The translations under genes and the position numbers were made by a program. Shown here one piece after another: positions 1-37,839 of a stretch of DNA of 37,839 nt. The stretch's first letter is position 1; every line of letters begins with the position of its first letter. The notes under the pieces were generated by a model. It saw only the letters and a list, made by a program, of their open reading frames with translations. It was not told where the DNA came from and did not search any database. Source of the DNA: Candidatus Fimimonas merdipullorum (GTDB taxonomy: Bacteria; Bacillota; Clostridia; Christensenellales; CAG-314); contig DVOC01000067.1 of the NCBI GenBank assembly GCA_018713905.1, positions 1 through 37,839 of the forward strand, read 5' to 3'.

Positions 1-239
1 TCAAAATAGTGCACGGACAAAATCGGACGTCGGGAAAAGTGCGCACAGGCAAAAAATCAAAGCAGTTTGCCGCAGCGTTTGTTTTTTAAGTACAATGGCT
101 TCTTCCCGCAACTAAGGCGTAGAGATAAACATATATATATGTTTTCCTGCGGCACATTGTTAGTTGTTATTCGAAGGAAGGTACTGCTTGCGTATCGGCT
201 TGCGGGCAAGGTGTATCCCGCGCTTATATCGGCTCAATC

Positions 240-269
240 AAAAAGCCAAGGCGCATTTGCCTTGGCTTT
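240..269 (-). terminator. Rho-independent terminator of the 283-2088 gene
   Basis: Read on the minus strand, an 11-bp perfect stem (AAAGCCAAGGC with GCCTTGGCTTT) closes a 6-nt loop and is followed by a short U-run. It lies 13 bp past the stop codon of the exported SH3-like protein. The remaining bases 1-239 hold no gene I can support; bases 11-50 resemble part of the decayed repeat field near 3376-3410. Confidence 0.85.
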
Positions 270-282
270 GGTCTTTGGTATG

Positions 283-2088
283 CTATTCTTCCTCGTCCTC
301 CTGCTTTGCCGCCTTTTTCTTCTTTACGAAAAGCACCGCAAACACTATGGTAAGGGCAATGGCGACAGCCAGCACGGAAAGTCCCACAATGGCGTTGGTG
401 GTCATGCTGTGCTGACCTATAAGGTTGTTTGTGGGTATCCAGCCGTAGGAAACGGAACCGTCCTTTTCACGTATTTCCACAAAGGTGGCTGCGCCCTCTG
501 CGCGTACCGCCACAAGCAGCGTTCCGGAATACAGCTTTATTTCCTCGCCCTGCGCGTTGTATATAACTTCGTCTTCCGCCATGTCCTTGGTGAGGTATAT
601 CTTCACCGCTTCAAACAGCGAGGCGTTTATCTTTTTGTACCCGATGACGTCAACGGGCTGCTGTGTGGAAGCGTCGGCATAGAACAGTCCCACGTTGCCG
701 CTGTTGACAAAGCCCTTTTTGCCTTCGCCGTACTGAACGTAGTACCACTTGGTAACGCTGCCGTCCGAATGCGTTTCCTCAAACTGCTGCAACAGCGTCA
801 CTTCCTGCGCTTCCGTTATCGTCTGACTGAAACTGTCGCAGTGGTCTATGTCGGTGAGGGGCAGGGGATAGACGTACACGGTGTTCAACGAGGTAAACTT
901 GGCTTTGTAGGTGACGTCCACGCTTATGCGCGTGTCGTAGACGGTAAGCTCGGGATCTTCTTCGGGAGAGGTAATGCCGTCGCTTTTCTGTATCCAGCCC
1001 AGCTTGTCGCCTATAAGCACGTAGTAGAAGGGAACGTCCTCCGCCCCGTCAAAATCCAAAATGATAAACTGCCCGTCGTAGTCCGTCATTATTTCCGCAA
1101 TGGAGGTGTCGGCGTCGGTGGTTTTGTAAACCACGTTGGTGGGGTAGCCGTTGGAGCTTGCCAGCGTAAAGCCGGTAAACTGCGTGGGCAGCTGCCTGTC
1201 TATGGTAATGGTGTCGGTGCCGATGGTGTCTTCGCTGCGCACAAAACGCTTGTCCTGCGCGTTATAGGTAAAAATTTCCACCTCGTTTGCGCCGTTGAGC
1301 AAAAATATCTTGCCGCTGCCAAAGCACATATCCTTTACGCCGCTGCCCGAAACCAGCACTCTTGTTGCGGCAAAGCCGCTTGCCGTCTGTTCCAGCACGT
1401 AGGCGCCGTTATCTCCGTACAGCGCAATGTGACGCTCGTCGGCGGTGTAGGCAAACATTCCCGAAACGTCGGTGGCGGTAACTATGCCGTCGGCGTTTAC
1501 GGGATCGTCCGTGTTGTATTGGGGAGTGGCGGAGATGTCCACGCGGAACACGCGCCCGTTTTTCAAAAAGTACAGAAAGTCGTCCTGCGCCAGACACTGC
1601 TGCGCCCCTTCCGTGGCGGTGTCCAGACCGGTGCCGGCGCCGTTGCGCAAAGCGTACATTCTTTCCCCCTCCACGGCGTAGTAGGGCACGTCGGCGCTTT
1701 CGTAGTTGCCGAAGGTGAAGTCCAGCGCATTGTGTATGGCAAGCGTTTCCTCTAACTGCAAGGCTTGCCCGACGGCGTAAATTTCCACGCTGTCGGCGTA
1801 CATGACGTAAAGCTTGCCGTCCACTTCTGCGAGATTGACTATCTCCTTGGCTACGGTGTGAGTGTAGCAGTATTCCGGCGTGGCGGACACGTCAAAGCAC
1901 AAAATGGCGCTTTGCTGACCGGCGTCCACGTTATCCGCAACGAAAACGTAGTCGCCCACCGCGGCTACAGCCACGGGGTTTATCAGGCTGCGGTTGTCCT
2001 CCGCCGACAAAGCCGACGCTCCCGTGCCGAACAATGCCAACGAAAAGACAAGCGCCGTTATAAATATCAATATCAAATTTTTTTTCAT
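283..2088 (-). CDS. Exported, C-terminally membrane-anchored protein with propeller-like and SH3-like regions
   Basis: This 601-residue protein is not a family I can name. Residues 1-27 form a signal peptide (MKKN start, hydrophobic core, AxA-type end). Residues of about 35-310 are short beta-rich units of the kind seen in beta-propellers (repeated 'DGKLYVM', 'DDFLYFLKNGRVFRVD', 'GSGKIFLLNG' patterns). Residues of about 340-560 contain SH3-like units ending in patterns such as 'FYYVLIGDKLGWI' and 'KWYYVQYGEGKKGFV'. A transmembrane helix follows at about 568-590, then a KKKK stop-transfer and an acidic EDEEE tail. The expected topology is a large extracytoplasmic domain, one anchor and a short cytoplasmic tail. 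Its SH3-like units and tail architecture resemble the protein at 4571-5281, so the two are probably paralogous in part. It has its own promoter and terminator. Wall or ligand binding is inferred from the SH3-like fold only. Confidence 0.85.
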   Translation of the reverse strand: MKKNLILIFITALVFSLALFGTGASALSAEDNRSLINPVAVAAVGDYVFVADNVDAGQQSAILCFDVSATPEYCYTHTVAKEIVNLAEVDGKLYVMYADSVEIYAVGQALQLEETLAIHNALDFTFGNYESADVPYYAVEGERMYALRNGAGTGLDTATEGAQQCLAQDDFLYFLKNGRVFRVDISATPQYNTDDPVNADGIVTATDVSGMFAYTADERHIALYGDNGAYVLEQTASGFAATRVLVSGSGVKDMCFGSGKIFLLNGANEVEIFTYNAQDKRFVRSEDTIGTDTITIDRQLPTQFTGFTLASSNGYPTNVVYKTTDADTSIAEIMTDYDGQFIILDFDGAEDVPFYYVLIGDKLGWIQKSDGITSPEEDPELTVYDTRISVDVTYKAKFTSLNTVYVYPLPLTDIDHCDSFSQTITEAQEVTLLQQFEETHSDGSVTKWYYVQYGEGKKGFVNSGNVGLFYADASTQQPVDVIGYKKINASLFEAVKIYLTKDMAEDEVIYNAQGEEIKLYSGTLLVAVRAEGAATFVEIREKDGSVSYGWIPTNNLIGQHSMTTNAIVGLSVLAVAIALTIVFAVLFVKKKKAAKQEDEEE

Positions 2089-2164
2089 TATTCCAAGTAC
2101 CTCGCAGTTCTTTGGCGTGCGCCCTTACGCGCAAGAGGTCAAAATGCCCTCCGCATAGGGCGGC

Positions 2165-2188
2165 AAAACGCAGTTTATATTGCGTTTT
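2165..2188 (-). promoter_or_regulatory. 5'-end hairpin in the leader of the 283-2088 gene
   Basis: An 8-bp perfect stem, AAAACGCA with TGCGTTTT, surrounds an 8-nt loop. It begins about 9 bp after the -10 element of the promoter at 2197-2225, so it would form at the extreme 5' end of a leader of roughly 100 nt. Such hairpins often protect mRNA from 5'-end decay; that role here is inference. Confidence 0.45.
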
Positions 2189-2196
2189 GTTTAATA

Positions 2197-2225
2197 ATTA
2201 TATATTATATCAAAACTTACGTCAA
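2197..2225 (-). promoter_or_regulatory. Sigma-A-type promoter for the 283-2088 gene
   Basis: On the minus strand, TTGACG (2225-2220) and TATAAT (2202-2197) are separated by exactly 17 bp. This is a near-consensus vegetative promoter pointing at the exported protein whose start codon is at 2088. Confidence 0.8.
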
Positions 2226-2439
2226 TTTTCAACGGTTTTTGTGTAATTGCGTATACCTCATTATTTAATGCGACAGGCACGGCATTGCCCTTCTTAAAGG
2301 TCGGTGTACTTCGTCGTAAAATTGTGCCTGCGCCCTTTGTACGGGTAAAGGAAGGAGACGCGCAGTTTCGCAAGGCTGTCGGCAACGTCCGAAGCTTCCA
2401 TCAGGCTGTGCAAAACCACCTTGTTTTGTGCAGTCACAA

Positions 2440-3440
2440 CAACGGCTGACGGCAAAGCGCTTGCGTGACGGCAATCATGTCGTGGGCTTATAGCCAAAGC
2501 GGACGTTGGTCGTTATGTGCATATCGCCGCATAATTGCAGGTATGTTTGCGCTGTCAAAGAGGGCGCTTTAATTTGAGAGAAATAGCAGTGTAGAAATTA
2601 ACAAGTGGTATGTGTCGGCGCTTGCTTCGTAAAGGGCAAAACGCATGGGAAAGCGGTGTGCTGCTCGTGAAAAAGAAATGGAGATAAGGCCTTTTGCAGT
2701 GACGATAAAATATGGAATGCCTGTCCGGTCAAAGAGGCGTTATTCGTTATGCGACAACGTCGCCGCAAAGGGTAAATATGCCGACGTTGTCAAGGCGACG
2801 TCCGACGGCAAAGTTTTCCCCGACAATAAACACCCCGTATCTTTCGTGGTCAAGGCGGGCATTATTTGTCGCGTGACAGCGTCGCCATAAATTTGCGGAT
2901 ATGCTTGCTCTGCCAAGGGGGTATTGAGGGTAAATAAAGAGGAAGGGTAACGTCAAGCCGGTCTGTTCCGCGAAGTGTTATTTTGACTGAAAGGAAAAGC
3001 CAAGAGGGAGAACGCAAAGGCGAAGGTCGGTAGGGCTGTGTGTGTCCGGCGGCGTTTGATAAGGAAAGGACGCAATCGTAACGGCGGTGTACCCTGCCAC
3101 GTCCTTGCGTAACGCCAAACTACGCAGGCTTTGGCTCATTGCGGCAAACAAGGCTACGTCCGACGGCGAAGTTTTCTCCCAATAAACACTCCGTATCTTT
3201 CGTGAAGGCGGGCGTTATTTGTTGCACGGCAACGCCGCTTAATAATTTGTCGGTATACTTACACAATCAAGGTAACTGCGAAGGAGGAATCTGCCCGACA
3301 ATATATCCGCCGTATGTTTGCGCAGGCAAAGAGCGCGTTTATGTCCTGCGACGCGTCGTCGTACAATGTGCGGTAAGTGTGCACGGACAAAACGACACCT
3401 GACGGCAAAGCGTTAGCCGTAGTGTACGCGCAAAGTTCGT
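2440..3440. repeat. Decayed tandem-repeat field, period about 118-122 bp
   Basis: The 1.5-kb gap 2089-3609 has no convincing gene. It contains diverged direct copies of one unit. The clearest pair is 2791-2917 and 3149-3272, sharing segments such as ACGTCCGACGGC and CCGTATCTTTCGTG. Weaker copies can be aligned by their GTCAAAGAGGCGTTATT-like and CGTCGCCG-like cores near 2525, 2758, 2880, 3230 and 3353. These distances are multiples of roughly 117-122 bp. Short open frames inside the array are fragments of the repeat and lack an RBS. I see no terminal inverted repeats or transposase. Confidence 0.7.
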
Positions 3441-3517
3441 CAGCACATTCAAAACGGTTTATGTGCGTTTGCATAAAATTTCCCGCAAAAAATGACAAAA
3501 TATTTTTCGGTAAAAAA

Positions 3518-3523
3518 TATAAT
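3518..3523 (+). promoter_or_regulatory. Probable -10 element for the 3610-4065 regulator
   Basis: A consensus TATAAT lies in an A/T-rich tract about 87 bp upstream of the start codon. The best -35 candidate (TGACAA-like, near 3493) is spaced 19-20 bp away, longer than ideal, so the promoter may be weak or activator-dependent. Confidence 0.45.
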
Positions 3524-3609
3524 GTCTGCCATACAGTTGGACAACATTGTTTGTTATTATGCCCGTGCAATAGAACAAATGTTCAATTTAGAAACAAGGA
3601 GGTGACGGA

Positions 3610-4065
3610 ATGAATCACGAATTGGTTATTTTGAGAGGTTTAGGATATTTCGCTCATGCGGCGAGGCGGTTGCATCGGCAGTGCGTGGCTGCGGCGTTGT
3701 CCAGCGCGCGCGACAGAAGCGGAGCGTACAATCAGACGCTGAAAGTGGCGGAGCTTGCCGTAAAGAGGGACAGCTTTGCCTATTTGCTGGACGTAACAAA
3801 GTGGGCGCTTAAAAATCTGGAAAGAGAAAAGGCAAAATTGCTTGCGGAGGTTTACGTGCGCCGAAAGCCCAAAGGGGAAGTGGCGGCAAGGTACAACGTA
3901 TCCCTGCCTACGCTTTACCGACGTCTGGCGCAGGCGCGCGATAGTTTCAGCAAAAAGTTGCAGGAGGCGGGCTGTACCGAACAGTGGTTCTCCGAAACCT
4001 ACGGCTGTTGTCCCTTCGTGCAAAAGCTTTTGCTGCGGGAAAACGGTTCGCGCATAGAGGAGTAG
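3610..4065 (+). CDS. Small sigma-factor-like/HTH transcription regulator
   Basis: This 151-residue protein begins at an ATG behind an excellent Shine-Dalgarno (AAGGAGGTGACGGA). The middle segment (about residues 55-115) is helical and basic and ends in a helix-turn-helix, 'KGEVAARYNVSLPTLYRRL' at about 91-109, followed by 'AQARDSFSKKLQE'. This is the arrangement of sigma-70 region 4 and of the small ArpU/RinA-type activators that Firmicutes phages use for late genes; that assignment is by pattern only. It is monocistronic, bounded by a hairpin terminator at 4124-4153, and lies 1.3 kb upstream of the virion module in the same orientation, with the divergent SH3-like gene between. A role in switching on that module is a reasonable guess. 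A housekeeping or small-terminase role is not excluded. Confidence 0.75.
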   Translation: MNHELVILRGLGYFAHAARRLHRQCVAAALSSARDRSGAYNQTLKVAELAVKRDSFAYLLDVTKWALKNLEREKAKLLAEVYVRRKPKGEVAARYNVSLPTLYRRLAQARDSFSKKLQEAGCTEQWFSETYGCCPFVQKLLLRENGSRIEE

Positions 4066-4123
4066 GTCGCAGCTTGTCTTGTGGTACGCAATTTTGCAAA
4101 CGGTTTCAATATTTTGGTACATA

Positions 4124-4153
4124 AAAACGCTTTGCCGCAGGGCAGAGCGTTTT
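4124..4153 (+). terminator. Hairpin terminator after the HTH regulator
   Basis: A 13-bp stem, AAAACGCTTTGCC with GGCAGAGCGTTTT (one G-U pair), closes a GCAG loop and ends in TTTTGC. The hairpin contains the 15-bp motif CGCTTTGCCGCAGGG (4128-4142) that recurs in the gap at 23.8-24.0 kb. Confidence 0.75.
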
Positions 4154-4570
4154 GCTTGGGGCAGTTTTTGGCGCGTGTATTGCTGTTAATGCCGTTGCTT
4201 GCGGGGCTGAAAGCAAGCAGTCGAACCTCTGCTCGGCATTTGTGTTTGGGCGGCAATTGCCGAAAGCAAACCTCGCGTCATAACGCCGCTCCGTGTGGTG
4301 TATGCGTAGTACGCTTAGGCGTGTTTTGCAAGGCGCGAGGCAGAGGAAATCAAAAGGAATCTGCTTATGAGGCGCTTTCTTTCCGTTGAACTTGCGTATT
4401 GTGCCGCGGTTCGGTTTTGCCTGTAGTGGTATATGTGGCGCGGACAGAACAAAACCTATCCGTTTGTGCTACGTCTTTCATCGTGCGCTTGCGGTCGCGC
4501 CGTGTCATAACGCCTGACGGTTGTGGTGTGGGCTTTGGCGTTTTACAGGTCTTGAAAAGCGCAAGGCGGG
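4154..4570. other. Non-coding gap, no recognisable element
   Basis: About 420 bp between the regulator's terminator and the 3' end of the SH3-like gene. The open frames here lack RBSs and are short or antisense. I see no clear terminator for the minus-strand gene and no repeat as strong as those elsewhere in the window. Confidence 0.5.
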
Positions 4571-5281
4571 CTACATATCCTTGTCGTAAGCGTCCTTCTT
4601 TTTGACGTTTCCCGGCAAAAATACCGCAAGGCACACAGCCGCCGCCAGTACGGCAACGAATATTATCAGAAATATCTCCGTTCCGCCCTGTTGCTCGGCA
4701 GGCTGCTGCTCCGACGGCTGTTCCGGCGTTTGCGGCGGGGTGACGACGTCCTGCGGCAACGGCGTGGGGTGAGGACTTATTACGGGCTGCGTGACGGCGT
4801 CCGCCTGCACGTAGCCGAAAGTGCCGCCGAAGTAGACGTAGTACCAAAGCTGTCCGTAGGAGGTAATCTCGCCGTAGTAACTCATGCTTTGGGTGTTGGT
4901 GACGGTCACCAGCGTCTGCGCAGAGGGCAGCGGCGACAGTTTTACGGGAGCGGAGTGCGAATTTACCGTAATTTTGACGGTGGGGTAGTAGGGGGTGACG
5001 GGCGCCAGATCGCAGTCGTCCACTTCGCCTATCCACACATAGCCGGTAATTTGCGGAAAATCCGCCGTATTGGGCATTACGGCAACCTGATACATGCCGT
5101 TCTGTTCGGAAAGCACCTGCAAATAGTAGCTTTTTTCCAGTAGGAAAATCACCTTGGAGCTTTCGCAGGTGGCGTACAGGTTTACTCCCTCCTCCGTCAC
5201 TCTTACCCATTGTCCTTCGGCATTCGCCACGGGCAGGAAAAACGTCAGCAGCAGACAAATCAAAATGCAAACAAATTTCAC
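4571..5281 (-). CDS. Exported SH3-like protein with C-terminal membrane anchor
   Basis: This 236-residue protein is read from GTG at 5281, which gives MKFVC followed by a textbook signal peptide ending at ANA. The SD AAAGAGGTGA lies just upstream, so the GTG 9 bp earlier is less likely. Residues of about 25-80 ('VRVTEEGVNLYATCESS' onward) and 95-160 ('LWYYVYFGGTFGYVQADAV') are two bacterial SH3-like units. A Pro/Gln-rich linker (about 165-195) leads to a single transmembrane helix (about 200-220) and a lysine-rich tail. The order signal, SH3-like, linker, anchor, short tail repeats the plan of the 601-residue protein at 283-2088. The gene is divergent from the terminase gene with 100 bp between starts. 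Binding to cell wall or a surface ligand is inferred from the fold; no enzymatic motif is visible. Confidence 0.85.
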   Translation of the reverse strand: MKFVCILICLLLTFFLPVANAEGQWVRVTEEGVNLYATCESSKVIFLLEKSYYLQVLSEQNGMYQVAVMPNTADFPQITGYVWIGEVDDCDLAPVTPYYPTVKITVNSHSAPVKLSPLPSAQTLVTVTNTQSMSYYGEITSYGQLWYYVYFGGTFGYVQADAVTQPVISPHPTPLPQDVVTPPQTPEQPSEQQPAEQQGGTEIFLIIFVAVLAAAVCLAVFLPGNVKKKDAYDKDM

Positions 5282-5303
5282 GGCAGTCACCTCTTTGCGG
5301 GGA

Positions 5304-5332
5304 ATTATAACTCATTCGCCGTAGCGGATAAA
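5304..5332 (-). promoter_or_regulatory. Promoter of the SH3-like gene in the divergent intergenic region
   Basis: On the minus strand a consensus TATAAT (5309-5304) lies 23 bp upstream of the GTG, with a poor -35 (TTTATC, 17-bp spacing). On the plus strand the same 100-bp spacer holds only a weak candidate (TTATAA, 18 bp, TAAAAT at 5329-5334) for the terminase operon. The virion module may therefore need an activator. Confidence 0.5.
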
Positions 5333-5381
5333 ATCGAAAAAAGCCGACTGCGCACGAGTATTGACTGCCGAGAGGTGTGGT

Positions 5382-6797
5382 ATGAAAAGAGAATTGCAAC
5401 TTTTAAGGCGTATATACGCCGAACAGCAGCGGCGCAAAAACAGTGCGCTGTCGCTGTATAACAAGGAAATAATACACCAAAAGCAGATGGCTTTTCACAG
5501 GTGCACCAAGCGCAACAGGTGGGTGTTCGGCGGCAACCGCAGCGGCAAAACGGAGTGCGGAGCCGTGGAAACGGTGTGGCTGGCAAGAGGTATTCACCCC
5601 TTTCGTCCCAACAGAAAGGAAATAAGCTGTTGGGTAGTGTCCCTCTCGCAGCAGGTGCAGCGAGAGGTGGCGCAGCAGAAGGTGCTTCACTATCTGGACA
5701 AATCGTGGATAGAGGAAATTGCCATGCTGTCCGGCTCCAAGGGTAGTCCTCAATACGGCGTCATAGACTATCTCATCATACGCAACGTGTTCGGCGGCAC
5801 CTCCAAAATAGCCTTCAAAAGCTGCGAGGCGGGCAGGGAAAAATTTCAGGGCGCTTCGCTGGACTTCGTGTGGTTTGACGAAGAGCCGCCGCAGGACGTC
5901 TACGAGGAGTGCCGCATGCGCGTGCTGGACAGGGAAGGGGAAATTTTCGGCACGATGACGCCCCTCAAGGGGCTCACGTGGGTGTACGACGAAATTTACC
6001 TCAACAGCAAAAACAGCAAGGAGGTTTGGTACGAGTTTATGGAGTGGGCGGACAACCCTTTTCTTTCCGCAAGCGAGGTGCAGGCAATGACGGAAACGCT
6101 CTCCGCCGACAGTCTGGAAAGCCGCCGCTACGGCAGATTCCGCTCGGTGGGAGGAATGGTGTACCCCGAATTTGACGAGGTAAACGTCATTCAGCCCTTT
6201 TCCGTCCCGCCCGACTGGCAGGACAAGCTTTCCATCGATCCGGGGCTTAACAACCCCCTCTCCTGCCATTGGTACGCGCGGGACTACGACGGCAACGTGT
6301 ACGTGGTGGCGGAGCACTACGAGGCGCAGCGTGACGTGCAGTATCACGCGCAAAAAATAAAGGAAATAAGCCGCGCCCTGAACTGGCACACCGACGGCAG
6401 AGGCAATTACGAGGCGCTTATGGACAGCGCCGCCAACCAACGCACCCTTTCGGGTACGCGCAGCGTGGCGGAATTGTTTTCCGACAACGGCATAAGCGTG
6501 GATACCCGCGTCAACAAGGACGTGTACACCGGCGTAAACAAGGTAAAAGCGCTGCTTAAATCCGCCTCCGGAAGGCCGCGTCTGTTTGTCTTTGCCAGCT
6601 GCGTCAATATGATACGCGAATTCAAGGGCTACTTCTGGGGCAGCGGCGACAGACCGATAAAAAAAGACGACCACGCCATGGACGAGCTTCGCTACTACGT
6701 GTGTTCCTTGCAGGAGCCGCCCAAAAAGAGGCAGGAAAAAAGCGTGATTTCGCAGGATAAGGAACGGCTGGCAAAGAGACTGAGGCTTGGAGTATAA
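5382..6797 (+). CDS. terL: Phage large terminase subunit (packaging ATPase/nuclease)
   Basis: This 471-residue protein uses the ATG at 5382 behind GAGAGGTGT. The N-terminal ATPase shows Walker A GGNRSGKT (residues 50-57), a Walker B strand ending LDFVWFDEEPP with D166/E167, and a coupling motif GTMTPLKG (189-196). The C-terminal RNase H-like nuclease shows the acid triad: D285 in SIDPG, D347 in ALMDS, and D429/D433 in KKDDHAMDE. All expected catalytic residues are present and the length is normal, so the motor looks functional. TerL pumps DNA into a prohead through the portal and cuts it at the end of packaging. It is the first gene of the virion module. Family identification is firm. Which packaging strategy it uses (headful or site-specific) cannot be read from the sequence. 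Confidence 0.95.
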   Translation: MKRELQLLRRIYAEQQRRKNSALSLYNKEIIHQKQMAFHRCTKRNRWVFGGNRSGKTECGAVETVWLARGIHPFRPNRKEISCWVVSLSQQVQREVAQQKVLHYLDKSWIEEIAMLSGSKGSPQYGVIDYLIIRNVFGGTSKIAFKSCEAGREKFQGASLDFVWFDEEPPQDVYEECRMRVLDREGEIFGTMTPLKGLTWVYDEIYLNSKNSKEVWYEFMEWADNPFLSASEVQAMTETLSADSLESRRYGRFRSVGGMVYPEFDEVNVIQPFSVPPDWQDKLSIDPGLNNPLSCHWYARDYDGNVYVVAEHYEAQRDVQYHAQKIKEISRALNWHTDGRGNYEALMDSAANQRTLSGTRSVAELFSDNGISVDTRVNKDVYTGVNKVKALLKSASGRPRLFVFASCVNMIREFKGYFWGSGDRPIKKDDHAMDELRYYVCSLQEPPKKRQEKSVISQDKERLAKRLRLGV

Positions 6798-6809
6798 GAG
6801 AAGGGAAAG

Positions 6810-6848
6810 TGTCACTAAAAATGGCTACCGTTTTCAAATTTTGTGACA
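6810..6848. promoter_or_regulatory. Inverted repeat between terL and the next gene
   Basis: TGTCACTAAAA (6810-6820) and TTTTGTGACA (6839-6848) form a near-perfect 10-bp inverted repeat with an 18-bp spacer, directly before the SD of the next gene. It could be an operator or an mRNA processing or stabilising structure. No U-run follows, so it is not a normal terminator. Confidence 0.4.
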
Positions 6849-6859
6849 AAAGGAGGTAT

Positions 6860-7192
6860 ATGAAGGATTACAGAGAATTGCTTACGAGGGTGCTGCTCAA
6901 AAAGGCAAAGGGCTACACCTACAAGGAAAAGACGGAGGAATACAACGTCAGCGACGGCGAGGCGGCGCTGGTAAAGCGCAAGATAGCCACCAAACATATG
7001 CACCCCGACGTTGCCGCCGTCAAGGCGCTGTTGCAAATTTCGCAGGACGAAGTTGACGTGTCGCAGATGACGGACGAGCAGCTTCAGGTGGAAAAACTGC
7101 GTCTGTTGGCGCTTATCAACGCCTGCGACAGCGTCGATCAGCCGTCGCAACAGATCACGCCGCAAGGCGAAAGGAGAGATTATGATATTTGA
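6860..7192 (+). CDS. Small packaging-module protein of unknown function
   Basis: This 110-residue protein starts at ATG 6860 behind AAAAGGAGGTAT, a consensus RBS that argues against the longer in-frame start at 6809. The first 55 residues are helical and basic with the pattern 'EKTEEYNVSDGEAALVKRK', followed by 'MHPDVAAVKALLQI' and an acidic helix. I know similar short proteins beside terminase genes in Firmicutes prophages but no assigned function. It may be a small-terminase substitute or packaging accessory. Its stop lies inside the next gene (11-bp overlap), so the two are translationally linked. Confidence 0.75.
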   Translation: MKDYRELLTRVLLKKAKGYTYKEKTEEYNVSDGEAALVKRKIATKHMHPDVAAVKALLQISQDEVDVSQMTDEQLQVEKLRLLALINACDSVDQPSQQITPQGERRDYDI

Positions 7193-7385
7193 AACGCAGC
7201 ATAAAACGGCATGCGACGTAAAGAACTGCCGTAACACGGCGGAGTTTTATCTCCCCGCAAAGACTATTTGCGGCAGGTTCTATATTTGCGGCAGTTGCGC
7301 CCGAAAATTGGCGGAAGAACTTGCTCCGCGGGCGCCCAAAAGTCCCAAAAGCGTGATAAAACGCAAAATGGAGGAGAAGATATGA
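7182..7385 (+). CDS. Zinc-ribbon-like microprotein
   Basis: This 67-residue protein starts at ATG 7182 behind AAAGGAGAGATT and overlaps both neighbours (11 bp with the upstream gene, 4 bp with the portal gene). It has five cysteines, C11, C16, C30, C36 and C39, the last two as CGSC, a plausible single zinc site. The C-terminal third is lysine/arginine-rich ('KSPKSVIKRKMEEK'). The nested overlaps and good RBS make it a real gene. Function is unknown; a DNA- or protein-binding adaptor in packaging is a guess from the zinc-ribbon look and location. Confidence 0.75.
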   Translation: MIFETQHKTACDVKNCRNTAEFYLPAKTICGRFYICGSCARKLAEELAPRAPKSPKSVIKRKMEEKI

Positions 7386-9169
7386 AGCAATTTGCCGAGG
7401 ACGTGGTGGAAAGCGTCCGCGCCGATTTTGCCCAAAGGCAGTTGCAGCGCCGTCCGTATGAATTGACTTGGCAGCTCAACATGAATTTTCTTATGGGCAA
7501 CCAGTATTGTCGGATAACGCCGCGCGGCAGCATAGAACAGGAGGAAAAATTTTATTTCTGGCAGGAAAAGCAGGTGTACAACCACGTTGCTCCCATTGTG
7601 GAAACTCGCCTGTCCCGTCTCAACCACGTGCGTCCCCGCCCCATAGCGCGCCCCTTTTCCAACAGCGACGCCGACGTAAACTCCGCTTTGGTATCCACCA
7701 AAATTCTGGACAGCGCGCGGGAAAAGGTGCATTTAGACGAGCTTATCACCCGCGCCACGCTGTGGAGCGAGGTGTGCGGCACGGCATTTTACAAAATCGC
7801 ATGGGAAGACGACGTGCAGGACGTGGCGTTGAGCGTGTGCTCCCCCTTTGAAATTTACCCCGATTCCAACGTGTCGCAGGGGCTGGAGGAGTGCCGTTCC
7901 CTCATTCACGCCAAGGTGCTGCCGCAAAAGGAAGCGGAAGACAAATGGGGCGTAAAGCTTAAAGGAGAGGAAATAAAGGTCTTTGCCCTGTCCTCTGCAA
8001 CGGGCGTAGGGGGCTTGGGGTACAATTCCGTAGTGCCATCCGTGACGCAGGAAAGCAAAAAGGATCAGGTGCTGGTGCTGGAAAGGTACACCCTGCCCGA
8101 CGCCGACAACCCCAACGGCAGGCTGGAAATAGTGGCGGGGGACGCGCTGCTTTATTGCGGCGAGCTGCCCTATATGCTGGGAGAGGATGGACGGCGGGTG
8201 TTCCCCTTCGTGCGGCAGATATCCGCCGAGCAGGCGGGCTGCTTTTGGGGCGCAAGCGTAGTGGAGCGCGTCATTCCCATTCAGCGCGCCTACAACGCCG
8301 TCAAAAACCGCAAGCACGAGTTTATGAACAGGCTGGCAATGGGGGTGCTGACGGTGGAGGACGGTTCGGTGGATACGGAAAACCTCGAAGAAGAGGGGCT
8401 GTCGCCGGGCAAGATACTGGTGTACCGCCAAGGCTCCGTCAAGCCGCAGCTTATGGACAGCGGCGCCGTGCCCGACGACTTTTCCACCGAGGAAGACAGG
8501 CTGTTGCAGGAGTTCGTCACCGTTTCCGGCGTGTCGGAGTTTGCCCGCAACAGCACAACGCCTACGACTGTCACCAGCGGTCTGGCGTTGCAGCTTATAG
8601 CCGAGCAGGACGATATGCGCCTTGCCGGCTCCATAGACAGCGTCAAGCTGTGCATAAAAAAGATAGCCAAATACGTTTTGCGAATGTACAAACAGTTTGT
8701 GTCGGCAAAAAAGCTTATGCGGTTTGCCGACGGGCAGCACGGCGCGGAGATATTTTATTTCAGCGGCAGCGACATAGGCAGCGACGACGTGGTGTTCGAA
8801 ACGGAAAACGAGTTTACCGAAACTCCCACCACACGCAGAACCATGGTGATGGATCTGCTGCACGCCGGCGTGCTCAACGACAAAAACGGCAAGCTGTCGG
8901 AAAGCGCCAAAGCCAAAATACTCACTCTTATGGGCTTTGGTAACTGGGAAAACGCGCAGGACGTAACGCAGCTGCACATAAAGAGAGCGGCAGCGGAAAA
9001 CGTGGACGTGGACAGCGCGGAAATACTGCCTGTGGACGACCACGCGCTGCACGTGGAGGAGCACACCCGATACGTAATATCGGGGCAGGCGGACGGCGAC
9101 GTGAAGTATCGCGACAAGCTGCTGGAACACATACGCCGTCATCAGGAATATATCAAGGGAGATATTTAA
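7382..9169 (+). CDS. Phage portal protein, P22-like
   Basis: This 595-residue protein starts at ATG 7382 behind GGAGGAGAAGAT. A longer in-frame start at 7268 would lie inside the microprotein gene and has no RBS. The N-terminus 'RRPYELTWQLNMNFLMGNQY', the 'VYNHVAPIVETRLSRL' segment and the later long helix of 'VVERVIPIQRAYNAVKNRK' are typical of the P22 gp1-like portal family. The C-terminal 'VTSGLALQLIAEQDDMRL' region fits the helical crown and stem part. The portal forms the dodecameric DNA gate at one vertex, docks TerL during packaging and holds the tail adaptor afterwards. At 595 residues it is shorter than P22 gp1 (725) but not obviously truncated; reading is uninterrupted. It is followed after 3 bp by the scaffold-like gene. 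Confidence 0.9.
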   Translation: MKQFAEDVVESVRADFAQRQLQRRPYELTWQLNMNFLMGNQYCRITPRGSIEQEEKFYFWQEKQVYNHVAPIVETRLSRLNHVRPRPIARPFSNSDADVNSALVSTKILDSAREKVHLDELITRATLWSEVCGTAFYKIAWEDDVQDVALSVCSPFEIYPDSNVSQGLEECRSLIHAKVLPQKEAEDKWGVKLKGEEIKVFALSSATGVGGLGYNSVVPSVTQESKKDQVLVLERYTLPDADNPNGRLEIVAGDALLYCGELPYMLGEDGRRVFPFVRQISAEQAGCFWGASVVERVIPIQRAYNAVKNRKHEFMNRLAMGVLTVEDGSVDTENLEEEGLSPGKILVYRQGSVKPQLMDSGAVPDDFSTEEDRLLQEFVTVSGVSEFARNSTTPTTVTSGLALQLIAEQDDMRLAGSIDSVKLCIKKIAKYVLRMYKQFVSAKKLMRFADGQHGAEIFYFSGSDIGSDDVVFETENEFTETPTTRRTMVMDLLHAGVLNDKNGKLSESAKAKILTLMGFGNWENAQDVTQLHIKRAAAENVDVDSAEILPVDDHALHVEEHTRYVISGQADGDVKYRDKLLEHIRRHQEYIKGDI

Positions 9170-9172
9170 CAC

Positions 9173-9574
9173 ATGGAATACGGAAAATTTTCCTCTTTGG
9201 AGGAACTGCTGAAAGGGTACGACGAATTGGAAAAAAGTTTTACCAAAAAATGTCAGCAGCTTGCGGAACTCAAAAACAGCATATCGGACGGTACAAACGC
9301 GACGGCGTCACCGTCCGACGCGCGGCAGACAGCGACGGCTGGTGCCGATACAGTCCCACAGGGCGGCGAAGACGCCGTCGCCGCTTCGGACGGCAGTGCG
9401 CGCGCGTCACAGGCTGCTTCGTCTTGCGGGCAACAATGCCAACAGGCACTGCGACAGGACGAAGTCAGACCTCCCTCCGTCATGAACGGCGGGGGAAACG
9501 TGTCCATGGCGATGCCTTCCCGCCCTCGGACACTGAAAGAGGCGTCAGAGATGGCAAAAGAATTTTTCAAATAA
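9173..9574 (+). CDS. Putative capsid scaffolding protein
   Basis: This 133-residue protein lies between portal and coat, the usual place of the scaffold. The N-terminus is a charged helix ('SLEELLKGYDELEKSFTKKC', residues 7-26). The middle (about 40-110) is low-complexity Ala/Ser/Asp/Gln. The C-terminus is a short amphipathic helix ending 'LKEASEMAKEFFK', a helix-linker-helix plan seen in many scaffolds, where the C-terminal helix binds coat protein. It is much shorter than P22 gp8. Assignment rests on position and composition, not on a recognised family. Confidence 0.65.
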   Translation: MEYGKFSSLEELLKGYDELEKSFTKKCQQLAELKNSISDGTNATASPSDARQTATAGADTVPQGGEDAVAASDGSARASQAASSCGQQCQQALRQDEVRPPSVMNGGGNVSMAMPSRPRTLKEASEMAKEFFK

Positions 9575-9584
9575 GGAGAAAACT

Positions 9585-10751
9585 ATGGTAACACTTACCA
9601 GTGCGGAAAACGCACTCAAAACACTGTATCTGGGCGTAGTGGCGGATCAGCTCAACACCAACGTCAACCCGCTGCTTGCCCGAATTGCGCAGACCTCCTC
9701 CGACGTGTGGGGCAAGGAGATACGCAAGCTTGCACCCTTCGGCATAAACGGCGGCATAGGCGCGGGCACCGAGGACGGCGAACTGCCGGGCGCGGCGTCC
9801 AATAACTATGCGCAGTTCGTGCTTACCCTCAAAAACCTTTACGGCACGATAGAAATTTCCGACAAGGCGATACGCGCCAGCCAGAACAGCGCGGGAGCGT
9901 TCGTCAACCTGCTGGAAGCGGAAATGGAGGGGCTTATCAAGGCGTCCCGCTTCAACTTCGGCAGAATGCTGTTCGGCGACGGCAGCGGCGTAATTGCCAA
10001 AGCCGCTTCGCAGGCGGGCAACGTCATCACGGTGGATTCCGTCAAAAACGTCATAGAGGGCATGGTGGTGGACGTCGTTTCGGCAACCTCCCAAAGCGTT
10101 ACCGTGTCCGCCCGCCGCATAACGGACGTGGACAGAAGCGCCAAAACCGTCACGCTGTCCGGCGCGTCCATAGCCGCTTCTACCGTGGCGGAGGGGGACT
10201 ATCTTACCGTGCAGGGCAGCTACGGCAACGAGCTTACGGGACTGGGAGCCATTTTCGGTTCTTCGGAAAAGCTGTACGGGCTTACCCGCACCGCCAACAA
10301 GTGGCTGGCTCCCTACAAGGCGACGGCTTCCGCCATTACCGACGTGGTGATACAAAAGGCGATAGACACGCTGGACGAAGTGGCAGGCTCCGCCGCCGAC
10401 TTCATAGTGTGCTCCGCAGGAGTAAAGCGCGCCTATCAGGAATACCTTGTTACCAACCGCAGCAACGTCGACGTGATGAACCTGCAAGGGGGCTACAAAG
10501 CCATTTCCTACAACGGCATACCCATCGTGTCGGACAGATTTGCGCCGGACGGAACTATGTACATACTCAACACCTCCGACTTCCATCTTCATCAGCTGTG
10601 CGACTGGCGCTGGCTGGAAGGGGACGACGGCAGAGTGATAAAGCAGGTCGCCAACAAGCCGGTGTACACCGCAACGCTGGTGAAATACGCCGATATGATT
10701 TGCGACAGACCTATCGGTCAGGCAATGATAAGCGGCATAACGGAAAAATAA
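9585..10751 (+). CDS. Phage major capsid (coat) protein, HK97-fold type
   Basis: This 388-residue protein has a strong RBS (AAGGAGAAAACT). The N-terminal part holds a spine-like helical region and 'YGTIEISDKAIRASQ', the kind of segment seen in coat proteins of the HK97-fold superfamily. An inserted beta-rich region (about 140-215, 'VITVDSVKNVIEGMVVDVVS') resembles insertion domains of such coats. The C-terminal half has 'AADFIVCSAGVKRAYQEYL' and 'KAISYNGIPIVSDRFAPDG', the typical A-domain/P-loop turn of phage coats ('G.PIV.D...P.G..Y.L'). It would assemble as hexamers and pentamers around the scaffold. Reading is uninterrupted and length normal. The fold is inferred from pattern and gene order. 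Confidence 0.9.
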   Translation: MVTLTSAENALKTLYLGVVADQLNTNVNPLLARIAQTSSDVWGKEIRKLAPFGINGGIGAGTEDGELPGAASNNYAQFVLTLKNLYGTIEISDKAIRASQNSAGAFVNLLEAEMEGLIKASRFNFGRMLFGDGSGVIAKAASQAGNVITVDSVKNVIEGMVVDVVSATSQSVTVSARRITDVDRSAKTVTLSGASIAASTVAEGDYLTVQGSYGNELTGLGAIFGSSEKLYGLTRTANKWLAPYKATASAITDVVIQKAIDTLDEVAGSAADFIVCSAGVKRAYQEYLVTNRSNVDVMNLQGGYKAISYNGIPIVSDRFAPDGTMYILNTSDFHLHQLCDWRWLEGDDGRVIKQVANKPVYTATLVKYADMICDRPIGQAMISGITEK

Positions 10752-10758
10752 CTTTTTT

Positions 10759-10790
10759 GCGCAGGGGGAGATTTTCTCCCCCGTTTGCGC
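10759..10790 (+). promoter_or_regulatory. Strong hairpin between the coat gene and the next gene
   Basis: An 8-bp perfect GC-rich stem (GGGGGAGA with TCTCCCCC, 3-nt loop) is extended outward by GCGCA with TGCGC across a GTT bulge. It sits 8 bp past the coat stop and directly against the SD (GGAGG, 10791) of the next gene. There is no U-run after it, so it is better seen as an mRNA 3'-protecting or processing hairpin that may uncouple coat expression from the downstream genes. Confidence 0.55.
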
Positions 10791-10799
10791 GGAGGAAAA

Positions 10800-11033
10800 A
10801 TGTGCCTGATAAGAATAACGGAGGACGTATTCGACGTCTGCGACAGACTTAAAAGCGTTGACGAAAGGTACAAGCTGTTCTACAACGCAAAAAAGCGCCG
10901 CTACGAGGTGTACACGGAAGATAAATTGGCTTTCGTCGTGCCCTTCGACAGCTTGGACGCGCGGACGGTGGAATACGCAAGAATGACGCGGGTGGAACGC
11001 GCGGCGGAAATTTTCCGCGAAACGGAGTGGTAA
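10800..11033 (+). CDS. Small conserved-looking virion-module protein
   Basis: This 77-residue protein starts at ATG 10800 with GGAGG 5 bp upstream. The pattern is 'DRLKSVDERYKLFYNAKKRRYEVY' followed by a beta strand and 'PFDSLDARTVEYARMTRVERA'. I know look-alikes in Firmicutes prophage head modules but no assigned function. There is no export signal or membrane segment. It lies between coat and adaptor genes, so a head-completion or decoration role is possible but unproven. Confidence 0.75.
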   Translation: MCLIRITEDVFDVCDRLKSVDERYKLFYNAKKRRYEVYTEDKLAFVVPFDSLDARTVEYARMTRVERAAEIFRETEW

Positions 11034-11085
11034 CGCCGTAACGGCAAAAGGATTTTCACCGTGCGCTTTGCCGCAAAGGAGAAGT

Positions 11086-11631
11086 ATGAAAATTTATGAA
11101 ATTTTAAGCTTGTGCAACGATATGGCAAAACTGGGATTGCCTGCGGAGTATTTTACGGCAAACAATCAAAGCGCGCTTGCCGACGAAAGGATAAGAGCGA
11201 TGCTCACCTGCTGCGCAACCGTTTCGGAGGAGCTGTACTGCGACTACGCCGCCGCCGTCAAAAAATGCAGGGTGCGGGCGGAAAACGGTTTTATAGACTG
11301 CTCGAAGCTGCGCCTTTGCAGGGTGATAAGCCTTACCGACAGCATGGGAAACGCCGCCAAGTACCGTTACACCGAGGGCGGGCTGATAACGGACGAGGGG
11401 GAGTACACCGTGGTTTATGCAGCGCTGCCCCCAAAGACGGAGTGGGATGGCGAGATAAAGCTTACTCCCCGCATAACTCCCCGCATTTTCGCCTACGGCA
11501 TAATTGCCGAATACTGCTTTATTTCGGGGGACGTAGTGGCGCAGAAGTCGTGGGCGCAGCGTTACTATGACGCTCTGCGCCTTGCCGAGATAAAAACCTC
11601 GTTGCAGACGATGCCCGCGGGGAGGTGGTAA
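11086..11631 (+). CDS. Head-tail adaptor-like protein (podovirus connector)
   Basis: This 181-residue protein starts at ATG 11086 behind AAAGGAGAAGT; the upstream gap 11034-11085 carries GTGCGCTTTGCCGCA, part of the window's recurring intergenic motif. N-terminal helices lead to a beta-rich core ('EGEYTVVYAALPP'). A C-terminal helical hairpin contains 'RIFAYGIIAEYCFISGDVVA' and 'AQRYYDALRLAEI'. That end pattern (helix, small residues, GD, helix, Y..AL..A) is what podovirus adaptors such as T7 gp11-like and P22 gp4-like proteins show; they bind under the portal after packaging. Assignment is by pattern plus position. Confidence 0.7.
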   Translation: MKIYEILSLCNDMAKLGLPAEYFTANNQSALADERIRAMLTCCATVSEELYCDYAAAVKKCRVRAENGFIDCSKLRLCRVISLTDSMGNAAKYRYTEGGLITDEGEYTVVYAALPPKTEWDGEIKLTPRITPRIFAYGIIAEYCFISGDVVAQKSWAQRYYDALRLAEIKTSLQTMPAGRW

Positions 11632-11632
11632 A

Positions 11633-12784
11633 ATGTTTATACCCAAAACGCCCTTTTTTCCTGCAATGAAAAAGACCGTTTTCACTTTGGACGTAGCGGA
11701 AGCGGCGGCGGAGTTTTGCAATATGCGTCCCGCCGAGGGACGTTCGGCAGAGGACTTTGTAGGCGTTGCGGACGCGGCTCCGGCATACGGCGCTTACGAA
11801 ACGGATAACTACGCCCTGATTTGCACGGACAGCGGAATTTACGTCAGGCGGGACGGGGAGGAAAAGATAGAAAGCGACGAGCTGAAAAACCCCTGCTTTT
11901 GCTACTGTAAAAATCAAAACGCGCTGGTGGTGTCGGACGAGCAAGGCATTTTCCTTTACGACGGCGGCTGGAACAGGGTAAGCGAGTACGGCGCGACAAG
12001 CCTCGTGTTTTTCAAGGAAAGGGTGTTCGGCGTCTACGGCGACGGGCTTTACTATTCGGCGCGCGACGACGCTTCCCTTTGGGAGGGAAAAATCAGCCTG
12101 CCGCAAAACGTCACCTGCCTTGCTGCGGGAGAAAAGCTGTACGCTGCGGGCAGCGAGCTGTACGAGATAGACTTTGACGACAACGAGGAAAAGACGCAGA
12201 TAAAGTACGTGCGGGGAGCGTTGCCCACGCCCTATGCCATGGCAATTTGCGGCAAAAAGCTGTTTTTCGTCGCAGGCGAAGGGCTGTATATGCTTTCCGG
12301 CAAAGAGCTGCGGCTTGTTTACCGGCAGGACACTTCCTCTGCGGAGATATGCTTTGTCAATAACCGCTGCTACGCCCGAATGGGGGATAAAATCGTCGAG
12401 GCTGACTGCGACGGCAGGGTGACCTGCCTTTGGCAGGGGGATTTTCGTTGCCTGCAAGGGGGCAAAAGAGTGATTTTCGTCCACGAAAACACCGTCAAGA
12501 CCTTTGGCTCGGGACGGGCGGACGGCTGGTGGAAAAGCCGCGAAATAAATCTCGGCACGCCGCAGTACAAGCTGCTCAAAAACCTGCGCATAGAGGCGAA
12601 GGGCAAAATAGACGTACACCTCGTCACCGACGGCGACAGGCGCATTTTTCACTTTAACGGCGGCGGCAAGGCTGCGGTGGGGGCGAAATTTCGCAGCCTT
12701 TCGGTGGAAATTTTCTTAGGCGACGGCTTAGTGGGCAGCGTCACGCTGGAAGCCGCCCTGCCCAAGGAGGTGTGGTATGGCTGA
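11633..12784 (+). CDS. Beta-propeller tail hub-like protein
   Basis: This 383-residue protein starts 1 bp after the previous stop with the RBS GGGGAGGTGGTAAA. Most of it (about residues 60-330) is short four-strand-like repeats: 'NALVVSDEQGIFLYDGG', 'RVFGVYGDGLYYSA', 'KLYAAGSELYEID', 'KLFFVAGEGLYMLSG', 'NRCYARMGDKIVEAD'. The last 60 residues are a separate beta domain. In P22-like phages the gene after the adaptor (gp10) encodes a beta-propeller tail hub, so both fold and place agree. It has no signal peptide, unlike the propeller-like protein at 283-2088. Fold is inferred from repeat spacing. Confidence 0.7.
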   Translation: MFIPKTPFFPAMKKTVFTLDVAEAAAEFCNMRPAEGRSAEDFVGVADAAPAYGAYETDNYALICTDSGIYVRRDGEEKIESDELKNPCFCYCKNQNALVVSDEQGIFLYDGGWNRVSEYGATSLVFFKERVFGVYGDGLYYSARDDASLWEGKISLPQNVTCLAAGEKLYAAGSELYEIDFDDNEEKTQIKYVRGALPTPYAMAICGKKLFFVAGEGLYMLSGKELRLVYRQDTSSAEICFVNNRCYARMGDKIVEADCDGRVTCLWQGDFRCLQGGKRVIFVHENTVKTFGSGRADGWWKSREINLGTPQYKLLKNLRIEAKGKIDVHLVTDGDRRIFHFNGGGKAAVGAKFRSLSVEIFLGDGLVGSVTLEAALPKEVWYG

Positions 12785-13709
12785 GATAACTCCCGAAAGA
12801 CAGCAGCAGCTGATAGAGGAATACGCTCAACTTAAAGAAAAGATATTGGACGTAGACCACAAATACAGCCTGTCCTACTACGAGCCGGAATTGGAATTCG
12901 AGCCGTCGCTGGGGCTGGAAAAGCTTACCTTCACCCCGCTGACGGAAACGGAGCTGCAACAGCTGGCGCAGCAGGAGGTAAATCCCCGTTATCTGGAAAA
13001 ACAGCGTTCGCTGGACAAAAGCTACGCTACCGCCAAAGCCAACGTGTTGCTTTCCGTGGACAGACAGGCGGAAAAGCACCGCAAAAACCTTGTGAAGCTT
13101 GCCGATCAATATGCGGAAGATTACAAAAAGCGACAGCACGCTCTGGCAAACGGCGGAATGTGGCACTCCTCCGCCGCGGAAAAAGCCTTGAAAAGCATTG
13201 ACGACGCCTACGACGGCGACGTAGAGGAGGAAAACAAACGCTACACCGCCGAATACGAGGCGCTTTACGACAAGCTGGACGCTCTGGAAGACAGCTACGA
13301 GCAGGGCACCGCCTCCATTGCACAGCAGAAACAGCTGGCGATAGCGGCGGAAGTGGCGGCGTTGGAGGAAAAACAGGAGAAAAACCGTATCAGCATAGAA
13401 AAGTACAACAATACGGTGGACGAAAAGGAAATAAAATATCAGGCAAGCTGCCGAAGATACCTTCAATACGCCATTCAGGCGGAATACGAAAGGGCGTTGG
13501 AGGCGGCGAAGCTGCATGCCGAGCTGGGCGAAAGCGGCGTAAAACAGCAGATGCTTTCGGAAAAGCTCAATTGCTGCAAGGCGCATTTCACCGGTTACAG
13601 GCAGTACGAAGCGCAGTTCGTGTTGCAGATAGACACTTTTTTGCAGGCTAATCTGGAAGACTACTACACGGCGCTTACCGATTGGGTAACGCAGATACTT
13701 ATTCCCTAA
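12777..13709 (+). CDS. Coiled-coil protein ending the virion module (needle/plug candidate)
   Basis: This 310-residue protein overlaps the propeller gene by 8 bp and has the RBS AAGGAGGTGTGGT. Residues of about 5-25 and 60-275 are highly charged, Glu/Lys/Gln/Ala-rich helix, strongly coiled-coil-like, e.g. 'QLAIAAEVAALEEKQEKNR'. The last 50 residues ('YEAQFVLQIDTFLQANLEDY' onward) are less charged and may form a small tip or foot. In P22 order the gene after the hub encodes the trimeric coiled-coil needle gp26 that plugs the tail. This protein takes that place, but I see no sequence signature of gp26. It could also be an internal or ejection-type protein. Confidence 0.7.
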   Translation: MAEITPERQQQLIEEYAQLKEKILDVDHKYSLSYYEPELEFEPSLGLEKLTFTPLTETELQQLAQQEVNPRYLEKQRSLDKSYATAKANVLLSVDRQAEKHRKNLVKLADQYAEDYKKRQHALANGGMWHSSAAEKALKSIDDAYDGDVEEENKRYTAEYEALYDKLDALEDSYEQGTASIAQQKQLAIAAEVAALEEKQEKNRISIEKYNNTVDEKEIKYQASCRRYLQYAIQAEYERALEAAKLHAELGESGVKQQMLSEKLNCCKAHFTGYRQYEAQFVLQIDTFLQANLEDYYTALTDWVTQILIP

Positions 13710-13774
13710 TACACTAAAACAAAAGCAACTTCCTCAGCACAAGGGGAAAAGCACCGTTGCCCGCTTTATGCGCC

Positions 13775-13807
13775 CAACGCCTCCGCATTTTTTGCGGGGG
13801 CGTTTTT
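13775..13807 (+). terminator. Terminator closing the virion module
   Basis: A 12-bp stem, AACGCCTCCGCA with TGCGGGGGCGTT (one T-G pair), has a 5-nt T loop and is followed by a U-run. It sits 66 bp after the last virion gene and marks a clean operon end. Confidence 0.9.
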
Positions 13808-14048
13808 TGTACGTAAAAAATACATACGTATGCGATTTTTCGTGACATCTGCGCTCGGATTTACTTCCTCTTTTCGTAAACGCGCCGACGTTTTTTTTCG
13901 ATTTTACGTTGCAGCGGGAAAGCGCACAAATGCCCTTTTGTCGGAAGAAGACGGGCGAACCCGTCCTTGTCGGGCGGAGATACGTCGGCTGATTTTTGCG
14001 GCTTAAAGCTCTCTTTCGGGGGCGCCGCGGCTTATCGCCGCCAAAGGC
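13808..14048. other. Non-coding spacer after the virion module
   Basis: I see no gene here. A perfect palindrome CATACGTATG lies at 13823-13832, close to the terminator. There is no integrase or obvious att-like duplication of a sequence upstream of terL. Confidence 0.4.
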
Positions 14049-14077
14049 TTGCGCAAATGACGTATTTGCTGTATAAT
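14049..14077 (+). promoter_or_regulatory. Promoter for the membrane-protein pair
   Basis: TTGCGC (14049-14054) and TATAAT (14072-14077) are 17 bp apart, about 65 bp upstream of the GTG start at 14142. Confidence 0.75.
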
Positions 14078-14141
14078 ATATAAGCAAAAATATTGCCGCA
14101 CGCGAAACGTTTCGGCGGGAGGCAAAATACGGAGAATAATC

Positions 14142-14969
14142 GTGAGAGATCAAAGCAAATCTGCCGTCGCGTATATTTTCAGAAACTTTCTGCACCTTGC
14201 TCCTTGGGCGCTGGTAAGTGCGGCGCTTATGGGAATGTTCTTTAACGGGAGCAACTACGTTTCGCTGTTTTCGCACTTGCAGGCGGACAACGTAAACGAC
14301 TACAATGCGGCGGGCACGGTGCTGCATTATTTCAGTGTGCTGCGCTTCAGGGACTTCGACTCCTACTGGTGGGGCGCGATAGTCGCCATAGTGGTGCTTG
14401 CCTTTACGCAAAGTCTGCTTATGGTAAAGGTGGAAAGGCACATGCAGATAGGGGAAATGAAAGTGCTTCCGCTGCGCCGCACAATGGCGGTGTTTCCCGC
14501 AATGCTGCTGTTCGTGGTGTGTGTCGCCCTCTTTGTGGAGGGGTGCAACCTTGTGACGGCGGGCATTGCCTATCTGCTGCGCTCTCTGGGAGCGACCGTG
14601 GTGGTGTCGGTAAGCTTTGCGCTGGCGTTTCTGTTCAGAATGCTGTTCATGCTGGTGCTGGGCACGCTTATGGTGGCGTTCCCCATAATGTTCGTGGAGC
14701 ACTACGCGCTTAATCAGGCGTTGTCCTACTCGGTGCGGCTGATGAGCGAAAAGCGCAGGTTTTTGTGGACGATAGCCACCGTGTATCCTCTTTGCGAGGC
14801 GGCGCTTACGGCAATATGCGGCTTCATAGGCGTGCAGGCGGTGACCATCACGCTGTTTTCGGTGATGTACCTGTTCTGCATGCTGCTTATCCCCGCAGTC
14901 ACCTTCCGCATCTACTTTGAATGCGTCGGCGGCGAGCGGCGGGATATCGGGCGCAAAATTTTCGGCTGA
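14142..14969 (+). CDS. Polytopic membrane protein of unknown function
   Basis: This 275-residue protein starts at GTG 14142 behind CGGAGAATAATC. About six hydrophobic segments are visible, near residues 18-35, 78-95, 116-135, 155-185, 205-230 and 237-255. A cytoplasmic-looking stretch contains 'EHYALNQALSYSVRLMSEKR'. No transport or enzyme motif is recognised. The next gene is 13 bp downstream and encodes another membrane protein with a similar 'QSL..G....PKRFW' segment, and the protein at 24249-25466 has a comparable one. These may be distant paralogues acting in envelope homeostasis; that is inference. Confidence 0.8.
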   Translation: MRDQSKSAVAYIFRNFLHLAPWALVSAALMGMFFNGSNYVSLFSHLQADNVNDYNAAGTVLHYFSVLRFRDFDSYWWGAIVAIVVLAFTQSLLMVKVERHMQIGEMKVLPLRRTMAVFPAMLLFVVCVALFVEGCNLVTAGIAYLLRSLGATVVVSVSFALAFLFRMLFMLVLGTLMVAFPIMFVEHYALNQALSYSVRLMSEKRRFLWTIATVYPLCEAALTAICGFIGVQAVTITLFSVMYLFCMLLIPAVTFRIYFECVGGERRDIGRKIFG

Positions 14970-14982
14970 GGGAGGCGCAAAA

Positions 14983-15969
14983 ATGATTTTCAACAAAATT
15001 TTGTCCCTGTCGGCACACAACTGGAAGGTAATGCTGAAAGCGCTGTTCTGTCAGGTGGTGATACTTGCCCTTATACTTGCGCTGGGCTTTTTGGTGTTCG
15101 GCGGCGTGCTGGACGAATTGGTAAAGGTGGTTCAGGCAGGCGGCTGGGGAGATTTTATCTCCGAAACGGTGATAAGCATAAGCGACGGCACCTTTTCCGG
15201 CACGGCTTTTTCCGGCAGTCTTGCCTACTGCATAGAGCAGACGCGCGCGGCAATAGAGTCTATCCCCAACATGTGGGACAGGATAGAGTGGTCGTATATC
15301 TCGGTGATAGTGCTGTTTTTGGTGTACCGCATGCTGGTGTCCTTCTCCGATGTGCCGGTAAGCTTTCAGCTGTACGAATACATGACTTCCAACACGGCGC
15401 GTCCCTTCACGTGGTATTTCGTCAAAAAATTCGGTGAAAGCTGCCGCTTCGTGCTGCTGCAAACGGTAATAAGCGTGCTGCTGGATCTGCTCATCGTGAC
15501 GGGCGGCGTCACCATCTGTCTTGTTTTCGTCACCATGCTCAAATGGTGGACGATAATCCCCGGCATACTGATAACGGTGTTTTTGTACTCTATGCGTCAG
15601 GCGTACTGCGCCTTCTGGCTGCCCTCGATAGCGACGGAAAACATGGGCATACGCCAATCGCTGATAAACGGACTTACCGTCATTCCCAAGCGCTTCTGGC
15701 GCGTATTTTGGAAAACCTTTCTGATAATCGTGGTAATGGCGGCAATTACGGTGGTATCCGTTGTTTTCTTGGACGACTATGTGGCAAAACTTATACTGGC
15801 AACCGTGCCCAATCTGTGTCTGTTTTTCCTGCTGAAATGCGTCAACATGGCGGAATATTTCGAGGCTACGGAGCGCCCCTACTTTTTCAAGACGGTGTAC
15901 GTCGAGGGCACCGACCGCTACAACAGACGCAAGCAGCGTCTGGAACGTAAAAACAGGGGCAAAAACTGA
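14983..15969 (+). CDS. Polytopic membrane protein of unknown function
   Basis: This 328-residue protein starts at ATG 14983 behind GAGGGAGGCGCAAAA. Hydrophobic segments lie near residues 18-42, 105-125, 163-190, 195-215, 245-265 and 270-285. Between them is 'RQSLINGLTVIPKRFWRVFW', a basic-aromatic segment like those in the two other membrane proteins of this window. The C-terminus is a basic tail rich in Arg and Lys ('NRRKQRLERKNRGKN'). No family is recognised. It is co-transcribed with the preceding gene. No strong terminator follows; a 6-bp hairpin lies near 16013-16029. Confidence 0.8.
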   Translation: MIFNKILSLSAHNWKVMLKALFCQVVILALILALGFLVFGGVLDELVKVVQAGGWGDFISETVISISDGTFSGTAFSGSLAYCIEQTRAAIESIPNMWDRIEWSYISVIVLFLVYRMLVSFSDVPVSFQLYEYMTSNTARPFTWYFVKKFGESCRFVLLQTVISVLLDLLIVTGGVTICLVFVTMLKWWTIIPGILITVFLYSMRQAYCAFWLPSIATENMGIRQSLINGLTVIPKRFWRVFWKTFLIIVVMAAITVVSVVFLDDYVAKLILATVPNLCLFFLLKCVNMAEYFEATERPYFFKTVYVEGTDRYNRRKQRLERKNRGKN

Positions 15970-16164
15970 CTTGCGCGTCTTTTTTGTATTGTGCGTGACA
16001 AGATAAGCAACTTAAAAGGCGAAAAGCCTTTGGCTCTGCGGAGCAAATAAATCGCAAATGCGGCAGAAAGCGTGGCGCAAATGCGGCAAAAAATAATATT
16101 GTAGACGCAAAACCAACTTGCGGCGACGCCGTCAGGTTGACTTTTGCGCTGTAAAGAGGTGTAA

Positions 16165-18081
16165 ATGAAAAATAAAAACGTAAAGGGCGCGGGCGGCGCA
16201 AAACAGCGCAAGCAGGCGCAGAGCCGCGCTCCCCAAAAGGCAAAAAAAGGCGGGGCAAATCCGCAGCAATACGCTCAGGCTAAAAAAGCCGCCCGCCGAC
16301 AAAACGTCGGTCAGGGCAAAAACAATGCCGCCGCGCCGTTGCAGGCGCAAAACGTGCAGGCTACGCAGCGCGCCCGCAGTCAGCGGCGCACCGTGCTGGG
16401 CTACGGCGGTCCCAAGGGCAATCTGAAAGTCATTTTCCTTGGCGGCGTAGGGGAAATAGGCAAGAACATGACGGTGTTCGAATACGGCGACAGCATGGTG
16501 ATAGTGGACGTCGGGATGTCCTTCCCCGGCAGCGATATGCCCGGCGTGGACGTCGTCATTCCGGATTTTTCCTACGTGGTGCAAAACAGAAAGAAGCTGA
16601 AAGCCATTTTGCTTACCCACGGACACGAAGACCACATCGGGGCAATTGCATATCTGGTGAAGGCTCTCGGCGGCAAGGTGGACGTGTACGGTTCCAAGCT
16701 GACGCTGGCATTGGTGGAAAACAAGCTTGCCGAGCATAGCGTAATAGACAAGGTTAACCTTGTGGCTGTGGCGGACAAAAGCGTCGTCATGCTGGACGAC
16801 TTCACGGCGGAATTTATACACGTATCTCACTCGGTGGCGGGCAGCCTTGCAATATGCTTGCGCACTCCCGTGGGCGTGGTGCTGCACACCGGCGACTTCA
16901 AAATAGACTACACGCCGTTGGGCAACGAAATAATGAACCTCAACCGCATTGCGGAGGTGGGCAAGCAGGGCGTACTGCTGCTGATGAGCGAATCCACCAA
17001 CGTGGAAAAAACCGGCTACACCATGAGCGAGTCGGTGGTGGAAGACACCATGAACAAGGTGTTCCAAGACGCCAAAGGGCGCAGGATAATTGTAGCCACC
17101 TTTGCCTCCAACGTGGACAGGATAGGCATGGTGATAGACCTTGCGCGGCGGTACAAGCGCAAAATAGCCCTTTCGGGCAGAAGCATGCTCAAATACGTGG
17201 AAACCGCCTGCCGCGTGGGGCAGATGTCTGTGGATCACGATATGTTCGTGGACGTGGATAGGGTAAACAGCATAGAAGACGGCAGACTTGTCATACTGTC
17301 TACCGGCAGTCAGGGCGAGCCGATGTCGGCGCTGACGCGCATGGCAAGCGGCGAATTTAACAAGGTGCACATAGGAAGCAACGACACCATAGTCATTTCC
17401 GCATCTCCCATCCCCGGCAACGAAAAGGACGTATACAACGTTATAAACAAGCTGTACAGGCTGGGCGCCATGGTGGTGTATTCGGCGCTGTCGGCGGTGC
17501 ACGTTTCGGGGCACGCCTGCCAAGAGGAACTCAAGCTTATCTACACCTTGGTAAAGCCCCGCTACTTCATTCCCATTCACGGCGAATATCGTCACTTAAA
17601 ACAGCACGCAATGCTGGTGGAAAAGCTGGGGCACAGCCGCGGCAACGTCATCATTCCGGAAATAGGCGACTGCGTAGAGGTCTCCCAAACCACCTTCAAG
17701 GTGGCGGGTAGCGTGCAAAGCGGCAACGTGATGGTGGACGGTCTGGGCGTGGGCGACGTGGGCAACGTCGTCATAAAGGACAGGCTTTCTCTGGCGGAAG
17801 AGGGTATTCTGGTGTGCAGCGTGGCGCTGGACAAGCGCAAGCAGCAACTGGCTTCGGCGGTGGAAATTGCAAGCAGGGGCTGCTTCTTTGCCGGCGACGG
17901 CAACGCCGACCACCTTGTGGACGAACTGAAAAAGGCAATAACGGGCGAGCTGCTGGACACTCTGCGCCATGCTACGTCCGTTGCGGCGATAAAATCTGCC
18001 GTGCAGCATGCGGCTAAAAGGTATTTCCGCACCAAATACAAGCGCAACCCCGTAGTGCTTACGATAGTGCTGGAAGTATGA
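16165..18081 (+). CDS. rnj: Ribonuclease J with a basic N-terminal extension
   Basis: RNase J is a metallo-beta-lactamase/beta-CASP nuclease with 5'-3' exonuclease and endonuclease activity in mRNA turnover and rRNA maturation. This 638-residue protein shows the metal motif THGHEDHIG (H152, H154, D156, H157), the second metal region 'FIHVSHSVAGSLAI', the 'HTGDFKID' motif, the beta-CASP 'STGSQGEPMSALTRMASGEF' block and 'IPIHGEYRHL' near the C-terminal region. The catalytic set is complete. The first 75 residues are a low-complexity Lys/Arg/Gln/Ala extension, which accounts for its excess over the usual 550-560 residues; such tails can bind RNA. The RBS is AAAGAGGTGTAA. Its stop overlaps the ATG of trmR (ATGA), so the two are coupled. 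Confidence 0.95.
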   Translation: MKNKNVKGAGGAKQRKQAQSRAPQKAKKGGANPQQYAQAKKAARRQNVGQGKNNAAAPLQAQNVQATQRARSQRRTVLGYGGPKGNLKVIFLGGVGEIGKNMTVFEYGDSMVIVDVGMSFPGSDMPGVDVVIPDFSYVVQNRKKLKAILLTHGHEDHIGAIAYLVKALGGKVDVYGSKLTLALVENKLAEHSVIDKVNLVAVADKSVVMLDDFTAEFIHVSHSVAGSLAICLRTPVGVVLHTGDFKIDYTPLGNEIMNLNRIAEVGKQGVLLLMSESTNVEKTGYTMSESVVEDTMNKVFQDAKGRRIIVATFASNVDRIGMVIDLARRYKRKIALSGRSMLKYVETACRVGQMSVDHDMFVDVDRVNSIEDGRLVILSTGSQGEPMSALTRMASGEFNKVHIGSNDTIVISASPIPGNEKDVYNVINKLYRLGAMVVYSALSAVHVSGHACQEELKLIYTLVKPRYFIPIHGEYRHLKQHAMLVEKLGHSRGNVIIPEIGDCVEVSQTTFKVAGSVQSGNVMVDGLGVGDVGNVVIKDRLSLAEEGILVCSVALDKRKQQLASAVEIASRGCFFAGDGNADHLVDELKKAITGELLDTLRHATSVAAIKSAVQHAAKRYFRTKYKRNPVVLTIVLEV

Positions 18082-18662
18082 CGGCAAAGCTGCAGGAAAT
18101 ACTGCGCTTTGCCCGCAGCAGACATATTCCCGTCATGCCGGACGACACAAAGGAGCTGCTGTACAAATTGGCAAAGCAGCACCGTCCCAAGCGCATTCTG
18201 GAAATTGGCACAGCCATAGGTTACAGCGGCATAGTGCTGCTTACCGCCAGTCCGCACGCCACGTTGAACACCATCGAGTTTGACGAGGAACGCGCGGAAA
18301 TGGCGCGCAGAAACTTTGCCGACGCGGGGGTGTACGACAGGGTAAACCTGTTTGTAGGGGACGCCAAGGAGATAGTTCCGCAACTTACGGGACAGTACGA
18401 CTTTATATTTATGGACGGCCCCAAGGGACAGTACGAGGTGTTTTTGCCCTATTTAGAGGAAGTGCTGCAAAGGGGTGGCATATTGGTTTGCGACAACGTG
18501 TTGTACAAAGGATTGGTGGAGCATATCCCCGACAAACGGCACAAGCACATAACCGTTGCCCGCAACCTCAACTCCTTTCTGCACCGAATAACCGCCGACG
18601 ACAGTCTGGAAACGACTGTCTACCGCATTGGCGACGGCGTAAGCGTAACGCGCAAGAAGTGA
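18078..18662 (+). CDS. trmR: TrmR-like tRNA 5-hydroxyuridine O-methyltransferase
   Basis: This 194-residue protein is a class I SAM-dependent O-methyltransferase. The SAM motif 'LEIGTAIGYSG' is at 41-51, an acidic motif 'NTIEFDEERAEMAR' follows, and the metal/substrate loop 'DFIFMDGPKGQYEVFLP' is typical of the caffeoyl-CoA/YrrM group. In Bacillus subtilis YrrM (TrmR) methylates 5-hydroxyuridine at wobble position 34 to 5-methoxyuridine, and its gene sits next to the U32 proteins TrhP1/TrhP2 that help make ho5U. Here a TrhP-like gene follows about 800 bp downstream on the same strand, which supports TrmR over another O-methyltransferase. The start ATG overlaps the rnj stop. Confidence 0.8.
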   Translation: MTAKLQEILRFARSRHIPVMPDDTKELLYKLAKQHRPKRILEIGTAIGYSGIVLLTASPHATLNTIEFDEERAEMARRNFADAGVYDRVNLFVGDAKEIVPQLTGQYDFIFMDGPKGQYEVFLPYLEEVLQRGGILVCDNVLYKGLVEHIPDKRHKHITVARNLNSFLHRITADDSLETTVYRIGDGVSVTRKK

Positions 18663-18711
18663 CGGTGCGTGACGGCGCAAAAGGTTACAACGCGTTCCCT
18701 CCCGTTTTCGC

Positions 18712-18904
18712 AATAGTTACGCGGGACAAAAGCGTATCTGCGTTGCCGTTATTATTGCGCAACTTTTGCAATCGTTTGGTAGTGCAAGCAGTAAGACTTG
18801 TTTTTATAATAGTTACGCTGGGCGAAAGCGTACCCGCGTTGCTTGCTTCCGCTGCACAGCATTTGCAATTGTTTCATAGGACAAGCAATAAGAAAATACT
18901 GTTT
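18712..18904. repeat. Two tandem copies of a 96-bp diverged repeat in the trmR-trhP gap
   Basis: AATAGTTACGCGGGACAAAA begins copy 1 at 18712 and AATAGTTACGCTGGGCGAAA begins copy 2 at 18808. Both continue with AGCGTA.C.GCGTTGC, a TTTGCAAT.GTTT segment and GCAAGCA.TAAGA. The gap 18663-19456 (794 bp) holds no convincing gene; a near-palindrome ACGTATCGGCCGTATACGT lies at about 18979-18997. The same 96-bp period recurs at 30083/30179. Confidence 0.65.
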
Positions 18905-19456
18905 TGAGTATACTGTCGCATGCGCAATTATACTTGTATTGTCGCAACGGCAAATTGCATTTCAATTGCCACAGCCTGACGTATCGGCCGTATACGTTCA
19001 CTCCCGACTTCGGGCATAAGTAAGGCGTTTTTGCCGGGCAGGCGAGTTTTTGCAACTGCGGCGGCGTATAACCGTTTTATCCCATGCCTTGAAAGAAACT
19101 TTTCAGCCGCGCAAAAGCTATTTAGCGACGGAATTTATTTCAAGCGTCGGAGAGGCGTTTTTCCGAGCGGTGGTGGCGTAAATATACAAAACCCTGCCAA
19201 TCGAAAACTCTTTTGAAATGGTGCGGGAAAGGCAATTTTCTTTGTGCGGAGGCGGCTTGTTCTCAACAGTCTTGAACAGCGCCGCGGCGGCGGTGCGGCA
19301 AATTCGGTTCCAGCCCATGCATAGGTAAGTAAAAGAGATTGCTTCATATGCGGGCAGCATAAAGGGTAATTGGTTTTGACGGGCAATTCGCATTTCGTCC
19401 TCTGCGCACGGCGTTTTGCCGCAATTACTGCGAAAATTATATTTTTACAGAATACT

Positions 19457-20674
19457 ATGACAGACATAACAAGCAAAAAACCTGAATTATTGGCGCCTGC
19501 CGGCAATATGGAGAAGCTGAAAACGGCTTTTCACTTCGGCGCGGACGCGGTGTACCTTGCTGGGAAAAAGTACGGTCTGCGCGCCTATTCGGACAATTTT
19601 ACTCCCGACGAAATGGCAGAGGGCATAAAAATTGCCCATTCGCTGGGCAAAAAGGTGTACGTCACACTCAACGTTTTTGCCAAAAATTCCGATTTTGAGG
19701 GGTTAGACAGCTACCTTGCCTTTTTGGAAGAGTGCGAGGCCGACGGCGTGCTGATAAGCGACTTGGGAGTATTCGCCTATGCGAAAAGCCGTTGCAAACT
19801 GCCGATGCACGTTTCCACTCAGGCAAACACCACAAACGCCTTTGCCGTAAAAGCGTGGCGGGATATGGGCGCAAGCAGGGTGGTGCTTGCACGCGAGCTT
19901 TCCCTTGGCGATATCAAAGACATACACGCCGCCTGTCCCGAAGTGGAACTTGAGTGCTTCGTTCACGGCGCCATGTGCATAAGTTACAGCGGCAGATGTC
20001 TGCTTTCCAACTATCTCACTCACCGCGACGGCAACAGGGGCGAATGCGTTCAGGCGTGCCGTTGGAAGTGGACTGTCAGAGAAATTTCCCGCGAGGATAA
20101 TTTGCCGGTAGAGGAAGACGAAAGGGGTACGTACGTTTTCAATTCCAAGGATCTGAACCTCTTGCCCTATCTGCCTCGGCTGATACAAGCGGGGGTATGT
20201 TCCTTCAAAATCGAGGGCAGAATGAAATCTCCCTTCTACGTGGCCACCGCCGTAAACGCCTATCGTCGTGCGCTGGACAGTATCAGCCGCGGCGAGTTTA
20301 CCGCCGAGAGGGTAAAGACGCTTATGTCCGAACTGGACAAGGCTTCTCACCGACAGTACACGACGGGCTTTTGCTTTGACGAGGAGCAAAGCCGCCAGTA
20401 CTACGAGGACAGCAAGGCGGTGGAGGAATACAAGTTTGTCGCCGTGGTCAAGGGGTACGAAAAGGGTGTCGTTACGGTGGAGCAGCGCAACAGGTTTTGC
20501 GACGGCGACGTGCTGGAAGTTCTTTCCCCCTCTGCCGAGGGCAGCTTTGTGGTAAAAAATATCACCGACCAAGAGGGCAGTGGCGTCACCGTGGCAAACA
20601 GAGTGCAGCAAACGCTGTCCTTCCCCTGCCCCTACCCCCTTTCGGCAGGGGATATACTGCGCCGCAAAAACTGA
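19457..20674 (+). CDS. trhP: U32-family protein, TrhP-like tRNA hydroxylation factor
   Basis: This 405-residue protein starts at ATG 19457 ('MTDITSKKPELLAPAG'). The longer in-frame start at 19370 would add a non-conserved leader. The SD is weak. The U32 signature is clear: 'ECFVHGAMCISYSGRCLLS' (166-184). Cysteines C174, C181, C197 and C201 are placed as in members that bind an iron-sulfur cluster. U32 proteins of the TrhP group act with prephenate to hydroxylate uridine 34 of certain tRNAs (ho5U); TrmR then methylates it. Older annotation calls these collagenase-like peptidases, which is less likely here given trmR nearby. Gene ends before a strong terminator. Confidence 0.85.
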   Translation: MTDITSKKPELLAPAGNMEKLKTAFHFGADAVYLAGKKYGLRAYSDNFTPDEMAEGIKIAHSLGKKVYVTLNVFAKNSDFEGLDSYLAFLEECEADGVLISDLGVFAYAKSRCKLPMHVSTQANTTNAFAVKAWRDMGASRVVLARELSLGDIKDIHAACPEVELECFVHGAMCISYSGRCLLSNYLTHRDGNRGECVQACRWKWTVREISREDNLPVEEDERGTYVFNSKDLNLLPYLPRLIQAGVCSFKIEGRMKSPFYVATAVNAYRRALDSISRGEFTAERVKTLMSELDKASHRQYTTGFCFDEEQSRQYYEDSKAVEEYKFVAVVKGYEKGVVTVEQRNRFCDGDVLEVLSPSAEGSFVVKNITDQEGSGVTVANRVQQTLSFPCPYPLSAGDILRRKN

Positions 20675-20705
20675 CGAAGCGGACGCAAAAGTGCGTCTGC
20701 AAAAT

Positions 20706-20733
20706 AAAAGACGGAGCTTTCCGTCTTTTTTTT
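20706..20733 (+). terminator. Terminator after trhP, possibly bidirectional
   Basis: A 10-bp perfect stem, AAAAGACGGA with TCCGTCTTTT, has loop GCTT and is followed by U-rich sequence on the plus strand. The minus strand reading also ends in T-rich sequence, so it could stop the dapB operon as well. Confidence 0.9.
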
Positions 20734-20748
20734 GTTGCGGTGGTTGGC

Positions 20749-20798
20749 GTACTATGATAGTTTTGCTCGCCTGGTACTATGATAGTTTTGCTCGCCTG
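20749..20798. repeat. Perfect 25-bp tandem duplication
   Basis: The unit GTACTATGATAGTTTTGCTC plus GCCTG occurs twice without mismatch, at 20749-20773 and 20774-20798, between the trhP terminator and the 3' end of dapB. Perfect identity suggests a recent slippage or duplication event. Confidence 0.85.
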
Positions 20799-20949
20799 AT
20801 TATTCCGTTTTATTGGCTTCGTTTATTCTGTTGCGGCGCCGTTACCTTTTGGCTTTCTCTTTGCAGGGCGTGGCGTTGCGACATGCGTCGGGCGGTCATC
20901 GGCAGGGCTATAAATGAGGTCAAGACATATCCTCGGCAGTTCGGCGCAG

Positions 20950-21585
20950 TCAGCGTTTGGGTGCCGTACCGTTTTTGCAGAGCTTTTCAAACAGCTCTTC
21001 CGCGCACAATATGGCGCCCAAGGCAAAAATATCGGCGTTTTCCGCTTGGTGAATTACGGTAATGCTTTCCCCCTGCGTGGCAAAAACCACCTCGTGTCTG
21101 CCCAAGTTGCTGCCGCAGCGCAGCGAGTGAAAGGTCACCTTGCGGGTGCCGTTGCGCATTACGTCGCACCCCAACGTCTTTGCCGTGCCGCTGGGGGCGT
21201 CCTGTTTGCCCTTTCTGTGCGTTTCCACGATTTCGCAGTCCCAATTAAGCGAAGCGAGCAAGCGGCACACTTGCCGCATTGCCGCTATGCCTCTGCTGAA
21301 ATTGCTCTTTGCCTGCACCGGTACGCTTTCCGAAAGGTCGTCTACAAGCTTTTGCTGCTGCGGCGTTCTGCCCGTCACGCCGCTTACCAGCGGACAGCGG
21401 TGCAGCAGGCAGTAACGGCAAACTTCTTCCGTTGCCTGCGGCAGCGAAAAGTCAATAACTACGTCGGCTCGTTCCTCTTTGACGTCCGCCGCCTCAAAGG
21501 GTAGCACAAGGTGACCTCTTTCGCGCGCCAAAACGCACACTCTCCTTCCTATGCGCCCGCCGCTTCCGAAAACAGCTATTTTCAT
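20950..21585 (-). CDS. dapB: 4-hydroxy-tetrahydrodipicolinate reductase
   Basis: DapB reduces the DapA product with NAD(P)H in diaminopimelate/lysine synthesis. The 211-residue protein starts at ATG 21585 behind GGGAGAGGCAAA. It has a Rossmann turn GSGGRIG (7-13), 'VVIDFSLPQAT' (46-52 region), 'LVSGVTGRTPQQ', 'QAKSNFSRGI', and the catalytic block 'ETHRKGKQDAPSGTA' (121-135) with H123 and K127. It is shorter than the common 240-270-residue form, like compact DapBs in some other lineages, but all core motifs are present. It is last in the asd-dapA-dapB operon, 112 bp after dapA. Confidence 0.9.
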   Translation of the reverse strand: MKIAVFGSGGRIGRRVCVLARERGHLVLPFEAADVKEERADVVIDFSLPQATEEVCRYCLLHRCPLVSGVTGRTPQQQKLVDDLSESVPVQAKSNFSRGIAAMRQVCRLLASLNWDCEIVETHRKGKQDAPSGTAKTLGCDVMRNGTRKVTFHSLRCGSNLGRHEVVFATQGESITVIHQAENADIFALGAILCAEELFEKLCKNGTAPKR

Positions 21586-21697
21586 TTTGCCTCTCCCTTT
21601 ACAATTTGTGGCATTGCCGTATTTTCTGTAACTGAAAATACTTCTTGTGCAAACAGCGGCGCTGATTTTTTGTCCGGACGGGCAATCCGTGCGTCCC

Positions 21698-22558
21698 TCA
21701 ACGGACGTATTGCCAAAATCTGCCAAAAGCGTCGTCGCAAAGCTTTCTTGTGCGCTCCGTCGCCGCCGTCAGCGGCAGACGAGGCGAGCAGTCCCTGAAC
21801 ACCCCCAGTTTTTGCAGCACGTACTTTATGGGAATAGGGTTTTTCTGTACAAAGCAGGCTTTTGACAGATGAAAAAACGCCTGCCGATCCTGCGGAGCAA
21901 ATTCTTCATTTGTCACAAAATTTTCACAACGGTGCGTATTTTTCTGCACATTTTTGTCTAAAAAATTTTGTTCCGCCCGTTTTGTCAGCAGCGGTGCGGC
22001 GTTGGCAAGCACCGACACTATCCCAACGGCGCCCGCCTCGGCAAAGTTAAGTATATTCACCTCGTCGCCGCAAAGCAGTTTTCCCTTGTACTTTGCAAAC
22101 CTGTCCCCCTTTCCCGCGTCCTTTATCCACCTTACGCATTTCGGCACGCTATGCAGGGGAACGTCGTAGCCGCAGCGGGCGGGCGCGTTGTACAACATTA
22201 CGGGCAGACCGCACCTTTCGGCAATTCTTTCCACGTGCAGCAGGTAGCCTTCGTCGGTACACCCGAAAAAGGCGGGCGGGGTTATCATAATGCCCTCCGC
22301 CCCCTGCCTTGCAAATTTTTCGGCGGCGCGACTTGCCTTGTCGGTGCCCCCGCTTACAGCCGCCCAAACGGGCTTGCCGCTGCCTTTGCACATATCCACA
22401 AGGCGCAGGCTTTCCTCTGCCGACAGCAGTTCCCCCTCCCCCGTTGTACCGCAGCAAAGCAGAGCGTCGGCGTGCCGTTGTCCTTGCAGCAGTCGCTCAA
22501 AGCTTTCTTCGTCCACCTTATCATTCCAAAAGGGGGTTGCCAAAGCCGTCATCAGCAT
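21698..22558 (-). CDS. dapA: 4-hydroxy-tetrahydrodipicolinate synthase
   Basis: DapA condenses pyruvate with aspartate semialdehyde. The 286-residue TIM-barrel protein shows 'ALATPF' at the N-terminus, CGTTGEGE (36-43; T38/T39 of the catalytic relay), 'YNAPARCGYDVP' with Y123, and the Schiff-base lysine K146 in 'VRWIKDAGKGD'. 'GDEVNILNFAEAGAVGIVSV' follows as expected. Two ATGs (22558 and 22552) are possible; the second overlaps the asd stop as TGATG. Coupling to asd and dapB confirms the pathway role. Product feeds peptidoglycan as well as lysine. Confidence 0.93.
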   Translation of the reverse strand: MLMTALATPFWNDKVDEESFERLLQGQRHADALLCCGTTGEGELLSAEESLRLVDMCKGSGKPVWAAVSGGTDKASRAAEKFARQGAEGIMITPPAFFGCTDEGYLLHVERIAERCGLPVMLYNAPARCGYDVPLHSVPKCVRWIKDAGKGDRFAKYKGKLLCGDEVNILNFAEAGAVGIVSVLANAAPLLTKRAEQNFLDKNVQKNTHRCENFVTNEEFAPQDRQAFFHLSKACFVQKNPIPIKYVLQKLGVFRDCSPRLPLTAATERTRKLCDDAFGRFWQYVR

Positions 22559-23493
22559 TTGTTGTTCTCCATTGCGATACGCAAAATTTCAAATGCATTG
22601 TACGCCGCCCCCGTCAGCAGATTGTCCGCCACCACAAACATATTCAGCCTGTTTCGGAATTTGGACAGCCTGCCCACGCCTACCACGTGTGTGTGCCGCA
22701 ACGCCAGCGGCTGGGGCAGCCCCTGCCTGTAAAGCAAAAGGTCTTTTCCGGTAAACATATCGCAAACCTTATCCAAATCAAAGCTTTGGCTCAGCGCAAC
22801 GCTTACGAAGGCGCAATGCCCCACGCTTACCGGCACTCTGGCGCAAAAGCTGTTTACTTCCAGCTGTTTTTCGTGCAATATCTTGGGCAGCTCCAGCCGC
22901 AGCTTCTGTTCTTCCGTAGTGGTGCCGTCGGGCAGAAGCTCGCCTATTTGTCCGATGACGTTGTCGCACAGGGGGTGAGCGAAGGCTTTAAGCTTGCCGT
23001 AGCCGCGCTTTTGCCGCAAATCGGCAAGTCCCTCTCTGCCCGCGCCGCTTGCCGCCTGAAAGGTGACGGCGGTAACTTCCTCTATGCCGAGGCTTTTTAC
23101 GCAGTTTAAGGCAATGGCTATCTGAATGGCGGTGCAGTTGGGGTTGGCGATAACCTTGCACCGTCCCACGTCGCCGCCGTTCACCTTGGGCACCACCAAC
23201 GGCACGTCGCGGTGCATGCGAAAGGCGCAGCTGTTGTCTATGCACACCGCGCCGTTAAGCGCGGCTTTCGGCACAAGCCTGCGCGAAGTCTGCTCGTCGG
23301 TGAAAAACATTGCGTATTCGCAGCTTTTGTCAAGCGCCTCCTCTCCCTCTACAACGTAGGTCTTGCCTGCCAGCGTCACGCGGGTGCCGACGGTGCTTTT
23401 GCCTATCAGACGCAAGCGGGGCAGCTTGTCGGCAACTATGTCGCAAAAGGCGCTGCCCGTCAGTCCGCTTGCGCCCACAACGGCAACCGTCAT
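22552..23493 (-). CDS. asd: Aspartate-semialdehyde dehydrogenase
   Basis: Asd reduces aspartyl phosphate to aspartate semialdehyde, the substrate of DapA. The 313-residue protein starts at ATG 23493 behind GCAGGAGATTTCT. The longer open frame upstream (to 23634) is basic repeat-derived sequence. It has the NADP turn 'VVGASGLTGSAF', catalytic C120 in 'ANPNCTAIQIAIAL', 'FQAASGAGREG', and the active-site H226 in 'CARVPVSVGHCAF'. It is first gene of the asd-dapA-dapB operon. I looked for a lysine riboswitch upstream and saw none. Confidence 0.93.
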   Translation of the reverse strand: MTVAVVGASGLTGSAFCDIVADKLPRLRLIGKSTVGTRVTLAGKTYVVEGEEALDKSCEYAMFFTDEQTSRRLVPKAALNGAVCIDNSCAFRMHRDVPLVVPKVNGGDVGRCKVIANPNCTAIQIAIALNCVKSLGIEEVTAVTFQAASGAGREGLADLRQKRGYGKLKAFAHPLCDNVIGQIGELLPDGTTTEEQKLRLELPKILHEKQLEVNSFCARVPVSVGHCAFVSVALSQSFDLDKVCDMFTGKDLLLYRQGLPQPLALRHTHVVGVGRLSKFRNRLNMFVVADNLLTGAAYNAFEILRIAMENNKC

Positions 23494-23765
23494 AGAAATC
23501 TCCTGCAATAGCATATTGGCTTTTTTGCCGAATAATGCCTGTGCCGCCCGCCGTTTCGTGCGCGTCTGACGGCGGCGAATGTCCCTGCGCCTTGCCGCAG
23601 TACAAAAGCGGCGAGAGGTGGGGCATTGTTTCAACGTGCGGAAGGTGGCGCGTTGTTTTTGCCGACGGCAAAAATGCGCTTATGAGGGGGGGAATGGCTA
23701 TACACCGGTTTTTCGCCGCAGAAAAGCCACGCGACGGAGCGGGCGCAAGGTCTGCCTGTTTCCCG

Positions 23766-24064
23766 CCGTCGTCAAAGGCATCTGCTCCCGTTCCCGTGCG
23801 CTTTGCCGCAGGGTTTTTGCTCGTTGCGGAATTGACAAAACGGACGGTTTTTCCCTTTGCGTTTGCGTGGTGTGGGCGGGCAAAGTCGAAAATTCGTTCT
23901 CACGGGGTTTTATTTACGGCGGGAGTTTTCCCGATTCTTTCGATAGCGCACAGCCAAGAGGGGGGGGGCGGTTTGCTCCGTCGTCAAAGGCATTTGCTAC
24001 TGCCCTGTGCGCTTTGCCGCAGGGTATTTGCTCTTTGCGGAATTACAAAACGGGCGGTTTTCCC
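23766..24064. repeat. Pair of about 90-bp direct repeats carrying the shared 15-bp motif
   Basis: The gap 23494-24248 (755 bp, divergent between asd and the 24249 gene) has no convincing gene. Copy 1 (23766-23855) and copy 2 (23978-24064) start CCGTCGTCAAAGGCAT, share GTGCGCTTTGCCGCAGGGT, then TTTGCTC.TTGCGGAATT and ACAAAACGG.CGGTTTT. A run of nine or more G occurs at about 23961-23969. The repeats are diverged and lack terminal inverted repeats. Confidence 0.7.
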
Positions 24065-24157
24065 CGTCGGTAACGGAGGCGGCGTACAAAATTCCCGTCA
24101 AAAGGCAAAAAGTTGGTCAAAAGTGCGGGCAAATTGCCGCAACAGGGCGCAAAATTA

Positions 24158-24186
24158 TTGAAAAAAAAATTATTATTTGATATAAT
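24158..24186 (+). promoter_or_regulatory. Promoter of the four-gene operon 24249-28821
   Basis: TTGAAA (24158-24163) and TATAAT (24181-24186) are exactly 17 bp apart within an A/T-rich tract, 62 bp upstream of the first start codon. Confidence 0.85.
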
Positions 24187-24248
24187 AACACAATGTAACG
24201 CCACACAAGGCGTACAACGCCGCCGCGGGGCGGCGAAAGGACGTATTT

Positions 24249-25466
24249 ATGGATTACAGTAAAATCAAATTGGAAAACGAGCGCAACTCACACGTGATAA
24301 AAAGGCTCAACCGCCTCAGCACGTGGAAATTTTTCCGTGTGCTTTTCCGCGAAAACACGTGGAAAATGTACGGCTTCAGCTTTCTTATGCTGCTGTGCGT
24401 TGCGCCCATCTACCTTATGCAGGTGTTCGCTCAAAGGCAGTACGCCGACCTAAAAGCCACCTTGCCCACGCTTAACGGGTTCGGATTTTCCACCGGCGCG
24501 TGGGTGGGCGTAGACGACTTCTTCGCCTCGCAGGTAGCGCAGCAAAGCGTCTTTTACGGGCTGCTTACCGTGGCGGCGGCAATGTTGGTGTCGGTGATAT
24601 TCTGCGGCGGCTTCGCCGTCATTCGCGACTCCTTCTGGACGGGAAAGGTCTCCGCAGTGGGCGTGTTCCGCAGCATAGGCAAGGGCTTTGCCGCCAACTT
24701 CCTGTATGCGTTGGCTTCCACCGTCATCATAGCCTTTTCCGTTTTCGGAATTTTTATGTTCTACCCTTGGGCTGCAAGCGTAATGCCCGTGTGGCTGGCG
24801 ATAGTGCTCACGGTGCTATTGAGCCTGTTGGATCTGTTGGTGGTGTGCTATCTCATGATAGTGTGCTCCGTCAGCGTCACCTACAAGCAGTCCTTTGCGC
24901 AGAATCTGGCGGACAGCTGGCGGCTTCTGTGGCTCAACTTCCTGCCCAACGTTCTGCATCTGCTCATTGCGTTGCTGCCCATTCCGCTGTACTTCGTGTT
25001 CGGTCAGGGCATGCTGGCGGCGCTGTATATCGTGGTGATGTTCATGGTGGGCGGCTTGTACTTCCCGCTGGTGTGGCACACCCACATGATGCGCACCTTC
25101 GCTTTGTTCCACCCTGTGGAATCCAAAAAGAGAAAGGACGTCAAAAAGGAATTGCAGGCGTTTGAAGAGGCAAAACAGCAGGAAAAGGAACAGCGCGAGG
25201 CGGCAAGAAAGAATAAAAACAAAAAGGTCACCGTGGTGAAGACTTCTCACCCCAAGGTGAACAAGGCGGCTGCCCAACAGCCTGCCGAGGGCGCTCAAAC
25301 GCAGGCGACTGCCGAGCAACCCGTAGACGTCGCTGCCCGGCAGCCTGTTACGGTTGACGAAATTGTCGAGCAACCCGTAGACGTCGCTGCCCAGCAGCCT
25401 GCCACGGTTGACGAAATTGTCGATCAACCCGCCGAGGACGCTCAAACGCAGCCTTCGGACAAATAA
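24249..25466 (+). CDS. Polytopic membrane protein with repetitive C-terminal tail
   Basis: This 405-residue protein starts at ATG 24249 behind AAAGGACGTATTT. Hydrophobic segments lie near residues 42-60, 100-125, 150-175, 180-210, 230-255 and 258-280. Between them is 'TYKQSFAQNLADSWRLLWLN', comparable to segments in the two membrane proteins at 14-16 kb. A charged coiled-coil-like stretch follows (about 295-330), then an Ala/Gln/Pro/Val-rich tail. The tail contains two 18-residue repeats starting EQPVDVAA (DNA repeats 25314-25367 and 25368-25421). No family is recognised. First gene of an operon with a methyltransferase, Hsp33 and a TPR-like protein. Confidence 0.82.
   Translation: MDYSKIKLENERNSHVIKRLNRLSTWKFFRVLFRENTWKMYGFSFLMLLCVAPIYLMQVFAQRQYADLKATLPTLNGFGFSTGAWVGVDDFFASQVAQQSVFYGLLTVAAAMLVSVIFCGGFAVIRDSFWTGKVSAVGVFRSIGKGFAANFLYALASTVIIAFSVFGIFMFYPWAASVMPVWLAIVLTVLLSLLDLLVVCYLMIVCSVSVTYKQSFAQNLADSWRLLWLNFLPNVLHLLIALLPIPLYFVFGQGMLAALYIVVMFMVGGLYFPLVWHTHMMRTFALFHPVESKKRKDVKKELQAFEEAKQQEKEQREAARKNKNKKVTVVKTSHPKVNKAAAQQPAEGAQTQATAEQPVDVAARQPVTVDEIVEQPVDVAAQQPATVDEIVDQPAEDAQTQPSDK
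25314..25421 (+). repeat. In-frame 54-bp tandem duplication inside the membrane-protein tail
   Basis: Two 54-bp units (25314-25367 and 25368-25421) differ at only a few positions and encode 18 residues each, from EQPVDVAA to VDEIV. Because the unit is a multiple of three the tail can lengthen or shorten without loss of frame. Confidence 0.85.
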
Positions 25467-25477
25467 ATATCGGTGAT

Positions 25478-26194
25478 ATGCAAAGTTATTCTGCAATAGC
25501 AAAATACTACGACAGATTCACACAAAACGATTGCGACTACGAAAGTTGGTCGCAATATTTGTCTGACGTGGCGCAGGCGCACGGCGTAAAAAGCGTAGTG
25601 GACGTTGCCTGCGGCACCGGCAAGATGACGGAGCTGCTGTGCAAAAGGGGCTTTGACGTGACGGGGGTGGACGGCAGCGCTCAAATGCTGGCGGAAGCCT
25701 CCTCAAAATGCAAGGGGCGGTTCGTGTTGCAGGACATGACCAAGCTTACGCTGCCTCACGCCGTTGATATGGCGGTGTGCGTAAACGACGGCGTAAACTA
25801 CCTTCCGCCCAAAAAGCTTGCCGCGTTTTTTTTAAGGGTGGCGAAAAACCTCAAATGCGGCGCGCCCTTCGTGTTCGACGTTTCCTCCCCCTACAAGCTT
25901 AAAAACGTCGTGGGCAACAACGTCTTTTTCGTGGACGACGAGGACGTCACGCTGCTGTGGAGCAACAAGCTTTGCGGCGGGCACGTCAACATGTCCCTCA
26001 CGCTGTTCGAGCGGCAGGGGCAGACGTACGTGCGCAGCGACGAAAGGCACACGCAGTACCTGCACACCGTACGGGAACTTTCCGAAGCGCTTGCCGAAAG
26101 CGGCTTCCGCCTTGACGAGGTCACCGCGGAATACGGCAAAAAACTGCGCCAAGACAGCCTGCGCATAACCTTTCTGGCAATAAAAGAGGGATAG
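25478..26194 (+). CDS. Class I SAM-dependent methyltransferase
   Basis: This 238-residue protein has the SAM motif 'VVDVACGTGKMTELL' (about 40-54), an acidic strand 'VTGVDGSAQMLAEA', and 'VCVNDGVNYLPP' in the post-II region, the usual Methyltransf_25-type layout. An N-terminal 'YYDRFTQNDCDY' is common to small-molecule methyltransferases of this group. The substrate is unknown. It begins 11 bp after the membrane-protein gene and ends 3 bp before hslO, so it is in the same operon. There is no membrane segment; it is cytoplasmic. Confidence 0.85.
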   Translation: MQSYSAIAKYYDRFTQNDCDYESWSQYLSDVAQAHGVKSVVDVACGTGKMTELLCKRGFDVTGVDGSAQMLAEASSKCKGRFVLQDMTKLTLPHAVDMAVCVNDGVNYLPPKKLAAFFLRVAKNLKCGAPFVFDVSSPYKLKNVVGNNVFFVDDEDVTLLWSNKLCGGHVNMSLTLFERQGQTYVRSDERHTQYLHTVRELSEALAESGFRLDEVTAEYGKKLRQDSLRITFLAIKEG

Positions 26195-26197
26195 TAT

Positions 26198-27061
26198 ATG
26201 TCGTTACTTACAAAAGCCATTTTGCAAAACTCCCTTGTGGTAACAGCCGCAGAGAGCAAGGATATAGTAAACAAAGCCATACGTCTGCACGGGCTTTCTC
26301 CCGTTGCGGCGGCCGCGCTGGGACGCTCGCTCACTATGGCGGCGCTTATGGCGGCGCAGTTCAAGCAGCCAAGCGACTATCTTACCGCCACCGTAAAGGG
26401 GGACGGAGAGCTTGGCACGATCACCGTGTGCGCAGACGGCTGCGGGCACGTAAAGGGGTGCGTGGATAACCCCGTAGTGCAAATATATTTCAACGGCGAC
26501 GGACATCTGGACGTAGGCAAAGCGGTGGGCAAAAACGGCAGTATAACCGTAATAAAGGATATAGGCTTAAAACAGCCCTACGTGGGCACTTCGCAGCTTG
26601 TCAGCGGCGAGATAGCGGCGGATTTCGCCTACTATTTCGCTTCCAGCGAGCAAAAGCCCTGCGGCATAGCCCTTGGCGTGGGGCTGCAAAAGGGCAGGTG
26701 CGTTTCGGCGGGCGGAGTGTTTTTAGAGGTGCTGCCGCAATGCGACGACGCGATCATTTCCCGCGCGGAGGAGATAATGCGGGGAATGCAGGACGCCAGC
26801 GTCTATTTCAGGGACGCACAGCCCCGACAGGTGATAGAAAAATTTTTCGGCGAGCTGCAACCGCAGTTTACCGAAGAAAGGCAAATAGGCTACAAATGCA
26901 ACTGCGGCAAACGCAAGATAAAGGGCATTGTAAAGGGGCTTGGCTACGACGAAGCGTCGGCAATAGTGCGTGAGGTGGGCAAGCTGGAGGTGTGCTGTCA
27001 CTTTTGCGGCAAAAAGTATTGCTTTACTCAGCAGGACTTGGACAAGCTTTTCAAAAGATGA
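26198..27061 (+). CDS. hslO: Redox-regulated chaperone Hsp33
   Basis: Hsp33 is a cytosolic holdase activated by oxidative unfolding. The 287-residue protein shows the family start 'KAILQNSLVV', 'PVAAAALGRSLTMAALMA' and the C-terminal zinc switch: C234-N-C236 and C267-H-F-C270 (with an extra C266). All four zinc ligands are present, so redox switching should be intact. Its stop overlaps the start of the next gene (ATGA). Confidence 0.95.
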   Translation: MSLLTKAILQNSLVVTAAESKDIVNKAIRLHGLSPVAAAALGRSLTMAALMAAQFKQPSDYLTATVKGDGELGTITVCADGCGHVKGCVDNPVVQIYFNGDGHLDVGKAVGKNGSITVIKDIGLKQPYVGTSQLVSGEIAADFAYYFASSEQKPCGIALGVGLQKGRCVSAGGVFLEVLPQCDDAIISRAEEIMRGMQDASVYFRDAQPRQVIEKFFGELQPQFTEERQIGYKCNCGKRKIKGIVKGLGYDEASAIVREVGKLEVCCHFCGKKYCFTQQDLDKLFKR

Positions 27062-28821
27062 AAATAAAGATAGACCAAAACAGCAAAATGCGCGCGGCGC
27101 TTTCCCTTGCGGAAAAGGGCGACTACTACGACGCGATGTGTATCTTTTCGCAGGTGGATAGCTACGAAAGCTATCTCAACCGTCTGGCGTGCTTCGTCAT
27201 GCTGGACGACAGCACCACGGCGGTGGATATCTACCGAGAAGCAAAGCAGAAGTACGGGGCGCAGTACGCCATATGGGACGACCTTGTGCTTTTCAACCTT
27301 CACGGCGTACAGATGACGGCGCGTTTCTGCGAGCCTTCCGTCACCCGTGCGCGCGCTTCTCAGGGCAAATTGCGCGCCGACAGAAGCCTGCTTGTGCACG
27401 TAGAAAGAGAGGACGACTCCGACGAGCTGCTCGGCGATCCGCCTGACCTCAACTACGACGCCGATACCCCGCTGTTTTACGAGCCGCGCTACGCCTACAA
27501 CAATATCTACGACGTAAGCTCCACCGAATATCTGGACAGTCTGCGCATAAATATGGAGCGGTGCTATCTGGAAGGAAACTACAAACAGGGGGACAAATAC
27601 GCCAAAAAGCTGTTGCAGGCGGACACCTGCCATATGCCTACGCTGGAAGCGCAGATATCCATGTGTCTGCACTTCGAGGAATACCGCAAGGGGCTGAAAT
27701 TTGCCCTTAAAATAGCCGGCTGTCCCGACGCTTCCTATGCGGCGATAGGGGGCGCGGTGGAGGTGATTTTGCGCAATTCGCCGCGTAAGTATAAAAAGGA
27801 ATTGGCTGCGCTGCTTTCCGCCGCCGCGCCTATGGTGAAGGAGGCGACGGAATTCGACTTGCAGCAATACGTCTACGTCGCCGCCGAAATTGCCGAAAAC
27901 AAGGAGCTTTCGGGGTTGTTTGCTTCCGAGCTGTTTCTGCGCAGAAAGCTTGTGCCCGCCGACGCTCTGCGCCAATGCGCCGCAGCCTTTTTCAACTGCG
28001 GACAAAGGCAGCAGGCAAAGGAAGCGTGTCTGGAACTGCTGCGGCTGTTACCCGACGACGAATATGCCTTTGCCATGGCGGAATACGTCGATAAGTGCGA
28101 GAACGATTCCGTCATGCCCGTGCCGGAAAAGGATATGGCGCACTTCTATATTCCCGACGCCGTGGCGGAATACGCTATGGAAAGGTTCAGCGAAGAAGTG
28201 CTGAGCGCCGAAGGCAACCTTACGACGGAGGCGTTTGCCTATCTCGGCGTGGTGGTGTGCTACTGCAAGTGCCTTATGCTCACCCGCCGCAAGTGCAAAT
28301 ATCTGCGCACGTTGACGTCGGTGCAGCAGTTTATTGTGGCGTTGCACGTAAGAAGCGGGCTTGTGGACTTCGCAAAAAAATATATGTTCAGCATGGTAAA
28401 CGACGTCGGCATAATCCATTCGCTGTGTTTCAGGCTGATAACGGAAAACTACGACGGCAAAGCGTTTGTGGGCATGGGCAATAACTACAATTTTGTGGAT
28501 TTCGCCGCCATTCCCAAAGACAAGTATTTCCCTAAATTCGCCCTGTCTATTTCCCTGTGCTACGCCATAGGCAACGTGCAGGACGTGGGAGCGTTTTACG
28601 ACGTCTACCTCAAAATAATGGAAGTGCTCGACTGCGGCGAGGACGAAGGCACGTCTTCGGGGCACAGATTGGCATACGCCCTGCTGCGGCTGTGCGACAA
28701 ACGCTTTCACGGCAGCGTAGCAGAGGAGTACTTCGAGGACAGCGACGACGACAAAAGCCTGTACTACGCCTACAAGCACGCGCTGAAAAGGCGAAAAACG
28801 CCGTCGGACAAGCAAAAATAA
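27058..28821 (+). CDS. TPR-like helical protein of unknown function
   Basis: This 587-residue protein starts at ATG 27058, overlapping the hslO stop by 4 bp. The whole length is helical, with repeated A/G-Y patterns such as 'AALSLAEKGDYYDAMCIF', 'GNYKQGDKYAKKLLQADT' and 'CGQRQQAKEACLELLRLLPD', spaced like tetratricopeptide repeats. An acidic linker (about 120-155, 'EREDDSDELLGDPPDL') separates a short N-terminal part from the main array. There is no signal peptide and no enzymatic motif. It is last in the operon; coupling to Hsp33 hints at a scaffold or chaperone-partner role, which is inference only. Confidence 0.82.
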   Translation: MKIKIDQNSKMRAALSLAEKGDYYDAMCIFSQVDSYESYLNRLACFVMLDDSTTAVDIYREAKQKYGAQYAIWDDLVLFNLHGVQMTARFCEPSVTRARASQGKLRADRSLLVHVEREDDSDELLGDPPDLNYDADTPLFYEPRYAYNNIYDVSSTEYLDSLRINMERCYLEGNYKQGDKYAKKLLQADTCHMPTLEAQISMCLHFEEYRKGLKFALKIAGCPDASYAAIGGAVEVILRNSPRKYKKELAALLSAAAPMVKEATEFDLQQYVYVAAEIAENKELSGLFASELFLRRKLVPADALRQCAAAFFNCGQRQQAKEACLELLRLLPDDEYAFAMAEYVDKCENDSVMPVPEKDMAHFYIPDAVAEYAMERFSEEVLSAEGNLTTEAFAYLGVVVCYCKCLMLTRRKCKYLRTLTSVQQFIVALHVRSGLVDFAKKYMFSMVNDVGIIHSLCFRLITENYDGKAFVGMGNNYNFVDFAAIPKDKYFPKFALSISLCYAIGNVQDVGAFYDVYLKIMEVLDCGEDEGTSSGHRLAYALLRLCDKRFHGSVAEEYFEDSDDDKSLYYAYKHALKRRKTPSDKQK

Positions 28822-28822
28822 T

Positions 28823-29773
28823 TTATCCAAGCAACCGCAACCGCCCTTCGGGGCGGTTTTTTGTCGTGCACACCAGACACGCCAAGCACAGCGCAAAGCC
28901 CACAGCCGCCGCAAACAGATAGCCGTATTTCAGCAGCACGTCAAAACCCAAAAGGCTTGTTGCCACCTCCAAGCATAGCACGGCGGAGGCGGAAAGCGCC
29001 CTGTCCCCCGTAATATCTTCCGCCGTTTCAAAGGCTTGAACGGACAGCTCTTTCAGGCTGCAAAGGGTGGACACGACAACGGCGGCGCAGCCGACTGCTC
29101 CGGCGGGCTGCCGTGTAAAGTCGATGGCGGGAAAAGACAAGCGGAAGTCGCAGCAGAAGGTGAGCAGGCACATAAGCGCGCCCAGCACCGCACAGGTAAG
29201 CAGCGCGCCCGCAGCATTGTCCTTTTTGCTTTTGCAATGCAGCTTGTCGGTAAGCGTAAAGGTGGCGGAGGCGGTGAACAATGCGTACACCGCGGGACGC
29301 CAAAGGGGTGCGTCGCTTTGACTGCCCCCTCCCTGCGGCAGGACTAAAAGCAAAAACAGTGCGGCAAGCAAAAGGGACAAAATGTTCAGAATTTTGAATA
29401 CGTGTGGAGTTTTTGTGTACAAAACGCCGCAAATCAACGCTGCCGCCGCCGAATAGAGAGGCAAGTCCGAAGGCGCTATGGCACGGGCAATACATTGGTT
29501 GAAGCAGGCAAGCAGACTTACGGCGCAGGTAAGCTTGCACCCTTCGCAGGCAAAGGCGACAAGGGCGTTATTCCGTACACGCATATACGCCGCGCCCTGC
29601 TTTCTGCGCGTTTCACGAAACAGAAAGTGCAATGCAAAAAAGCAGACGCAGAACACCGCTACGTTGCGGAAGCTTCCCCAATAGTAGGTTGCTTCGCTGC
29701 CGCTCAAAAACCCCACGCCGATGACGCAAGCCGTCACAGCCGCCGAGTCGGAAACAATTTCTTTCAATTTCAC
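28823..29773 (-). CDS. YkvI-like membrane protein
   Basis: About ten hydrophobic segments in 316 residues. The N-terminal helix carries 'IGVGFLSGSEATYYWG', close to the 'GxGFxSGxE' signature of YkvI-type members of the amino-acid/LeuT transporter superfamily. Substrate unknown. Start choice is uncertain. GTG 29773 aligns best with family N-termini. TTG 29800 has the better SD (AAAGGGGG), giving 9 more residues. It is convergent with the TPR-like gene, with one base between stops, and its 3' end codes through the other operon's terminator. Confidence 0.72.
   Translation of the reverse strand: MKLKEIVSDSAAVTACVIGVGFLSGSEATYYWGSFRNVAVFCVCFFALHFLFRETRRKQGAAYMRVRNNALVAFACEGCKLTCAVSLLACFNQCIARAIAPSDLPLYSAAAALICGVLYTKTPHVFKILNILSLLLAALFLLLVLPQGGGSQSDAPLWRPAVYALFTASATFTLTDKLHCKSKKDNAAGALLTCAVLGALMCLLTFCCDFRLSFPAIDFTRQPAGAVGCAAVVVSTLCSLKELSVQAFETAEDITGDRALSASAVLCLEVATSLLGFDVLLKYGYLFAAAVGFALCLACLVCTTKNRPEGRLRLLG
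28839..28862 (+). terminator. Terminator of the four-gene operon, inside the convergent CDS
   Basis: AACCGCCC, a UUCG tetraloop, and GGGCGGTT followed by a U-run: a strong rho-independent terminator. It lies within the last codons of the convergent membrane-protein gene (28823-29773), encoding its 'NRPEG' end. Confidence 0.95.
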
Positions 29774-29923
29774 GTCTACTGTTATTGCCGCCCCGGACAA
29801 AATATGCCCCCTTTGCCCTGCCCGCAACTCTGCAGAGGGAATTTCAGTGACTCCGCAGCCTTTGTGTGTGTTGCGTCACATTCTTTTACGCGGCAAAAGC
29901 CCACGTTTATCGTTTGCCGCGCC

Positions 29924-29959
29924 AAAAAAAACGGCGTGTGCGCTGTCGGCGCACGCCGT
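29924..29959 (-). terminator. Minus-strand terminator with no obvious gene in front
   Basis: On the minus strand an 8-bp stem, ACGGCGTG with CACGCCGT, and a structured loop are followed by eight U. The nearest upstream minus-strand gene (ABC permease, ends 30387) already has its own terminator at 30331-30352. This one could therefore end a non-coding transcript or act as an attenuator for the YkvI-like gene about 150 bp downstream. Confidence 0.65.
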
Positions 29960-30082
29960 GGCGCATTGGTCGCTTTTGTTTTGTCGGGGCAAGCGCACAA
30001 CGTTCGCCCGCACCTGCGCACATACAAACAACCTTTTTTTGAAGTAAAAAACAAGCAAAAGCCATGTCGCTGCGCACTTCAA

Positions 30083-30215
30083 GAACACTTTCCGTTGAAA
30101 TTGAAACAGGTAAAATTCATGCTCCTGCATATAGCCGTTTGCCTATATGCAAAATGCGCATACACCTGCACGTATAACGAACATTCTCCGTTGAAAGGCA
30201 AAAACTTTACGGCAA
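30083..30215. repeat. 96-bp-period repeat with inverted repeat, in the gap before the ABC operon end
   Basis: GAACACTTTCCGTTGAAA at 30083 and GAACATTCTCCGTTGAAA at 30179 start two diverged copies 96 bp apart, each followed by AAA-rich sequence. Between them is a perfect 9-bp inverted repeat, TGCATATAG (30126-30134) with CTATATGCA (30143-30151). The gap 29774-30386 has no convincing gene. Confidence 0.6.
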
Positions 30216-30330
30216 AATGCGTCCGCACCGGCGCACAGGGCAAACAAACTGTTTTGAAATTTCTGAAATGCAAAAAAACGCTTGTCCTCGTCCCTGTGAC
30301 GGCGGTGGGGCGCAGGGCTTACCCACAAGC

Positions 30331-30352
30331 AAAAGGGCGCTTTTGCGCCCCC
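30331..30352 (-). terminator. Terminator of the ABC importer operon
   Basis: On the minus strand GGGCGC, an AAAA loop and GCGCCC are followed by TTTTGC, 37-56 bp after the permease stop codon. Confidence 0.75.
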
Positions 30353-30386
30353 GCTTTACGACAGTTTTCCTCCCTTTCCGTTGCGG

Positions 30387-31187
30387 TCATGCGTCGTAGT
30401 TTTTTACTACGGCTTTTTCCAGCAGCGCCACCGCCCCGTACATAAGTCCCGCCAATGCGCACAGCACGATGGTGCACGTCATCACCAGATCCAGTCTGAA
30501 CACCTGCGAGCCGTACACCAGCAGATACCCAAGTCCCTCTTTGGACACGAGGTATTCCCCCATAATGGAGCCTATCCACGCCATTCCCACGTTTATTTTC
30601 AGCGTAGCCATTAGCGTCGGCACGTTGGCGGGGGCGACCAGCTTGACGAATATCTGAAGCTTGTTGGCGTGCATGGCGCGCATAAGGAAAATTTTGTCCT
30701 TGTCCGTTTCCAGAAAGCCGTTAAGCATGTTTATGGTGGTTATCACCACCGAAATAAGCACCGCCATGGTGATTATTGCCCCCTTTCCCGTGCCTGCCCA
30801 TATTATGATGATGGGGCCGAGGGCGATTTTGGGCAGACTGTTCAGCACCACGACGTACGGCTCGAACACCTCCTTCAAAAAGCCGTTCCACCACAAAAGG
30901 ACGGCGGCGGCGTAGCCTGCCGCGGTGCCTATGGCAAAGCCTGCCAGCGTTTCCGCAGTAGACACCCACGCGTGACGGAAAAGTGTGCCGTTTGCCACCA
31001 GCTCCTTTAAGGTGCTCCACACGCGGGAGGGGCTGCTTGTGATAAAGCTGTCTATCCACCCCAGCCGCGCGGCGCATTCCCACAGCGCAAGGGCGACGAT
31101 AAGCGCTCCTATGCGGCACACGGTCACCAAAGTTTTGTGCAGTCGTTGTCTTTTCAGGTACAGAGCGTGTTGCGGCGACCTTTTCAT
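30387..31187 (-). CDS. ABC importer permease (SsuC/TauC/ThiX type)
   Basis: This 266-residue integral membrane protein has about six helices. 'FEPYVVVLNSLPKIALGPI' followed by 'WAGTGKGAI' matches the conserved cytoplasmic EAA-like loop of the nitrate/sulfonate/taurine and thiamine-precursor permease family. It would form the channel dimer energised by the adjacent ATPase. The start ATG 31187 overlaps the ATPase stop (ATGA). The substrate cannot be set from the sequence. Confidence 0.9.
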   Translation of the reverse strand: MKRSPQHALYLKRQRLHKTLVTVCRIGALIVALALWECAARLGWIDSFITSSPSRVWSTLKELVANGTLFRHAWVSTAETLAGFAIGTAAGYAAAVLLWWNGFLKEVFEPYVVVLNSLPKIALGPIIIIWAGTGKGAIITMAVLISVVITTINMLNGFLETDKDKIFLMRAMHANKLQIFVKLVAPANVPTLMATLKINVGMAWIGSIMGEYLVSKEGLGYLLVYGSQVFRLDLVMTCTIVLCALAGLMYGAVALLEKAVVKNYDA

Positions 31188-31918
31188 TTTTCCTCCTTAA
31201 GCAGCCTGTGCAGCTTTTCAAACTGACCTGCAAAGGAGGGGTGCTCCCGCCGTTTGAGAGGCGCTCCGTGCAGATTGGTGGTGTGTATGGTTTTTACCCT
31301 TGCTGGTCGAGCGCTCAGCACCATGATAACGTCCGCCATGGAAATGGCTTCGGAAATGTCGTGCGTCACCAAAAGCGCCGTTTTGTTTTCCTTGCGTATT
31401 ATGTCGTACACGTCGTCGCACACGTCCAGCCTTGTCTGAAAGTCCAACGCCGAAAAAGGTTCGTCCAGCAGCAGCAGCGACGGATCGGTGGCAAGCGTGC
31501 GTATAAGCGCCGCCCGCTGCCTCATTCCGCCGGAAAGCTGCGAGGGGTAGTGGCTGCGGAACTCCCACAAGCCGTACTTTTGCATAAGCTGCCGCGCATA
31601 CTCCTTGCGCTCGGCAGTCACCTTGCCCTCTATCTCCGCGCCCAGCAGCACGTTTTTCCATATGGTGCGCCAGCCGAAAAGCTTATCCTGTTGCAGCATG
31701 TAGCCCACCCGTCCTTCCGACAGGGTGATTTTTCCGCCCGTGGGGGCAAGAATGCCGCTAATCAAGGAGAGTATGGTGGTTTTGCCGCAGCCGGAAGGTC
31801 CTATAAGCGCCGCGAACTGCCCCTTTTTTACCTCGAAGGACAGGTCTTTTACAGCCTCCGTCTGCTGCGTTTTGGTGTAGTAGGTCTTGCTAACCCCGTC
31901 AAATTGCAGTATGGTCAT
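31184..31918 (-). CDS. ABC importer ATPase (SsuB/TauB/ThiZ type)
   Basis: This 244-residue protein has Walker A GPSGCGKT (40-47), Q-loop 'YMLQQDKLFGW', signature LSGGM (128-132), Walker B LLLLDEP (148-154) and an H-loop 'LLVTHDISEAISMADVI'. All nucleotide-binding motifs are intact. The motif set, with 'DKLFGWRTIWKNVLLG', is typical of the SsuB/ThiZ group. ATG 31918 is preferred over the TTG 15 bp upstream. It is coupled to the permease by an ATGA overlap. Confidence 0.93.
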   Translation of the reverse strand: MTILQFDGVSKTYYTKTQQTEAVKDLSFEVKKGQFAALIGPSGCGKTTILSLISGILAPTGGKITLSEGRVGYMLQQDKLFGWRTIWKNVLLGAEIEGKVTAERKEYARQLMQKYGLWEFRSHYPSQLSGGMRQRAALIRTLATDPSLLLLDEPFSALDFQTRLDVCDDVYDIIRKENKTALLVTHDISEAISMADVIMVLSARPARVKTIHTTNLHGAPLKRREHPSFAGQFEKLHRLLKEEK

Positions 31919-31946
31919 GGCTTCCGCACCCAAGTTTCGTAGTTTG

Positions 31947-32933
31947 TTATATTTTATTTGCCGCCCTGTTGTCCGTCACGGCGTCGTAGTCCACCCTTTC
32001 CGACAGTTCGCCGGCGTTTTCCATAATGTCCTGTATGCGGTAAAACGCCTCCGTGTCGGTGACGGGCGTGGTCGTCCACACGTCGTAGTCCATATAGTTT
32101 TGCATTGCCGCAGTCAGCAGTTGCAGCGAGGTTCCCTCAAAGTAGGGCTGAACCAGCTTGGCGCAATCCTCCGCCGAATGACTCATGACGTATTCCGTAC
32201 CTCTCCACACGGCGCGCAAAAACTTTTCCGCCTTGTCGCCGTTGTTTTGCAAAAATTCCGCCGTGGCGGTGTAGCAGGTGTAGGGTATCTCGCCGCTGTC
32301 CATGCCTATGGCGGAAACGATGTAGCCCTTCCCTTCCTGCACCAGCTGGCTGGCGGCAGGCTCGAACAGCGGAACGAAATCTCCCGTGCCGCCGGTGAAT
32401 GCGGGAGCAAGCGCGCCGAACTGTATGGAGTAGTCCATAGTGATATTTTCGCCGTCGCGGTAGCCCTTGTTGTTGAGCACGTATTGCAGTATCATGGCGG
32501 GCATGCCGCCCTTTCTGCCCATAAGCACCGACGAGCCTTCTATGCCGCCGTAGTCGAAGTTTGGCATATCCGTCCTTGCCACCAGAAAACTGCCGTCCCG
32601 TTTGGTAAGCTGACCTATTATGCGCGGATAATCCTTTTTGCCCTGCAAATATACGTATATGGTGGCTTCGCACCCCATAAGTCCGATGTCCGCCTCGCCG
32701 GTAAGCAACGCCGTCATCACGTTGTCCGCGCCGCTGCCGTTGGTAATTTCCACCGTCAGCCCCTCCTCCTCGAAGTAGCCCAGCGCCATTGCCAGATACT
32801 GCGGAGCGTAAAACAGACTGTGCGTCACCTCGTTCAGGCGAATTACGTCCTCATTCTCTTTGCAGCCTACGAAAGCCGTAAGCGCTATGCACAACAAAAG
32901 CGCCGCCAGCGCTATTGCCAGATATCTTTTCAA
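31947..32933 (-). CDS. ABC importer substrate-binding lipoprotein (NMT1/ThiY-SsuA type)
   Basis: This 328-residue protein is read from TTG 32933, which has a consensus SD (AAGGAGGTCTGTT) directly upstream. The ATG at 32963 would place that SD inside the coding region and has no RBS of its own. The signal peptide ends in a lipobox-like 'TAFVGC' with C24 as the lipidated cysteine. The mature part, 'RLNEVTHSLFYAPQYLAMAL' and 'GEADIGLMGCEATIYV', is typical of NMT1/THI5-like binding proteins that present thiamine precursors, sulfonates, taurine or nitrate. No TPP riboswitch was seen upstream, so the substrate is open. First gene of the three-gene importer operon. Confidence 0.9.
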   Translation of the reverse strand: MKRYLAIALAALLLCIALTAFVGCKENEDVIRLNEVTHSLFYAPQYLAMALGYFEEEGLTVEITNGSGADNVMTALLTGEADIGLMGCEATIYVYLQGKKDYPRIIGQLTKRDGSFLVARTDMPNFDYGGIEGSSVLMGRKGGMPAMILQYVLNNKGYRDGENITMDYSIQFGALAPAFTGGTGDFVPLFEPAASQLVQEGKGYIVSAIGMDSGEIPYTCYTATAEFLQNNGDKAEKFLRAVWRGTEYVMSHSAEDCAKLVQPYFEGTSLQLLTAAMQNYMDYDVWTTTPVTDTEAFYRIQDIMENAGELSERVDYDAVTDNRAANKI

Positions 32934-33019
32934 AACAGACCTCCTTGCTTTGGTATATTTCATACTACTGCCGCAAGGGCAAAAAGGTTACGCCGCGCCC
33001 GTCGCCTGCCGCAAAACAG

Positions 33020-33048
33020 TTGCAAAAAAATTTTGCTTGTGCTAAAAT
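33020..33048 (+). promoter_or_regulatory. Promoter of valS
   Basis: TTGCAA (33020-33025) and TAAAAT (33043-33048) are 17 bp apart and lie just before the T-box leader. Transcription should start near 33055. Confidence 0.7.
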
Positions 33049-33054
33049 GCAAGG

Positions 33055-33296
33055 GTAAATGCCACAGGCAAAAGGCTTTGCAGAATGCGCGGTAAAAGAG
33101 AGCGGACTGCGGTGGAAATTCCGTACCGACGCGCTGCACGGTGTAGTTTGCCTTGCAGGGAGGGAGAAACGGCGCGAAAGCGAAAGTATCCTTCCTCGGA
33201 TAGCTCCGTTAAAGGCTTCGAGGACGGTTTTTCCGTCGAAAAAAGGTGGTACAGCGGCGCAGTTCGCCCTTTGTTGGGGCAGGCTGCGCTTTTTTA
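33055..33296 (+). promoter_or_regulatory. T-box riboswitch leader of valS, valine-specific
   Basis: Stem I closes with GGCAAA (33068-33073) and TTTGCC (33147-33152). Just before the 3' strand lies GTA (33143-33145), a valine codon in the right place for the specifier. The T-box core AAGGTGGTACAGCG is at 33243-33256, with TGGT able to pair with an ACCA tRNA end whose discriminator is A, as in tRNA-Val. The terminator follows: GCGCAG (33257-33262) and inner GCCC pair with GGGC and CTGCGC (33284-33289), then a U-run. Uncharged tRNA-Val would favour the antiterminator and raise ValRS synthesis. Confidence 0.88.
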
Positions 33297-33311
33297 TGCA
33301 CGGGAGGAAAT

Positions 33312-35915
33312 ATGATAGAAAAAACGTATCAACCCAAACAATTTGAAAAGGATTTGTATCTGAATTGGATAAAGCAGGGCTATTTTACGCCCAAAGCGGA
33401 GATAGGTAAGCCCTACTTTTCCATGGTCACGCCGCCCCCCAACATCACGGGACAGCTGCACCTCGGGCACGCTCTGGACAACGCCATTCAGGACAGTCTT
33501 GTGCGCTTCAAGCGTATGCAGGGCTTCAACACCCTGTGGCTGCCCGGCACCGATCACGCCAGCATTGCCACCGAAGTCAAGATAATAGAAGCGCTCAAAG
33601 CGCAGGGCATAGACAAGCGCGACCTTGGCAGAGAGGGCTTTTTGAAGCGCGCGTGGGAGTGGAAGGAAAAGTACGGCGGCAGAATAGTTGCGCAGCTCAA
33701 ATATTTGGGCAGCAGCTGCGACTGGACGAGGCTTGCATTCACTATGGACGAAAATTGCAGCAAGGCGGTGCGCAGGGAGTTTGTCAAAATGTACAACGAC
33801 AAGCTTATCTACCGCGGCGACCGCATAATAAACTGGTGTCCCAAGTGCCGCACGGCGCTTTCCGACGCCGAAGTGGAGTACTCCGAGCAGGACGGCTTTT
33901 TCTGGCATTACGGTTACAGCACTCCCGACGGCAAGACCAAGGTCACCTTTGCTACCACTCGTCCCGAAACCATGCTGGGCGACACGGCGGTAGCCGTCAA
34001 CCCCAAGGACGAAAGGTATGCTCACCTTGTGGGCAAAACCGTAGTGGTGCCCTTTGTCAACAGGGAAATTCCCGTCATTGCCGACGAATACGTAGACATG
34101 GACTTCGGCACCGGCGTGGTGAAGATCACCCCCGCGCACGATCCCAACGACTTCGAGGTGGGCGTAAGACACAACCTGCCCGTCATACGCGTTATGAACG
34201 ACGACGGCACCATGAACGAAAACGCCGGCGAATTTGCCGGGCTGGACAGATACGAGGCGCGCAAACGCATAGTACAGAAGCTCAAGGAAATGGGCTTGCT
34301 GGAAAAGGTAGAGCCGCACAAGCACAACGTGGGCAGCTGTTACCGCTGTCACACCACGGTGGAGCCTATCGTGTCCAAGCAGTGGTTTGTAAAAATGGAA
34401 CCGCTGGCAAAGCCCGCCGTGGAAGCGGTCAAAAAGGGCGAGGTGCGCTTCCACCCCGAACGGTTTGAAAAGACCTATTTCAACTGGATGGAAAACGTCA
34501 AGGACTGGTGTATTTCCCGTCAGCTGTGGTGGGGACACCGCATTCCCGTGTGGTACTGCGACGACTGCGGCGCGGAGATATGCTCGGAGGATACCCCCTC
34601 GGTATGTCCCAAATGCGGCAGCGCACACCTGCGTCAGGACGAGGACGTGCTGGACACTTGGTTTTCCAGTGCGCTGTGGCCCTTCTCTACGCTGGGCTTC
34701 TGCTCCGACAGCAAGGACTTCAAGGCGTTTTTCCCCACCAGCGTGCTTTCCTGCGGCTACGACATAATTTTCTTCTGGGTGGCGCGCATGATATTCAGTT
34801 CTCTGTACGCTACCGGCAAGGTGCCCTTCAAGGACGTGCTTATGCACGGCATAGTCAGGGACGAGCAGGGACGCAAGATGAGCAAATCTCTCGGCAACGG
34901 CGTCGATCCCGTAGAGTTTATCGACAAGTACGGCGCCGATACGCTGCGCTTTGCTTTGCTTAACGGCGTGGCAAACGGTTCGGACATTCGCTTCTCCCCC
35001 GACAAGATAGAAGGCACACGCAACTTCATGAACAAAATATGGAACGCCAGCCGCTTCGTGCTTATGAATTGCCGCGACAAGACGCTGAAAGAGGTGGAAA
35101 ACTGCAACCTGACGCTCGCCGACAAGTGGATACTCACAAAATTGGACGGGGTGGTGGCTCAGGTGACGGATCTGGTGGAAAAGTACGAGCTGGGACTTGC
35201 CTGCCAGACGCTGTTCGACTTTGTGTGGAGCGAGTTCTGCGATTGGTACATCGAATTTACCAAACCCGTGCTGTACGGCACCGACGACGAGGCTCGCACC
35301 GACACCCTTTCTGTGCTGGTGTACGTGCTGGACAAAATCCTCAAGCTGCTTCACCCCTTCGTGCCCTTCATCACGGAGGAGATATATCTTTCAATGCCGT
35401 CGCACGGCGAAAGCATAATGATACAAAGGTACCCCACGGCGGGCAAATTCAACTTTGCCGAGCAAGCGCAGACGGTGGAAAACCTGAAAGAGCTTGTCGC
35501 CAAAATACGTAACGTGCGCTCGCAGTACGGCGTAGCCCCCTCCAAGCGCATAAGATTGTATCTTTCGCAGGGCAGCGCGGCGGAGTGCAAGACCTACCTT
35601 ATTAAGCTGTGCAATCTGGAAGAAATAGTGGACGGCTGCGCTCCCGAAGGGGAAAAGACGGTAAAGACAGTGTGCGCCGCGGCAAGTTGCGAGGTGCCTT
35701 TGGGCGACCTTGTGGACAGGGAAAAGGAGCTTGTGCGCCTCAACAAGGAATTGGAAAACGCCGAGAACGAAATTGCCCGCGCAAAGGGAAAGCTGTCCAA
35801 CGAGGGATTTTTGTCCAAGGCGCCGCAAAATCTGGTGGAAAACGAAAAGGCAAAACTTGCCCGCTTCACCGAACAGCGCAAGCAGCTGTTAGACCGACTT
35901 TCGGAATTGCAATGA
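33312..35915 (+). CDS. valS: Valyl-tRNA synthetase
   Basis: ValRS charges tRNA-Val and edits threonine misactivation. The 867-residue class I synthetase starts at ATG 33312 behind GGGAGGAAAT; the longer in-frame start at 33246 lies in the T-box terminator. It shows 'PPPNITGQLHLGHALD' (HLGH at 50-53), the editing domain with 'TTRPETMLGDTAVAV', and the KMSKS loop (522-526). 'NWCPKCRTALSDAEVEY' and 'CDDCGAEICSEDTPSVCPKC' form typical zinc-binding inserts. The anticodon-binding domain follows, and a C-terminal coiled coil (about 795-867) contacts tRNA. It is complete and of normal length. Confidence 0.97.
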   Translation: MIEKTYQPKQFEKDLYLNWIKQGYFTPKAEIGKPYFSMVTPPPNITGQLHLGHALDNAIQDSLVRFKRMQGFNTLWLPGTDHASIATEVKIIEALKAQGIDKRDLGREGFLKRAWEWKEKYGGRIVAQLKYLGSSCDWTRLAFTMDENCSKAVRREFVKMYNDKLIYRGDRIINWCPKCRTALSDAEVEYSEQDGFFWHYGYSTPDGKTKVTFATTRPETMLGDTAVAVNPKDERYAHLVGKTVVVPFVNREIPVIADEYVDMDFGTGVVKITPAHDPNDFEVGVRHNLPVIRVMNDDGTMNENAGEFAGLDRYEARKRIVQKLKEMGLLEKVEPHKHNVGSCYRCHTTVEPIVSKQWFVKMEPLAKPAVEAVKKGEVRFHPERFEKTYFNWMENVKDWCISRQLWWGHRIPVWYCDDCGAEICSEDTPSVCPKCGSAHLRQDEDVLDTWFSSALWPFSTLGFCSDSKDFKAFFPTSVLSCGYDIIFFWVARMIFSSLYATGKVPFKDVLMHGIVRDEQGRKMSKSLGNGVDPVEFIDKYGADTLRFALLNGVANGSDIRFSPDKIEGTRNFMNKIWNASRFVLMNCRDKTLKEVENCNLTLADKWILTKLDGVVAQVTDLVEKYELGLACQTLFDFVWSEFCDWYIEFTKPVLYGTDDEARTDTLSVLVYVLDKILKLLHPFVPFITEEIYLSMPSHGESIMIQRYPTAGKFNFAEQAQTVENLKELVAKIRNVRSQYGVAPSKRIRLYLSQGSAAECKTYLIKLCNLEEIVDGCAPEGEKTVKTVCAAASCEVPLGDLVDREKELVRLNKELENAENEIARAKGKLSNEGFLSKAPQNLVENEKAKLARFTEQRKQLLDRLSELQ

Positions 35916-36019
35916 TAACCCGCCGCATGGCGAGGTAATTGCGACGGCTAAAAAGCGCCGCTTCCCGCAATACTGCGGCGGATAGCCTTGCAACTGCGGC
36001 AAAATGCCGAAGCGAAAAA

Positions 36020-36255
36020 CAAAAAAGCGCGTTGTACGCGCTTTTTGTTTTTGCAATACGTGTTTTTTCCTTGCTGCCCGTTTGCCGTTGCTGAAACAAA
36101 GCGGGCAAGCAAATACTTGCCGGCAAATACTCGGCGTATATGCGCTGCGATCCCTTTTTGTCGTATGCATTTTTCCTGCCGTGTGGGAGTGACGCCTGCG
36201 GCTGACAAGGGAAAAAGCGCATTGTACGCATTTTTTGTTTTGGCAAATAGGGGTT
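36020..36255. repeat. Duplicated terminator-like segment, 190 bp apart
   Basis: The valS terminator segment (36020-36060) has a diverged copy at 36210-36255: AAAAAGCGCATTGTACGCAT and a T-run followed by GTTTTGGCAAATA. The second copy pairs less well and is probably a decayed duplicate. The gap 35916-36464 between valS and mazF has no convincing gene. Confidence 0.6.
36022..36046 (+). terminator. Terminator downstream of valS
   Basis: AAAAAGCGCG and CGCGCTTTTT form a 10-bp perfect stem around TTGTA, followed by GTTTTTGC. It lies about 105 bp after the valS stop. Confidence 0.85.
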
Positions 36256-36464
36256 TTCCCTCATTTCAACCGGCGCGGTTGCCCGTCTGCAAAATTTGTC
36301 GAAATTTTCCTTTCAAGCGGGCGACGTTCCCGTTTTCGTAAACCATAGGTATGGAGTCGTCCGCTTCAATCTTGCCGCAAGCGGTAACCTTTGCCGAGCG
36401 GTGTGGAGTGCCGCTCCGCCGTACCCGCTTTTTAGCAAAACAGCCGTTTGTCACGCGATGACTG

Positions 36465-36806
36465 TCAGAAGCCGAGGCTCAACAGCAGCGCGTCCTCTAT
36501 CTTGCGCATTACGTCGGCGGGCAGTTCTCCTATTTTCTCCTTTATGCGGCTTTTGTCTATGGTGCGTATCTGCTCCAAAAGCACTACGGAATTTTTGGGC
36601 AGCGGAGAATTTTCCTTGGCAATTTCTATGTGTGTGGGCAGCTTTGCCTTGTACAGTCGCGAAGTGGTGGCGGCGGCAATGACGGTGGGGCTGTATTTGT
36701 TGCCCACGTCGTTTTGCAGCACTACGACGGGGCGCACTCCGCCCTGTTCGCTGCCCACAACGGGATTGAGATCGGCATAATAGACCTCGCCTCTTTTTAT
36801 TGTCAT
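36465..36806 (-). CDS. mazF: MazF/EndoA-type mRNA interferase
   Basis: This 113-residue protein is a PemK/MazF-fold endoribonuclease that cleaves mRNA at specific short sites. The pattern '[20 protein letters not shown]', R25 in '[12 protein letters not shown]' and T48 in 'AAATTSR' match the catalytic residues R25 and T48 known for Bacillus subtilis EndoA. It is full length. The usual antitoxin gene (ndoAI-like, ribbon-helix-helix) is not seen immediately upstream. Instead a short open frame ends in an ATGA overlap with the mazF start. The RBS is GGGGGTGAAAAC. Confidence 0.9.
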
Positions 36807-37028
36807 GTTTTCACCCCCGTGATTTCGGGCGAGCCTTGCGCGGTATATACTCCGCTGTTAGATAGTATGTAATACGCCGCAAAGGTGTGCCCGTAGTACA
36901 AAGTCTTGACGGAAAAAGCATATAATATACCTTTGCCCCGTTTTTTCTGCGTGTACAAAAAAATGCGGTACGTATTGTGTTTTTTGTGACATTTGCAACC
37001 AAAACGTCCCGAGTCTTCTTCAACGCGC
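36807..37028. other. Upstream region of mazF; no antitoxin gene recognised
   Basis: This spacer lacks an alanine-racemase or ribbon-helix-helix antitoxin gene, the usual neighbours of EndoA. On the minus strand an open frame ending at 36803 overlaps the mazF start as ATGA. The shortest plausible version starts at TTG 36901 (32 residues, Tyr-rich). It has no good SD and I do not call it a gene. Confidence 0.5.
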
Positions 37029-37057
37029 AAAAAAAACGGGCGCAATTTTGCGCCCGT
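37029..37057 (-). terminator. Terminator of the zinc-ribbon membrane protein gene
   Basis: On the minus strand ACGGGCGCAA and TTGCGCCCGT form a 9-10-bp stem followed by eight U, about 80 bp after the stop codon at 37140. Confidence 0.9.
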
Positions 37058-37099
37058 CCTGCGGTGTCGTTATGACGCTCCTGCGCCCGTCCTGCGGTG
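37049..37099. repeat. 18-bp direct repeat, 33-bp period
   Basis: TGCGCCCGTCCTGCGGTG occurs perfectly at 37049-37066 and 37082-37099. The first copy includes half of the terminator stem at 37029-37057, so the second may be a duplicated fragment of it. Confidence 0.8.
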
Positions 37100-37139
37100 C
37101 GGGTTATGGGAGCATTGGTTATAATACGTCGGTTTACCG

Positions 37140-37839
37140 TTACAAATTGAAGTTGCGCTCCATCTCCTCTTTAAGCGCTCTGTTTGCCACCACGTACACA
37201 ATGGCGGTGTTGACTATGGCTGCAAAGAAGACGATAAGGTTTATGTGCGTCTGCGGGCGGTATACGTCCAGCGCCGTCGTTATCCACAGCGCTATCTGCG
37301 GCAGCATTGCAAACACCGTGCACAACAGCAGTGTGGAAAACGCCTTGCCGGAATTGAGATTTACCGCAATAAGCACGTCCAAAAGAATTATTGCCGCCAC
37401 GTATATCCACGGCAGCACGTATTCCACCGTAAACCAGCTGAATTTACCGTTCAGCACGCTGAACTCCATTGCCACGGCAAGCAGCGTCAGCACGGCGACG
37501 TCTATGCGCACCTGCTTTACAAACTTGTATTTGGCGTTTATGGGAGTCATCACGCAGAATACGGTAAACACGACGCCTATCGCCACGTAAGCGCTCCAAT
37601 GCGATTGCGGCGTAAGCAGAAGGTTAAGCACCACGCAGAACGCCAGCAGCAGGAGCAGTATTCTGTTGAATTTGTATCGGAAAAAGTTTACCTTGCGCAT
37701 TTCGTGCAGCAGGGGATACTTTATTTTTTCGTCCATCTCTACGTAGGCGGCGCATTTTTCGTTGTCCTCTTTTGGGTCGAGATATGCTCCGCACAGCGGA
37801 CAGTTGTCCAGCTGGTGGTGGACGTTCACGTTACATTTA
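37140..37839 (-). CDS. Zinc-ribbon membrane protein, DUF6320-like, 5' end outside the window
   Basis: The frame stays open through the window edge. The GTG at 37829 is probably not the start, because upstream codons read K-C-N-V-N-V and supply the first cysteine of a zinc ribbon completed by 'DNCPLCGAYL'. After the ribbon and a charged linker there are about six transmembrane helices ('ILLLLLAFCVVLNLLL', 'AYVAIGVVFTVFCVMT' and others), ending in a basic tail. This plan (short zinc ribbon plus six helices) matches DUF6320-type proteins of Bacillota, whose function is unknown. At least 233 residues are visible. Confidence 0.8.
   Translation of the reverse strand, partial: KCNVNVHHQLDNCPLCGAYLDPKEDNEKCAAYVEMDEKIKYPLLHEMRKVNFFRYKFNRILLLLLAFCVVLNLLLTPQSHWSAYVAIGVVFTVFCVMTPINAKYKFVKQVRIDVAVLTLLAVAMEFSVLNGKFSWFTVEYVLPWIYVAAIILLDVLIAVNLNSGKAFSTLLLCTVFAMLPQIALWITTALDVYRPQTHINLIVFFAAIVNTAIVYVVANRALKEEMERNFNL

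Follow-up and report, generated by a model that had tools for sequence, protein, structure and literature searches.

Gene content of the cluster

The window (the whole 37,839-nucleotide stretch of DNA that was analysed) carries, between positions 5382 and 13709, ten intact co-directional ORFs on the plus strand, with gaps or overlaps of no more than about 50 nt in the ORF list. They encode, in order, a large terminase (TerL), two small ORFs, a portal, a scaffold-like protein, a coat protein, another small ORF, an adaptor, a tail hub and a DUF7934 coiled-coil protein, and a good intrinsic terminator (13776-13804, plus strand) lies 3' of the last gene. The base composition of the cluster is approximately that of its flanks.

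TerL (5382-6797) matched the Terminase_6N (3e-12), Terminase_6C (3e-8) and phrog_2 (1e-30) profiles, and its ATPase and nuclease residues are intact; across 63 relatives, the two Walker motifs (A and B) and the nuclease acids D286, D348, D430 and D434 show little or no variation. ORF2 (6827-7192) is a possible small terminase, being weakly TerS-like (phrog_309, E 1e-3) and conserved in position in relatives, and it is followed by ORF3 (7182-7385; 67 aa), which is conserved across the family. The portal protein (7382-9169) was recognised by P22_portal (6e-17) and phrog_156 (7e-30), and the scaffold-like protein (9173-9574) is placed between it and the coat. The major coat protein (9585-10751) matched phrog_14242, a major head protein profile (3e-72), and precedes small ORF7 (10803-11033), conserved in relatives. 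In the profile search the coat matched no named P22 coat family and only weakly SU10_MCP; it had no match among PDB sequences, and its nearest phage coats in GenBank, those of Arthrobacter, Microbacterium and Cellulosimicrobium phages, are 24-31% identical.

The scaffold-like protein, adaptor and hub gave no useful match in profile or sequence searches. The structure model of the adaptor (11083-11631; pLDDT 92) resembles the adaptors of KHP30, Pa223, SU10, N4 and T7 gp11, while that of the beta-propeller hub or nozzle (11633-12784; pLDDT 80) resembles VP1, Pam1, P22 gp10, GP4 and the T7 nozzle. This comparison of predicted structures confirms both as podophage-type proteins, with folds of the gp4/gp10 type. 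The hub is the fastest-evolving gene of the cluster (median identity of 28% within the genus), and at 383 aa the window copy is shorter than its congeners (~415 aa), yet uninterrupted. The coiled-coil protein (12777-13709; DUF7934, 8e-15) is the final cluster gene.

Profile scans recognised no integrase, replication, repressor, lysis or tailspike genes among the window ORFs, and neither a tRNA nor attachment repeats were detected in the window. Likewise, no integration, replication or lysogeny genes are conserved in the flanks of the clusters of relatives. Contractile tail genes are absent from the cluster, whose tail parts are only the podophage-type adaptor and hub. Thus, what the original prediction had read from sequence alone, i.e., ten tightly packed genes with a terminator, a TerL with its catalytic residues kept, no interrupted gene and no genes for an integrase, replication, a repressor, lysis or a tailspike in the window, was confirmed. 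Its description of the cluster as P22-like held in part: since the coat falls outside the named P22 coat family, the term applies to the gene order and tail design, not to the coat.

Genes and features flanking the cluster

Upstream of the cluster lies a gene for a secreted SH3 protein of 601 aa with a C-terminal membrane anchor (283-2088, minus strand), found in the same upstream position in nearly all family loci and with a counterpart of ~820-1090 aa in other families. Homologue matches, synteny and alignment identify the gene at 3610-4065 (plus strand) as a putative phage-type late transcriptional activator (ArpU/RinA-like). It is a divergent member of its family, and its own matches are merely weak HTH/sigma ones; a relative (L085:3792-4355) matches the phage late activators phrog_248 (7e-11) and phrog_36 (1e-9), and the position of the gene upstream of the cluster is conserved in relatives. 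Divergent from TerL is a gene for a surface protein composed of a signal peptide, an SH3 domain, a proline-rich part and a TM segment (4571-5290, minus strand). Across the order, genes of this type were present in 48/55 coat-positive vs 6/55 coat-negative genomes, i.e., this SH3 gene co-occurs with the cluster. The claim that the module stands among ordinary flanks, with no other phage genes, therefore failed in part: a phage-type activator adjoins it and an SH3 gene travels along.

In the divergent SH3/TerL intergenic region (5291-5381), most congeners carry the motif TTTGCCGAGTTRTG, which is nearly absent elsewhere in those genomes; the window holds no exact copy. A second locus regulated through this motif was not found, all the extra matches examined being inside ordinary coding genes. 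On the other side, two membrane-protein genes (14142-15969, plus strand) usually lie between the cluster and RNase J (16165-18081, plus strand), an ordinary gene that by synteny anchors the conserved location. We treat the membrane-protein genes as neighbours, as their membership in the cluster is not demonstrated.

In families f3, f6, f8 and f19, by contrast with that of the window, the cluster is followed by a pair of holins, the only ones of their kind above the cut-off in those genomes. In the family of the window, nothing scored above the cut-off for the holin families PF04531 and PF10960, and we detected no gene for lysis or receptor binding.

Distribution and inheritance in related genomes

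The coat gene was single-copy and without stops in all 24 same-genus genomes sampled, in 13 of 16 from the same family and in 55 of 110 from the same order, and its identity declines with decreasing kinship. Judging by how relatives are named, this order is probably Christensenellales. Two of the family absences (G036 and G028) are contig breaks. Within the family, the locus reads activator, SH3 gene, cluster, RNase J, O-methyltransferase and U32 peptidase; adjacency to RNase J was also seen in other families, and almost all carriers have just one copy of the cluster, including those in which the neighbouring genes differ.

The tree of TerL, portal and coat shares 13 of 24 splits with the rpoB tree, whereas 0.3 would be expected by chance and 1000 shuffles never gave more than three. 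Mantel correlation between the cluster and rpoB was r 0.81, and within the family it reached 0.93 with G032 left out. The trees give poor resolution at the deep nodes that separate families. The carriers compared differ at as many as one in three rpoB positions, and dN/dS for TerL, portal and coat is ~0.02-0.15, comparable to RNase J, with the scaffold-like gene showing the highest value among the head genes. As most pairs approach dS saturation, these absolute values are soft. Where a family locus covers the whole cluster, all genes are full-length and free of frameshifts; decay was seen only in G054. Hence, neither frameshifts in such loci nor relaxed selection on terL, portal and coat, which would have spoken against the original prediction, were observed, and selection is strongly purifying.

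These results show that the same module occupies syntenic loci in related Clostridia and has been inherited vertically since before the family radiated. That this inheritance reaches back before the radiation of several families of the order is likely. The copy in G032 is placed in the tree in disagreement with its genome and G072 carries two copies of the cluster, so some horizontal movement has occurred.

Proposed role and alternative explanations

We consider it very likely that the locus is a maintained domesticated particle cluster, and the preference of the original prediction for a gene-transfer agent (GTA) or domesticated particle over a reduced prophage is supported to that extent, i.e., as a domesticated, vertically kept particle cluster. 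We further suggest, as the likely reading, that the cluster packages host DNA and transfers it, thus working as a GTA. This strict role, packaging plus delivery, is inferred, since particles, packaged DNA and transfer have yet to be demonstrated for the cluster; data on packaging already published for the same group of bacteria (PMC12946183) help the inference.

Part of the scheme is shown: the genes for terminase, portal, coat, adaptor and hub are all complete, purifying selection acts on the head genes, and inheritance is vertical, as set out above. The remainder is inferred. The neighbouring phage-type activator would turn the operon on at the divergent SH3/TerL promoter, the coat would build a small capsid on the scaffold, and TerL, largely or wholly indifferent to sequence, would load it with pieces of host chromosome. 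The adaptor, the hub and the coiled-coil protein may then seal the portal and make a stubby tail. A subset of cells would lyse, by the cluster-following holins in several families and by an unidentified route in the family of the window, for which we assume lysis and receptor genes at a second locus, as in Faecalibacterium. Finally, particles would deliver the DNA to relatives, the fast-changing hub possibly determining specificity.

The alternative that survives best is a domesticated particle other than a GTA, with capsid and stubby tail kept to kill relatives, as in PBSX, or to store or export something else, and with DNA packaging incidental or lost. It remains possible: the evidence for vertical inheritance fits it equally well, the very fast evolution of the hub is as expected of a weapon or target-recognition protein, and PBSX packages host DNA without injecting it (PMC12946183). 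However, a contractile tail is absent, and the conservation of the TerL ATPase and nuclease residues, along with the strong selection on the portal, indicates that DNA packaging itself is maintained. A recently arrived, reduced or cryptic prophage in decay agrees with the phage derivation of all cluster genes, with the existence of true phages and prophages with related coats and with the decayed G054 example, but we regard it as very unlikely given one shared locus in essentially every congener, congruent trees, and purifying selection with zero frameshifts over such divergent genomes. Equally improbable is a phage satellite, or a lineage of prophages that has invaded again and again, using a hot spot around RNase J. 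The two copies in G072 and the discordant G032 copy speak for it. Against it, the window lacks an integrase and attachment repeats, the trees agree far more often than expected by chance, and nearly all carriers have a single copy even where neighbours differ.

Returning to the GTA reading, a bolder version can be proposed, which we hold with rather less confidence than we would need to favour it: an order-wide podovirus-type GTA that arose before many Clostridia families diverged and that has both an activator of its own and an operator present once per genome; temperate phages would disable or control it by integrating at the coat 3' end.

Comparison with known particles

Few GTAs are known outside Alphaproteobacteria, and to our knowledge no podovirus-type GTA has been described other than the ten-gene one reported in 2026 from Faecalibacterium (PMC12946183). 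With this FpGTA I the present cluster shares a ten-ORF operon of ~10 kb encoding terminase, portal, scaffold, coat and short-tail proteins, near-ubiquity in the genus, the lack of replication genes and a gut Gram-positive Clostridia host. They differ in that the hosts belong to different orders, and that the present cluster starts with TerL, with the possible small terminase next, and is adjoined by the activator and the SH3 surface gene; moreover, FpGTA I has a separate lysis/fibre operon, whereas in several families the present cluster has in-cluster holins. A 16S probe found no Faecalibacterium genome among 391 genomes of the class. Genus g103, considered as Faecalibacterium, was ruled out by 16S (82-83% identical in V4 to a reference V4 sequence); it has a P22_portal locus in 6/6 sampled genomes.

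RcGTA and the other alphaproteobacterial GTAs are inherited vertically under purifying selection, lack replication and integration genes and are regulated by the cell. The first three of these features are common to our cluster. In alphaproteobacterial GTAs the tail is siphovirus-like and the coat, adaptor and tail proteins are unrelated to those here, whereas the cluster has podophage adaptor and hub folds. Podophages of the P22 type (also SU10, KHP30, Pam1 and GP4) share with it the order terminase-portal-scaffold-coat-adaptor-hub and the adaptor and hub folds; unlike them, the cluster is vertically inherited, has no replication, lysogeny, ejection or tailspike genes, and its coat lies outside the P22 coat family. 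PBSX of Bacillus subtilis is likewise a domesticated, vertically kept particle of a Gram-positive host (PMC12946183), but its tail is contractile and it kills without DNA injection, and none of those tail genes occur in the cluster.

In Christensenellaceae, random short chromosomal DNA has been found in virus-like particles, pointing to GTA-like packaging, with no operon named (PMC12946183). The present cluster is the best candidate for it, although this is only suggestive, as the published packaging is not linked to the cluster. The named genes (terL, coat and activator) make this packaging testable, and the cluster sequences offer handles for searching metagenomes, where cluster fragments are currently filed as viruses. 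If the GTA reading is true, these abundant and mostly uncultured gut Clostridia would possess, throughout an entire order, a heritable system for exporting DNA whose age far exceeds that of any single genus.

A prophage insertion at the coat gene and related disruptions

No related locus in the order has the module within a full-length prophage. In G528, the 3' end of the coat gene is the integration site of a complete prophage, which brings its own set of terminase, portal and integrases. Related disruptions were seen at two to three further loci.

Results

The head and short-tail cluster comprises ten closely spaced ORFs on the plus strand (ORF scan; 5382-13709) and ends at a terminator at 13776-13804. 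Profile searches of the window proteins firmly identified TerL, portal and coat, assigned the last gene to DUF7934, and gave ORF2 a weak small-terminase match. The adaptor and the hub, neither of which had sequence hits, were modelled from alignments of their relatives; structure comparison matched the adaptor model (pLDDT 92) to head-to-tail adaptors of short-tailed phages (KHP30, Pa223, SU10, N4 and T7 gp11) and the hub model (pLDDT 80) to podophage tail hubs and nozzles, with P22 gp10 in the first ranks, and it is on these two models that our claim of a tail rests. The Walker A, Walker B and nuclease acidic residues of TerL are conserved across 63 aligned sequences. No gene for integration, replication, repression or lysis was recognised in the window by ORF and family scans, the window holds no tRNA, and the GC content of the cluster equals that of its flanks. 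The original prediction of an intact ten-gene module retaining the TerL motifs, with none of these four gene classes in the window and with podophage-type adaptor and hub folds, was thus upheld. Its statement that no other phage genes are present failed in part, having overlooked an adjacent putative activator and an SH3 gene.

The putative activator, a protein of 151 aa, is encoded directly upstream of the cluster; matches to phrog_248 and phrog_36 clearly identify its counterpart in another family as a phage late transcriptional activator. The opposite strand between this gene and TerL encodes a secreted SH3 protein with a membrane anchor; in genomes from beyond the window's family, the SH3 family is present in 48/55 coat-positive versus 6/55 coat-negative genomes, although kinship makes these genomes non-independent. 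The intergenic stretch that separates the SH3 gene from TerL bears TTTGCCGAGTTRTG in most congeners; this pattern matched 18 of 25 genomes (22 matches in total, versus 2 for a reversed control pattern); those additional matches that we examined lay inside ordinary genes, and the window itself holds no exact copy. Inferred from sequence alone, TTTGCCGAGTTRTG might represent an operator. A gene for a large secreted, membrane-anchored protein (283-2088, minus strand) also precedes the cluster at almost every family locus, with counterparts of 820-1090 aa in other families, one carrying an NHL repeat; its product is a candidate surface partner of the particle.

Every one of the 24 same-genus genomes searched has a single, stop-free copy of the coat gene, as do 13 of 16 genomes from the same family (two of the three absences being contig breaks) and 55 of 110 from the same order, drawn from many sampled families. 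The more distant the relative, the lower the coat identity: 65-84% inside the genus, mostly 45-67% for other families. The closest GenBank phage coats share just 24-31% identity with it. In a wider draw of 391 genomes of the class, half of the coat matches fell in the window's order, and several of the other half resemble real prophages. The order is probably Christensenellales, since the named relatives, all Clostridia MAGs, include Borkfalkia and Christensenella.

Some genomes carry unusual arrangements. One single-contig genome (G072; loci L195 and L196) has two differing cluster copies. In genome G128 (L205, 8035-10367), a cluster that lies shortly before RNase J holds two diverged coat genes in tandem, which share 46% and 50% identity with the coat of the window. 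The coat also occurs beyond the order, in each of the five genomes sampled from genus g142, family f76 (G209, G260, G305, G345 and G365); G260 has scaffold, coat, ORF7 and hub without terminase and portal, perhaps a split version of the cluster.

Within the family, the gene order is activator, SH3, cluster, two membrane proteins, RNase J, methyltransferase and U32 peptidase, and RNase J again adjoins the cluster in other families. A joint tree of TerL, portal and coat and a tree of rpoB, built for 27 genomes, had 13 of 24 splits in common (label shuffles: average 0.3, maximum 3), and distances correlated with r 0.81 overall and r 0.93 within the family when the discordant genome G032 was excluded. 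The dN/dS values of TerL, portal and coat were approximately 0.02-0.15, similar to those of RNase J, with dS near saturation in most pairs. In family loci spanning the cluster, all genes were full-length, except at contig edges and for small ORFs under detection. The hub is the fastest-changing gene, with a median within-genus identity of 28% versus 76% for TerL, 73% for portal and 82% for coat; such rapid change would suit a component in contact with recipients or competitors. Downstream of DUF7934, several other families encode a BhlA-type and a Phage_holin_1-type holin, the sole members of both holin families over the cut-off in the genomes scanned; neither came over the cut-off in the window's family. 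Another lineage has long-tail and fibre genes added to the cluster.

Discussion

The main alternative raised in the original prediction, a recently reduced prophage, is all but excluded: it failed on coat distribution, synteny, trees, selection and the full-length genes. Conversely, the expectations of syntenic loci with vertical inheritance and of low dN/dS in the three core genes were borne out (the latter with the saturation noted), and the frameshifts or relaxed selection that would have counted against a maintained particle were not met in the family loci. Hence, we consider it very likely that the cluster encodes a domesticated, maintained particle. That it is a gene-transfer agent in the strict sense is merely likely, since the case for packaging and delivery is an inference that draws on the conserved residues of the terminase, on selection and on the packaging published for the same group. 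A 2026 paper (PMC12946183) describes FpGTA I, a podovirus-type gene-transfer agent of Faecalibacterium with ten ORFs, whose ~40-nm particles hold 8.4-8.9 kb of host DNA; our cluster parallels it, with homology not established. The same paper reports GTA-like packaging in Christensenellaceae (3/25 events) with the operon unnamed, and the literature searched contained no further paper pairing Christensenella or Christensenellales with gene-transfer agents; the cluster is therefore the natural candidate for that packaging.

Phages and defence genes use or disrupt the cluster, which partly accounts for pieces filed as viral. The IMG/VR record G528 (67,686 bp; L165/L290-L292) has a complete prophage of ~50 kb or more at coat codon 379. 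This prophage encodes a TerL and a portal of its own, as well as its own tape measure, an Mtd-type tail protein and a pair of large serine recombinases, and immediately past its far side the cluster resumes with ORF7, adaptor, hub and DUF7934. Possibly, the 3' end of the coat gene is a phage attachment site, and hence a switch for particle production. Almost identical left junctions in the coat gene lead into a type I restriction system in G526/G529 (L128/L159; G529 additionally has two serine recombinases) and into a C5-methylase and McrBC in G527 (L151), the right junction into the cluster being unseen in all three. In G054 (L285, about 8607-18584), a decayed cluster has TerL shortened to 323 aa, a methylase, two unknown proteins and Thoeris ThsA in place of portal to coat, and a 41-43 aa coat remnant preceding adaptor and hub.

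Elsewhere in Clostridia, all six sampled genomes of genus g103, family f48 (L268-L273), have a similarly arranged locus in which TerL and an activator-like gene accompany a P22-type portal of 564 aa, and no coat could be recognised near this locus in any of the six; this may be another domesticated particle with scattered genes. The window also contains a PemK/MazF-type toxin gene (PF02452, 2e-36; 36465-36806, minus strand) and, in the 3' part of a gene for a membrane protein, a 54-nt tandem duplication (25310-25417).
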